A DNA stretch of 64,000 nt from an uncultured Spartobacteria bacterium (GTDB lineage Bacteria > Verrucomicrobiota > Verrucomicrobiia > Chthoniobacterales > Chthoniobacteraceae): contig CAIXGS010000027.1 of assembly GCA_903919125.1 (NCBI GenBank), positions 62,001 through 126,000 of the forward strand. Reading direction: 5' to 3'. Position 1 is the stretch's first letter. Every line of letters begins with the position of its first letter. Positions 1 through 64,000 of this stretch are shown piece after piece. A program made the position numbers and the translations under genes. The notes below the pieces were generated by a model, which did no database searches, was not told the origin of the DNA, and saw only the letters and a program-made list of their open reading frames with translations.

Positions 1-1
1 A

Positions 2-439
2 CACATCGATCTGGCCGCTCGCTTCAACCAGCTCATTCTAGTGCATACCCCCCACTTGGAAGACAAACTCAAAGGCACGAAGCTGATACTCGACCTCCTC
101 CAAGCAGACTCCCGAATCCAACCCGGGCGCGTGATCATCGATCATGTCGAGGAACACACGGTCTCGTTGGTCCTAGATGCTGGGTTTTGGGCGGGTATTA
201 CTTTGTACCCCGAATCCAAGGCGACTCCAGCGCGTGCCGTGGATATGGTGGAGCGGGCTGGGATGCAAAATATCTGGCTGAATTGTGCCTGCGATTGGGG
301 CCGATCCGAACCTCTGGCAGTTCCTCAAACCGCTCTTGAAATGCGGCGACGCGGACATTCCGCAAAGGCGGTGGACGATTTAATTTACGGGAACCCCTTA
401 AGATTCCTTTCCCAGAGTCCCCGTTTTAGAATCGAGTAA
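2..439 (+). CDS. TatD-like metal-dependent hydrolase, C-terminal part
   Basis: The frame is open from the window's left edge to a TAA at 437-439, so this is the last ~145 residues of a longer protein. The visible part has a VHTPH segment, then IIDHVEEHT and a C-terminal NCACDWG segment followed by an aspartate-rich helix and GNPLRFL. These fit the second half of an amidohydrolase TIM barrel of the TatD type, with metal-binding His and Asp at strand ends. The wording of the DHVEEH and DWG region resembles, from memory, the TatD-like member of the ebo gene clusters rather than canonical TatD nuclease. That is a weak assignment. The stop overlaps the next start (TAATG), so PBP2 is probably translationally coupled to it. 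Confidence 0.7.
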   Translation, partial: HIDLAARFNQLILVHTPHLEDKLKGTKLILDLLQADSRIQPGRVIIDHVEEHTVSLVLDAGFWAGITLYPESKATPARAVDMVERAGMQNIWLNCACDWGRSEPLAVPQTALEMRRRGHSAKAVDDLIYGNPLRFLSQSPRFRIE

Positions 440-2451
440 TGGGTTTCGATCAAACCACAGCGGTGCTTCGATTTTCGGCGAAGTTCTGGAAGCGTGCGGC
501 AGCATTCACTCTCGGCACTGGGGTGGCCTTGGTGTCCGCTGCGGATCCTGCACCGGAATCACCGATTTCGACGACGCCCACCACGAGTTGGGATACCCAA
601 AAGCAGGCGCGAGTTTGGGCTTTTACGATTCCAGCACCTCGCGGTCAAATTTGTGATCGCAACGGGCTGCCGCTGGCGCTCCAACGGGTCGGTTACAACT
701 TGGGGATTTCGTTTCCGAGACCCCTGAATTTCAGCGACGAGGAAGTCACTAAGTTCATCATAGAGGAGGCGGAAAAATTGGGCAAAGTGTTGGGAAGAGA
801 ATTTCCACTGCAACCCAGCGTAGCGCAGAAGCATTACCACAACAGGGCGTTACTTCCTTGGGTGATGGTTCAAAATCTGACTGAAGCGGAGCAGACAAAA
901 GTACGCGCCGCACAGAATCCTGCGTGGGAATTGTTGCCGTTTTATGCGCGCCACTATCCGAATGGAAAGTTGGCAGGGCACGTTTTAGGATACGTCGGAC
1001 GCGTGGGGCGCTTTCAAGATGGCCCAGTGGAAAACGGAGAGGGACTCTGGCCAGATGCCGAGGGGCGGGAGGGGTTGGAAAAAACCTTCGACCAGTTGCT
1101 GCGTGGAGAGTCAGGTCAGATGAATGTGACGTACAACGGGGCGGGAAAAAAAGCGTCTGAGTCCATCAGCATTCTGCCGGTGGCGGGCAAGAACGTGATT
1201 ACGACCCTCGACCTGCCGCTTCAAAGAATCTGCGAGGCGGCGCTTGCTGCGGGAACGAAACGCGGCGCGATGGTGGTGATGGAACCGGAGAGCGGCGACA
1301 TTCTGGCGCTTGCCTCGTGGCCTCCGATTGATCCCAACCAGTTCGTTCCATCTATCAGCGAAGCAGATTATAACGCGATGAAGCGTGATCCAAACGAGCC
1401 TCTCTTCCCCCGCTTTTCACTGGCAGCTTATCCGCCTGGGTCGACCTTTAAATGTTTTGTCGGTCTGGCTGGGTTGTCCTCTGGGCGCATTGGTTCCGAA
1501 GACCAGTTCGATTGTCCGGCGGGGCTGCAGATCGGTGACCGCATTTTTCACAACTGGAAAAAGGCGGGGACTGGGAGTCTGAATTTTGCGGAGGCGCTCG
1601 AGCAATCGTGCAACACTTGGTTTTACCAAGCTGGAATGAAGATGGGCGGTGAGGTAATCAAGGAATTTGCGAACGGAGTCGGGTTTGGGGAGAAGACCGG
1701 CATCCCGATTCCCGAGGAAAGCGCGGGGCTAGTTCCGGATGAAGAGTACATGCGCAAGCACGGGATGCGCATGGTGGGCGGGCAGTTAGCGATGCTAGCC
1801 ATCGGCCAAGGTGCCACGGAGATCACCCCATTACAAATGGCACAGGCCATGGCGACCGTGGGAAATGGAGGCACTCTTTTCCAAGCTCGGCTCGTTAAAC
1901 AAGTGCAGGACATTACCGGTGAGGTCGTGAATGCGTACGGGGTACGCGTGCGGCGACGGGTGGAGATTTCTCCGACTACTTTGGGTGTTCTGCGTGGCGG
2001 GATGACCAACGTGGTCACGGGGGGCCGCGGCACTGCGCACCAAGCCAAGGTGGAGAGGGTCAATGTTGCTGGCAAGACAGGCACAGCCCAGTGGCACAAC
2101 CGGCGCACCGTCGCATGGTTTGCCGGTTATGCCCCAGCCGAGGGGCCTCGGCTCGCGTTTTCTGTGGTTTACGAGGGGGATCCCGACCGCAATGACGTGC
2201 ACGGCGGATCTCACGCTGCGCCGATGATCGGGAAGGTGTTGCGCGAATACTTTAAGGATCCCGTCAAGATGAAGCCCATCCCGCTCAAGGACGCGAATGG
2301 CAACGAATTAGAAATACCGACTATCCTTCCGACTCCCAAAAAAGTCTTGCCCGTCCCCACGGAACCCAATGATGGGGAGACTGTTCCCCAAGAGGCAACC
2401 CCCGCGCCGGTTCCGCAGAAGAGTCAGTTTTGGAAGCGCATTTTCGGTTAG
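439..2451 (+). CDS. mrdA: Penicillin-binding protein 2 (peptidoglycan DD-transpeptidase)
   Basis: A class B PBP of 670 residues that cross-links peptidoglycan for lateral wall growth. All three transpeptidase motifs are present: STFK with the nucleophile Ser335, SCN at 390-392, and KTG at 546-548 in AGKTGTAQW. The dimerisation (PBP dimer) region covers about residues 60-230 and begins with PRGQICDRNG, typical of PBP2. The N-terminus has only a short hydrophobic run (about 22-35) ending in VSAAD, which reads more like a cleavable signal or weak anchor than the usual long TM helix. The C-terminal ~50 residues are Pro-rich. It starts at the ATG overlapping the previous stop. MreC/RodA partners are not in the window. 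Confidence 0.93.
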   Translation: MGFDQTTAVLRFSAKFWKRAAAFTLGTGVALVSAADPAPESPISTTPTTSWDTQKQARVWAFTIPAPRGQICDRNGLPLALQRVGYNLGISFPRPLNFSDEEVTKFIIEEAEKLGKVLGREFPLQPSVAQKHYHNRALLPWVMVQNLTEAEQTKVRAAQNPAWELLPFYARHYPNGKLAGHVLGYVGRVGRFQDGPVENGEGLWPDAEGREGLEKTFDQLLRGESGQMNVTYNGAGKKASESISILPVAGKNVITTLDLPLQRICEAALAAGTKRGAMVVMEPESGDILALASWPPIDPNQFVPSISEADYNAMKRDPNEPLFPRFSLAAYPPGSTFKCFVGLAGLSSGRIGSEDQFDCPAGLQIGDRIFHNWKKAGTGSLNFAEALEQSCNTWFYQAGMKMGGEVIKEFANGVGFGEKTGIPIPEESAGLVPDEEYMRKHGMRMVGGQLAMLAIGQGATEITPLQMAQAMATVGNGGTLFQARLVKQVQDITGEVVNAYGVRVRRRVEISPTTLGVLRGGMTNVVTGGRGTAHQAKVERVNVAGKTGTAQWHNRRTVAWFAGYAPAEGPRLAFSVVYEGDPDRNDVHGGSHAAPMIGKVLREYFKDPVKMKPIPLKDANGNELEIPTILPTPKKVLPVPTEPNDGETVPQEATPAPVPQKSQFWKRIFG

Positions 2452-2493
2452 AGCCCATCGGCTGAATCCAATTTCGGCATTCAAAATTGTGAG

Positions 2494-2883
2494 ATGCAAA
2501 ACAATTCCTCCTCTATCATGATTTCTGGGTTGGAGCTCAGTTCGCACATTGGGGTGCCGGATTCTGAGCGCCTCGAGGCGCAACGCCTCACACTGAACCT
2601 CGAGCTGGTGCCCGTGCGCGAGATGACCGCTTTGGGGGACGCACTTGAAAATACAGTGGATTATTTTGCCCTTACCCGGCGAGTTCGGCTGTTAGCTGCG
2701 GCGCGCCCTCGCAAGCTCATCGAAACTTTGGCGGAAGAAATTTGCACCTGCATAATCTCAGAATTTGCCGTGAGGGAGGTCGGCTTGGAACTGCGCAAAT
2801 ACATTTTGCCAGACACCGAATACGTCGCCATACGGATGCAGCGTGTTCGAGACTCATTGCCGTCACTCGCAACGGAAATTTGA
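2494..2883 (+). CDS. folB: Dihydroneopterin aldolase
   Basis: A 129-residue FolB-family protein. It converts 7,8-dihydroneopterin to 6-hydroxymethyl-7,8-dihydropterin and glycolaldehyde in tetrahydrofolate synthesis. The family hallmarks are visible: ISGLELSSHIGVPDSE at the N-terminus, an L-DALENTVDY segment (substrate-binding Tyr), and RKLIETLAEEI with the conserved Glu. The length is normal. A second in-frame ATG lies 8 codons in (2518), directly before ISGLEL, and could be the true start. It lies 42 bp after PBP2 and directly abuts the peptidase gene. Other folate genes are not in the window. Confidence 0.88.
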   Translation: MQNNSSSIMISGLELSSHIGVPDSERLEAQRLTLNLELVPVREMTALGDALENTVDYFALTRRVRLLAAARPRKLIETLAEEICTCIISEFAVREVGLELRKYILPDTEYVAIRMQRVRDSLPSLATEI

Positions 2884-2925
2884 TTGGTCGGTGGATTTGC
2901 AAGCCGCTCGACGGGTGCCTACATT

Positions 2926-4047
2926 ATGCTCATGAACTCGCTGCCCCGCCTCATTTTTGCCGCCTCAGACAGGGATCCGGACATGCTTTATGCGACGGGC
3001 TTTTTTGTGCCAGACGCCTTTGTCTTTTTAGAAAATGCGGGAAAGAGCACTATCTTACTAAACGACCTGGAGGTCGATCGAGGGCGACATGAAGCCCGAG
3101 TGGATGAGGTTCTATCGTTATCAGAAGTTCTTATTGATTTGGGCTTTAGCGAAGGAACGTCCGTGCGCGCTTGGTTGCCCGCCTTCCTAAAAAGCCGCTC
3201 CATCGATGCAGTCGCGGTCCCTCAAAATTTTCCGTTTGCATTAGGGCGCAATCTCGAGGAAGCCGACGTTTCTTTGGTACCGGTGGACGGACTTTTTTGG
3301 GCAGCTCGCGAGCTAAAACGTCCAGACGAATTATCGCACTTGAAGGCAGCCTTGGCGATCACCGCCGCTGGTATTGCGCGGGGAATTGAGGTGCTTGCCG
3401 CGACGAATTTTGGAGGGGATGGAGTGCTTCACTGGGGAGGTAGTGTTCTGACTTCGGAACGGCTGCGTGCGGAGATCGATTGCGCAGTTTTGCGGAGCGG
3501 CGGTGAACCCGCCCACACCATCGTCGCAGGCGGTAACCAAGCGTGTGATCCTCACGAACGAGGCTCTGGGCCCTTGCGAAGCGGCGAACTGATCATCCTC
3601 GATGTTTTCCCACGGCACACGGTATCAGGTTATTTTGGCGACATGACCCGCACGGTGGTTCGAGGCCATGCGACCAGTGAGCAAAGGCACCTTTGGGAGA
3701 CGGTGCGGGCAGGACAGCAGCACGCATTGCAAGGGATGAAGCAGGGGATTTCGGGGCGAGCACTGCACGAAGAGGTGAAACAGTTTTTTACGAATCAGGG
3801 GTTTCCAACGCAGAAACATGAGGGTCGTTGGCGCGGATTTTTCCACGGAACGGGCCATGGTTTAGGCTTGGAGTTGCATGAGTCGCCTCGCTTTTCCGAT
3901 ACAAAGTTCACACGTGGACAAGTACTGACCGTCGAGCCCGGGATCTATTGGCCTGGCGTGGGGGGGGCTCGAATTGAGGATGTCGTGGTCGTGACCGACG
4001 GCGGCGTGGAATTGCTTTCCGAGGCTCCTGTGGTTTTGGAGGTCTAA
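2926..4047 (+). CDS. M24 family metallopeptidase (Xaa-Pro aminopeptidase-like)
   Basis: An aminopeptidase P/creatinase-fold enzyme expected to remove N-terminal residues next to proline. The C-terminal pita-bread domain carries the five metal ligands in order: Asp in ILDVFP, Asp in GDMTRTV, His in HGTGHGLGLELHE, Glu in TVEPGIY and Glu in ARIEDVVVV. The N-terminal creatinase-like domain is shorter and diverged. Start choice is uncertain: a TTG at 2884 directly follows the folB stop, and ATGs occur at 2926 and 2932. I give the first ATG because the extra 14 residues look like random leader. The gene ends 1 bp before the next start. Confidence 0.87.
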   Translation: MLMNSLPRLIFAASDRDPDMLYATGFFVPDAFVFLENAGKSTILLNDLEVDRGRHEARVDEVLSLSEVLIDLGFSEGTSVRAWLPAFLKSRSIDAVAVPQNFPFALGRNLEEADVSLVPVDGLFWAARELKRPDELSHLKAALAITAAGIARGIEVLAATNFGGDGVLHWGGSVLTSERLRAEIDCAVLRSGGEPAHTIVAGGNQACDPHERGSGPLRSGELIILDVFPRHTVSGYFGDMTRTVVRGHATSEQRHLWETVRAGQQHALQGMKQGISGRALHEEVKQFFTNQGFPTQKHEGRWRGFFHGTGHGLGLELHESPRFSDTKFTRGQVLTVEPGIYWPGVGGARIEDVVVVTDGGVELLSEAPVVLEV

Positions 4048-4048
4048 G

Positions 4049-5317
4049 GTGAGCTTCGCCTCAAAGCCGGATGCGGTTCTTCATTGTGACGTCGCTGTTG
4101 TGGGCGGCGGCCCAGCGGGCTTGCGTGCTGCGGAAGTCGCAGCACTCGGAGGGGCGCTCGTGATTGTGTTTGAACAGAAGCCCTCCGTGGGGCGCAAATT
4201 TTTAGTCGCTGGTAAAGGTGGACTGAACCTGACTCATGAGGCTTCAGTAGATGAGTTCGCGAGGCACTACACGGTTGCAGAGATGGACTCGGACAGCGCC
4301 CTAGCCTTGTGGCGGATACTTCTGCGGGGGTTTGATGCGAACGCGCTGCGCCTCTGGGCGGGAAGTTTGGGAATCGAAACTTTTTGCGCGAGCAGCGGGC
4401 GGGTCTACCCAATGGAGATGAAGAGCGCTCCTCTGTTGCGGCGCTGGGTGGAACGATTGCGCGGGCTGGGCGTGGAGTTCAGGATGCGGCAGCGGTGGAC
4501 GGGGCTGCGTTCCGAGAAAGGGCTGGAGCTGGAATTTAGCGGGGCAAGCGACGAAGCGGGCGATAGCGAGGTGCAGGTGGTGCGGGCGGGAGCGGCCGTG
4601 CTGGCGTTGGGTGGAGCGTCGTGGCCGCAGACTGGATCGACTGGGATTTGGAGCAGTATTCTGGGTGGGTTGGGCGTGAAAATTGCACCGTTGATGGCCT
4701 CAAATTGCGGCTGGGAGTGCTCGTGGCCGCAGGATGTTATTGAGCGTTGCGAAGGCAGGCCGTTGAAAAACGTCCGCGTCTCAACGGGCGGGGAATGCGT
4801 ACGGGGCGAGCTTCTAGTGACCCGCTACGGGCTGGAGGGCGGAGCGTTATATGCACTCGGAGCTGCACTTCGCGCGCACCCTCGCCCCACTTTGAGCATC
4901 GACTTTAAACCGGATTCCAGCCCGGAAAGTCTTCTCGCGCGGCTAGGAAGTGCGCGGCACAACTTTCTCGAAGAAGCGGCGCTGCGTTGGCGTTTAGGGG
5001 AAACGGTAAACTGTCTTCTAAAGGGTCTTCTTCGCGACAGCCCGCCAGAATCTGCTGAGGCGATGGTGCGCGCTGTAAAGCATTGCGAGATCCGGTTGGA
5101 GAAATCCCGCCCTGTCGAGGAAGCCATTTCATCTGCGGGAGGCGTGCGCTTCGAAGAACTCGACGAATCCCTGATGGTGCGGAACCTTCCTGGCGTTTTC
5201 GTCGCTGGAGAAATGCTTGCATGGGACGCGCCCACCGGTGGGTATCTACTCCAGGGATGTTTTTCGACAGGCACGTGCGCTGGAGAAGGCGCGCTACATT
5301 GGACGACCAATCGCTAA
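4049..5317 (+). CDS. HI0933/TIGR03862-type FAD-dependent oxidoreductase
   Basis: A 422-residue flavoprotein of the HI0933-like family, with unknown physiological substrate. The N-terminal dinucleotide-binding motif GGGPAG sits near residue 16, followed by the family signature VGRKFLVAGKGGLNLTH where FAD is contacted. A second FAD segment near the C-terminus reads FVAGEMLAWDAPTGGYLLQG. Length and motif order match the PP_4765/TIGR03862 subgroup. The start is a GTG one base after the preceding TAA, so it is probably co-transcribed with the peptidase gene. Confidence 0.86.
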   Translation: MSFASKPDAVLHCDVAVVGGGPAGLRAAEVAALGGALVIVFEQKPSVGRKFLVAGKGGLNLTHEASVDEFARHYTVAEMDSDSALALWRILLRGFDANALRLWAGSLGIETFCASSGRVYPMEMKSAPLLRRWVERLRGLGVEFRMRQRWTGLRSEKGLELEFSGASDEAGDSEVQVVRAGAAVLALGGASWPQTGSTGIWSSILGGLGVKIAPLMASNCGWECSWPQDVIERCEGRPLKNVRVSTGGECVRGELLVTRYGLEGGALYALGAALRAHPRPTLSIDFKPDSSPESLLARLGSARHNFLEEAALRWRLGETVNCLLKGLLRDSPPESAEAMVRAVKHCEIRLEKSRPVEEAISSAGGVRFEELDESLMVRNLPGVFVAGEMLAWDAPTGGYLLQGCFSTGTCAGEGALHWTTNR

Positions 5318-5388
5318 TTTTTTGGAATTCCCTAGGGCCGCGTCCCCAGATGGTGGAGGGAACGCAGCGGGACCTCTCAAGTAAATAT

Positions 5389-5426
5389 AAAAAAACACCC
5401 CCGCCGATTGAAACCGGACGGGGGTG
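5389..5426 (-). terminator. Rho-independent terminator of flagellin gene 1
   Basis: On the minus strand an 8-bp GC-rich stem (CACCCCCG / CGGGGGTG) with a 15-nt loop is followed by a run of seven T, 25 bp past the flagellin stop. The plus strand lacks a T-run on the far side, so it works for the minus-strand gene. Confidence 0.85.
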
Positions 5427-5451
5427 GAAAACTGGATATCCTGAACTAAGC

Positions 5452-6258
5452 TTACTGAAGGAGCTTCAGCGCGATGGACTGCGAGGCGTTCGCCTGCGTC
5501 AGCATTGCTGCACCGGCCTGAACTAGGATGTTCGCACGGGCGAGCTTCGAAGTTTCGGCGGCGACATCGACGTCGTAAATACGGCTGTTCGCTGCTTCAA
5601 GGTTCACTTGATTCACGTTGAGCGAATCCAAAGCAAACTGGAGGCGGCTGGATTCAGAACCATTTTGCGCCATGATGCTGGCTAGGTTCTGAACTGCGCT
5701 GGTGAGATTGGAGATGCCCGCAGAGGTGGCGTTGGCAAAGGTGGTTGCCGCCGAATAAGCGTTCGCCAGTGTGGCCTGGCTAATCGTCATGGATTGCGAG
5801 CCGTCCTGAGAAAGGAAAACGGTCAGAGTGCCAGTGGTGGTACCAGAAGAGAATAAACTCGTCCCATTGAACGAATCAGAGGTCAGGACGTTGAGTTCGC
5901 TGACCAACGAATTAAACTCTGTGCAGTAGTTGGAAATGTCAGCGGTCGTTTTGGTGACATCAGAGCCTAGAGTTGCGAGTTCGGACAAACGATCCAGAAC
6001 GCTCGCGGCGCTTTTAAGCGTACCCGCTTGAACTTGAAGCATCGAAATCGCGTTGGACACGTTCACCGCAGCGGACTGCGTACGCTTCGTTGCGGCGCTC
6101 AACTTCATCGAAACAGCTAAACCGCCAGCATCGTCTGACGGGGTTGCGATCCGCGAACCGCTTGAAAGGCGAACCAAGCTTCTCTGCAATAAGTCGCTCG
6201 CTTTCTGGAGGTTCAGAGAAGCAAGTGAAGACGAAGAATTTGTATTAATGGAGATCAT
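5452..6258 (-). CDS. Flagellin (short form, copy 1)
   Basis: A 268-residue flagellin consisting almost only of the conserved coiled-coil D0/D1 regions. The N-terminal half has LSSGSRIATPSDDAGG and the C-terminal half ends in NILVQAGAAMLTQANAS...LLQ, the usual export and filament-core signature. The middle (about 120-190) is short and rich in Ser, Thr and Ala, offering O-glycosylation sites but no D2/D3 domain. It is closely similar to the copy at 13931-14734. Odd points are a cysteine at residue 112 (flagellins usually avoid Cys; the other copy has Ser) and the lack of a clear Shine-Dalgarno before the ATG. With less biased codons than copy 2, this looks like a minor filament subunit. Confidence 0.92.
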   Translation of the reverse strand: MISINTNSSSSLASLNLQKASDLLQRSLVRLSSGSRIATPSDDAGGLAVSMKLSAATKRTQSAAVNVSNAISMLQVQAGTLKSAASVLDRLSELATLGSDVTKTTADISNYCTEFNSLVSELNVLTSDSFNGTSLFSSGTTTGTLTVFLSQDGSQSMTISQATLANAYSAATTFANATSAGISNLTSAVQNLASIMAQNGSESSRLQFALDSLNVNQVNLEAANSRIYDVDVAAETSKLARANILVQAGAAMLTQANASQSIALKLLQ

Positions 6259-6342
6259 TGGATCGTGTGCAGTTTATTGATGCTCAGTTTTCAGAGGGAA
6301 ACAACGACGCTATAACTTGGTAATCTAAGCACCGCCCAGACT

Positions 6343-6369
6343 AGTTCGGCAGATTAGGCGGAGACATTA
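6343..6369 (-). promoter_or_regulatory. Sigma-28-like promoter candidate for flagellin 1
   Basis: On the minus strand TAAT, 15 nt and GCCGAACT resemble the FliA consensus TAAA-N15-GCCGATAA (3/4 and 5/8 matches). The element ends 84 bp upstream of the flagellin ATG, almost the same distance as the candidate before flagellin 2. It is a visual match only. Confidence 0.4.
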
Positions 6370-6528
6370 GCGGAAATTAACAAAAATTAGAAAAAATTTG
6401 ATTTTTCGAGAATTAAGCTCTCAGCAGACCCTCATTTTAAGACTCAAGTCTCGCTATTCGGAAGCTCATTTTTTCGGTCAGTTATGTTTCTCTGGGGCAG
6501 CAGGCTGGATATTTGTTTGACTGATTTC

Positions 6529-6544
6529 TGGCACTGAAGTTGCT
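6529..6544 (+). promoter_or_regulatory. Sigma-54-like -24/-12 element
   Basis: TGGCAC, 5 nt, TTGCT gives GG and GC separated by exactly 10 nt, a full match to the RpoN core consensus. Predicted initiation falls about 12 nt after the GC, near 6555, directly at the ATG of the small TPR gene. Either that gene is leaderless or its true start lies a few codons inside. No enhancer site was identified. Confidence 0.45.
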
Positions 6545-6555
6545 GAACTCGTTCC

Positions 6556-6987
6556 ATGTCTGAGTCTCTGCAAAGTTTGATAAACACAGCCGTTTCCCAT
6601 GCGAAAGAACAGGCGTATGAAGCTTGTGCTGAAGCATTTGGTGAAATATTTTCAACTCACCCAGGGCACCCAGAGGCGATGCGCGCCCTAGCCTCAATCA
6701 TGCTGGACATGGGACAAACCGAGAATGCGTTATCTCTACTGGCAGACGCCGTGGATAAAGAACATCCCGACCCCGAGTCTCTACATCAGTTAAGCGTTCT
6801 TTTAAAAGGGAAAAACCGGCTCGAAGAAGCTGCGGATTTGCTGATATGCGCCGTTTCAAGTGCCCCCGACCGGCAAGATTGGATCACAGAGTTAAGGTCA
6901 CTATTAAGTCAGTTGGGGCGGAATGAGGATTTTCAGACTTACTTCCCAGACTTTCCCCAAAGCGCGCCTCCAGAAGTCACAGCGTGA
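6556..6987 (+). CDS. Small TPR protein
   Basis: A 143-residue protein made of three to four tetratricopeptide-like helical hairpins. Typical repeat positions are seen in HPGHPEAMRALASIMLDMGQTENALSLL and the following HPDPESLHQLSVLLKGKNRLEEAADLL. There is no signal peptide and no catalytic domain, so it is probably a cytoplasmic adaptor. It is divergent from flagellin 1 and upstream of the glycosyltransferase-like genes. TPRs bind flagellin in the FlmG system of Caulobacter, so a flagellin chaperone or glycosylation adaptor role is a reasonable inference, not shown. The start is the first ATG; the sigma-54-like element ends 11 bp before it. Confidence 0.7.
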   Translation: MSESLQSLINTAVSHAKEQAYEACAEAFGEIFSTHPGHPEAMRALASIMLDMGQTENALSLLADAVDKEHPDPESLHQLSVLLKGKNRLEEAADLLICAVSSAPDRQDWITELRSLLSQLGRNEDFQTYFPDFPQSAPPEVTA

Positions 6988-7332
6988 CGTACGGTGTCGC
7001 TTTATTTTAACTTTCGTAGGGCTCTGCGCGTAAGAAAGGCCAAGCGTTTTTTTTCAGTTAGAGGCCGTCACGATTTTTGGGGTAATTGTAGCGGGTCATC
7101 GCTGTAAAAGATGGTTTTGAGGCGTCGTTTTAAGGCGCAGACGGATGAAAGGCACCCATGTCTCATGGGGCTTTCTGGGCGGCTGCCCAAAATAGAGCTG
7201 GGACTGCTGAGGCATTTCCGAACACATCCATTGGGTTCCACACAACACTTCGGATGAAACTCCTCACACTGAACCCAAAATTAGGACTTTGTTCACAAAG
7301 TTACTGGACGTATTGAGACCCTAATATTCTGT
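6988..7332 (+). other. Intergenic stretch without a gene
   Basis: These 345 bp hold no convincing ORF. A T8 run at about 7047-7055 follows a weak possible hairpin. AT-rich sequence TAATAT just before 7333 could be part of a promoter for the next operon, but no clear -35 partner was seen. Confidence 0.4.
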
Positions 7333-8349
7333 ATGAGAAGCGTGCTCGAAATTTGGGAAGCGATCCAGGCTGGGGAAATTAGCGCCCCGCAGAAGGCCTC
7401 CGACTTCGTAGAACTCGCTCGGAAACTGATGCGGGCCGGCCATTCTTCGGCGGCTGCCCACGCTTTTTCCAAGGCATTCGAAATGGATCCGGGCTGTCCA
7501 GAGGCTTGCTTCGGGCTGGCAAGCCTTTTGGTGATGGCAGGGAAGGGAGAAGCCGCAGTGGAGCTTCGAACTTTGGGCTTAGATCTAAGCCGTGCCAGAT
7601 ACCCGTTGGACACATGTCTCTCGAGCGAGGCAGGAGCCAGTCCGCGCAACATATGGGTGGCGACGGGCAAAGCAGCTGATTCCCCAAATTTTGCGGCTCA
7701 AATTAGCGCGCAACTGGCAGCGGATGTTCCGGGAAACTGGACTCTGGATCATCTTAACTCTCCAAATATTCAACCAAAGGCTTGGAACGAAGTGCTGGAA
7801 CGTTGTGCCGACGCCGGTGCGGAATGGGTCGTGTTCGGAGCGGCGAATTTGGAGGTGCAACTTGGGGGGGTGCTTCCCTCACTGCAAGAGGCCAGACGCG
7901 AGTATGGCGCGGATATTGTGGGGGTGGCCGGCGGTTCGCACTTGGCGGTGGCCTCGCCCACGACCTGGGGCAGCATGTGTCTACGCTCCTCGCTTCTGGG
8001 ACAGGTGGCGTTTCGATCACTTTCTGGAGAGGTCGTGCCGAACGTGTTTGGGCCAACAACCGGTTTGGTGGACGTGTTGGACGACGTTCTACTGGCGGTT
8101 CACGTGCCCTCAGCGGTGGCAGCGGGTTGGCGGTTTAACGAGTCTTTTCCCTCCTACCACTGTGTAATGGCAAGCTGCCTTGATGCGCGTTTTCTTGGGC
8201 TGCGTTTAGCTGTCGCGCCCTTGAATATTATTCAGAACACGGAGCCCGAAGTTGAGCCGGTGCAGGAGCATTGGCAGACCAGTGAGGACCGTTTTTTGAG
8301 CCGCTACGGCACGCCACAGCCGGAAACTGAGGGCCACCCTACAACATGA
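7333..8349 (+). CDS. TPR plus glycosyltransferase-like protein
   Basis: A 338-residue protein. Residues 1-80 form a short TPR region (LARKLMRAGHSSAAAHAFSKAFEMDPGCPEA). Residues about 100-320 resemble the StrF/Glyco_tranf_2_5 type of GT-A-like domain, with IVGVAGGSHL, then DVLDDVLLAVHVPSA and a final FNESFPSYHCVMASCLDARFLG segment that mirrors the F-(T)GFH-Y-D element of that family. A strict DXD is not obvious, so catalytic activity is uncertain. It overlaps the next gene by 4 bp (ATGA), implying coupled expression. The context between flagellins suggests a role in flagellin glycosylation. Confidence 0.6.
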   Translation: MRSVLEIWEAIQAGEISAPQKASDFVELARKLMRAGHSSAAAHAFSKAFEMDPGCPEACFGLASLLVMAGKGEAAVELRTLGLDLSRARYPLDTCLSSEAGASPRNIWVATGKAADSPNFAAQISAQLAADVPGNWTLDHLNSPNIQPKAWNEVLERCADAGAEWVVFGAANLEVQLGGVLPSLQEARREYGADIVGVAGGSHLAVASPTTWGSMCLRSSLLGQVAFRSLSGEVVPNVFGPTTGLVDVLDDVLLAVHVPSAVAAGWRFNESFPSYHCVMASCLDARFLGLRLAVAPLNIIQNTEPEVEPVQEHWQTSEDRFLSRYGTPQPETEGHPTT

Positions 8350-9203
8350 AAACTCGACGTATTGGCGTGGTCGCGCCTTCTTTCACGCATCGGTCTGCCG
8401 GGATTTTCATGATGCACTATTTGGTCCATCAGCTCCGGGAATTGGGTTTTGATGCCTACTGGATTCCGCAGAATGCGCCGCTGACCGTTCATCCACATTT
8501 TGACACACCTCACGTCCAAATGAGTGGTTGTAGCGGCCCTGAAATTGCAGAGGATTGGATCATCATTTATCCCGAGGGTGTTTTCGGGAACCCATTGAAC
8601 GCAAAGCGTGTGGTGAGGTATCTCTTGAATAGGGAAAGTGCCTTTGGCGGACCCGGCATGGGCGCTGCGCCGGGAGATTATCTCCTGACTTATTCCCGCT
8701 GGTTTCATCCGACGGCGCCGGTTCTGTATTATCCTGTTTTTGAGGGCGAACTTTTAATCCGCTCCGCCCGCCTTACGGGTTCTGAACCACGCACACTCGA
8801 CGCGTATTATATTGGGAAAGGAGCGGCCCTCGGGCATTGCCCGCCTTTGGCTCGAGCGGTGGAAATCACCAGGTCATGGCCCGAGAATAAGTCCAAGCTG
8901 TACGATCTTTTGGAAAACATCCGCATTTTCTACTCCTACGACTGGCTCAGTTCCACCTTGGCGGACGCCGCTCTTATGGGATGCGAAGTGCGACTGATCG
9001 GCAACCCGGGCGCCATTGGGGTGGAGCAGTTGTTAAACTCCCCAGGCATGCCGGACCTGTGGGAGCGCGCCTCGGAGCACTCCGTTTTCATGCGACCTAG
9101 CTCACGCCCGAAATTCTTGGAGACGATCCGCAGCTATCGTGCCGAGTTTATGCCGAGCTTGCTGGAAACGCTCAAGGACATCACGCGGCACTTCGATCGC
9201 TGA
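8346..9203 (+). CDS. GT-B-like glycosyltransferase-related protein
   Basis: A 285-residue protein of uncertain family. The N-terminus has a Rossmann-like strand-loop-helix (RRIGVVAPSFTHRSAGIFMMHYLVHQLRELG) as in GT-B enzymes that search for a sugar donor. The C-terminal half contains IFYSYDWLSSTLADAALMGCEVRLIG, resembling the nucleotide-sugar-binding region in which an acidic residue and a helix precede a Gly-rich turn. It is translationally coupled to the preceding TPR/GT-like gene and convergent with the giant TPR-GT41 gene, 30 bp away. It could add or modify a sugar on flagellin or on its donor. The substrate cannot be read from sequence. Confidence 0.5.
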   Translation: MKTRRIGVVAPSFTHRSAGIFMMHYLVHQLRELGFDAYWIPQNAPLTVHPHFDTPHVQMSGCSGPEIAEDWIIIYPEGVFGNPLNAKRVVRYLLNRESAFGGPGMGAAPGDYLLTYSRWFHPTAPVLYYPVFEGELLIRSARLTGSEPRTLDAYYIGKGAALGHCPPLARAVEITRSWPENKSKLYDLLENIRIFYSYDWLSSTLADAALMGCEVRLIGNPGAIGVEQLLNSPGMPDLWERASEHSVFMRPSSRPKFLETIRSYRAEFMPSLLETLKDITRHFDR

Positions 9204-9233
9204 GAGTACACTGGGAGTCACTTCACCCGTTTC

Positions 9234-12200
9234 TCACAAGGGAGTTTTGCAGTAATGACGCCAAGCGGAGCGAATTTCGCGCTCAAAGGCCTGCGTGTAG
9301 GCTTCGCCGTTGGAAAGCTGCACGTCCATTCGAGTGCGCATGGATTGGCGAATTTCTGAGAGGCGAGGCAGGTCGGCCGCGAGAAGAGCTGCTTTTCGAA
9401 CGTAATCCTCTGGGTCACTCGCGATGAATTCATCCAAACCGAGAGAGTGTTGGAGCGCGGCGCCGGCTCTGGCAGAAGGCGTATTCCCCGCAATAGTGAG
9501 CGTAGGGACGCCCATCCAGGCAGCGATTGCTGAAACGGTGAGTCCGCCAAACGGGAAACAATCCAGCACGAAATCAATCTCATCATGCATGTGTAAATAC
9601 GCATCGTGGGATTTGCGTGGGCTGGCAATAATACGCTCTGGCGCAATACCTTCAGCCGCCATGGTAGCCTCAAACGGAGTACCCTCCGGGGCCACCGCGA
9701 CCAATCGGCTATTGGGTACTAACTTGAGCACCTGTGCCCAAGCCTTCAGCACTTCGGAATTGGCTTTGGCGAAATTGTTGAAAGAGCCAAAGGTGACACA
9801 CCCCTTTTCAAGGGCGGGCAATGGAGCGATTGGAGGAAGTTGCTGTCCAGGTTCGGGCGTTGGGGGCTGAAAGCAAAAGGCCAGAGGCAACCGCATGAGC
9901 TGTTCGGAATGAAACCGCTCAGAGGTCCCCGGTGGATCCATGAAGGCGTCCGTGACCCTATAATCCATGGCGTCCAAACCGGAAGTTTGCTGCATGCCAA
10001 TCATCGTAATTTGAAGCGGCGCAGGCTTCCGGGCAAAAGTGAGGAGACGCGACCCTTGGGAGTGGCAGACGAGATCCACAAGCACATCGATTTCTAGAGA
10101 GCGCAGTTTTTCCGCAAGTGCTTCATCAGACAAATTTCCGGCGTCCAACCAGCCATCGCAGATACCTTTAAGCCTTTCAGTGGTGCGGTCCTGCCAAGTG
10201 TGGGAAAGCACGCCCCAAACCTCAAACTGCGTCCTGTCATGGTGGCGAAACAGGGGTTCCACAAAAAAGGCGACAGAGTGCCCGCGCAGATCAGGCGATA
10301 CATACGCTATGCGCAAACGGCGCTCCGGATCCCGCAAATTGGAATGCGGTTGGTGCGGGCGCAGGGGCGCTTCAAAGCGCTGCGAAAATTCGCGATGCAG
10401 GTTGAACGCTGTTTCTGGGTCGATTCCCGAAACGTAATTAAGGGAATGCAGATGATTGCTAAACGAGTTGGCGCTGTCCGGCTCAAATTGGCGGCTTTTG
10501 CGGTAGGCGGCGGAGGCCTCGTTTGGCAAGCCCAGAAACAGCAGGCAATTACCCAAGTTCAGGAAGGCCGATGGCGAATCAGGCACTTGCTCGATAACTT
10601 TCTCAAGGGTGCGGATGGCGGCCATAAATTCACCACACTTTTCCTGATAAACAGCGAGATTCAGCAGCAAGGCAGGATCGGAGGAGAAACGAATCGCGGG
10701 TTCGGCAACCAATAAAGCCTCCCGAAATGAGCCCTTTTGATACAACAGGTGACCCAAGTTGAGATACGATTCCCAAACTGAAGGGCTCATTCCGATACTT
10801 TTACGGCATAGCGCTTCAGCCCGGTCCCTGTCGCCGTCTTCAGTTAGCATGCACGCCAAACCCAAAAGAGCATCTGGGCGCACCTCTGGGAGTTTGCACG
10901 CGGTCTCGAAAGCCTCTTTCGCCTCCAGACGCTTGCCTTGCCGCAGTAGCGAGCGCGCCCACCAAGAATAGTCCGGAGCCGTTTGTAAGCATTGTCGAAC
11001 TTTGTCTAGCGCTTCCTCGGCAGCATTCCCCGCCTCAGCACGCAGTAAAAGTTCCGCGCAAAGCGCCGCTTTTTTCCAGTTGTCCGCGCTGGGACAAACT
11101 TTCTGCACACGCAGTGTGAGAGCCCGACGGAGCTCAGAATCTGCGACGATTTCTACGAGAAATTCCTCCAATAACTTTGATGGCTCCAAAGTCGCCTCAA
11201 GCGTCTCAAGTCTGGCCTCCAAAATGGGATCAAGCGGGACTGAGACGGACTGGGAAAGCGACGAGGGAATTGGAGGAGAAGCCTGCGAGGCGGGTGGCGC
11301 ACTGGGGAGCGATTGAGAGGATTGCCCCTGTTCAAGAGCTGTTACACCAGAAATATCTTCCGAAGAGGAATTTAGCTCTGGAATAGTACTTGAATAACGA
11401 TCCCACATACTGAGGAATTGGCCTTCTAACTCCCGAGTGTAAGCGGTTGCATCGCACCAGTGAACCGCCATCAGACCGCGCAAGGACTCGCGAATAGGAG
11501 CCAAAGCTTGTGGATTCCGAACAAACCGCGCGGCGATGGACAAATATTCGTCCGGACTTGCGGCGATAAATTGATCCAGTCCAATGCGCTTGAGTAAGTT
11601 CGCACCCGCCCTGCTGGCGGAGGTGTTCCCCGTAAGGGTGACCATCGGAACCCCCATCCAAAGCGAATTCATCGAAACGGTCAGGCCGGCGAATGGAAAG
11701 GTATCCAGAATCAGATCCACCTCGGCGTGGGAAGCGAGGTACCCCGGAACAGGGAGGCGTGGCAGCACTGTAAATCGTTGGCTTGGAATGCCGCGCTTCT
11801 GCATTTCCCGCAGAAAAAACTCCCCTGAATCCGCGACAATTTGCATCCGCGTCTCGGGTAAATAATCCAGCACTTTAGCCCACAAATCCAGCACCTCGGG
11901 AGTCAACTTCGCGAGGTTGTTGTAGGATCCAAAGGTAAAAGGGCGCCCATGCAAAGCGGGCGTCGGCGCTGGGTCGGGAGCCTGTGGATACGGCTTGAAG
12001 CAAAGGGCGCCCGTTCGCATCCGGATCAAGCGCTCGGAATTTAAAGACTCGCTCACGCCTTCCGGATCCAGTCCTGCGTCTGTGATTCGGTAATCCATAC
12101 TTTGCAAGCCGGTTGTCTGCATGCAGCCAATCATAGTAACCTGCACCGGTGCTGGCTTTAACGCGAAAGCAGGGAGACGGTTTCTAGTGGAATGACCGGC

Positions 12201-13508
12201 CAAGTCCACCAGGATATCGATGCCGTCGGCCCGGACTAACTCGCAGAACGCTTCATCCGATAACGACTCCACTTGACGCCAGTGCCAAGGCAGGCTGCGA
12301 ATGCGTTCCGTAATTTGGTCGACGCGGGCAAAATTATAATAACAGAAAACCTCGAAGGCAGATGCGTCGTGGGACAGTAATATCGGCTCGATAAAGGAGG
12401 CTACCGGATGGTTGCAAAAGTCGCCCGAAACGTAGCCAACTCTGAGTTTCCGCGGAAACCGGCGCACAGGGTAGGCCGTGTAGCGTTTGGAAGCCTTCGG
12501 CTGCTCAATGAGCGTACTATATTTACGGTAAAACTCGAAAAGCTCCTGAGGATCTTCATACGGAAGGTAGTTGGCGCAATAAACAATCGCCTCGTAAGCA
12601 TGTGTAAGATCAGGATTTAATTTTATTGCCTTGGTATATTCCGCGACTGCTTCAGCGCTCCGACCCACGCGCGTCAAAATTGCGGCGTGAAGCATCCGAT
12701 ACTTACGCTCTTGCGGCGCCAACTGGAGAAGAATTCGCGCAATCTCTAGCGCTTCCCCCGGTCTGTTACACTCCCTCAAGGCAAATGCCAGTCGGGCCAA
12801 GTCCAAGGGCTGGTTGCCCCGCATTTTAGTGAGCTTGAGTAAATGCGGCGCGGCTTCTCCGAATCGGTCTATCTGACTAAGCGTCACGCAAAAGTTATGC
12901 AGCAGGTCCTCCCAATCGGGTTGGAGCGCAAGCGCTTTGCGATACGCGTCTGCAGCGGCGTGTAATTCGCCCTGTTCCTGAAGCGCGTTCCCCATGTTGT
13001 AGAGCGCCAGCCCAGACGTTGGGTTCACGCGAATTGCCGCGCCATGAAACTCCAACGCCTCGCTCAGTCGCCCCAAAATCCGCAACACAGATCCCGCCAT
13101 GGTCAGGCTGACATCCGAGTACGGGCGCAGCTCCACTGCCCGCCTGAACGCTTCAAATGCTTCATTATAAAGCTTTAAGCCTTGTAGTGCAACCCCGTAA
13201 TTATGGTGCAGATGAACACTCTCGGAATGAATTTTAAGCGCACGCTCCAGATACGCCGCGGCCTCGGTTGGATGCCCCGTGCTCGCCAAGGCCTCGGAAA
13301 TCAGGGTGCAATCACTCTCTGTGCCAAGAGGCTGAGTCGCCAATTCAAGGGCGAGCAAGCGATAGCCTTCTAGGTCGTTACGTGCCTTGAGCGCAATCAA
13401 AGCCGAGGCCGACGTGGGGCGCGATGGCGGGGTGGCGAGGGCTAAATCGGCCGGACTGGACGGATCGAGGGAGGGGGCGGACTGATTTTCCGAAGCGGGG
13501 GCGGACAT
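9234..13508 (-). CDS. Tandem TPR-SPINDLY (GT41, OGT-like) protein
   Basis: A 1424-residue cytoplasmic protein with two complete copies of a TPR plus GT41 architecture. TPR array 1 spans about residues 75-320, GT41 domain 1 about 350-720, a Ser/Pro-rich linker 725-770, TPR array 2 about 790-1035 and GT41 domain 2 about 1060-1420. Each catalytic domain shows the family landmarks: LRVGYVSGDFCNHPVASF / LRIAYVSPDLRGHSVAFF, ILVDLAGHS / VLVDLVCHS, MDYRITDA / MDYRVTDA with DP-G, F-FGS-NN-AK (donor-binding Lys), and LDTFPFAGLTVS-N-LWMGVP / LDCFPFGGLTVSAIAAWMGVP. Such enzymes transfer a UDP- or CMP-linked sugar to Ser/Thr. With flagellins on both sides, flagellin O-glycosylation is the most likely role. 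Confidence 0.88.
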   Translation of the reverse strand: MSAPASENQSAPSLDPSSPADLALATPPSRPTSASALIALKARNDLEGYRLLALELATQPLGTESDCTLISEALASTGHPTEAAAYLERALKIHSESVHLHHNYGVALQGLKLYNEAFEAFRRAVELRPYSDVSLTMAGSVLRILGRLSEALEFHGAAIRVNPTSGLALYNMGNALQEQGELHAAADAYRKALALQPDWEDLLHNFCVTLSQIDRFGEAAPHLLKLTKMRGNQPLDLARLAFALRECNRPGEALEIARILLQLAPQERKYRMLHAAILTRVGRSAEAVAEYTKAIKLNPDLTHAYEAIVYCANYLPYEDPQELFEFYRKYSTLIEQPKASKRYTAYPVRRFPRKLRVGYVSGDFCNHPVASFIEPILLSHDASAFEVFCYYNFARVDQITERIRSLPWHWRQVESLSDEAFCELVRADGIDILVDLAGHSTRNRLPAFALKPAPVQVTMIGCMQTTGLQSMDYRITDAGLDPEGVSESLNSERLIRMRTGALCFKPYPQAPDPAPTPALHGRPFTFGSYNNLAKLTPEVLDLWAKVLDYLPETRMQIVADSGEFFLREMQKRGIPSQRFTVLPRLPVPGYLASHAEVDLILDTFPFAGLTVSMNSLWMGVPMVTLTGNTSASRAGANLLKRIGLDQFIAASPDEYLSIAARFVRNPQALAPIRESLRGLMAVHWCDATAYTRELEGQFLSMWDRYSSTIPELNSSSEDISGVTALEQGQSSQSLPSAPPASQASPPIPSSLSQSVSVPLDPILEARLETLEATLEPSKLLEEFLVEIVADSELRRALTLRVQKVCPSADNWKKAALCAELLLRAEAGNAAEEALDKVRQCLQTAPDYSWWARSLLRQGKRLEAKEAFETACKLPEVRPDALLGLACMLTEDGDRDRAEALCRKSIGMSPSVWESYLNLGHLLYQKGSFREALLVAEPAIRFSSDPALLLNLAVYQEKCGEFMAAIRTLEKVIEQVPDSPSAFLNLGNCLLFLGLPNEASAAYRKSRQFEPDSANSFSNHLHSLNYVSGIDPETAFNLHREFSQRFEAPLRPHQPHSNLRDPERRLRIAYVSPDLRGHSVAFFVEPLFRHHDRTQFEVWGVLSHTWQDRTTERLKGICDGWLDAGNLSDEALAEKLRSLEIDVLVDLVCHSQGSRLLTFARKPAPLQITMIGMQQTSGLDAMDYRVTDAFMDPPGTSERFHSEQLMRLPLAFCFQPPTPEPGQQLPPIAPLPALEKGCVTFGSFNNFAKANSEVLKAWAQVLKLVPNSRLVAVAPEGTPFEATMAAEGIAPERIIASPRKSHDAYLHMHDEIDFVLDCFPFGGLTVSAIAAWMGVPTLTIAGNTPSARAGAALQHSLGLDEFIASDPEDYVRKAALLAADLPRLSEIRQSMRTRMDVQLSNGEAYTQAFEREIRSAWRHYCKTPL

Positions 13509-13823
13509 AAAAAACTATTAGCCTAACATTACAGCACGACAGTGGCGGCGTGGAGATAAAGTAAAAAACTACAGGAGAAGCTTCTCTTAAAAGGGTCCAG
13601 ATAAAAGAGGGGGCCTAATTGCTGAAGTTTCCTTCAAGGCTTCCTCTTATGTTTACTCCGCTTAATGACACAAAGCAGCACATCTTGAAAGCCTCAGAAG
13701 AATCAGGGAAATTCCTCTTCCACGATTCACTCAAAATCAATTAGGATCAACAAGTACTAAACAGGCCTCAGGGGGGCTCGGGACTGGCTGGCGAAGGGAA
13801 AATCATTTTTCCAAAACATTTGC
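13509..13823 (+). other. Intergenic region between GT41 gene and flagellin 2
   Basis: About 315 bp separate the divergent GT41 gene from the flagellin 2 promoter candidate. No ORF of note was found. The half near the GT41 gene is A-rich and should contain its promoter, but no clear element stands out. Confidence 0.4.
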
Positions 13824-13850
13824 TAAAGCTTTTCTGCTTCCCACCGAAAT
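13824..13850 (+). promoter_or_regulatory. Sigma-28-like promoter of flagellin 2
   Basis: TAAA, 15 nt, ACCGAAAT closely follows the FliA consensus TAAA-N15-GCCGATAA. It leaves an untranslated leader of about 70 nt before the ATG at 13931. A good Shine-Dalgarno (AAGGAAG, 13917-13923) lies in that leader. Confidence 0.6.
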
Positions 13851-13930
13851 AATCCTCGGGTATTCCAAAGACGTCGCAGCCATGAAGGCTTCGACACCCA
13901 GACCACTAAACAACACAAGGAAGTAATATT

Positions 13931-14734
13931 ATGGCAGTCGTAATCAACACCAATCAATCTGCGTCCTACGCAGCAATGAACCTGACCAAGTCCAGCGACT
14001 TGCTTCAGAAAAGCCTCGCCCGTCTCTCCAGCGGTTCACGTATCGCTAATCCAGCTGACGACGCAGGTGGACTCGCAGTTTCCATGAAACTGTCTGCCGC
14101 CATCAAGCGTACTGACGACACGGCGACGAACGTTTCCAACTCCCTTTCCTTCCTCCAGACTCAGGCTGGCTCCCTCAAGAGCGCTGCTGCAGTTCTGGAT
14201 CGGATGTCCGAACTCGCAACCCTCGCTGGCGATGTGACCAAGACGAGCAACGATACCGCGAACTACTCCACGGAATTCAACAACCTGTACACAGAACTCG
14301 GAAAGCTTTCTGCTGACCAGTTCAATGGCATCTCGCTCTTCTCGACCTCCACTGGTACTTTGACTGTTTACCTGTCCCATGACGGTTCCCAGTCGATGAC
14401 CATCGATCAAGCTGGTCTCTACGCTTCTGTCTCCACGATGAGCGCTCTCTCGAGCCTCACCGGTGGCAGCATCAGCACTGTGACTGCAGCTATCCAGTCC
14501 CTTGCGACGCTCATGGCCTCCAACGGCGCTCAGGCAAGCCGCCTCCAGTTCGCTCTTGATTCGCTCAACGTGAACAAGGTGAACCTCGAAGCCGCTAACA
14601 GCCGCATCTACGACGTCGACGTCGCAGCTGAAACGACGAAGCTCGCTCGTGCGAACATCCTCGTTCAGTCTGGTGCAGCAATGGTCTCCCAGGCCAACGC
14701 AGCTTCCCAGATCGCTCTCAAGCTTCTCCAGTAG
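13931..14734 (+). CDS. Flagellin (short form, copy 2, likely major)
   Basis: A 267-residue flagellin with conserved N-terminal (LSSGSRIANPADDAGG) and C-terminal (ARANILVQSGAAMVSQANA) coiled-coil regions and a minimal Ser/Thr-rich centre (about 120-190), so it forms a D0/D1-only filament core. It is highly similar to copy 1 at both ends. Codons are strongly biased to a few C-ending forms (ctc, tcc, aac, gac), unlike its neighbours. Together with a strong Shine-Dalgarno, a sigma-28-like promoter and a strong terminator, this points to high expression as the main filament subunit. No cysteine was seen. Hook, motor and chaperone genes are not in the window. Confidence 0.94.
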   Translation: MAVVINTNQSASYAAMNLTKSSDLLQKSLARLSSGSRIANPADDAGGLAVSMKLSAAIKRTDDTATNVSNSLSFLQTQAGSLKSAAAVLDRMSELATLAGDVTKTSNDTANYSTEFNNLYTELGKLSADQFNGISLFSTSTGTLTVYLSHDGSQSMTIDQAGLYASVSTMSALSSLTGGSISTVTAAIQSLATLMASNGAQASRLQFALDSLNVNKVNLEAANSRIYDVDVAAETTKLARANILVQSGAAMVSQANAASQIALKLLQ

Positions 14735-14757
14735 TAGCTTCTGGCGGTACTTAGTTT

Positions 14758-14794
14758 TGAAAAGCTCCACTCCGAAAGGGGTGGAGCTTTTTTA
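14758..14794 (+). terminator. Rho-independent terminator of flagellin 2
   Basis: A stem of about 14 bp (AAAAGCTCCACTCC / GGGGTGGAGCTTTT) with a GAAA tetraloop is followed by T6, 25 bp after the flagellin stop. The reverse strand ends in T4, so weak bidirectional use against the convergent phosphodiesterase gene is possible. Confidence 0.92.
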
Positions 14795-14872
14795 TTGCCC
14801 TTTTATTTCCTTTGTCTCCTAGGCCGGAGTACGACTCGCCACCAATAAAGTCTGCCTACAAAGCCAATCCGC

Positions 14873-16255
14873 TTACCTCAGGCAATGTCGGATCACAGCC
14901 GCCACATCGCGGTGGTGCTTTGGATTGAGCGCCTCCACACTCCGCTCAGAGCTCAACAAAACGGCTCCGTCCTCCGGACGCGCCGCCGCCAGCCCATGAC
15001 TGCCCCGCACCAGCTTTGGATCCAGCGAACACGGATCCAAGACATAACGTAACCCAAGTTTTTTCCTTAAGAGCGCCTTCGCAGCCCTTAACTTTCCGCC
15101 TCTCGGATCAAAAAAAAGTTCACGGGGATCGTACCCCGGTTTTTTGTGAATTTCGACAGAGTGCGCAAAGTCGGGTTTGCACGCGTCCTCCAGCCAGTAG
15201 TCAAAAGCGAACCAAAACCCTTGCTCTGCTAGCACTAAAAGCTCCCCAGAACGCGCATGATCCAAGCCGAGCTCACCGTGTTCTCCAAGCCCCAGCACCC
15301 GCTCCACGCCCGCCAGCCGCTCCAAACAACGGCGGGCCGCCTCAAGATCCGAACGGTTGCGCACGTACACATGCGCCACTTGATGGTCGCACACGGCAAA
15401 CGCACGCGACACTCCAGTGTCCAACAACTCGCCAGTCACATTCGTCGTTACTTCCAGAAGACCCGCCTCCCGCAGCGCGCGGTTGGGGAAAACAGCGTCA
15501 CTCACCGGCGCGATACCATATTCACTCACGACCAAAATTTGAGCATTTCGTGCGAGGGCGTGGTCAATGACAACGCCTGCGCAAGCGTCTAACTCACGGA
15601 GGTTGGGAGCGAGATGCGGCCCCTCCGGACCAAAGCGCTGGAGGTCATAATCCAAGTGCGGGAGATAGCAAAGGCCGAGGTCGGGCATCACCGCATCCCA
15701 AGCGGTGCAAAAGCTTTCCGCGATCCAGCGCGTACTTTTTGCGTTGGCAGTTGGACCCCAGAAGTTAAAGAGGGGGAAAGTCCCGTGTTTTTCCTGCAGC
15801 AACGCTTTAATCTGTGGCGGGTAGGCGTAAAAGTCGGGCGACTTGGCGCCGTCGTGATGATAGGCCGGACGCGGGGTGACGGTCGCGTGCGCACTCGTGT
15901 TCATTGCGTACCACCAGAAGTGTTTGAGGACCTTCCAAGGTTGTCCCTCCCACACATGCGGGGCTTGCACCAGAGCCTCGCTTTGCCGCCAAAGCAGGAT
16001 TTCGTTGAGTTCGCGAAAATACCACCCATTGCCAACAATCCCGTGCACGCTGGGATCCACGCCCGTGAGCATCGTGACTTGCCCAGTCGTCGTCACCGCC
16101 GGGAGCGCAGGCGCAAGCGGCGTGAGAAAGCCACCCGCAGCGAGACGTGCAAGGTTGGGAGTATCCGTGCCGATGTGGGCAGGGGTCAGACCGACGCAAT
16201 CGAGGACAACGAGCGGACGAACAGGACGCGGACCGGTGTGAGGAAGGTGAACCAT
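14873..16255 (-). CDS. Type I phosphodiesterase / nucleotide pyrophosphatase-like protein
   Basis: A 460-residue alkaline-phosphatase-superfamily enzyme. The N-terminus shows VVLDCVGLTP followed by TPNLARLAAGG (metal-binding Asp and the region before the nucleophile), then PAVTTTGQVTMLTG with the catalytic Thr and HGIVGNGWYFRE, all typical of the PF01663 family. Later metal-binding segments are LPHLDYDLQRFG, VVSEYGI and a C-terminal GSHG. No signal peptide is evident. The substrate is unknown. From memory, related proteins occur in ebo clusters, and an ebo-like TatD fragment lies at the window's left edge, but the two are 14 kb apart. Confidence 0.8.
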   Translation of the reverse strand: MVHLPHTGPRPVRPLVVLDCVGLTPAHIGTDTPNLARLAAGGFLTPLAPALPAVTTTGQVTMLTGVDPSVHGIVGNGWYFRELNEILLWRQSEALVQAPHVWEGQPWKVLKHFWWYAMNTSAHATVTPRPAYHHDGAKSPDFYAYPPQIKALLQEKHGTFPLFNFWGPTANAKSTRWIAESFCTAWDAVMPDLGLCYLPHLDYDLQRFGPEGPHLAPNLRELDACAGVVIDHALARNAQILVVSEYGIAPVSDAVFPNRALREAGLLEVTTNVTGELLDTGVSRAFAVCDHQVAHVYVRNRSDLEAARRCLERLAGVERVLGLGEHGELGLDHARSGELLVLAEQGFWFAFDYWLEDACKPDFAHSVEIHKKPGYDPRELFFDPRGGKLRAAKALLRKKLGLRYVLDPCSLDPKLVRGSHGLAAARPEDGAVLLSSERSVEALNPKHHRDVAAVIRHCLR

Positions 16256-16478
16256 AAGGTTAAGATACGCTGTTAGCTCAACGCAAACAGGACGCTATAT
16301 CCAGCATCAGTTCAGTGCGTAATCTTGATCAGGGATAAATTTCCTCAAAGAAGAAAGAGGGGGTGCCAATTAGTCACGATTCCACCTCCATTTCAATGCT
16401 CGTGGGCAGCGAAGAATACTCTGACTTTGCTCCATGTCTTGAAATTTCGGGCGCTTCGCATAAACGTAAGCTTCGAAG

Positions 16479-16871
16479 ATGTATCTGACGCTTTTGAAAT
16501 CAAAAATTCACCGCGCCACGGTGACTGGTGCAAGTTTGCATTACGAGGGCAGCCTCACCATCTCGGCGGATCTTGCCGAGAAAGTCGGGCTGTTGCCGTA
16601 TGAAAAAATACTCGTCGGTAACATGGCGAATGGGAACAGGTTCGAGACATATGTCATTTATGGAAAAAGCGGGGGAGGCGAGATCCAGCTCAACGGAGCC
16701 ACTGCGCATCTCGGGGGCGTAGGCGACAGGCTGACCATCATGAACTTCGCCCAATTCACTCCCCAAGAGGCCGTTGGCCATCGGCCGCGTGTGATTTTAC
16801 TGAATGAAACCAACGAGGTCGTCCGCACTGAATCCGGCATACAAGAGTATGCAGATGTCTCTGTAATTTAG
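16479..16871 (+). CDS. panD: Aspartate 1-decarboxylase (pyruvoyl-dependent)
   Basis: A 130-residue PanD precursor that converts L-aspartate to beta-alanine for pantothenate and CoA synthesis. Self-cleavage should occur between Gly24 and Ser25 (HYEGSLTI), turning Ser25 into the pyruvoyl cofactor. Arg54 and Tyr58 of the active site are present in NGNRFETY, and Lys9 in KIHRATVTG. The usual LNGAAAR segment reads LNGATAH, a conservative variant. It precedes the WYL regulator by 47 bp. Other pan genes are not in the window. Confidence 0.95.
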   Translation: MYLTLLKSKIHRATVTGASLHYEGSLTISADLAEKVGLLPYEKILVGNMANGNRFETYVIYGKSGGGEIQLNGATAHLGGVGDRLTIMNFAQFTPQEAVGHRPRVILLNETNEVVRTESGIQEYADVSVI

Positions 16872-16918
16872 GCTTTTTGATCCGGAGCTGCCCTTCATAA
16901 GACCACAAACTCCACCTC

Positions 16919-17998
16919 ATGCGCCTAAGCCCTCCTAACCAGGATCAAACCGCAGCAGCGCCTCTGCAGGTTACGCGTTCCCCTCTGGAGCGAATGTGGA
17001 GGATTCACGACGAGATCGACTCCGGCTCGTTCCCAAATTGCAGAACGCTGGGTGAAATTTTGGAGGTGAGCGAGAAGACAGTCAGCCGCGACATAGAGTT
17101 TATGCGCAGTCGGTTAGATCTGCCGATCTCTTATCACGACCGAAAGTTCGGCTATTATTACACGGAACCCGTACAGACAATGCCGTCCTTAGATGTGAGT
17201 GAGGGCGAACTCGTCTCCCTGCTCATTGCCCAAGGCGCCTTACAACGCTACCGGGGAACTCCTTACGAGGCGTCGCTTCGCTCGGCTTGCGAAAAAATTG
17301 CCGGAGCGATGCGCGGGCGCGTTTCAGTCAACATCAGTGAGATAGCGAGCCGCATTGTCTTTCGTGGGGATAGTGTTTTAGAGGCGCATCCAGAGGTCTT
17401 CGAGGGCGTCGCCCTTGCGGTGCGGGAGAGCAAGGTTTTGGATTTTGAATACAAAAAACTCGGCTCCGAACACTGGGAGCAACGCGTTTTGAGGCCTTAC
17501 CACTTGGCGTGCGTGAAGGATATGTGGTACGCGATCGGATTTGACGAGATGCGCGAAGCCGTTCGCACCTTCGCCCTGCCTCGAATGCGCGCGACGCACT
17601 TGCAGGACAAAACATTTGAGCGGCCGCTGGATTTTTCGCTAAACGATCACCTCGAGCATAGCCTCGGCGTTTTCTCCGTGCAGGACCCTCCGCAGACGGT
17701 GCGCATTCGCTTTAGCGGCTGGGCGGCGCAGTTCGTACGCGAGCGCAAATGGCACAGCAGCCAAAGACTTTACGAGCTGGAGGCTGGCGCTTTGGAATGG
17801 GAGGCGAGTCTTTCGAGCACGGTGGAAGTGGAGCGTTGGGTGATGGGTTTCGGGGCTCTTGCGCGAGTGTTGGCTCCCGCGGTTTTGGTGGAGCGGATCC
17901 GTGCGGGCTTGCAAGCAACGCTGGCGGGATATGCGACGGTGGAGAGCGGCGTGGCGCTTGACTTTAAGGATGCGGGGCCAAATGGTACGCGAACGTAA
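16919..17998 (+). CDS. HTH-WYL transcriptional regulator
   Basis: A 359-residue regulator. The N-terminal winged HTH spans about residues 20-80 (LERMWRIHDEI, RTLGEILEVSEKTVSRDIEFMRSRL). The central and C-terminal part is a WYL domain (about 165-245: VLDFEYKKL, LRPYHLACVKDMWYAIGFDE, VRTFALPRM) with its sensor-like SH3-type fold and the WCX extension at the end. Such proteins commonly bind single-stranded nucleic acid or nucleotides and regulate DNA damage or phage-defence genes. No such target is adjacent here. The next gene starts 81 bp downstream on the same strand, so co-transcription is possible. Confidence 0.85.
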   Translation: MRLSPPNQDQTAAAPLQVTRSPLERMWRIHDEIDSGSFPNCRTLGEILEVSEKTVSRDIEFMRSRLDLPISYHDRKFGYYYTEPVQTMPSLDVSEGELVSLLIAQGALQRYRGTPYEASLRSACEKIAGAMRGRVSVNISEIASRIVFRGDSVLEAHPEVFEGVALAVRESKVLDFEYKKLGSEHWEQRVLRPYHLACVKDMWYAIGFDEMREAVRTFALPRMRATHLQDKTFERPLDFSLNDHLEHSLGVFSVQDPPQTVRIRFSGWAAQFVRERKWHSSQRLYELEAGALEWEASLSSTVEVERWVMGFGALARVLAPAVLVERIRAGLQATLAGYATVESGVALDFKDAGPNGTRT

Positions 17999-18079
17999 CG
18001 TCTGGCCATCTCCTCTCGGTTCCACCTCCCCTCCCCAATTGTTGTCCAGGACGCACAACCTCAACGGACGCCCAGCGCA

Positions 18080-19312
18080 GTGAGTGATATTTTTATACAC
18101 CGGCAATGGGCTAATTTGGAGAAACTTCTGCGTCACGCCATTGAGCGTAGCCGCTTTCAAAAGAAACGTCTTGAGGCCATCAAACTTCATTCTCTCCAAG
18201 ACTTTCTAGAAAAGGCTCCCCTCACCAGAAAGGCCGATCTCGTCGCCGATCAGGCCACTCATGGGCCCTACGGTGAAAACCGAACGGAGCCGGATGAAGG
18301 CTACATTCGGTTTTGTCAGACAAGCGGCACCACTGCGCGGCCGCTTTCCATTTGGGATACGGCACCAGACTGGGAATGGCTCTTGGAGAATTGGGTTGAG
18401 GGCTACCGCTTGGCGGGAGTGACGCCGGGGATGGTTGCCTTTTACGCGTTTTCTTTCGGCCCGTTTCTTGGGTTTTGGACGGCGTTTGAAGCAGGCTTGC
18501 GCATGGGCTTACGCTGTATCCCTGGCGGCGGACTCGGAACTGCGGCGCGCCTTCATGCGGTGCTGGAACACAGAGTCGAGGTGCTGTGTTGCACGCCGAC
18601 TTATGCGCTGCACTTGGTGGCCTTCGCGCGACGGGAAGGCATCGATTTGCAACGCAGCGCGGTGCGAAAAATCCTTGTCGCAGGTGAACCCGGAGGCAGC
18701 CTTACTGCCGTGCGCCAGCAACTGGAGGAGGCGTGGAACGGGGCCGAGGTGCTGGATCACTACGGGATGACCGAGGTGGGGCCAGTAGCGTTTGCGGCGT
18801 CGGGCAAGCCCAGTACGCTGCGGGTTTTGGAAGAGCGTTATCTTGCTGAGATCATTCATCCTGAATTGGATACACCTGTACAGGAAGGTGAGTCAGGCGA
18901 GTTGGTGCTCACCCCGCTCGGGCGCTCGGGCTGGCCGTTGTTCCGCTATCGAACGGGAGATCTCGTTCTGCCAAAGCGCACTGCGGATGGGTTGCTGCTG
19001 GAAGGCGGAATTCTCGCACGCATCGACGATATGGTCATTGTGCGAGGGGTGAATCTCTATCCCAGTGCGGTGGACGACGTCGTACGCTCAGTGCCCGAAG
19101 TGGAAGAGTACCGAGTCAGCTTGTTCACCAAGTCCGGCCTCGCGGAAGTTTCGCTAGAAGTAGAAAGCGACGGTGCGCTTGGGGTTTCTTCGAAGTTGGA
19201 AGCCGCTTTCGAACGAGCGTTCTCACTACGAATTCCCGTGCGGGAAGTCGCCCTCGGGACGTTGCCCCGCTTTGAGTTAAAGGCAAAGCGCTGGGTGCGT
19301 GCGCACGGTTAG
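18080..19312 (+). CDS. PaaK-like adenylate-forming ligase (phenylacetate-CoA ligase family)
   Basis: A 410-residue ANL-superfamily enzyme. The P-loop reads QTSGTTARPL, where most PaaK proteins have SGTTG-P. The aromatic motif and A5 core read LDHYGMTEVGP, A7 reads YRTGDLV, and the C-terminal lid includes VRGVNLYPSAVDD and FELKAKRW with a plausible catalytic Lys. Such enzymes activate an aryl or acyl carboxylate to its CoA thioester. The substrate is not deducible because no phenylacetate pathway genes are near. The start is a GTG at 18080; no good Shine-Dalgarno was seen. It overlaps the convergent EVE gene by 4 bp. Confidence 0.82.
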   Translation: MSDIFIHRQWANLEKLLRHAIERSRFQKKRLEAIKLHSLQDFLEKAPLTRKADLVADQATHGPYGENRTEPDEGYIRFCQTSGTTARPLSIWDTAPDWEWLLENWVEGYRLAGVTPGMVAFYAFSFGPFLGFWTAFEAGLRMGLRCIPGGGLGTAARLHAVLEHRVEVLCCTPTYALHLVAFARREGIDLQRSAVRKILVAGEPGGSLTAVRQQLEEAWNGAEVLDHYGMTEVGPVAFAASGKPSTLRVLEERYLAEIIHPELDTPVQEGESGELVLTPLGRSGWPLFRYRTGDLVLPKRTADGLLLEGGILARIDDMVIVRGVNLYPSAVDDVVRSVPEVEEYRVSLFTKSGLAEVSLEVESDGALGVSSKLEAAFERAFSLRIPVREVALGTLPRFELKAKRWVRAHG

Positions 19313-19728
19313 CGCACGGAGCCCAAACGGACGATTTCTGCAAATGCCGTGGCCTCCAAAGGCATCACCGAAAGACGCGATTGGCGGATCAACGCGATCT
19401 CTTTCAATGTGGGGTGAACCTTAAGAGTTTCCAAGGTAACAGGTTTCTCAAAAGATACTTCCGGCTCCAAATCCACACACGACCACTCGCCATCCGTCGC
19501 CGTAGGATCTGGATACGCCTCGGTGACTACTCGGGCAATCCCGACGATTTCCTTCCCCACCACGCTATGGTAAAAAAGCACACGTTCACCCTTGCGCATA
19601 GATCGCAAGTTTTTGCGGGCTTGAAAGTTGCGCACTCCCGTCCATGCCGTGCGTCCGTCCTGAAGGAATTGCTGCCACGAATACGCAGAAGGCTCCTGTT
19701 TGACGAGCCAGTGTTGAGGGTGAGTCAT
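19309..19728 (-). CDS. EVE domain (thymocyte nuclear protein 1-like) protein
   Basis: A 139-residue single-domain EVE protein, a PUA-like fold that reads modified bases in DNA or RNA. Landmarks are HWLVKQEPSAYSW at the start, TAWTGVRNFQARKNLRSMRKGERVLFYHS, and IVGIARVVTEAYPDPT. The frame is open to 19791, but the family consensus begins at MTHPQHWLVK, so the ATG at 19728 is chosen. It is convergent with the PaaK-like gene (4-bp overlap). No restriction or modification genes are adjacent. Confidence 0.88.
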   Translation of the reverse strand: MTHPQHWLVKQEPSAYSWQQFLQDGRTAWTGVRNFQARKNLRSMRKGERVLFYHSVVGKEIVGIARVVTEAYPDPTATDGEWSCVDLEPEVSFEKPVTLETLKVHPTLKEIALIRQSRLSVMPLEATAFAEIVRLGSVR

Positions 19729-19951
19729 CGGCGCAGGGTGCCACGGAAGGACGTGCCCCGCCAGCCTGCCCTTTATCGAATAGTCTCCCACGCGGCACCC
19801 GCTTCTCCCAAAATCACCGACTTCTTTAGGCTGATCTCTGGTAAAAGATAACGCTTTCGATATGTTTCGAACGCTTTTTTCGCTCTCTTCACCTTGAGCT
19901 TTAAGTTGAGCCTAGCATCTCAATGAGTTCAGGGTTGAAACTACAATCCTT

Positions 19952-20671
19952 ATGTTCGCTAAGTCCTCCATCTCTATTTTTCTAACCGCGGTGCTGCTGG
20001 GTTTTACTCCACTCGCCAGGGCGCAAGACGCAGATCTCGGCCCTAAATTGGAAGAAGCCCAGCAAAAGGCGCTCACTGCACTTTCCCAAAGGGGAGTTTT
20101 GGTGCAGCCCTTGTCTGCGGGTTCAAACTGGTATTACGTGAACTTTCGCGGAGCAGAGCGGCCAGACTCCAGCCTGTTTGCTTTGCTAAAAGGAGTGGCG
20201 GGCATTGTGGAATTGGACCTGGCAGGTCAAAAGCTCGCGGATGCGGATTTCTCGGTTTTGGCGACCTTGAAGAACCTGCGTAAATTAAGTTTGGCACGTT
20301 CCAATGTGCAGGATGCGTCACTGGCGCATTTCAAAGATCTACAAAAGCTGGAGTCTCTTAATTTGTTTTCAACAGAAATTACGGACACCGGATTGGAGTC
20401 GTTAAAAGTTCTGCGGGGACTCAAGCGGTTGTACGTTTTTCAAACCAAGACCACGGACGCTGGCGTGGCGAAGTTGAAGGCGGCGTTTGGATTGACGATT
20501 GAACAGGGAGCGGTCCTGACAATCCCTCCAGCGCCCGAACCCAAAAAGGACGAACCCAAAAAGGACGAGCCTAAGAAGGACCAACCCAAGAAGGACGAGC
20601 CTAAGAAGGACGAGCCTAAGAAGGACGAGCCTAAGAAGGACGAGCCCAAGAAAGACGAACCTAAGAAGTAG
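19952..20671 (+). CDS. Secreted leucine-rich-repeat protein with EPKKD tail
   Basis: A 239-residue exported protein. A signal peptide covers residues 1-24 (hydrophobic FLTAVLLGF, cleavage after ARA). Residues about 75-185 carry four leucine-rich repeats of the planctomycete/verrucomicrobial type (LRKLSLARSNVQDASL, LESLNLFSTEITDTGL). The tail is a low-complexity EPKKD repeat of nine units, highly charged and probably extended, as in wall-spanning or outer-membrane-associated linkers. Function is unknown; LRRs suggest protein binding. It is convergent with the next gene 6 bp away. Confidence 0.75.
   Translation: MFAKSSISIFLTAVLLGFTPLARAQDADLGPKLEEAQQKALTALSQRGVLVQPLSAGSNWYYVNFRGAERPDSSLFALLKGVAGIVELDLAGQKLADADFSVLATLKNLRKLSLARSNVQDASLAHFKDLQKLESLNLFSTEITDTGLESLKVLRGLKRLYVFQTKTTDAGVAKLKAAFGLTIEQGAVLTIPPAPEPKKDEPKKDEPKKDQPKKDEPKKDEPKKDEPKKDEPKKDEPKK
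20537..20668 (+). repeat. 15-bp tandem repeat encoding EPKKD
   Basis: Nine copies of a 15-bp unit (GACGAGCCTAAGAAG type) encode EPKKD. One copy has Q for E. Several copies are identical at the DNA level, pointing to recent expansion. The unit is a multiple of 3, so length changes keep the frame. Confidence 0.95.
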
Positions 20672-20677
20672 ACGGGG

Positions 20678-21133
20678 CTACATCCGCATCCCAGCGGCGC
20701 TTCCCCAACCAACGGCTCCACTGTACACGTGGTCGATTTTCCACTTCCGGTCCTCGCGGATAAACGTGTACGTCGCCTCAAAAACCTCGCCGCTTTGCAG
20801 AAAAAAACGCACAGGCAGTTCCGTCTCGATACCGTTATTTTCCAAAGCGCCAAACTCCCAGCGGACAGCCAGTCGAACCGCCGGGACGTCCCCGCGCGCG
20901 GCTTCAATAAAGCGTTCTAAGTTGTTGCGATCCATGTACCGGCTGGAGACTTGCAAATAAGCTTCCTGATAACGTTGGGCGCGCAAGGCAAGTACCTGAG
21001 TTTGCACAGTGTCGTACAACTCAAAAGGCGAGGGATCCCGCAATGCCTCGCGCTCAGGCATTTGCAAGTAGGCGGCGAGCGCGCAACTTCCCAGCGTAAA
21101 GGCAACGATGCTAACGCGTGTGGTCAGTTTCAT
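20678..21133 (-). CDS. Membrane-anchored or secreted protein, DUF4864-like
   Basis: A 151-residue protein with an N-terminal signal or anchor (MKLTTRVSIVAFTLGSCALAAYL). The remainder resembles DUF4864: a helix VQTQVLALRAQRYQEAYLQVSSRYM, then NLERFIEAARGD and a C-terminal beta sheet ending in REDRKWKIDHVY. The fold is probably NTF2-like and the function unknown. The ATG at 21133 overlaps the stop of the upstream DUF971 gene (TAATG), so the two are likely coupled. The frame extends to 21214, but the extra residues overlap DUF971 coding and look spurious. Confidence 0.65.
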   Translation of the reverse strand: MKLTTRVSIVAFTLGSCALAAYLQMPEREALRDPSPFELYDTVQTQVLALRAQRYQEAYLQVSSRYMDRNNLERFIEAARGDVPAVRLAVRWEFGALENNGIETELPVRFFLQSGEVFEATYTFIREDRKWKIDHVYSGAVGWGSAAGMRM

Positions 21134-21456
21134 TAAGCCGCCGATGGTTTGTGGCTGGAGAGCCCTCGCAAATAAGAAAATGAATAAATACCTGTTGCGT
21201 GGCCGTCCGCCCATTGCGGCTGCAACGCATACCCCCCCACGGTCATTAGTTGCCGCAGATTAAAGCTTTCTGCGCTAAACTGGCGCGTAGGCCTTTCGAC
21301 TTCCCCCAGTACGTCCGCCTCTCCCTGACACACCGCACACGGACAGTGGCGGCGCAGTTCTTCGAGCGGAAAAAAACTTTCGGTCCCATCGTTCCATGCC
21401 ACGGCGAGTTCTTCGCCAATCACAGCAACATGGAGCGGGCTAAGGCGCGTGTTCAT
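21133..21456 (-). CDS. DUF971 family protein
   Basis: A 107-residue protein of the DUF971 (GBBH-like N-terminal) family. Features include LAVAWNDGTESFFPLEELRRHCPCAVCQGE, where the CPCAVC motif probably binds a metal, and GGYALQPQWADGHATGIYSFSYLR near the end. The family is often found next to iron-sulfur cluster carriers, with unproven function. It sits between YggS (28 bp upstream) and the DUF4864-like gene (1-bp overlap) on the minus strand, which suggests a three-gene operon. Confidence 0.85.
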   Translation of the reverse strand: MNTRLSPLHVAVIGEELAVAWNDGTESFFPLEELRRHCPCAVCQGEADVLGEVERPTRQFSAESFNLRQLMTVGGYALQPQWADGHATGIYSFSYLRGLSSHKPSAA

Positions 21457-21484
21457 TGAAAAGCGAATTTTGTACCCTTTCGGC

Positions 21485-22201
21485 TCATCCGTCCAGCGCT
21501 TCGCTCACCTCTGGATGCCCGGTTCTCGCCGTGCGTTCCCCAAAAAGAGCAGTGCCCACCCGCACCATCGTGGCGCCTTCTTCAATAGCCACTGTAAAAT
21601 CGTCGCTCATCCCCATGGAGAGCTCGGGCAACCGCACGCCAAACCTTTCCTGAAGGCGGTCTCGAAGCATTCGCAAACTCGTAAAGTAATGGCGCGCTTG
21701 CTCAGGCTCTTGCACAGGTGGAGGAATAGTCATTAGCCCCAACACCTGAAGCCTAGTCAGTTGCATGATTTCTTCAAACTGCTCCTCCAACTGCGTGGGA
21801 GAGAAGCCAAACTTTGTAGACTCCCCCGCAATGTTCGTCTCCAAAAGAATACGCGGGAAAAGTCCTAATTCTTGCCCAACACGATCCATGTCCTTGGCAA
21901 TGGAGAGAGAGTCCACTCCGTGAAACAGATCGAACAACGGCAACGCTTGACGTATCTTATTGCGCTGCAGGTGCCCCAGGAAATGCCATCGGCAAGTTCC
22001 GGGCAGTTCTGGGATTTTAGCCTTTGCCTCTTGCACCTTGTTCTCCCCAAATACTCTAACCCCAGCAGCGAAAGCTTCTTGCAGAGCCGCTGGCGGATGA
22101 GATTTGGAAACTGCAATCAGTTGCACATGCGAAGAGCGTCCAGCTTTGGAGCAGGCGAGAGCAATTTTGCTTTCAACAGTCTGCAGGCGCTGAGTGAACA
22201 T
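21485..22201 (-). CDS. YggS/PROSC family PLP homeostasis protein
   Basis: A 238-residue member of the pyridoxal-phosphate-binding YggS family, a TIM-barrel protein related to alanine racemase that buffers PLP. The cofactor lysine is Lys33 in IAVSKSHP. Other signatures are FGENKVQEAKAKI, WHFLGHLQRNKI and the phosphate-binding GMSDDFTVAIEEGATMVRVGTALFG. The length is normal. It is the first gene of the probable yggS-DUF971-DUF4864 unit. Confidence 0.92.
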   Translation of the reverse strand: MFTQRLQTVESKIALACSKAGRSSHVQLIAVSKSHPPAALQEAFAAGVRVFGENKVQEAKAKIPELPGTCRWHFLGHLQRNKIRQALPLFDLFHGVDSLSIAKDMDRVGQELGLFPRILLETNIAGESTKFGFSPTQLEEQFEEIMQLTRLQVLGLMTIPPPVQEPEQARHYFTSLRMLRDRLQERFGVRLPELSMGMSDDFTVAIEEGATMVRVGTALFGERTARTGHPEVSEALDG

Positions 22202-22249
22202 TTTTGGGAGTTGTGCTATAATAATGTTGTGACGAGTAACGGAATTTTC

Positions 22250-22309
22250 TGGCGCTTAGCCAAAGCCTCAAACAACATTAAGTGAATTAAGAAATATGGT
22301 TAAGCGCCA
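22250..22309 (+). repeat. 12-bp inverted repeat with 36-nt spacer
   Basis: TGGCGCTTAGCC at 22250-22261 and GGTTAAGCGCCA at 22298-22309 are inverted repeats matching at 11 of 12 positions. They lie between divergent yggS and lysR. An operator pair or a folded RNA/DNA structure is possible. There is a faint likeness to an integron attC (GTTAAGC fits GTTRRRY), but the opposing core is imperfect. Confidence 0.6.
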
Positions 22310-22345
22310 ATTTAATTGCCTGCATGAATTTAGCCAAATGAAGAA

Positions 22346-22430
22346 ATTAGAGCATTAGAGCATTAGAGCATTAGAGCATTAGAGCATTAGAGCATTAGAG
22401 CATTAGAGCATTAGAGCATTAGAGCATTAG
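22346..22430 (+). repeat. 8-bp tandem repeat (ATTAGAGC), 10.6 copies
   Basis: Perfect head-to-tail copies of an octamer span 85 bp and end 22 bp before the lysR ATG. They are followed by two CCCCTCGGA copies. The unit is not a multiple of 3 and brings stops in all frames, so it is noncoding. Copy-number slippage could change promoter spacing of lysR. Confidence 0.97.
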
Positions 22431-22452
22431 CCCCTCGGAGCCCCCTCGGATC

Positions 22453-23340
22453 ATGCATATTGAATCGCTCAAAATCTTCGTCGACCTTTCGACATCTTCA
22501 AGCTTCTCGCAAGCAGGAAAGGATAATAATATATCCCAAAGTGCTGTCTCGCAGCAAATCATGTGTTTGGAAAAGAAAATCGGGCGGACGCTCCTCGTGC
22601 GGGGCGGACGTTCCGGAGTCGAGTTAACCAGTGAAGGCAAAATCTTCCTCGAGGGATGCAAGGCCATTCTGGCGCGTTTCGACCAGACGCTGATAGCCAT
22701 TCACAACGACCAGGACAACGTCGTTGGAAGCATTAAGTTAGTCACTGAATCCTCCATCTGTCGGTTTTGGTTGAAAAAGCGGCTGGACCAATTTTTGCAA
22801 CACTATCCCGAAGCGAAAGTTCACCTTCAACACACTCACAGAGACGGGGTTTATGCAAGCGTGACGGCGAGGGAGGCCGATTTGGGACTGGTGCCTCGTC
22901 CGACACCGCGGCCGAAGTTGCATATTGAGCTTTTGCAGGCTGAAAATCTGATGTTGCTCGCAAGCGCAAGCGGTCCAAAACAATACCGTGACGAGTATGC
23001 GCTAAGCGATTTGGAAGGGGAGCGCTTCGTCGCCTTTGCGTCTAACGCAGAGATGCGGGACGAGATTCAGCGACAGTTTAGACTACAGGGCGTAGACTTC
23101 AAGCCGACTGTAGAGTTTGATCAAATAGATGCTGCTAAGAGGGCCGTTTTGGAAGGCGGTGGCGTCACCCTCTTGCCGGCAGTGGCGGCGACTGAGGCCT
23201 TGAACTCAGGACTTTTCGTCCATATTCCGCTAACCACCCCTCTCTCACCCTTGTTCCTGGGCGTAGTGAGCCGACGGGGTAGTCAACGCTCCCCGTTATT
23301 TCAGGCGCTTGTTGAGGGGCTGCAACAGCCAAAAAACTAA
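22453..23340 (+). CDS. LysR-type transcriptional regulator
   Basis: A 295-residue LTTR. The N-terminal winged HTH covers residues 1-60 (MHIESLKIFVDLSTSSSFSQAG, NISQSAVSQQIMCLEKKIG, ELTSEG), and the periplasmic-binding-like effector domain covers about 90-290 (VVGSIKLVTESSI, READLGLVPRP, AVLEGGGVTLLPAVAA). The effector is unknown. The promoter region is the 8-bp tandem repeat. No obvious divergent biosynthetic target is adjacent; the nearest are yggS upstream and a membrane protein gene downstream. Confidence 0.92.
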   Translation: MHIESLKIFVDLSTSSSFSQAGKDNNISQSAVSQQIMCLEKKIGRTLLVRGGRSGVELTSEGKIFLEGCKAILARFDQTLIAIHNDQDNVVGSIKLVTESSICRFWLKKRLDQFLQHYPEAKVHLQHTHRDGVYASVTAREADLGLVPRPTPRPKLHIELLQAENLMLLASASGPKQYRDEYALSDLEGERFVAFASNAEMRDEIQRQFRLQGVDFKPTVEFDQIDAAKRAVLEGGGVTLLPAVAATEALNSGLFVHIPLTTPLSPLFLGVVSRRGSQRSPLFQALVEGLQQPKN

Positions 23341-23416
23341 GTAGCCCTATTTTGCCCGAGACTCACCTTTGAGATTGAGCCTCGGAAGCAGTCAGGCTCT
23401 TCTTGCGGCTTAGCGA

Positions 23417-23965
23417 ATGATATACTCCTTCTCCTTAGAGACCGCCCTTAGTGTCGTGGGACTGCTTCTGCTGGTTGGCCATCTTGCTGCGCTGTTAAAG
23501 ACCTCCTTTCTCCAAAACGCGCTTCGGGCCTTTCCCCGCTCACCAACGGCTGGGTTTATTTTGTTCGTGGTTGCTGCTGTATGGTTTACCGGATTGGTGG
23601 CCTTCACGGACTTGGGAGAGTTTAGCTCCATGCGGCCGAAATTCTTGCTCTTCGCGGTGGCGGGAGCCGTTCTCACGCTGCGCTTTGTGCGCGAGTTTCT
23701 TGCGGTACGCGCCTTGGGGATGTTGCTGCTTCTTGTGGCCGAACCGCTCTTGGAAGCGGCTTGGATGCGACCGGAAACCGGTAAATTATGGTTAGTCGGC
23801 TTGGTGTACGGCTGGATTATTGCAGGCCTGTTCCTTATCGGGATGCCGTACCTTTTGCGGGATGCAATCGCTTGGGTGACCGCGGCCCCTATTCGGTGGA
23901 AAGCCGCTTCTTTAGCGGGGATGGGCTACGGCGTGCTATTGCTCGCAGTCCGCGCTTCGTTTTAG
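23417..23965 (+). CDS. Integral membrane protein of unknown function
   Basis: A 182-residue protein with about five transmembrane helices, approximately at residues 8-28, 45-65, 75-93, 98-115 and 125-147, and a possible sixth at the end. Charged loops include ALRAFPRSP and LRDAIAW. I do not recognise a family. It begins 76 bp after lysR on the same strand and could be co-transcribed. Confidence 0.65.
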   Translation: MIYSFSLETALSVVGLLLLVGHLAALLKTSFLQNALRAFPRSPTAGFILFVVAAVWFTGLVAFTDLGEFSSMRPKFLLFAVAGAVLTLRFVREFLAVRALGMLLLLVAEPLLEAAWMRPETGKLWLVGLVYGWIIAGLFLIGMPYLLRDAIAWVTAAPIRWKAASLAGMGYGVLLLAVRASF

Positions 23966-24194
23966 AGCTGCGCCCACGCGCAAGAAACGGGACTGCGAAG
24001 CAGGAACGCCGACAGTCTTGGGAACGCGCTCGGCGCAATGTACCAACACCATGTGCGTTCCATGATTCAGCCCAGGGTTGCGAAGTACGAGCTACCCCGG
24101 GTCACGTTCCAGAAAAAATCAACCCTGCAGGGTTGCATCGACGCGGGCTTCAGATAAGACGACGCAAAAAGAGGCCGCCATTTACAGAGCGGGT

Positions 24195-27100
24195 TCACTT
24201 TTGCGGGGGGAGCGCAAACGCCACCCACGTGTCGCCTGCGGGCCCTCCTAATTTACCACCGCCTGTGGCGGGTTGCAGGATGAACTGGCGCCCGTTCACC
24301 TCGTAGCAGGCCGGAGGTGCAGTGCCGTGGAGCGGTAACTCGTGACTCCATAATTCCTCGCCCGTTTTGGAATCAAAGGCGCGAATTTTCCGATCCCGCG
24401 TTCCACTGGCGAAGACCAGTCCCGTTTTTGTGACCATCGCGCCGCCGAAGTTTTCCTGCCCCGTCTTTGGCACGCCCTTCGCGGTCAGCTCTGAATATTC
24501 GCCCAGTGGGACACGCCAGGCCGTTGTTCCTGTGTTAAGGTTGATACAACTCAGCGTCCCCCAAGGTGCGGAACATGCGGGATACCCGTTCGCGTCCATC
24601 ACGCGGTTGAAGCCGGAGAAGGTCCAGTCCCTGCCTCCGGTCTTAGCGTTGGTTAAAGGACGGTCGCGGCACAACAGAAAGTTGAGCAGTGGCTGGATTT
24701 GTTCCTCCGAAAGATGGGCCATGGGAGGCATCGAGGCGCGTCCGGTTTTCAAAATTGCACGGATATCGGCTTCTGCGAGGCGGTGTCTGACCCCGCGCAT
24801 GGGCGGGGCGTGTGCAAGCCCTTTCCGATCAGGGCCGTGGCATGGGGAACAGTTGGTTTGATAAACTTGTTCTCCTGCGTTTGCGGGCACGAGCGGGGCC
24901 GGATCGTCGTCCCGGAAACAGGTGATGCTCCAGGGGATTTCATTGGAGGTGACGTATAAAAAACCGTCGGGATCCGCCGCCGCCCCGGTCCACTCGGCAC
25001 CGCCGTGGATGTTAAAAAGGAGCGTGGGCCGCGCTTCGTCGAAGGAGGGGAAGGGGCCGAGATTGGCGCGTTCCACGAGGGGAAGGACTGCGGCGCTCGC
25101 TGCGGGATCGGCGGGCAGATCCGCCTTGGTGTAGGACTGCCGAGCAAAGGGCGGAGGAATTTCAGGCGCGGGTTGGTATACGGCGGTGGTGTCTCCCGGG
25201 AGGGCGTGTGTATCGACCCGCACAAAACGGAAGTCGTACAACGGTTCGCCCGTGACTCTGTCAAGCAAGAGCGTGTTACCCAACTTGGTCACCTGCGCCA
25301 CGGCATCCACGCGGCGGCCGTGGCGTTCGACCGTTACGAGGTTCGGTGGCGCGGGAATGTCCCAGTCCCAAATGTCGTGCCGCAGCTCCTGAAAATGCCA
25401 GAGCCGCCGTCCGGTCGCGGCGTCGAGGGCCAGGACGCAGTTGGCGAACAGGTTGTCCCCCTGATGATTGATGCCGATAAAGTTGGGTTTTGGGGAGCCA
25501 AGTCCAATGTATGCGATGCCCCGAGATTCGTCCATCGCCATTCCACCCCAGCAGTTTGCGCCGCTTTCCAGAGCACTCCATGTTTCGTTGCCGTATTCGC
25601 CGTTCGGAGGGCGCGTCTTGAACGTCCACAGGCACTTTCCGTTGCGGGCGTCGTAGCCGTAGACGTCGCCGCTGTAGCCGGGCAACACGCAGATATTTCC
25701 ATGCATGGCTCCCACAGCAGTAGTTCCTCCCGGCACATGCGTTTTGCCTTTGTCCCCAAAGCTAGGAATAGGCTTTCCTGTTTCAGGATTTAGGGCGATG
25801 AGCCAGTTGCCGTCGCCGAATAGCAGCCGGGGTGCGTTTTCCGCATCGCCCTTCCAAAAAAGCAAACCCCGCCGGGCGGGCGAGGTGGATTCTTTTCCAA
25901 TCAGACTGCTAGGGGCAAAGCGCCATCGCTCCTCGCCGGTGGCGGCATCAAGGGCAGCGATGTTCTTGCCCGGAGTCGGTGTGAAAATAACCCCCTTCAC
26001 CACAATCGGATTGCACTGAATGTTGGCCGAGCCGTCGGCACTCCGGTAAGTCCACGCGGGCCGGAGTTCGCGCACATTTTCACGCGTGATTTGCGTGAGA
26101 CTTGAAAAGCGGTTTGAGGTCGGTCCCCCTAGGGAACGTTCCCAGTCGGCGTGGTTTTGGGTGACTGGCCAGCCGTTGGCTGGAGTCAGTTTTTCTGGGG
26201 CAGCTGCGGGGAGGATGAAGCTGGGCGGGAGGCTGTTTCGATTCTCGGGCGCGGGCGCGCGGAAAGCAGTCGGCACTTGAGGAGTCTGAGGCGCTTGTGA
26301 AGAACCCGTGCCGGCACCGAGCACCTGCGCGGGAAGGTCGTCGAAGTTCCAAAGCCCCAGAGTCTGCGCATCGGAATTGAGCGGATTGTCTCCGGGCGGG
26401 TCGATGTTCCGGATGCCCGAGGAGATACGCACATTGTCGATAAGTCCGTCGCAACCGAGGGAGCTCTCGACTAACCCACCGATGGCAAGTCCGCCTGGAT
26501 GCGGATTACCAGAACGTTCTCGAATTGAGGCTTCTTTCACCAGTTTTCCGTCGATGAAAAGGCAGGCTTTTTCGGCGGCGATAGTGGCGGCGACGGCGTG
26601 CCAAGTGCCGTCACAGATGTTCACGTCGCTTTTGACTTCGCCCCCGCGCCCGGGCAGGTATAAGCTGAGAAAGCCCGATTTGGCGTAGGTGTAGAATTCC
26701 CAATGGTCTGCGGAAGCCTTGGGATCGGAGGCGACGAGAATATTGAAACCAGTAGCACTGTTGATTTTGACCCGACATTCCACGGTGAGGGGCAGGGTGC
26801 GGAACGCGTCCTTTCCCTCCACGACGAGGCGTCCGCAGAGGGCTTTTCCAAAGGCAGGGTTGAGGGAGGGAACTCCGGTGGCGGGGGCGCTTGGAGAGGC
26901 TAATTTGAGCGTCGCCGGCGCATCTTTAAAGGTGCGCAGGCCAGGCTTGACTTTGGGGGCCTCGCCGTCGAGTTGAGGCAAAAGCCAGTTGAGTCCGTCA
27001 AGGTTGTCCAAGAGGCGTCCCTCCGCATCCTCGTTTGTGTGGTTAAGGATTCCAACGGGGCCTTTGTACCCGCTTTCGCGCAACTGGTGCAGGATCCGCA

Positions 27101-27914
27101 GATCCTCGGTGCCTGCTCCTAGTGGGAGGATCTTGCGGCCTTTTTCGTCCCCACCGATGTCCATCCCGTTGAGATTAATGCAGAGCAGGTGCGGAAGGGT
27201 GCGGGCCAGTATGCGCACGATCCGGTCGAGTTGACCGTGGCCGTGGTGAAAATTGTAAACGATGCCTACGTTGGTGACCCCGTCTGCCTTGAGTGCCTCG
27301 ATGATGGCAAGCTGGTTCTCAGGCTCCCCAAACCAGCTGCCGTGGTTGTAGAGGCCAACGGTGCAGCCGATTTCTCTGGCAGCAGCGCAGATGGGCTTGA
27401 GACGGGTGAGTTCAGCCGCGATGCGGGCTTTCTGGTCGGCTTCATCCTTCACCGCGATTGGCCCGCCGCCACCGCTGACCCAGAGTTGTGGCTTTACGCC
27501 GTATCGCTTGAAAAGTTCCAGCGCGGCTCTTGCCTCGTCGTTGAGATTACCGGGGAACCACCAACCGAGTAGCTCGATGTGATGCTTGGCTAGTGCAGCA
27601 AGTTCAGCGTCCCACTGGGGGATGTGTTCCTTGCGATAATCATAAACCAACTTAGAAATTCCCAGCTTCTCCAACATCGCTGCCCGCTCTTCGGGTCCGC
27701 GCCGTTTGCCATCGTAGGGAACGATGCACCATGCGGCTAAGTTCGAGCGGCGGAAAAGGTCGCTTTGGTTGTCCGTCGCCAATTTGGTGCGGGCTGCGGG
27801 AGACGCTGGGTTCGGAGCGGACTCAACGCCTTGGATTTGAGCGAGGGGGGCAATTCCGAGCAGGAGTGCCGCAAAAGAAACGAGGAACCGCTTGGTGGAG
27901 GCGAGGGAATTCAT
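24195..27914 (-). CDS. Secreted fusion: sugar isomerase-like TIM barrel, LamG, PQQ quinoprotein and cytochrome c
   Basis: A 1239-residue exported protein. A signal peptide covers 1-27. Residues about 55-330 are a xylose-isomerase-like TIM barrel (WCIVPYDG, GVKPQLWVSGGGG, VGLYNHGSW, FHHGHGQLDR). Residues 350-530 are a LamG/concanavalin-like domain (HWEFYTYAKSGF, LIDNVRISSGIRN). Residues 590 to the end are a quinoprotein beta-propeller (ALDAATGEERWRF, GRRLWHFQELRHDIWDWDIPAPP) into which a class I cytochrome c is inserted (NCSPCHGP at about 1020, SMPP as axial Met region). The propeller resembles membrane-type PQQ glucose or alcohol dehydrogenases. Periplasmic sugar oxidation with electron transfer is inferred. 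It is divergent from a PAS-AraC gene that probably controls it. Confidence 0.85.
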   Translation of the reverse strand: MNSLASTKRFLVSFAALLLGIAPLAQIQGVESAPNPASPAARTKLATDNQSDLFRRSNLAAWCIVPYDGKRRGPEERAAMLEKLGISKLVYDYRKEHIPQWDAELAALAKHHIELLGWWFPGNLNDEARAALELFKRYGVKPQLWVSGGGGPIAVKDEADQKARIAAELTRLKPICAAAREIGCTVGLYNHGSWFGEPENQLAIIEALKADGVTNVGIVYNFHHGHGQLDRIVRILARTLPHLLCINLNGMDIGGDEKGRKILPLGAGTEDLRILHQLRESGYKGPVGILNHTNEDAEGRLLDNLDGLNWLLPQLDGEAPKVKPGLRTFKDAPATLKLASPSAPATGVPSLNPAFGKALCGRLVVEGKDAFRTLPLTVECRVKINSATGFNILVASDPKASADHWEFYTYAKSGFLSLYLPGRGGEVKSDVNICDGTWHAVAATIAAEKACLFIDGKLVKEASIRERSGNPHPGGLAIGGLVESSLGCDGLIDNVRISSGIRNIDPPGDNPLNSDAQTLGLWNFDDLPAQVLGAGTGSSQAPQTPQVPTAFRAPAPENRNSLPPSFILPAAAPEKLTPANGWPVTQNHADWERSLGGPTSNRFSSLTQITRENVRELRPAWTYRSADGSANIQCNPIVVKGVIFTPTPGKNIAALDAATGEERWRFAPSSLIGKESTSPARRGLLFWKGDAENAPRLLFGDGNWLIALNPETGKPIPSFGDKGKTHVPGGTTAVGAMHGNICVLPGYSGDVYGYDARNGKCLWTFKTRPPNGEYGNETWSALESGANCWGGMAMDESRGIAYIGLGSPKPNFIGINHQGDNLFANCVLALDAATGRRLWHFQELRHDIWDWDIPAPPNLVTVERHGRRVDAVAQVTKLGNTLLLDRVTGEPLYDFRFVRVDTHALPGDTTAVYQPAPEIPPPFARQSYTKADLPADPAASAAVLPLVERANLGPFPSFDEARPTLLFNIHGGAEWTGAAADPDGFLYVTSNEIPWSITCFRDDDPAPLVPANAGEQVYQTNCSPCHGPDRKGLAHAPPMRGVRHRLAEADIRAILKTGRASMPPMAHLSEEQIQPLLNFLLCRDRPLTNAKTGGRDWTFSGFNRVMDANGYPACSAPWGTLSCINLNTGTTAWRVPLGEYSELTAKGVPKTGQENFGGAMVTKTGLVFASGTRDRKIRAFDSKTGEELWSHELPLHGTAPPACYEVNGRQFILQPATGGGKLGGPAGDTWVAFALPPQK

Positions 27915-28043
27915 AGGGAGGCAAGAGGGATCGCGAGCGAGGTTGATTAGGGCATAAACCCCACGACTACGTCTAGAACGGGGACGTCTCCTTTGTGTAC
28001 GGCAGCGCCAAACAAAGGGGTGCTAAAGGTCCCCTGTTAGCGT

Positions 28044-28050
28044 AAGGAGG
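28044..28050 (+). promoter_or_regulatory. Shine-Dalgarno selecting a TTG start
   Basis: AAGGAGG lies 8 nt before the TTG at 28059 and is the only strong ribosome binding site here. The next in-frame ATG at 28080 is 29 nt away, too far, so the TTG is the likelier start. Confidence 0.7.
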
Positions 28051-28058
28051 TTGGTGGT

Positions 28059-28817
28059 TTGTCAACTCAGCAGCAGCAGATGTCCTTTCCCCCCGACTTA
28101 ATTGCCTCCTTCTTTGCCTCCCTGAGTTCGGAACAGGGGCTGCGATTGTTTGACGCTTTGCCGGACACTCGGCTGTTTGTTAAGGACGCCAACGGTGTTT
28201 ACATGCACGTCAGTCAGGGCATGGTTCTCGCCCACGGATTCATCCACGAGAACGCCATCCTCGGACGCACTGACTACGACTTCATTCCGGCCTATCTTGC
28301 CGATCAGTACACCCGGGATGACAAGCGTGTGCTTGAGGGGAACGAGATTTGGGGGCGTGTCGAAATGGTGATGCGCCACCCGCAATGCCACGACTGGTAT
28401 CTCACATCAAAGATCCCCTTGCGCGCCAAAGACGGCCGTATTGTTGGACTTGCGGGCATTTCAAGGGATCTGGAAAAGACGGCCCGGTTTGCCTCGCCTT
28501 TCACCCAGTTGGCGCCGGTTTTGGAATATATCCGCGAGGAGTTTGCGGCCCCTTTCGATCTTGCCCTTCTCGCGCAGCACGCAGGGATGTCTAAGCGCAG
28601 CTTTCAGCGCCATTTCAAAAAGGCCTTTCAGATGACTCCGAGCGGTTATCTCCGGCAATTCCGGATCGGTAAGGTCTGCCAGATGCTTCTGGAAACGGAT
28701 GAAACAATTTCAGCAATCGCACAGGAAACCGGCTTTACGGATCACAGCCACTTGATCCGTGAGTTTGCCAGCGCGATCGGAAGCACTCCGAGCGCTTATC
28801 GAACACGCTACCGGTGA
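28059..28817 (+). CDS. PAS domain plus AraC-type regulator
   Basis: A 252-residue regulator. Residues about 25-140 form a PAS fold (LPDTRLFVKDANGVYMHVSQ, ILGRTDYDFIPAYLADQYTRDDKRVLEG, IVGLAGISRDL). Residues 150-250 hold the double HTH of AraC proteins (LALLAQHAGMSKRSFQRHFKKAF, ISAIAQETGFTDHSHLIREF). The input signal is unknown. It diverges from the large quinoprotein fusion gene with 144 bp between, so that gene is the likely target. The TTG start is chosen on the strength of the Shine-Dalgarno. Confidence 0.88.
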   Translation: MSTQQQQMSFPPDLIASFFASLSSEQGLRLFDALPDTRLFVKDANGVYMHVSQGMVLAHGFIHENAILGRTDYDFIPAYLADQYTRDDKRVLEGNEIWGRVEMVMRHPQCHDWYLTSKIPLRAKDGRIVGLAGISRDLEKTARFASPFTQLAPVLEYIREEFAAPFDLALLAQHAGMSKRSFQRHFKKAFQMTPSGYLRQFRIGKVCQMLLETDETISAIAQETGFTDHSHLIREFASAIGSTPSAYRTRYR

Positions 28818-28935
28818 ACAACGGCGAGCGCATCCTTTAGTCGGTCCTGAAAAACTCCCCCGCAGCACTTCGTGGGAGGCAGGGGACAGACACTTTTGGG
28901 CCAAATCACTCCTGCGACGCTCAGAACCTTTCAGC

Positions 28936-29307
28936 TCATGGCAACCTTTTCGCTATCCACTGAGTCCTGTTCTTTGTTTGGGAGATTCGAAAACCTTTCA
29001 TCGATTGGCCATCCGCTGAAAGGTTCATGAGATCTTTCGCGTAATTTTGGTCAGGCCACACCATTTCATACTTAGGGGTGGAGTTGGGAAGTCTTCTCCA
29101 TGTTCCACGCTGGTTTCCCTTCCAAATGATTGTTCCATCCGCAAGGAACTCGGTATCGTAGCCCGATGACCACTTCCATTTTCCAACGATGGGTTCATTT
29201 TTATCCTCCTTTTCAGCAACCTGATTCTTTTGCTGAGCAGGCGACTCGGACGGAGTGGCTAGGAGAAATATTTCCAGGATTGCTAGAAGGTTAAAAAGCC
29301 GCCTCAT
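28936..29307 (-). CDS. Small exported protein of unknown function
   Basis: A predicted 123-residue protein with a signal peptide (MRRLFNLLAILEIFLLATPSES). The mature part has a lipocalin-like opening (IVGKWKWSSGYDTEFLADGTI) and a Trp-rich beta pattern, then MNLSADGQSMKGFRIS. The frame is open upstream to 29466, but the signal peptide supports the inner ATG at 29307. I do not recognise a named family. It is flanked by the PAS-AraC gene and an MBL hydrolase gene. Confidence 0.55.
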   Translation of the reverse strand: MRRLFNLLAILEIFLLATPSESPAQQKNQVAEKEDKNEPIVGKWKWSSGYDTEFLADGTIIWKGNQRGTWRRLPNSTPKYEMVWPDQNYAKDLMNLSADGQSMKGFRISQTKNRTQWIAKRLP

Positions 29308-29560
29308 AAGCATAATGACTATCAATGAAAGGCCGAGGATCAAGTTAAAACTGAGGTGGGTTTTTGGGAACCGGCAAAGCCGCTTGCTTGGAATGCTGCC
29401 GTTTAAATGGACTGTCTTTTGAGGGTTGAGGAAACGATCTGCTTTTTCGAATGTCTTACTTTTCATTAAGGCATCGTCGCATTTCGGCGAGTGGCATCCT
29501 GCTGGCCGCGTGCTTTGATGCCCCGAAAATCGCGTTCGGCAAAGCGTGTGGGAGCGTCCC

Positions 29561-30541
29561 TTAAAATACCACTGGGGTGCCTTCCGTCAAAAAGGCGATC
29601 CGATCCTCCAGCCCGCGGCTTTGGGCGGCAGCCAGCAGACGGCGAGGAGGTTCATCCAAAGGTTCGTAAGACATGCGAAAAGTTCCGTGGTGCATGGGCA
29701 CCATGACTTTAGCGTTCAGTGAGACGAAGGCATCCAGCGCCTCCTCCGGGTTCATGTGGACGCTGCGCAAGCTTGGAGGCTCGTACGCGCCAATAGGTAA
29801 CAGCGCCACGTCGATGGCAAAGCGGCGACCGATTTCCGCAAATCCATCGAAGGCAGCCGAATCCCCGCCGTGGTACACGATCTTGCCTCCCATTTCGACG
29901 ATAAATCCCCCAAAGCCGCGGTGCGAATCGTGCAGCATTCTGGCGCCCCAGTGTTTGCAAGGAGTCAGCGTAACGCGAATCCCATCCAGCTCAAAGCTTT
30001 CCCAATAATGGAGTTCCTGCACAACCCCAAAGCCAAGATCGTGCACTAGGTCGCCCACCTCAAAGGGCACCACGATGGGTTGCCCTGTGGCGACTCGTCG
30101 CAGTGTTCGCCGATCGAGATGATCAAAGTGCGCGTGCGTCACCAGTACGAGGTCCGTGGGCGGCAGCGCGCCAAGCTCCACACCGGGATGCCGCATCCGT
30201 TTGATGCCCTTCACCCACTTGGCCCAAATCGGATCTATCAACACATTGCCCGCCGCTGATTGAAGCAGAAACGAGGCGTGACCGATCCATGTCACCGCAA
30301 CTTCTCCGTGACCAAAAGTCTGCCATTTAGGTCGTAATGACTTGCCTTCCCGAGTTTTAAAAAGCGATGGCAAAAAAATTTCCGTCACTGGATTCCGCCG
30401 TGTCCAACCCGCCACGGGAGCCAAATCCACATGCAATTCCTGATGTAATGCGGCAGCTGTGGCAGCCTCCCCCGCCTTGAGTGAGGAGCCGTCTGATTTG
30501 CGGATTTCCGCTTTCGATGTGCTGCGCTCGGGCTTGGCCAC
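29561..30541 (-). CDS. MBL-fold metallo-hydrolase (NAPE-PLD/UlaG-like)
   Basis: A 326-residue metallo-beta-lactamase-fold hydrolase. The zinc motif HAHFDHLD covers residues 136-143. Further ligands are the His in TPCKHWGAR, Asp in YHGGDSAAF, and His in VPMHHGTFRM. Sequence style (TWIGHASFLLQ, LIDPIWAK) matches the group of N-acylphosphatidylethanolamine phospholipase D-like and UlaG-like hydrolases. The N-terminal ~45 residues are an extension without clear fold. The substrate is uncertain. It lies 106 bp downstream of pgsA on the same strand. Confidence 0.87.
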   Translation of the reverse strand: MAKPERSTSKAEIRKSDGSSLKAGEAATAAALHQELHVDLAPVAGWTRRNPVTEIFLPSLFKTREGKSLRPKWQTFGHGEVAVTWIGHASFLLQSAAGNVLIDPIWAKWVKGIKRMRHPGVELGALPPTDLVLVTHAHFDHLDRRTLRRVATGQPIVVPFEVGDLVHDLGFGVVQELHYWESFELDGIRVTLTPCKHWGARMLHDSHRGFGGFIVEMGGKIVYHGGDSAAFDGFAEIGRRFAIDVALLPIGAYEPPSLRSVHMNPEEALDAFVSLNAKVMVPMHHGTFRMSYEPLDEPPRRLLAAAQSRGLEDRIAFLTEGTPVVF

Positions 30542-30647
30542 GATCCAGCACCCTAAAGCCAGTGGTGCTCCTACGCAAAAATAAATCCTCTACGGAAGCG
30601 AATAAACTTCGGGCGCAGCGGCTTGGCAAAAAAGCCGGACATTTACA

Positions 30648-31244
30648 TCAGCGATCTTCAATGAGATGGCGGTTGCGCCAGAGATAGCCCAGACCGGACC
30701 CCACCGTCAGGGCCAGCGCAAGGCCTAGCAGGATGGAACCCACGGGGCGCCAAAGCACGTTCAGAAAGGAGGGCTGCGGAACCCAGCCGGCCCGAATCCA
30801 CTCGTCGAGACTTAAAAGCAGCAGAAAATAAAGAATCGTAATGATTTGCCAGATCGTCTTGTGCTTTCCAAAGCGGTCGGCTGGAAGCACCACCCCTTTT
30901 GCTGCTGCTAGTTGCCGCAAGCCTGTAATGAGAAATTCTCGGCTCACGATCACGATCGCCACCCACGCAGGAATGGCGGCGTGCCCATTACTTTCTCGCG
31001 CCGCTAGACAAATCAACGCAGTAGCGGTGAGAATTTTATCCACCAAAGGATCCATTAGAGCGCCAAAGTCAGTAATGAGATTGTAGCGGCGGGCAATAGC
31101 GCCGTCTGCGTAATCTGTAAAACTCGCGAGACCAAAGAGCAAGAGAGCGCCAGTACAGGAAAAGGGTTGGTAGGACTCCAACGAAGCGGCGAAACCAGCC
31201 GTTATACCTAACCGCATCATGGTAAGCTTGTTGGGTAGGTTCAT
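30648..31244 (-). CDS. pgsA: CDP-diacylglycerol-glycerol-3-phosphate 3-phosphatidyltransferase
   Basis: A 198-residue integral membrane CDP-alcohol phosphatidyltransferase that makes phosphatidylglycerol phosphate. The catalytic signature is intact: Asp44, Asp47-Gly48, Ala51-Arg52, Gly61, Asp65 and Asp69 in DYADGAIARR...DFGALMDPLVDK. Several hydrophobic helices follow. The frame is open to 31316, but the family starts at MNLPNKLTMMR, so the ATG at 31244 is used. It is divergent from gnd with 129 bp between. Confidence 0.9.
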   Translation of the reverse strand: MNLPNKLTMMRLGITAGFAASLESYQPFSCTGALLLFGLASFTDYADGAIARRYNLITDFGALMDPLVDKILTATALICLAARESNGHAAIPAWVAIVIVSREFLITGLRQLAAAKGVVLPADRFGKHKTIWQIITILYFLLLLSLDEWIRAGWVPQPSFLNVLWRPVGSILLGLALALTVGSGLGYLWRNRHLIEDR

Positions 31245-31373
31245 GGGTGGTTTGGCTGCGACTCTGCTGCGGCGAATCCTCTTTTGCAAGGATGGCAAAT
31301 GCCGATTGCCGAGCACTCACTCTGACGTTAGCCTGCACGCTGACTCAATCTGAAATCTATAAGTTAAAACATC

Positions 31374-32795
31374 ATGTCTGCAAACTGTGATATCGGCCTC
31401 ATCGGCCTCGCTGTAATGGGGGAAAACCTAGTTCTCAACATGGAGAGCAAGGGATTTACCGTCGCTGTCTACAACCGCACCGCTGCGGTAACAGATAAAT
31501 TCGCCGAAGGGCGCGCCAAGGGAAAACACATCGTTGCCACGCACACTCTGGAAGAGTTTGTGGGAGCATTGAGTCGGCCTCGCAAAGCGCAGATTATGGT
31601 GAAAGCGGGCGCACCCGTGGACGCAGTAATCGACCAGTTGGTTCCGCTCCTCTCAGAAGGGGACATCATTATTGACGGGGGGAACTCGCTCTGGACTGAT
31701 ACGCAACGCCGCGAAAAGGCTCTTGCGGCCAAGGGGATCCGCTACTTTGGCGTCGGCGTTTCGGGCGGCGAAGAAGGAGCGCTCAAGGGCCCGTCCATTA
31801 TGCCGGGCGGCTCCAAAGAAGGCTGGGAATTCCTTGCCCCAATTTACACCAAAATTTCAGCGCACGTGGACGGTGAATCGTGCTGCCGTTACATGGGGCC
31901 AGATGGCGCAGGACATTACGTCAAGATGGTCCACAACGGCATCGAGTACGGTGATATGCAGTTGATTTGTGAGGCTTATTCCATTCTTAAGAATTTGCTT
32001 GGCTTGAGCGCTCACGAACTCGCCGAAATCTTTACCGAATGGAACGGCGGCGAACTCAATAGTTATCTGATTGAGATCACCTCCCGCATCTTCGGGCGCA
32101 CCGATCCAGAAACCGGCAAGGCCTTGGTGGATGTGATCGTGGATAGGGCCGGACAAAAGGGCACAGGCAAGTGGACGGTGGGTCACGCTGTGGAAATGGG
32201 CGTCCCGCTTTCGACCATCTCTTCGGCGGTGGAAGCGCGTATTTTGTCATCACTGAAGGAAGAGCGCGTAGAGGCTAGCAAACATTTGACAGGCCCCGCC
32301 CCTACCGCTTTCGAGGGGGACCGCAAAGCCCTTATCGAGGCCGTGCGTGACGCTTTGTATGCATCCAAAATCGTCTCCTACGCCCAGGGTTTCGTACAGT
32401 TGGGCGCTGCGGCGAAGCAGTATGGTTGGACGCTTAATTTTGGTGATATCGCAACCATTTGGCGCGGCGGCTGCATCATCCGTGCGCAGTTCCTTAACCG
32501 CATTAAGCAGGCCTACGAGTTGAACCCAGGATTGAAAAACCTGATGCTGGACCCGTTCTTCAGCGACATCCTTGGACACACTCAGTTAAACTGGCGCACC
32601 GCCGTTGCCGAAGCAATCACGCACGGCATCCCAGTGCCCGCGTTCGGCGCATCCCTCGCCTATTACGACAGTTACCGTGCGGAACGCCTCCCAGCGAACC
32701 TGCTCCAAGCACAACGCGACTTCTTTGGCGCGCACACCTACGAGCGCTTGGACAAGCCAGTTGGCGAGCACTTCCATACAGACTGGATGCACTAA
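31374..32795 (+). CDS. gnd: 6-phosphogluconate dehydrogenase, decarboxylating
   Basis: A 473-residue enzyme of the oxidative pentose phosphate pathway that converts 6-phosphogluconate to ribulose 5-phosphate, CO2 and NADPH. The Rossmann motif is [16 protein letters not shown] with NRT at the end of strand 2, typical of NADP specificity. The substrate signature is [18 protein letters not shown] (here VSGGEEGA). The catalytic Lys and Glu are in [18 protein letters not shown]. The C-terminus has [13 protein letters not shown]. It is followed by a strong terminator. Rpe, the next enzyme, is 5.6 kb away. Confidence 0.97.
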
Positions 32796-32837
32796 TGGCT
32801 CGGTTGGTTTGATGGCTCCATTCAGAGCGTCACCGGA

Positions 32838-32869
32838 AAGAGCGTCGTCCCAAAGGCGGCGCTCTTTTC
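32838..32869 (+). terminator. Rho-independent terminator of gnd
   Basis: Stem GAGCGTCGTC / GGCGGCGCTC (two G-T pairs), loop CCAAA, flanked by A3 and T4, 43 bp after the gnd stop. Confidence 0.8.
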
Positions 32870-33059
32870 GGATCGTGAATCAACATAAACTAGGACGAAA
32901 AATTTCGCGCCTAGAGGCAACTTCTGCTAGAATCCCCCATGAAGATATCGACTCTCGAAGAAGTTAGCCCAAGCAGCATTGCAGGTCTTGCTTTGCCTCC
33001 GTCCGTTGTCTCCGCCCTTTAACTGCTTGGCGATTTCGAGCGTTAGATGAAACCCTCCT

Positions 33060-33440
33060 ATGGCAGCCCCAAATTCCTTTGAGCTCCATTATCAGTGCCA
33101 GCGTTGTACGGCCTGTTGCCGCTGGCCCGGACAGGTCAAAGTTGGCACCTCGGAGTTAGCCGCGATGGCTAAACTGCTTGAGATGGAGGAGTGGGTTTTT
33201 ATTCAGGAATACACTCGGCTAAGACCCCAACGAGACGGCCTTGCGCTGAAGGACAAGGCGAACGGCGAATGCATTTTTTTAGAAGGCCGCGATTGTCGCG
33301 TACAGGAAGCCAAACCCATCCAGTGCAAGGGCTTTCCGAATACATGGAACTTCCCAGGATGGCGTGCGGTCTGCGAGGCTATCCCCAGTTTAAAAGAAGG
33401 CCACAGCGCCAAAACCCGCGCTGAAGACACTTGTTTGTGA
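33060..33440 (+). CDS. YkgJ-type cysteine-cluster protein
   Basis: A 126-residue zinc- or iron-chelatase-type (YkgJ/CxxCxxCC) protein. The N-terminal cluster is CQRCTACCRWPG, and further Cys residues lie in GECIFLEGRDCRVQEAKPIQCKGFP, giving about eight conserved cysteines. The family may bind an Fe-S cluster or zinc and has no proven activity. Its stop overlaps the GTG of the pseudopilin gene (GTGA), so it heads the type II secretion operon. Confidence 0.85.
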   Translation: MAAPNSFELHYQCQRCTACCRWPGQVKVGTSELAAMAKLLEMEEWVFIQEYTRLRPQRDGLALKDKANGECIFLEGRDCRVQEAKPIQCKGFPNTWNFPGWRAVCEAIPSLKEGHSAKTRAEDTCL

Positions 33441-33928
33441 AAATACGTCCTCAGAACGCAGGCTTTACGCTGTTGGAGATTTGCATGGCGGTCGCAATCG
33501 GCCTGCTGATGCTGAGCCTTGCTATGCCCAGCTTGCGCGGCCTTTTCGCGGAGGACCGCCTTCGTGATCGCATGCGCCAGTTCGACGAATTCGTGGGCAA
33601 GGCGGCAACTCTCGCACGCACGACCCGCAAAGAGGTCCGATTGCGCTGGGAACCCGAGGGCGTGCGAATGGTTCCAGAAGAACCTTTGGACACCGACAAT
33701 TCCGCCACAGTGGATGGTGGGGATTTTTTTCCGTTTCAAAAGGACGAAGAGTTCATCCTCTCTCGGGTGGCTGCCCGCGATCCCAAGGCACCGTGGGAAT
33801 GGAGCTTCTGGCCTGAAGGCGTGCGCGAGCCAGTGGAGGTCTCGTACAACAGTCCCGGTGGGAGTTGGTCGGAACGCTTCGGAGCCCTGGTGCCCGAGCC
33901 TGATGTGATCTCGGTACGGGTCCCCTAA
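33437..33928 (+). CDS. GspH-like minor pseudopilin
   Basis: A 163-residue type IV pilin-like protein. The prepilin peptidase site is G|FTLLE (AGFTLLEICMAVAIG) with Glu5 and a hydrophobic helix of about 20 residues. It is the first of three consecutive pilin-like genes, so GspH is the likely equivalent. The GTG at 33437 overlaps the preceding stop; a TTG two codons earlier is possible. The globular part is acidic and lacks obvious named motifs. Confidence 0.78.
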   Translation: MKIRPQNAGFTLLEICMAVAIGLLMLSLAMPSLRGLFAEDRLRDRMRQFDEFVGKAATLARTTRKEVRLRWEPEGVRMVPEEPLDTDNSATVDGGDFFPFQKDEEFILSRVAARDPKAPWEWSFWPEGVREPVEVSYNSPGGSWSERFGALVPEPDVISVRVP

Positions 33929-33932
33929 GGTC

Positions 33933-34364
33933 ATGCAGGCACGCGAAACAAAAGCAGCGAAAAGGCGCGGGCGCAGCGGCGGGTTTATTTTACTCGAAGC
34001 GATGGTTGCGACGGCCATTTTTGCGATGGCGGTGTTGGCTCTTGCGCGCTGCATCGAGGCTGGATTGCAAGCGGGCATTGCACAACGCGACGACGCCCGA
34101 GCTCGCCGAGCCCTAGCCAACCGACTACGCGAATTAGAAGCGGGCGCGCAGCCGTATGCGGACATCCAAAATGGAGTGGAACTCAAAGGCGAATTCAGCG
34201 GGATGATTCTAAGGCAGACCATCCTGCCCTTGGAATTGACCGACCAAAACAAAGCGATTGTCGACGGCATGCTGGGCATCACCTTGGAAGTGAGCTGGCC
34301 GGGTTCAGGCGGCTCCCGTTCCGTGAAGCAACTCAAATTCTATGCGTATCCCGCAGCAGGTTAA
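33933..34364 (+). CDS. GspI-like minor pseudopilin
   Basis: A 143-residue pseudopilin with the cleavage site G|FILLEAMVATAIFAMAVLAL and a basic leader of 17 residues (KAAKRRGRSGG). The short length, position between GspH- and GspJ-like genes and the C-terminal beta strand ITLEVSWPG fit GspI, the organiser of the pseudopilus tip. It overlaps the next gene by 23 bp. Confidence 0.78.
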   Translation: MQARETKAAKRRGRSGGFILLEAMVATAIFAMAVLALARCIEAGLQAGIAQRDDARARRALANRLRELEAGAQPYADIQNGVELKGEFSGMILRQTILPLELTDQNKAIVDGMLGITLEVSWPGSGGSRSVKQLKFYAYPAAG

Positions 34365-34983
34365 CTCTCAACACACCTCCCGGGAGGGGTTTACCCTGCT
34401 GGAGATTATGGTCGGCGTAGGCGTACTGGGCATGCTTCTCGTGACCATGTATCAGCTTGTGGGCACGCAGCTCATGGCGCTCAAGAACTCGCGCGACAGC
34501 CAACTCGAAAGCGTCGCGATGGAAGGACTGGTGCGCTACGTGCAGGGCATTTTAGCCAATCTTCCCCTCAAAACCAACGACGTCATCAAGGGAATCAACC
34601 ACGTCTACGGCATGGCACCTGCCGACGAATTGCAATGGATCTCGCGCCCCGGCATGGCCCTCTTAACCTCGGCCGCGCCCGATGATGAGTATGCACTGAC
34701 CCTGACCATCCAGCCCACCACAGCCACCTCTAAACAACAGGACATCGGCATCCGACGCCGCCTATCCTCCGAGCCGGACAACGCCTACGAGTGGATCCCA
34801 CTGCTCAGCAACGTAGCCGCGCTGGAATTCCGCTACTTCCAGCCTTCTCTGGGCGCTTGGATGGAGCGTTGGGAGGACAGCACCACACGTCCCTCACTCG
34901 TGCGCATGAAGGTGTGGCGCAATGCCAGCGAGGATGCTTTTGAGGTTGTTATACCCGTGCCCTCGGCCCGCATCCCACAATGA
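34342..34983 (+). CDS. GspJ-like minor pseudopilin
   Basis: A 213-residue pseudopilin. The leader of about 16 residues ends in G|FTLLEIMVGVGVLGMLL. The length, the C-terminal LEFRYFQPSLGAWMERW segment and the following arginine- and valine-rich strand fit GspJ. Order and overlaps (23 bp before, 4 bp after) place it in the pseudopilus tip complex with GspI and GspK. Confidence 0.78.
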   Translation: MRIPQQVNSQHTSREGFTLLEIMVGVGVLGMLLVTMYQLVGTQLMALKNSRDSQLESVAMEGLVRYVQGILANLPLKTNDVIKGINHVYGMAPADELQWISRPGMALLTSAAPDDEYALTLTIQPTTATSKQQDIGIRRRLSSEPDNAYEWIPLLSNVAALEFRYFQPSLGAWMERWEDSTTRPSLVRMKVWRNASEDAFEVVIPVPSARIPQ

Positions 34984-35915
34984 AACGCAGCGCCTTTACC
35001 TTCGTTCATGCGGCGCACACGGGGAAAAGTGGTTCAGCTTTGCTGGCTGTTTTCTGGGGCATCATCGTGCTGACTATGGCCGTGGCGGGTTGGTTTTTCT
35101 GGTTGCAACAACGTGTTCAGGAACACGGTCAGGACTCGCGCTCCGTAGAGGCTCTGGCGATGGCACACTCGGGAATCGCCATGGCGCTCAACCCAAAAGT
35201 GGACCGCTACAGTTCGCTTTTACAGACGGAAATCGAACCAGGGTTGGGCTTTCGAGTAACCATGGAAAGCGAAGGCACCCGACTCAATCTAAAGCTGCTA
35301 CTCACAGGAAATGACCACGCGCGTCTCGCCATTTTCAAGAAATGGTTGGAATGGGTCATCGGAGTGGAAGACGTCATTCAAAGAGACCGACTCGTAGACT
35401 GCCTATTAGATTATGTGGACCCAGATAACATCGCGCGTATCCACGGACAGGAGGACAACAAAGATTATCATCCCGCCAACCGCATGATCTTAAGTCTGGA
35501 CGAACTCAAACGCATTCCAGGTATGGAACCGTTGCTCGATTATCCCGGTTGGAAGGATCTTTTGACATTGGACAGCAGCAAAGTACTGGACCTGATGGAA
35601 GCGCCTGAGGAACTCCTTCGGGTATTGCCCGGCTTCAGCGAAACGCAAGTGCAGCGTCTGCTCCAAATTCGCGTTGGGATGGACGGAGTATTGCACACCG
35701 AAGACGACCCAAAATACAAGTCGACCGATGCTCTGCTCGTACAACTGGGAATGGGCAACAAGGAGCGCAGAGCCGAACTGGAGGCTTTAGTGGGAGTCAA
35801 CGAATCCACGATTCGCATCCAAGCCGAGGGGTATTCTGGAAAAGTCATTCGACAAGTGCAGGTTGTTGTACGAAAAGGCACGGGGACACCGCAGATACTT
35901 TCGTGGATTGAATGA
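34980..35915 (+). CDS. GspK-like pseudopilus tip protein
   Basis: A 311-residue protein. A hydrophobic N-terminal segment (GSALLAVFWGIIVLTMAVAGW) follows a basic leader. It is less pilin-like than its neighbours, as usual for GspK, which lacks the Glu5. The large globular domain has LLDYVDPDN, MILSLDELKRIPGM and LLRVLPGFSETQVQRLLQIR, matching the SAM-like helical region of GspK. It overlaps both neighbours by 4 bp. Confidence 0.8.
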   Translation: MKRSAFTFVHAAHTGKSGSALLAVFWGIIVLTMAVAGWFFWLQQRVQEHGQDSRSVEALAMAHSGIAMALNPKVDRYSSLLQTEIEPGLGFRVTMESEGTRLNLKLLLTGNDHARLAIFKKWLEWVIGVEDVIQRDRLVDCLLDYVDPDNIARIHGQEDNKDYHPANRMILSLDELKRIPGMEPLLDYPGWKDLLTLDSSKVLDLMEAPEELLRVLPGFSETQVQRLLQIRVGMDGVLHTEDDPKYKSTDALLVQLGMGNKERRAELEALVGVNESTIRIQAEGYSGKVIRQVQVVVRKGTGTPQILSWIE

Positions 35916-37150
35916 AGAAAAACGGCACAGACTCGCTCATCACCCTCTCCCCCGCGCCGCAAGGCTGGCGGGCGCAGAGTGACGCGGACTCATGCACCGG
36001 CGCTTCGGTGGCAGAACTTTGCGAGCAGTTACCCAAGGGGTTACAGGCGGTTTTGCTGCTCTCCTCCTCAGCCGTAATCACGGAAAGGCTCACTCTGCCG
36101 CAAGCTCCAAAAGAAGACCTTCTGGCAATGGCCCAGATGCAGCTTGAAAAGCTATTGCCCTATAGCGCTGAAGATTTTGTATTCGATTTGGAGGAACTCG
36201 AAAACACTCCCGAGGGCATCTCGGTTCTGGCAGTCACAGTCCCGTTATCCGAGCTGCGCTCCTGCGGTGAACCGCTGCGCGCTGCCGGATACGGCCCCGT
36301 CGCTGTGGGTATTTTTGCGGTTCAACTCGCTCGCAAGCTCGTTGAAAAAGGAGTCTCCATCGCGCTGTGGATGGAGGCAGGCAAGCCCTTCGTTCTACTC
36401 GCGGCGGAAGGAAAGCTCCTCTGGCTGGAGGGCGTTTCAACGGAAGATTCACTTCCGAATTCAGGCGAAATTTCCCGCGTCCTCCTCGGCGCTGAACTTT
36501 CAGGGGCTTTGCCCGGACCAGTCGAACGCATTGCCTGCTGTTCGGAAGCTTGGTGCGACTCCATGCGTGAGGCACTCCCGGGAATTCCTTTGGAGGCCAC
36601 GGTTCTCGAGCCCACGACTATTATTTCTGGTAACTGGCTGCCGGCCAGTTGGGCGCAGGAAGCCGCTGCAATCACCCGGGGCGCACAGGTCACTGAAAGA
36701 TTGCAATGGGCCGCGACTGCTTATCTTGCGCTAGTTGCAGCTGGGTTTTGCTGGCTGGCGTTTGAGAAATCCCAACTGGGCAAACTCGACCGCCAAATTG
36801 CCGACCTTCAACCCATAGTCGACTTGGTCAATGCGCGACAATTACGTTGGCGTGCCGTAGAGCCCGCCATTGACCCAGCGCACTACTTGGTGGAGGTGTT
36901 GCATCAGGCAGCCAAAACTGTGAATGGCGCGGATATTCGCATCACAGAATTCCAGCTTAACCCAAAAGAATTCGTCTTCTCGGGCGAGGCTTCCAATGTG
37001 GCGGAAGCCATCGAGTATGTTGCACGCTTGAAGAAAGAGTCGGAGCTTGCCAGCTACAAAGTCGAGTCGCCCAACCCGAACATTCTCCCGAACGACCGCG
37101 CCCAGTTTCGGGTCACTGGCAAGTCGGATAACACCGCTGCGAAAAAATGA
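35912..37150 (+). CDS. GspL-like / PilM-PilN-like assembly protein
   Basis: A 412-residue inner membrane platform protein. Residues 1-250 form an actin-like cytoplasmic domain (VLLLSSSAVITERLTLP, AQMQLEKLLPYSAEDFVFD), which contacts the GspE ATPase in known systems. A single TM lies at about 265-285 (AATAYLALVAAGFCWLAF), followed by a periplasmic ferredoxin-like domain. It overlaps GspK and the M-like gene by 4 bp each. Confidence 0.78.
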   Translation: MKKNGTDSLITLSPAPQGWRAQSDADSCTGASVAELCEQLPKGLQAVLLLSSSAVITERLTLPQAPKEDLLAMAQMQLEKLLPYSAEDFVFDLEELENTPEGISVLAVTVPLSELRSCGEPLRAAGYGPVAVGIFAVQLARKLVEKGVSIALWMEAGKPFVLLAAEGKLLWLEGVSTEDSLPNSGEISRVLLGAELSGALPGPVERIACCSEAWCDSMREALPGIPLEATVLEPTTIISGNWLPASWAQEAAAITRGAQVTERLQWAATAYLALVAAGFCWLAFEKSQLGKLDRQIADLQPIVDLVNARQLRWRAVEPAIDPAHYLVEVLHQAAKTVNGADIRITEFQLNPKEFVFSGEASNVAEAIEYVARLKKESELASYKVESPNPNILPNDRAQFRVTGKSDNTAAKK

Positions 37151-37680
37151 AGTTCAGCGAGTTATCTAAAAGTGAAAAACGCTTGGTAGGGATCGTTGCG
37201 ACGTTACTTGTCCTTCTGATTAACGTCGTCGTGCTTCAATACTTCGCGCGCACCAAAGCTGAATTAGCACGACAATTGGCCCAGAAGGCCTCCACGCGTG
37301 ACAGTCTCCAACTCCTAGCCGATACCGCGCCCCTATGGGAAAAACGGGCACAATGGCTCCAACAACATCAACCTAAACTCGCCAACGATTCAGCCGAGGG
37401 GAATGCCCTGTTGACCACGCTCAAAGAGAGCGCCTCCAAACACGGACTCTCCCTATCCAAACAGCAACTTCCAACTGTGCGCAATGAAAACGGTGGCGTT
37501 GCTGTGCCCGTTCAATTTGAGTTGAAAGGCAATTGGAAAGGAATTTGCAGCTTTTTGTCCGAACTCCAAACTCCAGAACGCTTTGTGGTCATTCAACAAT
37601 CCAAGCTCCGAGTGGACGCTACGGATGCCACTCAAATGCAGTGTGACTTCACCATCGCGAAATGGTTCGCCGCCCGCTGA
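37147..37680 (+). CDS. GspM/PilO-like protein
   Basis: A 177-residue bitopic protein with a short cytoplasmic tail, a TM at about 13-32 (LVGIVATLLVLLINVVVLQYF), a coiled-coil of about 40 residues and a periplasmic ferredoxin-like domain (FELKGNWKGICSFLSELQTPERFVVIQQSKL). These features match GspM or PilO, which pair with GspL or PilN in the inner membrane platform. It overlaps its neighbours by 4 bp and 1 bp. Confidence 0.75.
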   Translation: MKFSELSKSEKRLVGIVATLLVLLINVVVLQYFARTKAELARQLAQKASTRDSLQLLADTAPLWEKRAQWLQQHQPKLANDSAEGNALLTTLKESASKHGLSLSKQQLPTVRNENGGVAVPVQFELKGNWKGICSFLSELQTPERFVVIQQSKLRVDATDATQMQCDFTIAKWFAAR

Positions 37681-38435
37681 TGCATCCCGCTCTTCGTACT
37701 TCAATTTTACTGCCCGTGAGTGTCTTGGCCCTCTTACTGCCGGGAAACTTGCTGCGCGCTCAGGAACCGCTCCAAGGACCGCCCAAAGATGCGACTGCTC
37801 CGGAAAAAAAAGTTGCCCGCGAATCCTCCGAGCTGCCAGTGCCGTTTTCTGCTGAGCGTTACGCCGCTTTGCTGGAAAAGTCGCCCTTCGCCATCGCCAG
37901 CGCACCGCCAGAGGTTATACCCGTCTCCACAGAGAATTTTGCGACGAACTGGGTGCTTACGGGCATATCGAAACAGCGAGACAATGACGGAAAAGAGCTC
38001 TTCACGGTGTTTGTGCGCTCGCGTGATCTGGCCACGCGGCTCGTCCTATCCGGCGATCATCCCAACGAGGACGGCGTTTCGGTTGCGTCTGTCGAGGAAG
38101 CTGCCGTGCCCGCAAAATCCGCCGTTTTCTTAAAAAAAGGATCCGAAACGGGCCGCGTCGAATTTGATCAGGCTACTGTCGCCGCCGCACCAAGTGCGCC
38201 GCCTATGGCAAGTGCCGCACCTCGCCCGGGGGGCAAAAATCCCTCAACGGTTAAACCCGGCGCCGGCCCGGGCAGAACCGCAGCACCCATTCCGCGCCCC
38301 GGCATGAGCGCCATCCCTCGCCCGGGCGGCGTTCAGGGAGCCCCGACTCCTCCCGGAGCGCCGGCAGCCCAAGAACCGCGCCGCAGAATCCGGCCCATCG
38401 AGGACGCACCAATTACTATCCCAGAGCCGCCGTAA
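37680..38435 (+). CDS. Periplasmic Pro-rich protein of the secretion operon (GspC/PilP-like?)
   Basis: A 251-residue protein with a signal peptide (about 1-27, ending LLRAQ), a compact central domain (about 75-135: WVLTGISKQRDNDGKELFTVFV, LVLSGDHPNEDGVSVASVEEA) and a long Pro/Gly/Ala-rich tail with repeats of PRPG. The central domain resembles the homology region of GspC or PilP, which connects the inner membrane platform to the secretin. That is inferred from position and style only. The start at 37680 overlaps the preceding TGA (TGATG). Confidence 0.55.
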   Translation: MHPALRTSILLPVSVLALLLPGNLLRAQEPLQGPPKDATAPEKKVARESSELPVPFSAERYAALLEKSPFAIASAPPEVIPVSTENFATNWVLTGISKQRDNDGKELFTVFVRSRDLATRLVLSGDHPNEDGVSVASVEEAAVPAKSAVFLKKGSETGRVEFDQATVAAAPSAPPMASAAPRPGGKNPSTVKPGAGPGRTAAPIPRPGMSAIPRPGGVQGAPTPPGAPAAQEPRRRIRPIEDAPITIPEPP

Positions 38436-38437
38436 CC

Positions 38438-39094
38438 CTAGGCTGGCCGCTGTCTCAGTCGAAGAATCGTCTCGGACATATCTGGCGCACGAAACACAGA
38501 AGTGCCTGCCACCAAGGTGTCTGCCCCAGCTAAAACGCATTGCAACCCAGTCTCAAGATTAACTCCCCCATCCACTTCAATGCGATAAGAAAGCCCCAAG
38601 CGCGCGCGCGCAGCAAACGCCGCCCGCACTTTTTCCAACATCGCAGCCTGAAAAGACTGACCGCCAAAACCAGGCTCCACGGTCATTACCAGAACGAGAT
38701 CCAGCTCCGGAAGAAATCGTTCGATGGCTGAGAAAGGCGTGCCGGGCCGCAATGAAAGTCCAGCCGTGCAGCCTGCTGAACGAATTGCGCGAAGCGTATC
38801 CGACACGTCGCAATCAGCTTCCACATGGATGGTGATGTTTTGGGAGCTTTTGGAAAAACGGGGCCAGTAGTGATCCGGCCGTGACACCATCAAATGCGTA
38901 TCCACCGGCACGGTTGCCACGGCGGCGGTGGCGTCGACGAACGCCGGACCGAAAGAGATGTTGTCAACGAAGTGACCGTCCATCACATCGAGATGAAGCC
39001 AATCAGCGCCAGCAGTTTGCACCCGCTGAATTTCATCATGAAGCCGGCCGAAATCGCAGGCCAAAACTGAAGGAGCGATAAGGATAGAATGCAT
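38438..39094 (-). CDS. rpe: Ribulose-phosphate 3-epimerase
   Basis: A 218-residue TIM-barrel enzyme that interconverts ribulose 5-phosphate and xylulose 5-phosphate. Motifs are IAPSVLACDFGRL, HLDVMDGHFVDNISFGP (metal His and catalytic Asp), VDTHLMVSRP, VMTVEPGFGGQSF and IEVDGGVN. The start at ATG 39094 (MHSILIAPS) is preferred over the TTG at 39103. It is convergent with the secretion operon (2 bp apart). It is functionally linked to gnd upstream. Confidence 0.95.
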   Translation of the reverse strand: MHSILIAPSVLACDFGRLHDEIQRVQTAGADWLHLDVMDGHFVDNISFGPAFVDATAAVATVPVDTHLMVSRPDHYWPRFSKSSQNITIHVEADCDVSDTLRAIRSAGCTAGLSLRPGTPFSAIERFLPELDLVLVMTVEPGFGGQSFQAAMLEKVRAAFAARARLGLSYRIEVDGGVNLETGLQCVLAGADTLVAGTSVFRAPDMSETILRLRQRPA

Positions 39095-39306
39095 CGAGGG
39101 CAAGCTTGTCTAAACGGCCCGAAGAGAACACCACCAAAACTCATTTGCACCTAAAAATCACGAGATCACCTCACGCGAACTGAAAAGCTTTGCCGAATGT
39201 GAGGCTCAGAGGCTAGTCGGAAGCCAAAAATAACGTTTCCGATAAGAAAAATTATTGCTCGTCTGCGAGAGACGCCGTTAGTATCTCCACCCCGTTTACG
39301 GAACAT

Positions 39307-39381
39307 TCCTGAGTAGCTCAGTGGTAGAGCGATCGGCTGTTAACCGATTGGTCGTAGGTTCAAGTCCTACCTCAGGAGCCA
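39307..39381 (+). tRNA. tRNA-Asn (GTT)
   Basis: A cloverleaf of 75 nt: acceptor TCCTGAG / CTCAGGA, D arm with AGCTCAGTGGTAGAGC, anticodon stem ATCGG / CCGAT with loop CTGTTAA, T arm GTAGG-TTCAAGT-CCTAC. Discriminator G and the CCA tail are encoded. Confidence 0.96.
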
Positions 39382-39518
39382 CTTTCGCCTCTCAAACTGA
39401 GGTGGGTTTGCATGGACGCGAGATTTTTACGCCTCGGCATGATAAGCAGCATCCCCACGACGACTTCAGGTAACTCGCCGAAGCAATTAATCGGTAAAAT
39501 ACTAGGCCTGACTGCCTA

Positions 39519-40343
39519 CTAGCGCCGCAATACAGAGCCAAAAAAGCGCAAACTGTCCTCCAAGTGCCGCTCCCAATAGAGCCAATCATGCGCGCCAGGG
39601 TGTTCCTCATAACCGTGTTCTACCCCAGCCAAACTTAGCGCCTCGTGTAATTGCCGATTGGGCTCGATCAACCAATCTTCCGTCCCGCAATCAAACCGAA
39701 AAGGTGGCAATTCCTCAGGACTTTTCATCAGCGCGTCCAAGACGGAATGGTCTTCCTTGCGTACGCCAAACCGCGCCTCCGCCTCCTCCGTCACTCCAAG
39801 AAGTTGCTCAAAATGAGTCGCGGCAGAGTGTGCGGACGCCGCCCGAAAGCGCTTAGGATATTTGCCCGCCAAACGCAATGCGGCAAATCCCCCCATCGAG
39901 AGGCCTGCGATAAAGAGCGGGGATTGATCGCTCAAACAAGGCGCACCATAGGCGGCTGCAACTGGGACCTCTGCAACCATCCAGCGTTCGAAATCTTGCT
40001 CAGGGTGCGTCAAATACCCACTGCCGTCGCCCCAAAGCCCGTCACTTGGCATCGCCAAAACCATAGGGGGAATCGCCCCTTCCGCTATCAAGCGGGCCGC
40101 CGTCTCGTGCGCCCCGCCCTTTAACGCCCACGCCCAATGGCTCCCATAAACTCCATGCAACAGGATCACCAGCGGCACCGCCGTCAGCCCAACCACCTCA
40201 GGACACACAAACAGACTCAAATCCGCCCGCTGTCCCAATGCCGCGCTCTTTACTGTGACATGACGCAACCCGTCTCGCTCCCAACGCGGATCGGAAACCT
40301 CCACCGTACGGAAACTCACTTTGTGGGCTGAATCTGAGCTCAT
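39519..40343 (-). CDS. Alpha/beta-hydrolase esterase (esterase D/antigen 85-type)
   Basis: A 274-residue esterase. The nucleophile elbow is GLSMGGFAAL, the oxyanion region LVILLHGVYGSHWAWAL, and the C-terminal His lies in HPGAHDWLYWERH. An acidic residue is likely in DCGTEDWLIEPN. The family includes S-formylglutathione hydrolase and feruloyl esterase-like enzymes. No signal peptide. The ATG overlaps the SDR stop by 4 bp, so it is the last gene of a three-gene operon. Confidence 0.85.
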   Translation of the reverse strand: MSSDSAHKVSFRTVEVSDPRWERDGLRHVTVKSAALGQRADLSLFVCPEVVGLTAVPLVILLHGVYGSHWAWALKGGAHETAARLIAEGAIPPMVLAMPSDGLWGDGSGYLTHPEQDFERWMVAEVPVAAAYGAPCLSDQSPLFIAGLSMGGFAALRLAGKYPKRFRAASAHSAATHFEQLLGVTEEAEARFGVRKEDHSVLDALMKSPEELPPFRFDCGTEDWLIEPNRQLHEALSLAGVEHGYEEHPGAHDWLYWERHLEDSLRFFGSVLRR

Positions 40344-41071
40344 GCATTAAAATGGGTGAAATCGCGGTCGCGTAACGCTCGGAGAACCAGCTCCTGCGGC
40401 ACCACATTATCGTCCATTTGAACCAAGCTCACAAGAGCCTCCGCCACCTGTTCGGCTGTCAGAAAATCCTCCACAGGCATCACGCGGTCCACCGCTCCAG
40501 TCCAGAACGCCGTGTCCACGCCCCCTGGCAACAGGGCCGTCACCCGCACCCCCTGTGGCGCAGCCTCTTCCCTCAAGCCCTGAGTAAAACCGCGCACCCC
40601 CCATTTTGCTGCACAATAAACCGTTTCCAGCGGAATCCCTCTCAAACTCGCAGTCGAAATAACATTCACAATATGCCCTCTTCCCAGCGCACCCATCACG
40701 CGCAGCGCTGCCTGAGCCCCCAAAATCGTGCCCTTTAAGTTCACATCCAACATCCTCTCGATCTCAACTTCTGTGTACTCCGTGATACGTCGGTGCCTAG
40801 CAAGCCCCGCGTTATTCACCCAGAGTTGGACTTGCCCCGCGTGCGCCTCTGCGCCCCGAGCCAGAGCCGCCATGGACGAAGCCGAGGTCACGTCCGCCAC
40901 ACACCCAATAGCCGACACCGTATCAAGCGAACTGACAGCCTCAGCCAAAGCGGCCTCATCCACATCACTCAAAACGACGCGCGCTCCCTTTTTCAGAAGG
41001 GCCCTCGCCATTGCAAACCCAATTCCTCGAGCAGCCCCAGTGACCACACAAGATGCGTCTTTAATAATCAT
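40340..41071 (-). CDS. Short-chain dehydrogenase/reductase
   Basis: A 243-residue classical SDR. The cofactor loop is TGAARGIGFAMA, Asp in LSDVDEA at the end of strand 2 favours NAD, the NNAG motif is present, and the catalytic set is Ser in ISTASLRG and YCAAK. The frame is open to 41185, but the ATG at 41071 (MIIKDASCVVTGA) fits the family. The middle gene of the operon, 8 bp after the putative di-iron protein gene. Confidence 0.9.
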   Translation of the reverse strand: MIIKDASCVVTGAARGIGFAMARALLKKGARVVLSDVDEAALAEAVSSLDTVSAIGCVADVTSASSMAALARGAEAHAGQVQLWVNNAGLARHRRITEYTEVEIERMLDVNLKGTILGAQAALRVMGALGRGHIVNVISTASLRGIPLETVYCAAKWGVRGFTQGLREEAAPQGVRVTALLPGGVDTAFWTGAVDRVMPVEDFLTAEQVAEALVSLVQMDDNVVPQELVLRALRDRDFTHFNA

Positions 41072-41079
41072 AAAGTCCC

Positions 41080-42528
41080 TTATGCTGATGCCGTTAAATC
41101 CCGCAAATCTGCCCTTATAGCCGAATAATCCGTCGCATATGCCTCCACTTTGGCATCCACGTCCCTCCCCTGAATCCGACACCACTCCCGATATATCTCA
41201 GGCCACCAATTCTCGTGCTGGGTCAAACCCTCCCTCTTATACTTTTCCCAATCAATCAGCACGCGCGCCCAACACGCATCTCCATAGGCAGTCGCCTGCT
41301 TGGCATCCCCAATCTCCTTCACATACCAGTCCCGTCCGATGCGCGCATGCAACACTTCGTCCGCCCAATCGTAGTCCTGCGCTAAGGCCGCAAACGTATC
41401 CCCTGAATCAATTCCAACCTCCCACTCAAATCGTTTTCCCGTTTTTGGCATCAACCCTTGCTCAATAAAATACAATACCGCATGCCTCTCCTTTGCCGTG
41501 AGCTGGGTATTCAAAGACAACGACCACGTAAAGTTGATCGGCACAAACTGCGGCCAGTCAATCCCAGCCCTTAAAAAGCCGATCTCACCCATCATCGCAT
41601 GGCGGGCCTCATCCCAAAGCTGACGCGTTAAATCCACCGTGTAGTCCCACGGCTTCCCCTGTGTTTCAGCCAAAATCGCCGCAATTACTTCCGGCACATC
41701 AATCTCTCTGAGCCTTTTGTAATAAAGCATTAACGACTTAGGCGCACTGGGCATCTCCGGATTGTACAAAAACGCCTCTGCATGTACCCCCATGTTGTAT
41801 GGATCCCTGAAGCGTTCATCCCGTTTAGGAACTGGATCAAACTTGTACCCTACGGCGGAAAGCCGTCGCTCTACCTCCCCTCCGCGATACTCCTCAGCCC
41901 CATCCAGCCCTCCTGCCTGAGCTAGGAGTTTCTCAAAATGCACCAACGTTGCACTCCACTCCGCACGCAACTCACCGCTCACCATTTCAGTCACACACCG
42001 CGCGCCATAGACCGCCATCTCCTCCACTTCCAGTAACGCAAACCGGCACACGCGTATAGAGGGATGATCCACAATGGGATTCGTGACCTCCAAATGTTTC
42101 TTTAAGGCAGCAGCCAGAGCAGGAACCGCCACATTGTACACGCCAAGCAACAATAGTTCTGTACTCGGCGCCGACAGGATTTCATCAAACAGCACGTCCA
42201 ACGCGCCATCCGGCACCATGTCCAGCCCAAGCGGGGGCTCGCGCATCTCAGAAACCCGGCTCCTCAGAGCAGCCGCATGTTCCGCACAGTAGTGGGCGTG
42301 TAAACTGAAGCCCATCTTCAGCTCGTAGATCGGCTCCGATACCAGGCGATGTACAAAGATTTGGTGCAACCTCCGAAACGCCCAATGGAACCGCTTTAGG
42401 CGGTTTACACAGTCTTCCACAGACAGGCCATCTTTAACGCCCTGCTCAAAAGTAGCCACTCCAGCAAGAGACGGTAACCCGCGATAAGAATTTGGTTTCA
42501 TAGAAATGCGCGACATTCGATTGGCCAT
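41080..42528 (-). CDS. Ferritin-like putative di-iron protein
   Basis: A 482-residue helical protein not assigned to a named family. It shows a ferritin-like ligand pattern: Glu near 83 in HYCAEHAAAL, Glu pair about 168 in LEVEEMAVYGA, E307-A-R-H310 in LWDEARHAMMGE, and E391-V-L-H394 in WADEVLHARIG. Two ExxH motifs in separate helices are the hallmark of di-iron oxygenases and ferritin-like proteins. The start is uncertain: ATGs at 42528 and 42498 both follow the divergent AraC promoter region; the frame is open to 42636. It is the first gene of an operon with an SDR and an esterase, divergent from an AraC gene. An oxidative catabolic step is a plausible role. Confidence 0.6.
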   Translation of the reverse strand: MANRMSRISMKPNSYRGLPSLAGVATFEQGVKDGLSVEDCVNRLKRFHWAFRRLHQIFVHRLVSEPIYELKMGFSLHAHYCAEHAAALRSRVSEMREPPLGLDMVPDGALDVLFDEILSAPSTELLLLGVYNVAVPALAAALKKHLEVTNPIVDHPSIRVCRFALLEVEEMAVYGARCVTEMVSGELRAEWSATLVHFEKLLAQAGGLDGAEEYRGGEVERRLSAVGYKFDPVPKRDERFRDPYNMGVHAEAFLYNPEMPSAPKSLMLYYKRLREIDVPEVIAAILAETQGKPWDYTVDLTRQLWDEARHAMMGEIGFLRAGIDWPQFVPINFTWSLSLNTQLTAKERHAVLYFIEQGLMPKTGKRFEWEVGIDSGDTFAALAQDYDWADEVLHARIGRDWYVKEIGDAKQATAYGDACWARVLIDWEKYKREGLTQHENWWPEIYREWCRIQGRDVDAKVEAYATDYSAIRADLRDLTASA

Positions 42529-42635
42529 AACTTTGGCCGATCCGAGGCTGAATCGCCTCGCATCACTTGCCCAATTTTGTGCAGATGATACCCTAAAATA
42601 GCAAAAACTCGCCCCCAGACGGCATCCAAGACTCA

Positions 42636-43535
42636 ATGAAGCTGCACTTCGAGAAAATCTCGCTTCAAAACCACCTTTCCATCCAAGTTCTAGAACTCCG
42701 CAAATCGGAGTTCGATGCGCCGTGGCATTATCATCCCGAATGGGAACTTACGCTAATCCAATGCGGCTGTGGTAAACGCTTCATGGGCAATAGCATCGAG
42801 CCATTCGCCGCTGGAGACCTTGTTTTAGTGGGCCCAAATCTTCCCCATTTCTGGCATAGCGAACGCCCCACGCTGGAATCCTTGCCTCACAACTCCCATG
42901 CCATCGTAGTTCAGTTTCCCCACTCATTTGTGGGCGACGTCTTTCTAAACCTCCCGGAAATGGAAGGTGTCCGGCAACTGCTGAGAAAGGGCACCCAAGG
43001 CATGGTGTTTGATTGTAGCGCAAGCCCAGCAATCACCGGCCTGCTTGAGGAGTTGCCCAAACTGCCCGCTCTCGGGCGCATCCTCTCACTCATTAACATT
43101 TTACAAAAACTTTCTGAGAGCCCAGCACGCCCATTGTCTCAGAACCTCTACACCAAAGCCTCTGACTTAGAAGCCAGCACGCGCATGGGAAAGGCTTACA
43201 CCTTTTTGCTCACTCACTTCCAAGAGCCTCTGACACTGGAGAAGATCGCAGCTGCATCTGCCATGAGCCCTGCCGCCTTTAGCCGCTTTTTCAAGCGGAT
43301 GACACAGAGAAACCTCTGGGACATCCTCAACGATCTGCGCATCGATCACTCTTGCCGTCTTCTACGAGAAACCGATCGGGACATCACCGCCATCGCCTTC
43401 GAGAGTGGCTTTGGAACGCTCTCCAGTTTCAACAGGCACTTCCAGCACTCCCACCAATGCACCCCAAGAGCGTACCGTAAAACGTTTGCTCTTGGGACGG
43501 ATTCAAAAATCCGTCCAATTGCCCCAAAACCGTAA
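42636..43535 (+). CDS. AraC-family regulator with cupin sensor
   Basis: A 299-residue regulator. The N-terminal cupin (about 15-110) reads FDAPWHYHPEWELTLIQCGCGKRFMG and GDLVLVGPNLPHFWHSE, where His residues may bind ligand or metal. The C-terminal HTH pair (about 190-290) reads LEKIAAASAMSPAAFSRFFKRMT and ITAIAFESGFGTLSSFNRHF. It diverges from the di-iron/SDR/esterase operon with 107 bp between, so it probably controls that operon. Confidence 0.92.
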   Translation: MKLHFEKISLQNHLSIQVLELRKSEFDAPWHYHPEWELTLIQCGCGKRFMGNSIEPFAAGDLVLVGPNLPHFWHSERPTLESLPHNSHAIVVQFPHSFVGDVFLNLPEMEGVRQLLRKGTQGMVFDCSASPAITGLLEELPKLPALGRILSLINILQKLSESPARPLSQNLYTKASDLEASTRMGKAYTFLLTHFQEPLTLEKIAAASAMSPAAFSRFFKRMTQRNLWDILNDLRIDHSCRLLRETDRDITAIAFESGFGTLSSFNRHFQHSHQCTPRAYRKTFALGTDSKIRPIAPKP

Positions 43536-43612
43536 ATGGTCGTGCATGGGTTGCTTTACTGTTTCATCTTGTCAGGCAAGAGCTTTGCGGCTTCCAGTTG
43601 GAGATAAGAACC

Positions 43613-43862
43613 TTACAAGGGAGTGGGCACGCTCGAAAAACTCGGACCGTCGTGAATAAACCACCGTTCCTTGCCGGTAACCGAGTCCACACCCTGCACA
43701 CGGTTGGGGGCAGTGCTGATACTCACCGGCGACCGCCCGACTCGATCACGAAGGGGGTGCCGTAGACTTGCACCGGTGCGAAGTAAGCGTCTCACGGAAG
43801 GCTTTGGCAGAACGCTGGGAATCCCACACGATCGCGCCCGGCGCCAAGCTCCCACCAATTAG
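43613..43862 (-). pseudogene. Frameshifted remnant of a quinoprotein-like beta-propeller gene
   Basis: Two minus-strand frames join to give a propeller-like peptide. One frame supplies AYFAPVQVYGTPFVIESGG and ends at a stop. A one-base shift continues it as RSPVSISTAPNRVQGVDSVTGKERWFIHDG, matching the VDSVTGKERW-F repeat of PQQ-binding-like propellers. Upstream, GGSLAPGAIVWDS is in a third frame. No start or complete domain remains. This is a short relic; sequencing error alone would not explain the missing ends. Confidence 0.5.
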
Positions 43863-43902
43863 TCCCAGCAAATTGGGTTAGGTCTCGGACGGCTTTGGAA
43901 AG

Positions 43903-43975
43903 TGGAGCCTAGGGGATTCGAACCCCTGACCTCCTCAATGCCATTGAGGCGCTCTACCAACTGAGCTAAGACCCC
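43903..43975 (-). tRNA. tRNA-Ala (GGC)
   Basis: A 73-nt cloverleaf on the minus strand: acceptor GGGGTCT / AGGCTCC with G-T pairs, D arm AGCTCAGTTGGTAGAGC, anticodon stem CCTCA / TGAGG with loop ATGGCAT, T arm with GGTTCGAATCC. The discriminator is A. CCA is not encoded, unlike the tRNA-Asn. Confidence 0.94.
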
Positions 43976-44079
43976 TTTCCAAGCGGGGGTGAAATACTCC
44001 CAATAATGCGGCGCTCTGGGCAAGCTTCTTTTTGCCATTGTGCAAACAAGCCGCAAGAGGCCCGCTTCGGACGGGCACT

Positions 44080-44544
44080 TCAGTTTCGAGCGCCACGGTT
44101 AAACCGGGAGACTTCCCGCTGCACTTCCCGCAATTCAACACGCTCCTTTAACGAGGCCCTCTGGTCTGCCTTGTCCTTGCCAGAGCCCACTGCGATTTCC
44201 ACTTTGATCCGGTGCCCCTTCCAGTAGAGGCGTAGAGCCACCAAGGCGTGTCCCTTAATATGGGTTTGATCGAAGAGCTTTGCTATCTGTTGCCGGTGTA
44301 ACAACAGACGACGGCGCGTTTTGGGCTCATGCTGTGTGTGGCTCGCATTCCCGTAGGGCCGGATTTCCAAGTCGAACAAGTAAACCTGCCCCTTCTCCAC
44401 TCGGGCAAAAGCGCCCAGCAAGTTCGCATGGCCAGAACGGATGCTTTTGACCTCCGTCCCCTTTAATTCTAACCCCGCCTCGAAGCGCTCCAAAACGTGA
44501 AAGTCACGAAGCGCCTTCCTGTTTACTGAAATCTCCGAGTCCAT
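44080..44544 (-). CDS. smpB: SsrA-binding protein
   Basis: A 154-residue SmpB, the partner of tmRNA in ribosome rescue. The oligonucleotide-binding beta barrel includes VLERFEAGLELKGTEVKSIRSG, NLLGAFARVEKGQVYLFDLEIRPYG and the tail has KDKADQRASLKERVELREVQREVSRF. The frame extends to a GTG at 44571, but ATG 44544 (MDSEISVNRKALRDF) fits the family. It is 162 bp downstream of rpoZ on the same strand. The tmRNA gene was not found. Confidence 0.96.
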   Translation of the reverse strand: MDSEISVNRKALRDFHVLERFEAGLELKGTEVKSIRSGHANLLGAFARVEKGQVYLFDLEIRPYGNASHTQHEPKTRRRLLLHRQQIAKLFDQTHIKGHALVALRLYWKGHRIKVEIAVGSGKDKADQRASLKERVELREVQREVSRFNRGARN

Positions 44545-44706
44545 AAAATTGGCTCTGCCTGCCCTCCACACGCAGTGGTTGCCGGTCAGTTCTGGGACAC
44601 TTGACCCCAGATTTACAGCTGTTCTAATAAAAGCAAAAGAGCCAGCATCGGGACTCCAAGCTCAAGAGTCCCCGGTTTTTGGGTCAAACCACTCCGCACT
44701 AGTGCT

Positions 44707-44925
44707 TTAGACGGCAACAACCAAAGGAGGCTCTGGGAAAGAAAGCGTGATTTTACCCTCTATCACTTCTTGAAGGGCGATATCGGCAAATCCCGTGCGA
44801 AAGCCAGCATCTACCATGGGACGCTCCCCAGCGGTTAACTGCTTTACGCGCTTACTGATAACATTGACCAACACCTGCTGGTTTGGGACTTTCTTGAGGG
44901 CTTCTTCGAGCAAATGGCTAGTCAT
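44707..44925 (-). CDS. rpoZ: DNA-directed RNA polymerase omega subunit
   Basis: A 72-residue omega subunit. Matches are LVNVISKRVKQLTAGERPMVD and ADIALQEVIEGKI, the two conserved boxes that wrap the beta-prime C-terminus. The length is short but typical for verrucomicrobial forms. A 7-bp hairpin (44650-44672) lies in the gap to smpB, but its T-run points the other way. Confidence 0.9.
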   Translation of the reverse strand: MTSHLLEEALKKVPNQQVLVNVISKRVKQLTAGERPMVDAGFRTGFADIALQEVIEGKITLSFPEPPLVVAV

Positions 44926-45129
44926 AATATTAAGCAGATTGATTCAATGAATGGATGCAATGGTGAGGCAGGCACCTGCGGACCGTGTGTTACCCATTCT
45001 TCGAAAGGGACATACCCCGTTCTTCAAAAGGAACCACTTCGCGGATTATCCAAAGTGCCCCGAATCCAAGGCGGTCTGTTATCTTAACCCACTAGGTCAG
45101 GTTGTCAACCAAGGACATACATTAGCCTT

Positions 45130-45669
45130 TTATTGCAACGCCGCCAAAAGTGAGGCTTCCAAAGCGGCGTGCTCGGCATCTTGAAGCACGGGACTGGTCG
45201 GCGTCTCCTCGCAATCTGGCACGTTTACCCAAGAGCGGCAGCCCCCGTACTTGGGTTCGTCCGGAAACGTCACAGGGACTCGTAAGGAAAACACCCGCAC
45301 GAAAGCGAGGCTGATCCCGTGATGCTCGTCATATTCGAAACGTTCCCGAATGACTTGCGGAGTCCAGAGATGAAACGGATCCAAGCGCGAGATTTGCTCC
45401 CAATCCACGAGATCGCGAGTCCACGCGACGCTCACTTGGTGGGTGAGCGTATGTTGCCCATCGGGTAAATGGGGGAGAGGAGTTTCCGGTGGGAGCTTGA
45501 GCTTGGCCACCTGTTCGTGGAACAGGGTGGGAAACAGGAGAAAGTCGGGATGCTGAAAACGGAAGCCCTCGCGCCCTTCTGCAATGCCGCCTTTCCGCAA
45601 AATAATGCTCTGACGGCCGCTGCCCAAAGCGTCGCAAATTAACGCCCACTCTTTGAATCCAATGCTCAT
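45130..45669 (-). CDS. DUF1802 family protein
   Basis: A 179-residue protein of the DUF1802 family, function unknown. The family opening IGFKEWALICDALGSGRQSIILRKGGIAEGREGF is clear, followed by HPDFLLFPTLFHEQ. The ATG at 45669 (MSIGFKEW) is preferred over 45681. It is divergent from the PHP gene with about 100 bp between. Confidence 0.85.
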   Translation of the reverse strand: MSIGFKEWALICDALGSGRQSIILRKGGIAEGREGFRFQHPDFLLFPTLFHEQVAKLKLPPETPLPHLPDGQHTLTHQVSVAWTRDLVDWEQISRLDPFHLWTPQVIRERFEYDEHHGISLAFVRVFSLRVPVTFPDEPKYGGCRSWVNVPDCEETPTSPVLQDAEHAALEASLLAALQ

Positions 45670-45774
45670 GGAAGAAATCATACCGCTCTGATCTGGCGCT
45701 GTGCACGCAAGAAGCTTTGGAAGTTAGCCTTGTTCTGCGCTTTTCGTCGACCGCATTTCGCAGTTTACTACGGC

Positions 45775-46521
45775 ATGGGCTTTCGCATCGATCCTCACGT
45801 GCACTCGTTTTACTCGGGAGACGGCGTGAGCAGTCCTGAGGCGTTGATTCAGGCGGCTAAACAGGCGGGTTTAGACGGGTTTGCGTTGACAGATCACAAC
45901 ACATCGGATGGGTGCAGATATCTGCGCGACATCGGTTTGATCCGGGAAGACGGCGAGCCCGTTAACGGCTTCCTTGTCATGCCGGGAATCGAAGTGTCGA
46001 CCGCCGAGGGGCACCTTTTGTGCCTCGGAGTGTGGCTTCCCAACGGCTTGAAAGGAGTTCCCGCCAAGGAGGTGATCGAGATGGTGCGAGCGCAAAATGG
46101 CGTTTGTATCCCAGCACATCCTTATGACCGTATGCGTGCAGGGATCAGGGAAGATGATTTGGATGCGTTGGACATCACTTGTCTCGAGGTTTTTAACTCA
46201 GCCACCGTATTGAAGCGCCACAACGCCAGTGCTCTGGCGTACGCCCAAGGACGCGGTCTCGCGATGACCGCGGGCAGTGACGCGCACCACCATCTTTCCA
46301 TCGGCCGCTCGTACACCACTTTCCCAGCGGAGCGCCTCAGTGTAAGAGCCATTTTGGACTCGATCACGAAGGGGACGGAACTACACTGCCAGCCTTTCAG
46401 CACGCTGGAAGGGTTTCGCAAGACGTTCTACAACTGGTTCAGGCTGCGTCGCAAACGGAATTATTTAGGAGCCGGCGTTGGAGGTGTTGAGGGCGTCGAG
46501 GGTATCGCCGCTGGCGGCTGA
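45775..46521 (+). CDS. PHP domain metal-dependent phosphoesterase
   Basis: A 248-residue PHP protein. Metal-binding residues are His8 and His10 in DPHVHSFYSGDG, followed by LTDHNT, GIEVSTAEGHLLCLGV, IPAHPYD and GSDAHHH. Such proteins hydrolyse phosphodiesters or nucleotides. The ATG at 45775 (MGFRIDPHVHS) fits the family; the frame is open to 45730. The Gly/Val-rich tail overlaps the 3' end of dltB by 61 bp on the opposite strand, so both C-termini share the same low-complexity DNA. Confidence 0.85.
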   Translation: MGFRIDPHVHSFYSGDGVSSPEALIQAAKQAGLDGFALTDHNTSDGCRYLRDIGLIREDGEPVNGFLVMPGIEVSTAEGHLLCLGVWLPNGLKGVPAKEVIEMVRAQNGVCIPAHPYDRMRAGIREDDLDALDITCLEVFNSATVLKRHNASALAYAQGRGLAMTAGSDAHHHLSIGRSYTTFPAERLSVRAILDSITKGTELHCQPFSTLEGFRKTFYNWFRLRRKRNYLGAGVGGVEGVEGIAAGG

Positions 46522-48056
46522 TCCAAAGCGGCTTCCCGAGCTTTGCGCAACTTCTCTTCCTCCCGCTGAATTTCTTCCTCATTTCGCTCGCATTCCACGG
46601 TTTGAGGCGAGCCTTTCAAAGGCAGGTTGTTCTTCACATCCTTGACTTCGATGACGTGTGGACGCCCGTCGCGGACCCACCAGGGAATCTCAAAGCGGAA
46701 CCCGTGTTTGCCGTCTCCAAAGCCACGCTCTTTCAAGTCCTCGCGTTCAATATTTGCGGGGATACGTAGGATGAACTGATCGTCGATGTACAGATCAACT
46801 TGCAGCACTTCTGGTTGTGCGGCCGGTTCCCAGAGCATACCGGTGACTTCCCGAGTGTCGGCTTTTTCCAAAACCCGCTCGACGGCGAGAGGAGCTGCCG
46901 GAGTGAGGCGGCCGGAGAAAAGAAGCAAGCCGAAGGCGATAGCGTGGAAGGTAAGCAATCGGTTGGCGAAAATCTGGAGCGCACTTTCTCCGAGAAATTT
47001 CCGCTGCTTGTTCCAGCGCGCGAACCAGTCATAACCGCTCAGGAGTGCGGCGTGGTAGAGGCCGTAGAGCATGTAATGCAGAGTGAGGCCGTGCCAGACG
47101 CCCATGATACCGAAGGTCAGAAAGAGGCCGCAATAAGAGGCGGTATGCTTCCCGCTGAACCATTTACGTTTTGAGGCGGTCAACAAAAACCGCATGTAAA
47201 TATGGTCTCGAAACCAGAATGAGAGCGAAATATGCCAGCGATTCCAAAAATCCCGGATGTTCTTGGATAAAAATGGGCGATCGAAGTTTTCTGGGAGATG
47301 GACTCCAAAGAAACGGCCTAAGGCGACCGCGAAAGCGCTGTACCCGGCGAAGTCGAAGAAGAGGTAGAGTGTGTAGGCGTACATGTACATCCACAGCGTC
47401 GTAAAGCCGCGCCCCTTGCCCAGGGCCTCCATCCAGTAGGTGTTGATGAGGGCGGCTATGATAAACTTGTACAAGAAACCGCGAGCCAGCCTTCTGGCAA
47501 CGAAGTCGAGGTCATCGAGAAACTCCGCCCGGGAACGAGTTTTTTCCCAGTCCTTAATGAAGCGGCGGTAGCGATCTATAGGACCGGAAGAAAGAGCTGG
47601 GACGAACAGCAAATAGGCGACGTAATGCTGAAGAGACAGGTTTTTGACCAGACCGTCTTGAATAGAAAAAAGGACGTCGAGTGCTCGGAAGGTAACGTAA
47701 GAAATGCCGAGGAAACCAAAAGCGGTATGGGGGGAGAAAGTCGGAAGGAGCTTGGCCGCAGCAAGCGGTAAGATCGAAAGGCTAAGCGTAGCGTAGAAAA
47801 CAGCGCGGGAGCGGAACTGAAGTAGCCAGTGAGCGAGGAGGGCTTGAAATGCCGTATAAACGCCGATGATATACAGCTCGCGCACTTCAAAATCGGGGCG
47901 TAAATGCACCGGAGCGCTGGTTTGAAGTACCAGGAGGATGGACATCGCCAACAAGCTCGTAGTCCCGTTGAGCCGACCGAAAAACGCGAGCACTCCAAAG
48001 GGAAGCAGGATGTACAGCAGCAAGCCGAAGTACTCAAAGTCAGAGAAGGGAACCAT
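46461..48056 (-). CDS. dltB: DltB-like MBOAT acyltransferase with C-terminal beta domain
   Basis: A 531-residue membrane protein. Residues 1-405 are a DltB-type MBOAT with about ten TM helices. GPIDRYRRF (158-166), FFDFAGYSAFAVALGRFFGV, NFDRPFLSKNIRDFWNRWH with His275, and GVWHGLT with catalytic His322 are all present; the His-His spacing (47) equals that of Gram-positive DltB. Residues about 407-490 form an extra beta-rich domain (VDLYIDDQFILRIPAN, GKHGFRFEIPWWVRDGRPH) of a kind seen in some glycosyltransferases, then a charged coiled-coil and Pro-rich tail. DltB moves D-alanine from DltC to the outside. Last gene of the dltDCXAB operon. Confidence 0.9.
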   Translation of the reverse strand: MVPFSDFEYFGLLLYILLPFGVLAFFGRLNGTTSLLAMSILLVLQTSAPVHLRPDFEVRELYIIGVYTAFQALLAHWLLQFRSRAVFYATLSLSILPLAAAKLLPTFSPHTAFGFLGISYVTFRALDVLFSIQDGLVKNLSLQHYVAYLLFVPALSSGPIDRYRRFIKDWEKTRSRAEFLDDLDFVARRLARGFLYKFIIAALINTYWMEALGKGRGFTTLWMYMYAYTLYLFFDFAGYSAFAVALGRFFGVHLPENFDRPFLSKNIRDFWNRWHISLSFWFRDHIYMRFLLTASKRKWFSGKHTASYCGLFLTFGIMGVWHGLTLHYMLYGLYHAALLSGYDWFARWNKQRKFLGESALQIFANRLLTFHAIAFGLLLFSGRLTPAAPLAVERVLEKADTREVTGMLWEPAAQPEVLQVDLYIDDQFILRIPANIEREDLKERGFGDGKHGFRFEIPWWVRDGRPHVIEVKDVKNNLPLKGSPQTVECERNEEEIQREEEKLRKAREAALDQPPAAIPSTPSTPPTPAPK

Positions 48057-48074
48057 TGGGGGAAAAAGAACGTA

Positions 48075-49550
48075 TCAGGAGAGCATTGCGGCTAGCGCCC
48101 GGCGGTCTGCCTTACCGTTGGGTGTCATGGGGAAGGCTCCGAGAAACAGGAATTTGCGAGGGACCATATAGGTCGGAATGCGTTCGCCCAGCCGAGCTTT
48201 AAGGCGCGCACTTTTCTCAAAATCAGAGCCGTCCATCGGAGCGGAAAGGACGACGAAGGCGGCGAGGGAATCCACTTTGCCCCCTTTTTCCACAGGGAGC
48301 ACGACGGCATCTGCTACCTCGGAGAGTTCGCGCAAGTTAGCCTCCATGTCGCCCAATTCGATCCGATAGCCGTGCAGCTTGATTTGTCCGTCCATACGGC
48401 CTTCGAAGAAAACCAGTCCATCGCGACAGCGGCCCCAGTCCCCAGTGCGGTAAGCGGGTTGGCCTTCGAATTGGGTGAAGGCTTTCGCCGTCAAATCGGG
48501 CCGGTTGAGGTAACCGGGGCTGACGTTGGGGCCTGCTATGAGCAACTCGCCGCGCTCGGAATCGGCGACGGGAACTCCGGCGTCGTCCACGGCGAGAACT
48601 CGGGTGCCGGGCATCTGGTAGCCGACAGGCAACGGCGAGAAGCGCTCGAGCAGGGCGACATCGACGCGCACGGAAGTGGTGGCCACCGTGGCCTCCGTCG
48701 GGCCGTACGTGTTCCAGACTTCGGCAGAGGGAAAGCGTTCGAGCAGTTGGGAGGCCGTTTCCGGGGCGAGAGTTTCCCCGCAAAAAAGAAAGCGCCGCAT
48801 TGTGGGGAGCATTTCCTGACGGAAGCTTTTTTCGATCAAGCACATCTGTGCAAAAGACGGGGTCGACACCCAAGTCGTCAGTCCGAACTGCGTGAGCCTT
48901 TGATATAGCAGCTTGAGGTTGGCTAGCTCCTCCTTAGTGACGCAAGCAAGCGTTCCGCCGGTGAGTAGGCTCCCGTATAAATCCATGACGGAGAGGTCGA
49001 AGGAAAACGGGGCCTGATTGAGAAACACCTCCACCTGAGGCTCAAACTTGTGTTCTGCCAAGAGCCAGTCCGTGAAGGCCGTCAGGTTGCGCAGCGTAAT
49101 GACCACGCCTTTGGGCTCCCCAGTGCTCCCCGAGGTGAAGAGCATATAGAAAGGATCGTCCATTTGCACCCTAGATGGCGGGGCGGGCAAGGCGTCCGCA
49201 GAGTGCATCAGAATTTCGCTCACTCTTTCCGGTGTAAGAACCAGAGCAGCGCCAGAGCCGGCGACAATTTTGGCGATGCGGTGCTCGGGAATGGAGGTGT
49301 CCATTGGGACGTACGCGCGGCCGCACTTTACGGAGGCGAGGAACGCAACGAGCATTTCAGGCTCTTTATGGCCGTGGACAGCGATAGGGCCGGGAGTGGA
49401 AGCTAGTTCGTGATGCAGCCAAGCCGCTAAGGCGTTTGATTTTTGAATTAAACTGCTCCAAGTCAGCGTATTGGAGCCGCTTTGTACTGCTATGCGCCCA
49501 GGGCAAACGCTGCCCCAATGGTCAATCCGGTCCAAAAAATGTTCACTCAT
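48075..49550 (-). CDS. dltA: DltA-like D-alanine-[D-alanyl carrier protein] ligase
   Basis: A 491-residue adenylation enzyme that activates D-alanine and loads it on DltC. Motifs are the P-loop TSGSTGEPKG (139-148), PFSFDLSVMDLYGSLLTGGTL typical of DltA, NTYGPTEATVA and YRTGD, and the catalytic Lys480 in MTPNGKADRR. Cys257 in FLFCGETL is the residue that lets Bacillus DltA select D- over L-alanine. It lies 18 bp before dltB and 140 bp after dltX. Confidence 0.9.
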   Translation of the reverse strand: MSEHFLDRIDHWGSVCPGRIAVQSGSNTLTWSSLIQKSNALAAWLHHELASTPGPIAVHGHKEPEMLVAFLASVKCGRAYVPMDTSIPEHRIAKIVAGSGAALVLTPERVSEILMHSADALPAPPSRVQMDDPFYMLFTSGSTGEPKGVVITLRNLTAFTDWLLAEHKFEPQVEVFLNQAPFSFDLSVMDLYGSLLTGGTLACVTKEELANLKLLYQRLTQFGLTTWVSTPSFAQMCLIEKSFRQEMLPTMRRFLFCGETLAPETASQLLERFPSAEVWNTYGPTEATVATTSVRVDVALLERFSPLPVGYQMPGTRVLAVDDAGVPVADSERGELLIAGPNVSPGYLNRPDLTAKAFTQFEGQPAYRTGDWGRCRDGLVFFEGRMDGQIKLHGYRIELGDMEANLRELSEVADAVVLPVEKGGKVDSLAAFVVLSAPMDGSDFEKSARLKARLGERIPTYMVPRKFLFLGAFPMTPNGKADRRALAAMLS

Positions 49551-49690
49551 AGGGGTGGTAATGCGGTTTGAAAGCTACCGGTTTTTATGCAGATCGACTG
49601 GGTAGAATCGCTTTCTTTTGGGAAGCCCTCTGTGGAACCCAATGAGATGCGCCAACGACCATCTTACCCGAGGAGAGCGACGGCCGTCGC

Positions 49691-49837
49691 CTAAAACTCC
49701 TGATAAACGAAGGGTGGCGTTGAGAAGTCACCTCGGCCGTAAAGGAATATCAGGGCGAAAACCAAGGCGACATAATAGAGAAAGAGCGCCAGTCGTTTGA
49801 GTTCCGGACGCCCCTCAAAAATAGCATCAAAATCCAT
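49691..49837 (-). CDS. dltX: DltX-like microprotein
   Basis: A 48-residue ORF too short for routine gene calling. A basic-flanked segment (ELKRLALFLYYV) opens a single TM helix of about 20 residues (LALFLYYVALVFALIFLYG), followed by a short periplasmic tail ending in PFVYQEF. Gram-positive DltX has the same plan: LYY in the helix, LYG at its end and a C-terminal F-(I/V)-Y-x-EF. It is placed 13 bp after dltC and before dltA, where DltX belongs. In Gram-positive systems DltX binds DltB and takes part in D-alanyl transfer. Confidence 0.85.
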   Translation of the reverse strand: MDFDAIFEGRPELKRLALFLYYVALVFALIFLYGRGDFSTPPFVYQEF

Positions 49838-49850
49838 CTGATTGAGTCAG

Positions 49851-50090
49851 TTAAGATGCCATTCGCCGCTCTAAGTCGGCGACTAACAGGGCGGGCGTGG
49901 CCCATGCTTCGCGCTCAAACTCTGCGGGAGAGATTTCCACATCGAATTCGCGTCCGAAGGCTACGATGAGTTCCACCGTCTTCATGGAGTCGAGAATTTG
50001 CAGTTCGTACAATGCCAAATCCGGTTGGCTGAGTACCTCTTGAGTTTCGGCCACTTCTGCAAGCACCTGAAGTATTTTATCCTTCGTCAT
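49851..50090 (-). CDS. dltC: D-alanyl carrier protein
   Basis: A 79-residue acyl carrier protein. The phosphopantetheine site is Ser35 in QILDSMKTVELIVAFGREF, with the Asp-Ser-Met typical of DltC. The helix after it and the acidic surface match. It sits 21 bp after dltD and 13 bp before dltX on the same strand. Confidence 0.9.
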   Translation of the reverse strand: MTKDKILQVLAEVAETQEVLSQPDLALYELQILDSMKTVELIVAFGREFDVEISPAEFEREAWATPALLVADLERRMAS

Positions 50091-50111
50091 AAGCTATTCG
50101 GGTCTAGGAAT

Positions 50112-51464
50112 TTATTTAGGGAGGGCGCTTTTCCCGAGCTTATCGTGGTAAAAGTCATCCAGCACTCTGTTGTAATACCACCACCCTTTAGAGCCGATGT
50201 GGTCGTTTTGATCTACGAAAAATACAGGATCGCTCTCGTGATCCTTAAAATAAACTAGGGGAACCCCATAGCGGCGAACCATCTCCTGCAAGCGCTCACC
50301 GTAGGCCAAACGCCCCGTCTCCGAGACGCCCTGAGCTTCGAGTACATCGGCATGCAACGGCATCGACATGACCAGAGGCTTAGCGCCCGCTTCCTTGAGC
50401 AACCTCAGAACCAGCTCGAAATCCTTCCACTCTTGGGCCTTGCGCATCTTTACCGCAAACTGCTTATCCCACGTCCCCTTGGCACGCACGACTTTGATCG
50501 GCCGTTTGCGGGACTTTGCCGCCAGCGCCTTCGACTGCTGTTCGGCTGAGAGAAAGAGGTCGTCCCACCGCAGAACCTTGCCACGCGTTGGCCGGAACCG
50601 ACCAGCGCTGGGGGGAACAGTGCCCTCGGTGGCGACCATCCCCTTGAGTGCCAAACCGGCTTCGATGTGATCCTGCAAACGCCCGACCATTCGATCCAAG
50701 GTCGCGTAGGGTTGGATAATCGCGAGGAGGCACCGGTCTACCGAAGACCCCCCAGCCCAACGGCGCAGGGTGAAGTTCAAAGTCCAATCGCCCTCGATGA
50801 CTTTCGGGTACTTCAAAATCGCCACTGCGACGTCCCGTTTGAGCTCGGCGCTGAAGCGGTCGCTCCAAAAAAACTCTTTAATCTGTAGCTTGGAAGAGTT
50901 GCCTTCGAAATACTTAGCGTCGACCTCGTCAGTTTGGAAAAAACTAGGCGAGAGAGAGAGCACCAATTTTTTACCCTCCAATTGCTCGGCGGCACCACCG
51001 AGTTTTTGGAGAACAGAAAGTGCCGTGGTGCCCGCCTTACCAACGGGAAACATCGTAAAACCAGTGGGCGAGTCGGAGAAAAAGTCGACGCCCTTCATGG
51101 GCACATCGGGAATGAGTTCCGAACTGCCAAAGAAAACCAAGGTGTCGGGCCTTGAAAGCGCCTCCCGGATAAGGGCCACGCCGTGAAGCTTTGCATCGCA
51201 AAATTCAGGCGCAGCGGTGTGCAGACGCCGCTCCTGAATATCGCGAGCCCAGAAGTAACCCCCTGTAATCAGGCTGCCTGCGACAAGAACCGCAGCGCAA
51301 AGGGAAATCAGATGCGAGTGGCCGCGGGGAGGTTGTGCGACCAACGGCGCCCCAGAGGAGGTTGACACAATTGACACAAAATTCGTAGTTGCCACCTTTG
51401 TAACTGCCACCTTTTCTGGGGCAGCAGGGGGCGCATCCAAAGTACTTGTGGGTCCGGAGATCAT
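50112..51464 (-). CDS. dltD: DltD-like protein
   Basis: A 450-residue protein with a 50-residue Thr/Pro/Ala-rich cytosolic extension, a TM helix at about 51-72 (LISLCAAVLVAGSLITGGYFW) and an extracytoplasmic SGNH-like hydrolase domain. The catalytic Ser is in GSSEL (113-117), and the Asp/His pair in FVDQNDHIGSKGWWYYN near the C-terminus, as in Gram-positive DltD. DltD acts at the last step of D-alanyl transfer onto the polymer. First gene of the operon; divergent from uvrA with 220 bp between. The N-terminal extension is unusual. Confidence 0.87.
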   Translation of the reverse strand: MISGPTSTLDAPPAAPEKVAVTKVATTNFVSIVSTSSGAPLVAQPPRGHSHLISLCAAVLVAGSLITGGYFWARDIQERRLHTAAPEFCDAKLHGVALIREALSRPDTLVFFGSSELIPDVPMKGVDFFSDSPTGFTMFPVGKAGTTALSVLQKLGGAAEQLEGKKLVLSLSPSFFQTDEVDAKYFEGNSSKLQIKEFFWSDRFSAELKRDVAVAILKYPKVIEGDWTLNFTLRRWAGGSSVDRCLLAIIQPYATLDRMVGRLQDHIEAGLALKGMVATEGTVPPSAGRFRPTRGKVLRWDDLFLSAEQQSKALAAKSRKRPIKVVRAKGTWDKQFAVKMRKAQEWKDFELVLRLLKEAGAKPLVMSMPLHADVLEAQGVSETGRLAYGERLQEMVRRYGVPLVYFKDHESDPVFFVDQNDHIGSKGWWYYNRVLDDFYHDKLGKSALPK

Positions 51465-51684
51465 GTTCTGGGAAGGCTAAGGGGGGATTTAATAGTAACA
51501 CGCGCTGCGCAGTTCGCAAGGGTTTACAGTGGCTCGCGCCCTTATCAAAACAGACACGAGAGTCCGATTGAGACGGCATGCACTCGGCATGATTGCGCCT
51601 CAAAGCCGCCAAAAACCGCTTGTGCGCGCACGCTCGCTCCAAGCTTGCGCACTTGCCCAGTCTCGCCGAGCGTTCGCCCTGCCC

Positions 51685-54600
51685 ATGGCACACTCCTACC
51701 ACCCTCCCAGCGGCCCAGGCTTCATTGAAATCCGTGGGGCGCGCCAAAACAATTTAAAGGGCTTCGACGTTTCGCTACCCCTCGGCAAACTCATCGTCGT
51801 CTCAGGTCCAAGCGGCAGCGGAAAATCCAGCTTCGCTTTCGACACCCTCTACGCGGAAGGACAGCGCCGTTATGTCGAGACCTTCAGCCCGTACACCCGT
51901 CAGTTCTTTGACCGGATGGACAAACCCGCTGTCGACGAAATCCGAGGAATCCCCCCAGCGATCGCGATCCAACAGGTCAACGCCGTCAAATCCACCCGCT
52001 CCACAGTCGGAACCATCACAGACCTCAACGACTATCTCAAACTGCTGCTCCCCCGCGTCGTCGAGGCGTTCTGTCCGGGATGCAATCAAGCGGTACGCCC
52101 TTCAACCGCCGTTTCCATTGTGGATGGCCTGCTTGCGGCCGCAGAGCCTCTCCTGATCACCTTCCCGTTGGCCGTTCCACCGGACGCCGTTCCCAGCGAA
52201 TTCTTGGCTTTTCTTCAACAACAAGGCTACCAGCGAATCTGGGCCAAAGGCGCGGTGATGCGCACGGACGAGCCGGTTTCAAAACTTCCCCCGGAGGTTT
52301 TTGTCATCCAAGATCGCCTTACGCCCTCGCCCGAAAACAAACCGCGCCTCTCGGAAGCTGTGGAAATCGCGTTACGTTTCGGGAAGGGCAAAATAGCGAC
52401 AATCGCAGGAGAACGGATTCAACCCTTCGTCACGGGTTGGCATTGCGCCGCCTGTGAGCGTTCGCTCCCCGAACCGACTACGGGGCGTTTTTCGTTCAAC
52501 CATCCTCAGGGAGCCTGTGCAGCTTGTAAAGGCTTTGGGCGGATCATCACCATAGATCTGCTCCGCGCAGTACCTAATCCAGAGCTAAGTATCGAGGACG
52601 GCGTGGTTAAGCCGTTCCAAACCGAAGGCGGTGCCGATTGCCAGCGAGATTTACTCCGCCAAGCCGCAAAGCGCGGGATCAATTGCCGCAAACCGTTCTC
52701 CAAACTTTCCGTCGCTGACCAGCAGTGGATATTAAACGGGGAGGATCCTTCACGCTCAGGCGACTACCTGTGGAAGAAGGACTTGTGGTACGGCGTGCGC
52801 GGTTTTTTTGAATGGATGGAGGCCAAGAGTTACAAAATGCACGTGCGCGTGCTCTTGAGTCGTTATCGCACTTACACGGTGTGCCCAGACTGTCACGGAA
52901 ACCGATTCGCTCCGTACACCATGAACTTTCGCTGGGACGGCCTGACTGCGGCAGACTTGATGCGTTTGCCGATCAGCGAGTTCCACGCTTTTATTCGTGA
53001 GCGCCGGGAACGTCTTTCCAAAGATCCCACGGCGGACCTTCTCTCGGGCGAGGTTGAGTCCAGGCTGCAATACCTTCTGGACGTTGGACTAGGATACCTG
53101 ACGTTGGAACGCCCCACGCGCTCTCTCAGCGGCGGCGAAACTGCGCGCGTTAATCTCACGACCTGCTTGGGGACCGCTTTGGTGAACACGCTTTTTGTGT
53201 TGGACGAGCCAAGCATCGGCCTACATCCGCGGGATACAGGACGGCTTTTGCACGTAATTAAAAGACTTCGAGACAAGGGTAATACGTTGGTCGTGGTGGA
53301 ACACGAGGAAGCGGTTTTGCGCGCTGCGGACCATTTCATCGAAATCGGCCCAGGGCGCGGTGAAGCGGGCGGCCACCTTGTGTACGAGGGGCCGGCGGAG
53401 GGGCTCCTTTCTGGAGCGACGAGGACACTCACGGGGGATTATCTCACTGGAAAAAAGAGTGTTCCGGTACGCACCAAACGCCGAAAACCAAAGGGCTGGG
53501 TGAAGGTGGAAGGGGCAAGCGCCCACAATTTAAAGGAGGTCGACGCCGACTTTCCGTTGGGTGTACTTTGTTGTGTCACAGGGGTTTCTGGCTCTGGAAA
53601 AAGCACGCTCGTGCATAGCGTATTGTACGGCCAGCTTGCGAAGGCGCAGGGACTGGAGCTAGATGAGCCACCGGGCGAGTGCCGGGCGCTCCACGGTGCG
53701 CAAAAGGCGGGGCCGGTAGTGCTCGTCGATCAGACGCCTCTGTCCAAAACGCCGCGTTCCACTCCCGCGTTGTATCTCGGGATTTTCGACGAAATCCGCG
53801 CGAAGTTTGCAAAGACGCCGGAGGCTAAGGAGGCGGGGTTCACCGCAGGTAGTTTTTCGTTTAATTCTGGTAAAGGCCGTTGCGAACGCTGTGGGGGAAG
53901 CGGCTATGAGAAGATTGAGATGCAGTTTTTGAGTGATGTTTATGTGCGTTGTCCGGAGTGCGAGGGGAAGCGTTACCAGCCGCAAGTAAGACAGATTTTG
54001 GTGGAGGGAAAATCGATCGATGAGGTGTTGGACCTCACTATCTCAGAGGCGATTGAATTTCTAAAAACGGCGAATATACCGTCCGCAATCAAGCCGCTTG
54101 AAACACTCGAAGAACTGGGGCTCGGATACTTGCGGCTGGGTCAGCCTCTCAATGGGCTTTCCGGCGGCGAGGCCCAACGCATCAAGCTAGCCGAGCGGCT
54201 TATTCAACGCTCGAAAACTGGGGCGTTTCTCATCTTGGACGAGCCCACCACAGGCCTGCATTTAGACGATATCGTCTTGCTGGTCGCAGCACTGCACAAG
54301 CTCGTCGACGATGGTCACACGGTTCTCGTCATCGAGCACAACCCAGACGTGATCCGCGGTGCTGATTACATCATTGACCTCGGGCCAGAAGCTGGTGCCG
54401 AGGGCGGCCACATTCTGGTGGCAGGCACTCCGGAAGACGTTGCGGCCTGCGCGGAGTCTCACACCGGCCGCTTTTTAAAGGCAGACGGCGGTTTTCAAGA
54501 GGAACTGCGCGTCGCAGAAACTACTGATGTTTATCCTATTGCGGAGGCACCCGAGGGCATCCACATCGTCGGAGCGAGGCAGCACAATCTGAAAAATTTG

Positions 54601-57192
54601 ACGCTCACCATTCCGAGAAACTCCATCGCGGTCATCACTGGTTTGAGCGGTTCGGGTAAATCTTCTCTGGCCTTCGATCTACTTTTCGCAGAGGGCCAGC
54701 GCCGCTTTCTGGACAGCATGTCGCCGTATGCGCGGCAGTTTGCCACGCAACTGGAGCGCCCGGACGTGGATCGAATCACGGGCCTGCCGCCCTCCGTCGC
54801 CATCGAGCAGCGTCTCACTCGGGGCGGTGGCAAGTCGACCGTGGCGACCGTCACGGAGATTTATCATTTCCTGCGGCTCCTCTTCGCAAAACTCGGCGTC
54901 CAGCATTGTCCGGATTGCGAATTGCCAGTGGAACGGCAGACGCTCAGCTCCGCGGTGACGAAGGCAGAGACCCTCGCGAAAAAGGGCGTGGTCTCCATTC
55001 TTGCGCCTCTCATTCGCGCTCGAAAAGGCTATCACAGCGAGATTGCGACGTGGGCGCTGCGTCGCGGCTATGAGGACTTGTTAGTGGATGAGAAGTGGGT
55101 GAAGGCGAGTGCGTTTCCAAAGCTGGCTCGTTTCAAGGAACACACCATTGAGGTGCTCGTTGGGAAGAGCGCACCGGGCGGGAAGACTCGTCAACTTATT
55201 GAGACTGCGCTGGAAGTGGGAAAGGGAACCGCCGTTCTACTGGACGCCAAATTAAAGCGCCACGTACTCAGCACGCAGTTCAGTTGCACGGGTTGCGGCA
55301 CCTCTTTTGAGGAGCCTGATCCGCGTCAGTTTTCTTTTAACAGTCCGCACGGCTGGTGCGACACGTGCCACGGCTTCGGCGAGGAATGGGTGCGCAAGGA
55401 TAACCCGAGGCTGGATTCCGCGCTGGAAATTGAACTGGATCACGAGCGCCAGCACGAGGCACTGGAGGACGAAGAACGCGCCGTTTGTTCCGTCTGCGAA
55501 GGGGCGCGTATTCGGCGTGAGTCGCGGTTCGTTTTCGTTGGATTGCAGACGTTACCTGCGATTGTCGCGCTTTCCGCAGCGGGCATTTTAGCGTGGCTGG
55601 AAGGCTTAAACTTTTCAGGAAACCACGCTCGGATCGCGGAAGATATTTTACCGGAAATCACTCAACGACTTCAGTTTTTGAGCGAGGTTGGTCTGGATTA
55701 CCTCACGTTAAACCGATCGGCGAAAACCTTATCCGGCGGCGAGTCTCAACGCATCCGGCTCGCGGCACAATTGGGCTCAAACCTGCGCGGCGTCCTTTAC
55801 GTTTTGGACGAACCCACCATCGGATTGCATCCCCGCGACAACGCTGCTCTTTTGGACACGCTGACGGCGCTCAAGGCCAAGGGGAATTCGCTCGTTATCG
55901 TCGAACATGACGAAGACACACTGCTGCGCGCAGATCACGTGATTGATCTCGGGCCGGGCGCAGGCCGACACGGAGGACAAATTATGGCGCAGGGAACGCT
56001 GGCGCAATTGCGGGCCGCACCTCTTTCTGCGACCGGAGAATCCCTCCGCAATCCGCTGCAACATCCGATGCTGGGGCAACGCCGATCGCTTGCGAAGGGC
56101 GAGTTGACGGGGTGGTTGGAGGTACGCGGAGCCCACTTGAATAACGTGAGGGATATGGATGTGCGCATTCCTCTCGGGCGACTCACGGTGCTGACGGGGA
56201 TTTCTGGTTCGGGCAAAAGTACTTTCATGCGAGGGATCCTCAAGCCCGTTCTGGAAGCAGCGATTGAGGGCAGAAAGCCGCGCCACGTCGGCACCGGTGT
56301 GATCGAAAAATTGTGTCGAAGTTTCCTCGGGGCCGAAGGGGTAGAAGCAGTGTATGAAGTCGACCAATCGCCCATTGGCAAGACCTCGCGTTCCACGCCG
56401 GCCACGTATCTAAGCATCTTTGACGCGATTCGCTCACTTTTTGCAGGCACTCCTCTGGCGCGAATTCGAGGGTATTCTAGTGGTCGTTTTTCGTTCAATA
56501 CGGAGGGCGGTCGATGTGAGACTTGCCTCGGACAAGGGACGTTGAAAATTGAGATGAACTTCCTCCCCACCGCTCATATCCAATGTCCGGATTGTGGCGG
56601 GCGCCGTTACAATCCAGCGACGTTGGAGGTGCCTTACGCAGGAAAGACCATCGCCGATGTGCTTGCCCTGCCCATGGAAGATGCGGCTGAATTTTTTGCG
56701 TCTCACCCGTCCATCGCGAGACCTCTCAAGTTACTGTGTGAGACAGGGTTGGGTTACCTGACCTTGGGGCAGTCCAGCCAAACTTTGAGCGGTGGAGAAG
56801 CGCAGCGACTTAAGCTCGTGAGCGAATTGGTACGCGGTGTGAGTCGAAGTGAAAACGCACGGTTACGGAGTTCAAAGGTCGCTCCCTCGATGGTCTACTT
56901 ATTGGAGGAGCCGACCATTGGATTGCACCAAGCCGACGTGCGGCAGCTGCTAGGGCTGTTGCACCGAATGGTGGATGCGGGACACACCGTGGTGGTGATC
57001 GAGCATCACACCTCAGTCATTGCGGAAGCGGATTTCCTTTTGGAAATCGGTCCCGAAGCGGGTGCGGCTGGAGGTGAACTCATCGCCTGCGGCACTCCAG
57101 AGGAAGTGGCAAAGGTCAAAGGCAGTAGGATTGCGCCGTTTCTAAAACCGCTTTTGAAACGACGTACACGGCCTGCGAAGGTCTCGGACTGA
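51685..57192 (+). CDS. uvrA: Double-length UvrA (two fused UvrA units)
   Basis: A fused excinuclease subunit A of 1835 residues, about twice the usual ~940. Four Walker A sites (GPSGSGKSS about 41, GVSGSGKST about 633, GLSGSGKSS about 986, GISGSGKST about 1505) and four LSGGE signatures ([36 protein letters not shown]) show two complete UvrA repeats. Zinc motifs include CPGC, CAAC, CERCGG and CPDC/CDTC. UvrA normally works as a homodimer on DNA damage; fusion makes an obligate tandem. Such double-length UvrA is known in Chlamydia, so it supports PVC affiliation. The ATG at 51685 (MAHSYHPP) is chosen because the upstream residues from 51529 look like noise. Confidence 0.95.
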
Positions 57193-57234
57193 GCGCAAGG
57201 GAGGCAGTCTTGACGCCAGCGTTTTCCGCGAATT

Positions 57235-58227
57235 TTAGCGATTCGCTGTAGAAGATGCGGAGGATTTGGAAGCTGCTGACGCCAAGGCCGCAGCATCTGG
57301 AAGCCGAATGTCCCACGCCAACCCAAACAACGAGAGAAGCCGGATCACACCGTAGCTACCGTCGATTTCCCACCAGCGCAGTCCATGGCGCGCGGAACGG
57401 GGAAAAGCATGATGAGTATTATGCCAGCCCTCACCAAGAGCGAGAATTCCGAAAACCATGTTGTTGCGGCTCAGGTCTTTACTTTGGAATGGGCGGCTCC
57501 CCCAAATATGACATGCGGAATTGATGCTCCAAGTCACGTGATGCACAAGAAACACGCGAACTAAACCGCCCCATAGGAATCCCGTGAGAGCGCCCTTCCA
57601 AGACTGGGAGAGCAGTCCGCCCAAGACGCCGGGGAGGATCAGAGCGATTGTCACCCAAAGCGGGAATAAGGCGTTCATGATGCGTAGCGCACGGCTACTG
57701 CGTAAATCCTTGATGTAGCGTCCCATATTTACGGGCTCTGGCTCGAAAAACCATCCGATGTGCGAGTGGTATGCTCCTTTGATCAGCGCCCAGATTCCGG
57801 TTCCGTGGTGGTGCGGGGAGTGTGGATCATCTTTCGTATCGCTGAACTGATGATGCCGGCGATGAGTGGCAACCCAGTCGAACAACGAGCCTTGGAGGGC
57901 CATTGAGCCGAAAATTGCGAAGATGCATTTCACCCACGTGGGCGTTTCAAAGGAAGCGTGTGTGAACAAGCGATGAAACCCTACCGTGATTCCCATCATC
58001 GAAATCACATAAAAGCCCAGCAACAAACCGGCGTCCAACCAACTGAATTGAAAGAAGAAAGGGGCGGCAACTGTCGCTAACAAAGGAAGGATGATGAAAA
58101 AGAGCGTTGTCGCCTTTGTTATCCAGGGCACGTTTTCAAATTCTGGGGAAGAACCCTCTGACTTGGCCTGCACTGATTTAGAACCAGGGGGAGTCAGCGG
58201 AGTGATCGTCGAGGAGTTAGTGGTCAT
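57235..58227 (-). CDS. Acyl-CoA/acyl-lipid desaturase
   Basis: A 330-residue membrane desaturase of the stearoyl-CoA desaturase type. The three His boxes are HRLFTH (85-90), HRRHH (122-126) and HNTHH (about 267-271), with four TM helices between. It introduces a cis double bond in membrane fatty acids, using oxygen and an electron donor. The leader of ~35 residues is Ser/Thr-rich. A 19-bp palindrome lies 15-33 bp before the ATG, possibly an operator. It is convergent with uvrA. Confidence 0.93.
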   Translation of the reverse strand: MTTNSSTITPLTPPGSKSVQAKSEGSSPEFENVPWITKATTLFFIILPLLATVAAPFFFQFSWLDAGLLLGFYVISMMGITVGFHRLFTHASFETPTWVKCIFAIFGSMALQGSLFDWVATHRRHHQFSDTKDDPHSPHHHGTGIWALIKGAYHSHIGWFFEPEPVNMGRYIKDLRSSRALRIMNALFPLWVTIALILPGVLGGLLSQSWKGALTGFLWGGLVRVFLVHHVTWSINSACHIWGSRPFQSKDLSRNNMVFGILALGEGWHNTHHAFPRSARHGLRWWEIDGSYGVIRLLSLFGLAWDIRLPDAAALASAASKSSASSTANR

Positions 58228-58241
58228 TAGTGAGAAAAATC

Positions 58242-58260
58242 AGATTAAAATAACTAATCT
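58242..58260 (-). promoter_or_regulatory. Palindrome upstream of the desaturase gene
   Basis: AGATTA, 7 nt, TAATCT is a perfect 6-bp inverted repeat in an AT-rich patch just before the desaturase ATG. It could be a repressor operator or a leader hairpin. No known site was matched. Confidence 0.4.
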
Positions 58261-58410
58261 TTGTTAATTAAAGCACTGAATCGCCTTAATGTCGCTTATG
58301 GAAATCATTAAATAACTGAAGGCTAACTTAAAACTACACAACTCCGCAAAACCCGTTGGAAACGCCTGCCGCTCGGCCAACTCTGAACCCGCAATCATTC
58401 ATGCCATCAC

Positions 58411-60012
58411 TCATTCCTGTGGCACAACAAGATCCAACGGCGCAACCTCGAAGTCATCTACGCTAAAGCCTTTAAGCGTTGCATTGCCAGAACGATGTCT
58501 TTCATAAAATCCACGATGCGTGTCGTTGGCAAAAGGATACGCATCAAACTCAGCGCCTCGCCCCAAAATCCGCGGGTCCTCTTGCATTCGAAGCTCCGTC
58601 TCCAATTGGCCGCTCAGAGCTGACTTCACCCCGGCCAACTCCGTCTTAGCAGCCAAATTGATGACGCAATCAGGGTCCGAAGCGAGATCGTAAAGCTCTT
58701 CCTCACCCCGTTTCCCAAACGAAAGCGCCCAAAAGGGATCTGCCACATTCTTCCTATGTGCATGCAAAAGCGCTGACTTGGTCGGACTTGAATCGCAGTC
58801 CAGATAGCCCGCCTCCGGATTCCCACCGGGCCAACGACTTGGCTCAAAGTTGTGCGAATATAAAACTCCAGCTTTCAAAATACTTCGGATGGGGTATCCT
58901 ACGTCATTGGGTCGCCCCACATCGTTGCGTTCCCTGCCCAAGAGAACGTGGTCGCGAGCGGCATCGATCATCCCAGACTTTTCGGAGCGTAAAAGTGGCA
59001 GGAAACTTCGCCCAGTCGCGGGCGCCATGCCGCTGTTAGCCCAAGGAACGCCTGCGGCCTCGAGCAATGTCGGCGCCAAGTCGATAACACTCACATAATC
59101 GTCCACAACGCGTCCCGGGAAAGGGATGCCTTTTGGCCAGCGAACGGCCAACGGAAGGTGATTGGCGATTTCATAATTCTGCCCCTTGCTACGTGGAAAC
59201 GGCATACCATTGTCTGCCATCACGATCACAATGGTGTTCTCAAGCTGTCCCTTGGCCTCCAAAGACTCGAGCATCTGGGCCAAGTGTTTATCAAAGTACT
59301 CGACCTCGAATCCGTAATCTAGCATGTCATTTCGAACCGTTTCGCTGTCAGGCCAATACGCGGGAACACGGGTCACCTCAGCGAGCTGCCTTCCCCCTTT
59401 ACTCACGCCGGAACCGTATTCGTAAGGACGATGGGGTTCGACACTCCCATACCAAAAACACCACGGTTTGCTGTCCGTATTCGCTGCCAGAAAGTCCTCA
59501 AAGTTTGCCGAGTAATTATTCTTACTAATCTCCGCGGTAGGCGTCCCAGTAGTCCTTTTGTTGAATGGGACGCCGGCCATCTGCCGCTGCTTGCCATTGA
59601 CATCTTTCGCCTCACCGGGGCCCCATCCTTTCATCGTCATGCCCACCCAGTATCCCAGGGCTTGAAGCACTTCAGGATACGTCTGGAATTCTGCGGGAAA
59701 AGTGGGCCAATGATTCGCCGCCGCACCGAGCTGCCAAGGGTTGCGCCCCGTCATGATGGCTGAACGTGAGGGCGAGCACTTCGCGCTGGGGGTGTAGAAC
59801 CGGTTGAAGAGTACGCCTTCTCTGGCCACCCGATCGAAGCCGGGGGTTTTGATCCAACTACAACCGTACGCGCCCGCGTGCCCGAAAGACCAGTCGTCGG
59901 CGATGGCAATGAGGATGTTAGGACGCGCCGGATTTTTGTCGTTTGAATCCGCTTGAGAGGAAAGCGTTGTGATTAAACAAAAAGCGAGAGCGAGACAGTG
60001 GGGGAAGCGCAT
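58411..60012 (-). CDS. Secreted sulfatase
   Basis: A 533-residue type I sulfatase. A signal peptide covers 1-20 ([17 protein letters not shown]). The metal-binding Asp pair is in [13 protein letters not shown]. The formylglycine site is Cys79 in [11 protein letters not shown], the exact C-x-P-x-R consensus, so an anaerobic or FGE-type maturation enzyme is needed elsewhere. Further active-site residues lie in [10 protein letters not shown] and [10 protein letters not shown]. It should remove sulfate from a polysaccharide or glycan outside the cytoplasm. The ATG at 60012 is chosen for the signal peptide; the frame is open to 60093. Confidence 0.93.
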
Positions 60013-60123
60013 CGTAAGCTTCGCAGCAGGTTTCCTGCCAGCGCGTTGAACCCTTGGAAAGGCCAGCAAGAAACTTTGCGTGGATTTTCGCAATCAGGTT
60101 TGTGCAAGCGCTGTTCCCGCGCG

Positions 60124-62595
60124 TCAGACTTCGCGGGCTGCAAGTGTGCCTCGCGTGACACCCAACTGCGATTGAGCATGAAACTCCCGCCAAAGCGATC
60201 CACCACTGCGCTCACCTCTCAAGAGTGCCTGATACGCTCCGATGAGCCGCCCAGTCGCCGCCCCGTCTTCTTCCAACAACTCCACCCTAAAGCGACGCAA
60301 GCCCGCTCCAAACAGCGCATCGTAAAACTGCGCCCCAGTCTGGGCCACCGCGTTAAACAGCGTGTTGCGGCACCCGGCGTCCGCCCGCAAAGGATGTTCC
60401 TTTCCGACACGATCGCGCAAGTGCACCTTTTGCGTGTCACACGGACGGCCGCAATCGAGAAACGAACTTCCTTTCGAAAGAAACGCGGCGAAGACACAGT
60501 GCTCCATGTGGAACATTGGAATATGTTGATGCAAGGTAAGTTCCAATCCACCCAACGCCTCCCTTGGCAACCCCAGCGCAAGATCCAATACCTGCTCCAA
60601 GGTGAGATCGTAGGACACAGTCAGTGTCTCCAAGCCCCGGCGTAAAAACTCCTGAGCCGTGAGAGGGTTGGACACGTTCAGCGAAAAATCTCCCACCAGA
60701 CGAACACTCGAGCCGCCCGCCGCATCTCGGAAAAACTCGATGGCGCCGAGATTTCGCACCAATACTCCATCAGGCTGCGCGTTTTGGATGAGACGGAAAA
60801 AGCCCTGTTCCGCTGCCTTTTGAATGCGTGGCGTCGCAAGCCAAATCGAGGCAGGTACAGAACGTGAGCGCACTCTCGCGACGGAATCCTTATAGCGACG
60901 CACATCTTCAAAATCCAAATAAACCTGCTCCACACCGGCCTCCAGAGCCGCTTCCAACTGTTCGTCGGTGCGGCACAGCACCGTCAGCTTCGGCAGTTCG
61001 AGCGACTCACGCTGCATCGCAGCGGGATCCAGCAAAGTTTGCCAGGAATCCGCGAGCTCAACGCGTACCGGAAGCGTCGCCTCTTCCAAGCGCACGCCCA
61101 AAGCGCGACGGACTCGGTTGAGCTCCGATATGGGGAGGATCACCGGCTCGGAAAACTCCACGGTTAGCGACTCCACTTCAAAGGGAGCGTCGCCAAAACG
61201 ATCCAAGTGTTCGAGGAGGCGGGCGTGCGTTAAAGGCGCGTTGCGGGCCGCTTGCAAGGGAATTTGTGAGTCCTCGGACGCTAGAATAACCCCGTTGTTA
61301 TCTAATGCTTGCACTGTCAGAAAACCACTAGGAGAACCTGTAGCGCGCATCCGTAAAGCCATCCTGCGCCGCGGCGCAATCGCCCCCGCGTAGGACTGTT
61401 GAAGGCGTTTGTTGAGCGCGGGATCGTCCGTCTTCCATACCCGATCGCCGACCTGAAATTTTGCAAACTGCAAATGGTCCCGTTGAAAGAACAACCGCCT
61501 CCCCCGAATCTCAAAAATGCGGCCACCCTGCTCGTGATTTGTATCGCCCCCCGTATCAAACACGATTCCGTCACCGGGCTGCAAAGGCACTAAAGCGTCT
61601 AGCTCCACATAATCTTTCCCGATGGCCGTCAATCGACCCACAAACGGACCGCGCTTTTTCCCAAAGCGCGCGGGAACTAATTGTTGATGATCAACTCCTT
61701 CCATCCAACCGTGAAACAATCCGCGCGAGAAGGACATCTCCAACTGATAACGATCCGCTGCACTGGCAGGCATTCCCTCCCCTTCCAACGCGGCGTCCAG
61801 CGCTCTGCGGTAGACTTGGCAAACCGCGGCAACGTATTCCGGAGCCTTGAGGCGGCCCTCGATTTTGAAGGAAGTCACGCCCGCCTTAAGCAGCGCCGGG
61901 ATGTGATCGACAGCTGCGAGATCCTGAGGAGAGAGGAGATATTTTTTATCCCCCAGATCTTTGTGCACTCCATCCACAATCAAGTCGTAGGGCATCCTGC
62001 ACGCTTGGGCACACTCCCCGCGATTCGCACTCCGCTGACCAAGCGCCTCGCTCGTAAGACATTGCCCGGAGTATGCAACGCAAAGCGCCCCGTGTACAAA
62101 AACCTCAAGCGGAGTGGGGTTTTCGAAGTCGTGCTCGAATCGCTCCAATTCCCGCAGGGAAACCTCCCGTCCGAGCACCACGCGCCGCACGCCAAGGTCG
62201 CGAGCAAAGCGCACGCCCTCGGGAGAGGTGATGGTCATTTGAGTGGAGGCGTGAACGGCCAAATCCGGGACGATTTTTCGCGCGAGTTTGATGAGTCCAA
62301 CATCCTGCACAATAATAGAATCCACGCCTGAACGGCTCAATAGCCGAAGCGCGGCGGCTGCGTCATCCAGCTCACCAGTGAACACCAGCGTATTGAGCGC
62401 CACATAGGCCCGCACACCTGAGCGGTGACAAAAGCGCACCACTTCAGGAAGGTCACTTTCGGAAAAGTTGTCCGCGCGCATTCGGGCGTTAAACCTTGGC
62501 AGTCCGAAATAAACCGCGTCCGCACCGTTTGCTACAGCAGCGCGAACACAATCCCAGTTGCCTGCCGGCGCGAGAAGTTCGGGGTGTTGAGACAT
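60124..62595 (-). CDS. U32 peptidase family protein (RlhA/TrhP-like)
   Basis: An 823-residue U32 family protein. The N-terminal U32 domain (1-300) has PELLAPAGNWDCVRAAVANGADAVYFGL, CVAYSGQCLTSEALGQRSANRGECAQACR (cysteines for an Fe-S cluster) and FKIEGRLKAPEYV. A central region follows (DUF3656-like) and then a second U32-like barrel (ending HQHIPMFHMEHCVFAAFLS and CGRPCDTQKVHLRD). The long bipartite form includes proteins that hydroxylate RNA bases, for example RlhA on 23S rRNA and TrhP on tRNA wobble uridine. Which applies here cannot be decided. No protease activity is assumed. Confidence 0.88.
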   Translation of the reverse strand: MSQHPELLAPAGNWDCVRAAVANGADAVYFGLPRFNARMRADNFSESDLPEVVRFCHRSGVRAYVALNTLVFTGELDDAAAALRLLSRSGVDSIIVQDVGLIKLARKIVPDLAVHASTQMTITSPEGVRFARDLGVRRVVLGREVSLRELERFEHDFENPTPLEVFVHGALCVAYSGQCLTSEALGQRSANRGECAQACRMPYDLIVDGVHKDLGDKKYLLSPQDLAAVDHIPALLKAGVTSFKIEGRLKAPEYVAAVCQVYRRALDAALEGEGMPASAADRYQLEMSFSRGLFHGWMEGVDHQQLVPARFGKKRGPFVGRLTAIGKDYVELDALVPLQPGDGIVFDTGGDTNHEQGGRIFEIRGRRLFFQRDHLQFAKFQVGDRVWKTDDPALNKRLQQSYAGAIAPRRRMALRMRATGSPSGFLTVQALDNNGVILASEDSQIPLQAARNAPLTHARLLEHLDRFGDAPFEVESLTVEFSEPVILPISELNRVRRALGVRLEEATLPVRVELADSWQTLLDPAAMQRESLELPKLTVLCRTDEQLEAALEAGVEQVYLDFEDVRRYKDSVARVRSRSVPASIWLATPRIQKAAEQGFFRLIQNAQPDGVLVRNLGAIEFFRDAAGGSSVRLVGDFSLNVSNPLTAQEFLRRGLETLTVSYDLTLEQVLDLALGLPREALGGLELTLHQHIPMFHMEHCVFAAFLSKGSSFLDCGRPCDTQKVHLRDRVGKEHPLRADAGCRNTLFNAVAQTGAQFYDALFGAGLRRFRVELLEEDGAATGRLIGAYQALLRGERSGGSLWREFHAQSQLGVTRGTLAAREV

Positions 62596-62628
62596 GGGGC
62601 AGATGGTGTTGAGACGGACTACCGAGAG

Positions 62629-63132
62629 TTAAGTTGGCGCACCGAGCAGCGCGGAAAGCTCGAGCTGCACTTCTGCGATTTGGTCCATTCGCAATTGAGG
62701 ATCGGGGATAAGTAAAGCCTCGCCCGTCTTTGGAAATTGGTAAACGCGGCTGATTGAACCATCTTCTTCACGAAGCACTTCCACTTCTTTAATGATGCGC
62801 TTGCGCTCCAACATCACAGCCAGAATATAGCGGATATTGCGCAGCTCAGGATCTGGATCCGCCATGACTGTCCGTAACAACTGTTCTGCAGTCTGCTTGC
62901 CCAACGGTTCCGGCGGCTTGGCGGGTGGCGGCTCAAACTTGGAGCGCCACACCGAAAAAGGAACGGGTGCGTCAGCAGGTCGGGCACGGAGCGCGTCTTC
63001 GCAGAGATCCTCGCGCCGGAGCACTTCGACCTCGCGAAATAGAAGCGTGTGAAACACCTCTCCGGCGATGAAAGCAACGCCTGTGGCGGAGCAACATTCG
63101 CTCCGCTGTTGAATACTCCAATCCTGACTCAA
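62629..63132 (-). CDS. Conserved protein of unknown function
   Basis: A 167-residue protein. The N-terminus WSIQQRSECCSATGVAFIAGEVFHTLLF contains two adjacent cysteines and a glycine-rich strand. A Pro-rich middle (PPPAKPPEPLG) and a helical C-terminus (LRNIRYILAVMLERKRIIKE) follow. I recall similar proteins in verrucomicrobia and planctomycetes but no assigned function. It starts 34 bp before the U32 gene on the same strand and probably belongs to the same transcript as the permease upstream. Confidence 0.6.
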   Translation of the reverse strand: MSQDWSIQQRSECCSATGVAFIAGEVFHTLLFREVEVLRREDLCEDALRARPADAPVPFSVWRSKFEPPPAKPPEPLGKQTAEQLLRTVMADPDPELRNIRYILAVMLERKRIIKEVEVLREEDGSISRVYQFPKTGEALLIPDPQLRMDQIAEVQLELSALLGAPT

Positions 63133-63235
63133 AGCATCTCCCCTAAGTTGTTGAATGAAAGCTGTATGACTTGAGGAAAATTTCTCTTAATCCCAACGAG
63201 CGTACTGTTAAAGCGGTGGTTCATAGAGTGAAATT

Positions 63236-64000
63236 TTACAGTCTCCTTAGAAACAAACTCGAAAAATCGCGGTTGGCGGAGCGCATCCAAAACAGACAAA
63301 AACCGATACAAAAGAATAAAACATGAGGGCCCCAAGCAGCGACTTCTGGAGCAATGCGTCCAGCTTTGCCAAGGGCGAGGAAAAGACTGCGCAGGACAAG
63401 CAAAAGAAAGAACAGGAAAATGGCAATTCCAGCGCCCTGAACTGTGCCGCGCCGTGAGAATACAATTCCAAGCGGTGCAGCAATTAAGATTACAATAAGA
63501 CAAGACCAAGGCAACGCCCAACGGTCTTGAAGGACGGTGCGAAATGGAGCCAGTTGCGGTTTAGAAAAATCGTAGTTGTTCGTCAAATACTCGTTCAACT
63601 CGGGCGTGGTAAGTTGGTTCGGATCAAGTCGCGAAGAAGCAATGCGCCATGGTGTTTCAAGCCACCCTTCCAAGGTGCGTTGTCCTTGTGCTTCAAAATT
63701 GTCGATCTTGAGGACTTCACCTTCCGCATTGAGATCCACAATGACACCGCGCTGGAGCGTCCAACGGTGCGTTGCTGGATCATGTATCGCTTTCGCAGCG
63801 TACCATTTACGGGTGATGTTTCCCAACTCGTCTTGTTGTAGAATCTGGACGCCTTCAAGCACGGAACCACTCGGGCGGAGGCGTCGCACAAACCAAGTCC
63901 GATTACTAAGCCGATCCCGAAACAAATGCGCGTCGACTTGGTCACGAGGCGCATCATTGGAGCGGGCCTGACGCAGACCATCGATTACGGCGCGCTTAAA
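63236..64000 (-). CDS. LptF/LptG-type LPS export permease, C-terminal part
   Basis: The frame is open to the window's right edge, so the N-terminus is missing. The visible ~254 residues include the beta-jellyroll region (GVIVDLNAEGEVLKIDNFEAQ), a TELNEYL-like segment, and a membrane domain with three TM helices (CLIVILIAAPLGIVFSRRG, IAIFLFFLLLVLRSLFLALG, LFFCIGFCLFWM). AAPLGI with a following arginine pair is the YjgP/YjgQ family signature. It works with LptB to extract LPS from the inner membrane, so the organism should have LPS. Confidence 0.85.
   Translation of the reverse strand, partial: FKRAVIDGLRQARSNDAPRDQVDAHLFRDRLSNRTWFVRRLRPSGSVLEGVQILQQDELGNITRKWYAAKAIHDPATHRWTLQRGVIVDLNAEGEVLKIDNFEAQGQRTLEGWLETPWRIASSRLDPNQLTTPELNEYLTNNYDFSKPQLAPFRTVLQDRWALPWSCLIVILIAAPLGIVFSRRGTVQGAGIAIFLFFLLLVLRSLFLALGKAGRIAPEVAAWGPHVLFFCIGFCLFWMRSANRDFSSLFLRRL

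Follow-up and report, generated by a model that had tools for sequence, protein, structure and literature searches.

The window, i.e. the whole 64 kb stretch of DNA analysed here, corresponds to positions 62001-126000 of contig C27 in a Chthoniobacteraceae-like draft genome of 4.34 Mb with a completeness of 95%. The six genes named in a preliminary description of this DNA, here called flaA, tprS, gtA, gtB, dGT and flaB, are all open frames at the positions given there (Table 1). According to a family search of the genome, flaA and flaB are its only true flagellin genes. A third flagellin-family match, a 376-residue frame on contig C52, is presumably FlgL-like. The genes encoding FliS and FlhA both reside on contig C28, and thus the cell should build flagella from parts encoded outside the window. 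The earlier observation that the window holds no further flagellar genes is consistent with these locations on C52 and C28, and with a check of the window that covered the families searched rather than every gene.

Table 1. Genes and candidate promoter of the flagellin locus (positions in the window)
Feature	Position	Strand	Description
flaA	5452..6258	(-)	short flagellin; Flagellin_N and Flagellin_C (Pfam); member of the clade constantly accompanied by tprS
sigma-54 (-24/-12) promoter-like site of tprS	6529..6544	(+)	TGGCACTGAAGTTGCT
tprS	6556..6987	(+)	TPR protein of 143 residues; TPR_19, E 5e-10 (Pfam)
gtA	7333..8349	(+)	N-terminal TPR part (TPR_19, E 5e-6); C-terminal part without assigned family
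gtB	8346..9203	(+)	predicted glycosyltransferase of GT-B fold, no named family; based on an AlphaFold model
dGT	9234..13508	(-)	TPR-GT41-TPR-GT41, 1424 residues; PF13844 (Pfam)
flaB	13931..14734	(+)	short flagellin; Flagellin_N and Flagellin_C (Pfam); neighbour of dGT

Both flagellins contain the Pfam domains Flagellin_N (E 1e-22) and Flagellin_C (E 2e-16 and 8.5e-16). Only about 40-45 residues separate the two domains, and thus FlaA and FlaB look like flagellins consisting of D0 and D1 only, in line with the two short flagellins noted initially. In the flagellin tree (49 rows), flaA falls into a clade of seven rows, one per genome, with support 100/100. The central parts of the flagellins show no clear enrichment in Ser and Thr in the presence of GT41 (mean 0.26, n=56, versus 0.23, n=9). 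Weak sigma-28-like sites with 1-5 mismatches were observed approximately 96-119 nt upstream of several flagellin genes; these candidate sites are only suggestive.

The distribution of tprS coincides with the flaA clade. Among 197 genomes of the order, the TprS profile has matches with E <1e-59 in seven, precisely those of the flaA clade; the other five genomes of the window's genus (12 genomes in total) yield TPR noise alone, and nothing was found at E 1e-12 elsewhere in the order. The two genes are divergent neighbours in all seven genomes, including G116, where tprS is interrupted by the contig end, and both are absent from the same five of the 12 genomes. Thus the separate small TPR partner envisaged in the preliminary description has a constant counterpart at flaA. 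Downstream of tprS, on the same strand, gtA or gtB is found in four of the seven genomes (the window genome, G100, G112 and G168). In G054 and G060, tprS lies beside flaA, and neither gtA nor gtB was found; hence the job of TprS cannot depend on these genes. The second matches of the TprS profile are frequently the TPRs of dGT, possibly due to ordinary TPR similarity. The idea that TprS substitutes for FliS was ruled out, as FliS is present in the genome. TprS is plausibly a docking or holding protein for FlaA.

The tprS gene is preceded by a candidate sigma-54 promoter. The site TGGCACTGAAGTTGCT starts 27 nt before the ATG codon and exactly matches the consensus TGGCAC-N5-TTGCW at -24/-12; nowhere else in the 64 kb does an exact match occur, with 0.09 expected. 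Candidate sites occur upstream of all seven tprS genes, with 0, 0, 0, 1, 1, 1 and 2 mismatches; in every case their distance to the conserved ATG is 27-29 nt. Shuffled upstream regions produced sites with at most one mismatch in 0.4% of trials. The RpoN DNA-binding domain is present in all 12 genomes of the genus. As far as can be judged from sequence, tprS has a predicted sigma-54-dependent promoter retained among the orthologues. No sigma-54 site with fewer than two mismatches was observed upstream of flaA, flaB, dGT or gtB. The usual sigma-54 geometry sets the transcript start relative to the -24/-12 elements. Combined with the spacing of 27-29 nt, it would place the start of the tprS mRNA 2-4 nt before the ATG, and this mRNA would be almost leaderless.

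The dGT protein belongs to the GT41 family: it scores 278.4 bits against PF13844 (cut-off 25), in four stretches that make up two GT41 units, residues 351-702 and 1061-1417. The closest solved structures for either half are SPINDLY and the Thermobaculum OGT. Both halves, in all eight orthologues, retain the GT41 active-site residues, that is, the His of the HP/HS motif and the Lys that is essential in SPINDLY (PMC9715652). At the donor-sugar gate, occupied by Y744 in SPINDLY, C917 in human OGT and F517 in ApHMW1C (PMC9715652), the window dGT has Phe in both halves; among the orthologues, this Phe is found in all C-terminal halves and in five of the eight N-terminal ones. The motifs GCMQTTG/GMQQTTG and GLTV of dGT replace GYPxTTG and GTTTT present in most GT41 proteins from other genera in the set compared. 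The gate and motif residues argue against plain OGT chemistry, and the sugar is not named by them. In the GT41 tree (51 rows), the N-terminal half of dGT clusters with single-domain GT41 proteins of the genus and the C-terminal half lies outside those; this separate placement rules out a recent tandem duplication as the origin of dGT.

Orthologues of dGT, 53-61% identical to the window protein, were found in eight of the 12 genomes of the genus (G000, G054, G060, G100, G108, G112, G160, G168), and only in genomes with flagellins. A flaB-type flagellin gene lies within approximately 2.4 kb of dGT in six of the eight; the dGT-bearing contigs of G100 and G168 contain no flagellin gene. One contig of G116 (C256), on which flaB-type flagellins and part of a dGT are encoded, matches G060:C34 with 100% identity over its full 4299 bp; it is probably misbinned and therefore was excluded from the dGT counts. 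It stayed in the flagellin tree, the GT41 tree and the co-occurrence count given below, where without it G116 retains a flagellin (C137) yet loses GT41. The duplicated TPR-GT41 enzyme linked to flagellin, as first described, is thus seen in the two units of dGT, in its adjacency to flaB, and in its distribution in the genus and that of GT41 in the order. A role of dGT in flagellin glycosylation is likely.

The two remaining genes had both been described as glycosyltransferase-like, and this held for gtB only. GtA has no match to a glycosyltransferase family even at E 10, and its structure model is too poor for use (pLDDT 44.7). GtB has no family match in domain and profile searches either. However, its AlphaFold model (pLDDT 68, pTM 0.64) shows the GT-B fold, with two domains comprising most of the protein. 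Among the matches listed, the best one is 8xsh, a glucosyltransferase of Actinobacillus minor (VIA Z 12.6, rmsd 4.0, 253 residues, 15% identity to the chain), followed by WsaF (Z 11.7) and TtOGT (Z 10.4). GtB thus models as a GT-B glycosyltransferase without a named family, and is plausibly a glycan-extending enzyme. Close gtB genes are present in four of the 197 genomes, all from the window's genus and all among the seven with tprS. They adjoin tprS in G112 and G168 and dGT in the window and G100; in the window, tprS is one gene off. No match to GtB was observed in phage and plasmid collections, and its matches in a viral fold library are mostly general glycosyltransferases. One distant relative, from Vogesella (L118), belongs to a polysaccharide locus that also encodes a Polysacc_synt transporter, a DegT aminotransferase and GT2 enzymes. 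Another one, from a beta-proteobacterial metagenome-assembled genome, is encoded near a protein with weak matches to HMW1C_N and HMw1_D2.

Gene order was mapped on genome segments of the relatives no longer than 20 kb. There, flaA-tprS(-gtB) and flaB-dGT are located apart, and a relative of gtA was recognised in one other genome only (G100). Hence the window contains two modules lying side by side, and the single compact cassette proposed initially is not supported.

GT41 follows flagellin beyond the genus. In the order (197 genomes), 40 genomes have a flagellin-family gene, 36 have GT41, and 28 have both. GT41 is found in 28 of the 40 flagellin genomes and in 8 of the 157 others (Fisher p = 1.2e-17, kinship ignored); outside the window's genus, the numbers are 17 of 28 and 8 of 157 (p 3e-11, again with kinship ignored). 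GT41 and flagellin genes are at most 10 kb apart in at least 14 of the 28 genomes having both, the contigs being short. The link is strong but has exceptions in both directions, as GT41 is missing from 12 flagellin genomes and flagellin from eight genomes with GT41. The preliminary description had named a wide occurrence of the TPR-GT41 gene in flagellin-less genomes as evidence against it. With GT41 in 8 of 157 such genomes, among which G136 has four tandem copies, the domain is not exclusive to flagellin; dGT itself was seen in flagellin genomes only.

Some genomes from other genera encode long proteins in which TPRs and a GT41 unit are combined with GT2 or GT4 domains and with a divergent GT41-like unit. 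The giants of G083 and G142 (1777 and 1771 residues) contain GT2, that of G061 (2043 residues) contains two GT2 stretches, and that of G012 (2274 residues) contains GT4. The giant of G117, cut by the contig start and having at least 2486 residues, combines Glyco_trans_1_2, GT2, two GT4 stretches and both GT41 units. The giant of G083 is encoded in a locus with fliD, two flagellins, a sigma-54 activator and an FlgL-like gene, with fliS on the same contig; at the G061 locus, DegT, FkbM, WbqC and sulfotransferase genes adjoin flagellin. In the double proteins from other genera, the N-terminal GT41-like unit has a long branch (3.3) and an altered His motif; judged by these features, they are a case separate from dGT. 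The giants support the building of flagellin glycans as a shared job, and their layout suggests an assembly line.

The parallel with the Caulobacter enzyme FlmG, drawn in the preliminary description, does not extend to the sugar. The only NeuB relative in the window genome, which is 95% complete, scores 115 bits, far below the cut-offs for PseI (340) and NeuB (400), and thus no protein there reaches the score required of a canonical nonulosonic-acid synthase. Further, no NeuB match with E <1e-30 was observed in 19 of the 28 genomes with flagellin and GT41. A pseudaminic or sialic acid donor is therefore unsupported, and the nucleotide sugar used as donor probably carries something other than a nonulosonic acid. 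In G112, flaA-tprS-gtB is followed by genes encoding glucose-1-phosphate cytidylyltransferase, CDP-glucose 4,6-dehydratase, a DegT aminotransferase, an epimerase, a methyltransferase, a TPP enzyme, a HAD protein and a NeuB-like protein. A CDP-glucose dehydratase (69% identity) is encoded on another contig of the window genome. These genes make a CDP-activated deoxysugar a candidate for the donor, and only a candidate.

In Caulobacter crescentus, the TPR part of FlmG binds flagellin, whose modification requires the GT part; the protein is 596 residues long, has a single TPR part and a single GT part, works with pseudaminic acid only, and builds up earlier than the chaperone FlaF (PMC7591256). 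Like dGT, it is a cytoplasmic TPR and GT protein tied to flagellins, and its arrangement, an N-terminal TPR array followed by a GT part, occurs twice in dGT. The early accumulation of FlmG would be echoed here if TprS, made from a sigma-54 promoter, preceded late flagellin. On the other hand, the locus differs by its second GT41 unit, its separate TPR protein and its extra enzymes, and in the genome no nonulosonic-acid synthase passes the canonical cut-offs. Because of the donor, we call the locus FlmG-like and do not file it as FlmG, the likeness being one of architecture and not a result of sequence comparison.

Other systems share single features with this locus. In Actinobacillus pleuropneumoniae, a cytoplasmic GT41-class enzyme, NGT, is paired with AGT, an extending glucosyltransferase (PMC5303269). 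This too is a GT41-class starter with a lengthening enzyme, and the best listed structural match of GtB is an A. minor glucosyltransferase; however, the NGT system is N-linked and acts on adhesins, without a TPR array or flagellin. By analogy, the pair may serve as a useful model for GtB. SPINDLY and human OGT share with dGT the TPR-GT41 architecture, the essential Lys and the active-site His, but their role is nucleocytoplasmic regulation, not flagella (PMC9715652). Each also has a single catalytic unit, with Tyr or Cys at the gate in contrast to the Phe in both halves of dGT. GmaR of Listeria, an antirepressor of MogR, belongs to another glycosyltransferase family. In GmaR, a TPR part and a glycosyltransferase part are linked with the expression of flagella (PMC9638930). 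No tandem-GT41 flagellin enzyme turned up in a search of open-access papers on flagellin glycosylation in Verrucomicrobia and on GT41/TPR flagellin enzymes.

Taken together, we consider it reasonably probable that this is a cytoplasmic flagellin-glycosylation locus with two modules, each pairing a flagellin with a TPR protein. In module B, the TPR arrays of dGT would hold newly made flagellin, at least FlaB. The two GT41 domains, both apparently active given the residues kept, would then put sugar on Ser or Thr, either at two target sites or in two successive steps. In module A, tprS would be expressed from its sigma-54 promoter, probably ahead of late flagellin, and TprS, as a protein of its own, would dock or hold FlaA. 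Further sugars would be attached by GtB and perhaps by GtA as well. TPRs generally bind many partners, which counts against flagellin docking as the sole reading; the similar Ser and Thr content of central flagellin parts with and without GT41 also weighs against the model.

TprS could also serve as a chaperone in export or regulate how flagellin is expressed, similar to type III chaperones or to GmaR, with no sugar role, leaving glycosylation to dGT alone. This agrees with its pairing with flaA alone in G054 and G060, with the conserved sigma-54 site, suitable for a gene of the flagellar regulon, and with weak similarity to SctY- and SycD/LcrH-type profiles of type III secretion chaperones (E 9e-5 and 2e-4, well short of the cut-offs). 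However, this similarity may again be that of ordinary TPRs, an export chaperone is already there, as FliS is encoded in the window genome and shared by 10 of the 12 members of the genus, and in four of the seven genomes gtA or gtB follows tprS on the same strand. We find such a role doubtful. As regards gtA and gtB, they might be surface polysaccharide genes situated between flagellins by chance, which seems unlikely: each of the four close gtB genes either has tprS next to it or one gene off, or adjoins dGT. The polysaccharide locus of the Vogesella relative speaks for this possibility, and so does the position of gtB in G112 before the run of CDP-glucose, DegT, methyltransferase and TPP-enzyme genes; however, flagellin glycans likewise require sugar-nucleotide genes, and thus the latter run fits either reading.

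Finally, dGT might be a general cytoplasmic protein glycosyltransferase of the OGT/SPINDLY type, not directed at flagellin. Its nearest solved relatives are indeed SPINDLY and the Thermobaculum OGT, and GT41 occurs in eight flagellin-less genomes, including the one with four tandem copies. Still, the orthologues of dGT were found in flagellin genomes only, mostly beside flaB, and GT41 follows flagellin across the order, which makes a general function quite improbable.

Extending the two-module flagellin-glycosylation locus to its relatives, we tentatively suggest that the flagellates of the order may have a distinct class of cytoplasmic flagellin glycosylation, without nonulosonic acid, in which multiple glycosyltransferases, fused to a TPR docking array or arranged in tandem with it, would build a glycan on the docked flagellin as an assembly line, and flagellin paralogues would have TPR partners of their own. 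This assembly line would range from the tandem GT41 protein described here to giants combining GT2 or GT4, a GT41-like unit, TPRs and GT41, with up to six GT modules. It would include paralogue-specific TPR partners, produced beforehand from a sigma-54 mRNA with almost no leader. How cytoplasmic glycosyltransferases choose flagellins, and whether separate glycans on individual paralogues are possible, is poorly understood. With a different TPR protein for each flagellin, and with flaA and tprS inherited together along with a conserved promoter, paralogue-specific docking becomes testable using small proteins. The tandem and fused GT41 enzymes are also potential parts for making defined glycans on cytoplasmic proteins.

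Several DNA stretches from other genera of the order (L-numbers in the table) encode very large proteins in which GT2 domains, GT4 domains or both are fused to TPRs, a GT41 domain and a divergent GT41-like unit. Some of these GT2/GT4/GT41-TPR-GT41 giants are encoded in flagellar loci. The second GT41 gene of the genome under study is located away from the flagellins. A search for flagellin-family genes in G136, the carrier of the tandem GT41-TPR genes, found none.

Positions of GT41 genes, a NeuB-like cluster and large proteins of the window
Feature	Position	Description
Giant GT fusion	L081:12612-17945	
Giant GT fusion	L082:12145-17460	
Giant GT fusion	L084:2987-9811	
Giant GT fusion	L085:3628-9759	
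Giant GT fusion	L086:2-7462	
Second GT41 gene, own genome	L093:8905-12867 (C78)	TPR-GT41-GT4 fusion, 1320 residues
Four tandem GT41-TPR genes	L111 (G136:C48:144841-153780)	
NeuB-like gene cluster, own genome	L171:3266-9939 (C26)	
Open frame, 1887 residues	window 51529-57192	two UvrA interaction domains, several ABC ATPase parts
Protein, 1239 residues	window 24195-27914	joined xylose-isomerase-like barrel, laminin-G-like domain, PQQ propeller, cytochrome c

Of the two large proteins of the window, the longer is apparently a double UvrA. An identical 4299-bp contig is present in two different species-level drafts (L089, G116:C256; L073, G060:C34), probably reflecting a binning error.

In a beta-proteobacterial MAG (L119:4002-7778), a protein of 635 residues that matches HMW1C domains weakly is encoded close to a distant gtB relative; epimerase and FkbM methyltransferase genes are found in the same locus.

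In G112, a genome of the window's genus, flaA-tprS-gtB is directly followed by a CDP-sugar operon whose last gene is NeuB-like (L077:11102-19759 and L172). The NeuB-like protein of the genome under study scores far below the curated cut-offs. Its gene is clustered with those for a HAD protein, an AroB-related sugar phosphate cyclase, an SDR-like protein and a TPP enzyme, and this cluster possibly encodes an undescribed sugar pathway.

Follow-up and report, generated by a model that had tools for sequence, protein, structure and literature searches.

The window analysed here, a stretch of 64,000 nucleotides from an uncultured Spartobacteria bacterium of the Chthoniobacteraceae, carries a complete dltDCXAB operon in a host that, judged from its genes, makes lipopolysaccharide (LPS). 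We consider it likely that the operon encodes functional Dlt machinery in a diderm host, which would esterify D-alanine onto an envelope polymer other than teichoic acid. This reading starts from the five proteins with their motifs, the LPS genes, and the conservation of the operon throughout the genus and in much of the family. The operon consists of five consecutive open reading frames on the minus strand (positions 46461-51464), listed here in the order of transcription and followed by two further features discussed below:

50112-51464, minus strand: dltD, 450 aa, SGNH-type D-alanyl transferase, predicted to be periplasmic; GSSE at residues 113-116, Asp418 and His422
49851-50090, minus strand: dltC, 79 aa, D-alanyl carrier protein; Ser35 in an LDS motif
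49691-49837, minus strand: dltX, 48 aa, one hydrophobic stretch; acyl-shuttle motif FVYQEF at the C-terminus, with Tyr45
48075-49550, minus strand: dltA, 491 aa, D-alanine-DltC ligase; Cys257 and Lys480
46461-48056, minus strand: dltB, 531 aa, MBOAT membrane D-alanyl transferase; His275 and His322
46581-46895, minus strand: C-terminal domain of DltB (residues 388-492), predicted Ig-like beta-sandwich on the periplasmic side
63236-64000, minus strand: LPS export permease of the LptF/LptG family, cut by the window end and outside the dlt operon

That all five Dlt proteins are encoded together, as a preliminary description of this DNA had stated, was borne out. DltA, DltB, DltC and DltD score above curated cut-offs: DltA reaches 550 bits against PRK04813 (cut-off 476), DltB 408.7 bits against TIGR04091 (cut-off 375), DltC 77.5 bits against PRK05087 (cut-off 68) and 70.3 bits against TIGR01688 (cut-off 52.35), and DltD 150.4 bits against PF04914 (cut-off 22.7) and 152.4 bits against TIGR04092 (cut-off 150). 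DltX matches PF12459 with 24.8 bits (E = 1.5e-5), 0.2 bits below the cut-off of 25, and was identified by motif and conservation. Its tail fits the acyl-shuttle motif FXYXXF (PMC12148441) and the protein is conserved in the genus and the order; the fit of the tail, together with the conservation in genus-mates, argues against a chance open reading frame. A predicted hairpin in the 140-bp gap between dltX and dltA was not significant (z -0.64), and a scan for promoters and terminators performed no better than on shuffled sequences.

The catalytic residues had been described as intact, and for most of the pathway this holds. Present are Cys257, the residue linked to selection of D-alanine, and Lys480 in DltA, the phosphopantetheine serine of DltC (Ser35 in LDSM), the histidine pair of DltB, and the GSSE motif and His422 of DltD. 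DltA matches B. cereus DltA (PDB 3dhv) with an E-value of 1.5e-142, and its motifs FSFDLSVMD, FLFCGE and NTYGPTEATVA, which hold the pocket residues named for the B. cereus enzyme (PMC8972799), are identical to those of that protein. Because of this identity, D-alanine is the likely substrate.

The description was too strong for DltD, because one extra residue lies between the aspartate and the histidine. Firmicute DltDs share the pattern F-x-x-D-x-x-H-[LI]-G, with the aspartate at position -3 from the histidine, whereas the window protein reads F-F-V-D418-Q-N-D-H422-I-G. The aspartate still follows the conserved phenylalanine by three residues and is placed at -4 by an insertion before the histidine, which gives D-x3-H instead of the Firmicute-type D-x-x-H. 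Most verrucomicrobial DltD relatives have the same D-x3-H arrangement, as do several Chloroflexota and an Eisenbacteria MAG, and some Udaeobacter-like genomes encode a DltD without the aspartate at that site. DltD activity may persist despite the altered spacing. Against our main reading, the transfer chemistry could differ, given this spacing and the absence of the aspartate in some Udaeobacter-like order-mates.

DltB aligns with the structures 8jem and 6bug (5.7e-66) over residues 3-384. Its two histidines have the Gram-positive spacing previously noted: His275 and His322 are 47 residues apart, as are His289 and His336 of S. thermophilus DltB, and the distance is the same in 76 of 76 relatives in which it could be measured. 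Past residue 384 the protein runs into an extra domain of about 105 residues, which the earlier sequence-only reading had overlooked. AlphaFold2 models this domain as an Ig/FnIII-like sandwich (pLDDT 90.5). It is present in 14 of 18 aligned relatives of the order, and the full domain was not detected outside the Verrucomicrobiota. The window's genome (4.34 Mb assembled into 87 contigs, with a completeness of about 95%) contains it once, and a sample of 241 genomes of the phylum yielded one other match, fused to an apparent radical SAM protein. No Pfam family matched the domain and its structural matches were generic Ig/FnIII folds (best Z 7.9, all below 8), which did not point to a function. 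Both termini of DltB are predicted to lie outside the membrane (PMC3783018), which would place the domain in the periplasm. Our preferred reading, a module on which DltD or the acceptor docks, is the weakest step of our interpretation.

The relatives identified through DltB are Chthoniobacteraceae and other Chthoniobacterales, among them the cultured Chthoniobacter flavus Ellin428, which has the complete operon (L069), as do many MAGs. Of the 197 genomes of the order, 50 have DltD; at genus level, 11 of 12 sampled genomes have it, and the remaining one is 62% complete. In the DltB tree, a branch with support 91/95 has the verrucomicrobial DltBs on one side. A further branch (100/99) separates the main Bacillota group from a mixed one that comprises Verrucomicrobiota, Chloroflexota, Planctomycetota and Eisenbacteria together with three Bacillota MAGs. 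From this distribution the operon looks old in the Chthoniobacterales.

Two alternatives bear on whether the operon is genuine and handles D-alanine. Dlt is rare across the phylum at large (a DltD match in 2 of 388 sampled genomes, one of them weak), which would fit contamination or the recent acquisition of a non-functional operon. We regard this explanation as very improbable. The spread of dltD over genus and order and the grouping of the verrucomicrobial DltBs make contamination unlikely; a double-length UvrA is encoded on the same 142-kb contig and a similar long open reading frame adjoins dltD in a genus-mate, and all frames are open. The pathway might also attach some other amino acid or acyl group in place of D-alanine. 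DltA, with 544 bits, falls under the cut-off of the stricter model TIGR01734 (559.85), and in MRSA the dlt pathway has been reported to bring D-serine into teichoic acid (PMC12071552). However, the named D-alanine pocket motifs, the cysteine included, are those of B. cereus DltA, and DltA scores 74 bits above the cut-off of the subfamily model PRK04813, so that a different substrate appears improbable to us.

The Dlt pathway classically adds D-alanine to the teichoic acids of Gram-positive bacteria. The LptF/LptG protein at 63236-64000, which had been taken to indicate LPS, was confirmed by a match to PF03739 (129 bits, cut-off 27.9, E = 2.9e-37), and the genome also encodes LpxC (1.2e-93); LpxC and the Lpt exporter together indicate that the host makes LPS. 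No match to the TagB/F polymerase family PF04464 was found in this roughly 95% complete genome, while the same search does detect the family in B. subtilis and L. lactis. LtaS-type synthases belong to the sulfatase-fold family PF00884, for which there are 39 matches; all readable ones carry the arylsulfatase motif C-x-P-x-R and two hydrophobic stretches or fewer. None of these readable proteins has the multi-helix N-terminus of LtaS, and no LtaS- or OpgB-like enzyme was recognised among them; one fragment of 80 aa (contig C42) is too short to reveal its N-terminus. With no PF04464 match and only arylsulfatase-type proteins among the readable PF00884 matches, it is unlikely that the acceptor is one of the known teichoic acids. 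These results support the earlier proposal of a different envelope polymer: some other, non-teichoic surface molecule is probably decorated.

The acceptor could be LPS itself, with its core or O-antigen modified on the periplasmic side of the inner membrane before Lpt exports the molecule. In favour of this, the host has LpxC and LptF/G, and for soft-rot enterobacteria LPS has been proposed as the molecule that is modified (PMC5541007). However, LpxC occurs in 181 of the 197 genomes of the order and DltD in only 50, so that the presence of dlt cannot be predicted from LPS alone. In the relatives examined, LPS genes were not linked to dlt, and the D-alanylated component of Bordetella is protease-susceptible according to work cited in PMC4448142. 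LPS is therefore a possible acceptor that we somewhat doubt and, its genes being far commoner in the order than dlt, do not favour over other glycans. The neighbourhood of the operon was considered as a pointer to the acceptor and revealed no polymer locus. The flanking genes vary among relatives, those identified have housekeeping functions (2-oxoglutarate dehydrogenase, biotin carboxylase, a DegP-like protease, HrpB helicase, GH15), and no gene for acceptor biosynthesis was linked to dlt in any relative examined.

The window encodes the same five proteins as the dltXABCD operons of B. subtilis, B. cereus, S. aureus and S. thermophilus, and shares with them the DltA cysteine and pocket, the DltB histidine spacing of 47 and the FXYXXF tail of DltX. 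The Gram-positive gene order is X-A-B-C-D instead of D-C-X-A-B, the Gram-positive DltBs lack the extra predicted periplasmic domain, and their DltDs have an Asp-His spacing one residue shorter. Unlike those hosts, the window's host makes LPS, as far as its genes tell, and teichoic polymerases were not found in it. A dlt operon in an LPS-bearing bacterium is less surprising than the preliminary description implied, as dlt genes have been published for Dickeya, Pectobacterium and Photorhabdus (PMC3544676), and D-alanylation for Bordetella. Compared by description, Dickeya dadantii, with dltBAC and dltD (pbpG), resembles the window's host in bearing LPS, as do Pectobacterium and Photorhabdus; all three belong to another phylum, and the dltD of Dickeya is listed apart from the dltBAC operon. 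The dra locus of Bordetella pertussis, likened here by description, is another Gram-negative D-alanylation system, which adds D-alanine to an outer-membrane component (Taneja 2013, as cited in PMC4448142).

Outside the Verrucomicrobiota, the nearest DltBs are from Chloroflexota, an Isosphaeraceae MAG and the Eisenbacteria MAG. Several DltDs of this set share D-x3-H with the window, the full DltB C-terminal domain was not detected in these clusters, and the gene order in several Chloroflexota is C-D-X-A-B. Peptidoglycan O-acetylation by PatA/PatB likewise combines an MBOAT-SGNH pair with an acyl-Tyr shuttle motif (PMC12148441); it uses acetyl-CoA as donor, has the shuttle motif fused to the MBOAT protein and lacks DltA, DltC and DltX. 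In the open-licence literature we found no report of Dlt in Verrucomicrobiota and no biochemical data for verrucomicrobial Dlt proteins. The window Dlt is set apart from known Dlt systems by the DltB domain, the DltD spacing and relatives with multiple DltDs.

In the established Dlt route, D-alanine passes from DltA via DltC, DltB, the tyrosine of DltX and the serine of DltD to the acceptor (PMC12148441). For the window's system we infer the activity of the enzymes, D-alanine as substrate, the acceptor and the benefit. DltA would adenylate D-alanine in the cytoplasm and load it onto the phosphopantetheine of DltC, and DltB would transfer it across the inner membrane onto Tyr45 of DltX. DltX would hand it to the DltD serine in the periplasm, and DltD would esterify a hydroxyl-bearing, non-teichoic glycan or glycolipid of the envelope. 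The added positive charge would make the envelope less negative and protect against cationic compounds. This is probably the benefit of D-alanylation, by analogy with Bordetella dra and with the polymyxin-sensitive dltB mutant of Dickeya dadantii, the phenotype of which was ascribed to 'alanylation of an unknown substrate' (PMC3544676).

The genomes with several DltDs, like the order-wide distribution, had been missed in the earlier sequence-only reading. There are two DltDs in G469, three each in G513 (taken to be C. flavus), G453 and G459, and four in G401, each genome having one DltA and one DltB above curated cut-offs. The combination of one DltB with up to four DltDs suggests that the choice of acceptor lies in DltD. 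One DltA-C-X-B module may feed several DltD transferases with different targets, and most of the extra, lone DltDs keep the GSSE serine and the histidine. We put this forward tentatively and with some doubt, as only one DltD is encoded in the genome of the window itself, the extra copies could be redundant or inactive, and those examined have no polymer or polysaccharide genes nearby. Going a step further, we speculate that Chthoniobacterales combine a single DltA-C-X-B loading and shuttle module, which carries the docking domain on DltB, with several DltDs that decorate different non-teichoic glycans, an arrangement that we think rather unlikely as a whole.

The work on Dickeya left open which molecule is decorated by Gram-negative Dlt systems. 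The complete and conserved dltDCXAB operon of the cultured C. flavus Ellin428 offers a clean place to find this acceptor, and the group is of value for such a search because its sampled genome is without recognisable teichoic polymerases. If the speculation on several DltDs holds true, the Chthoniobacterales, as diderm bacteria, would possess a modular system for D-alanylation.

Within and around the dlt operon of the window, which lies on the minus strand in the order dltD-C-X-A-B, are the following features:

45730-46521, plus strand, gene for a PHP-domain (CehA/McbA-like) metallohydrolase, convergent with dltB
49551-49690, dltX-dltA gap of 140 bp, with the perfect palindrome GCGACGGCCGTCGC at its start
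51529-57192, plus strand, gene for a UvrA-like protein of 1887 aa
58411-60093, minus strand, gene for an arylsulfatase with a C-S-P-S-R motif

The 3' end of dltB and the end of the metallohydrolase gene overlap convergently at 46461-46521, and a related gene adjoins dltB in several relatives. The UvrA-like protein is apparently a fusion of two UvrA copies; in the genus-mate locus L028, a similar 1858-aa ORF adjoins dltD. The arylsulfatase is one of 39 matches to the sulfatase-fold family PF00884 in the genome. Predicted folding of the dltX-dltA gap was no better than that of shuffles (z -0.64).

Udaeobacter-like genomes carry a tandem dltD pair immediately 5' of dltC (L056, 9457-11975; L057, 143-2689), and the catalytic Asp position is missing from several of their dltD copies.

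A more distantly related genome has the C-terminal domain of DltB at the N-terminus of an apparent radical SAM protein (L145, 1501-2790, plus strand), and we therefore regard it as a mobile domain, for which Pfam has no name. Full DltB, including this domain, is encoded in two further loci (L070 and L090, 6959-8539, plus strand) from which the other dlt genes are absent, and in genome G397 dltB lies on a separate contig from dltD-C-X. Together, these arrangements suggest that the operons are split in that genus.
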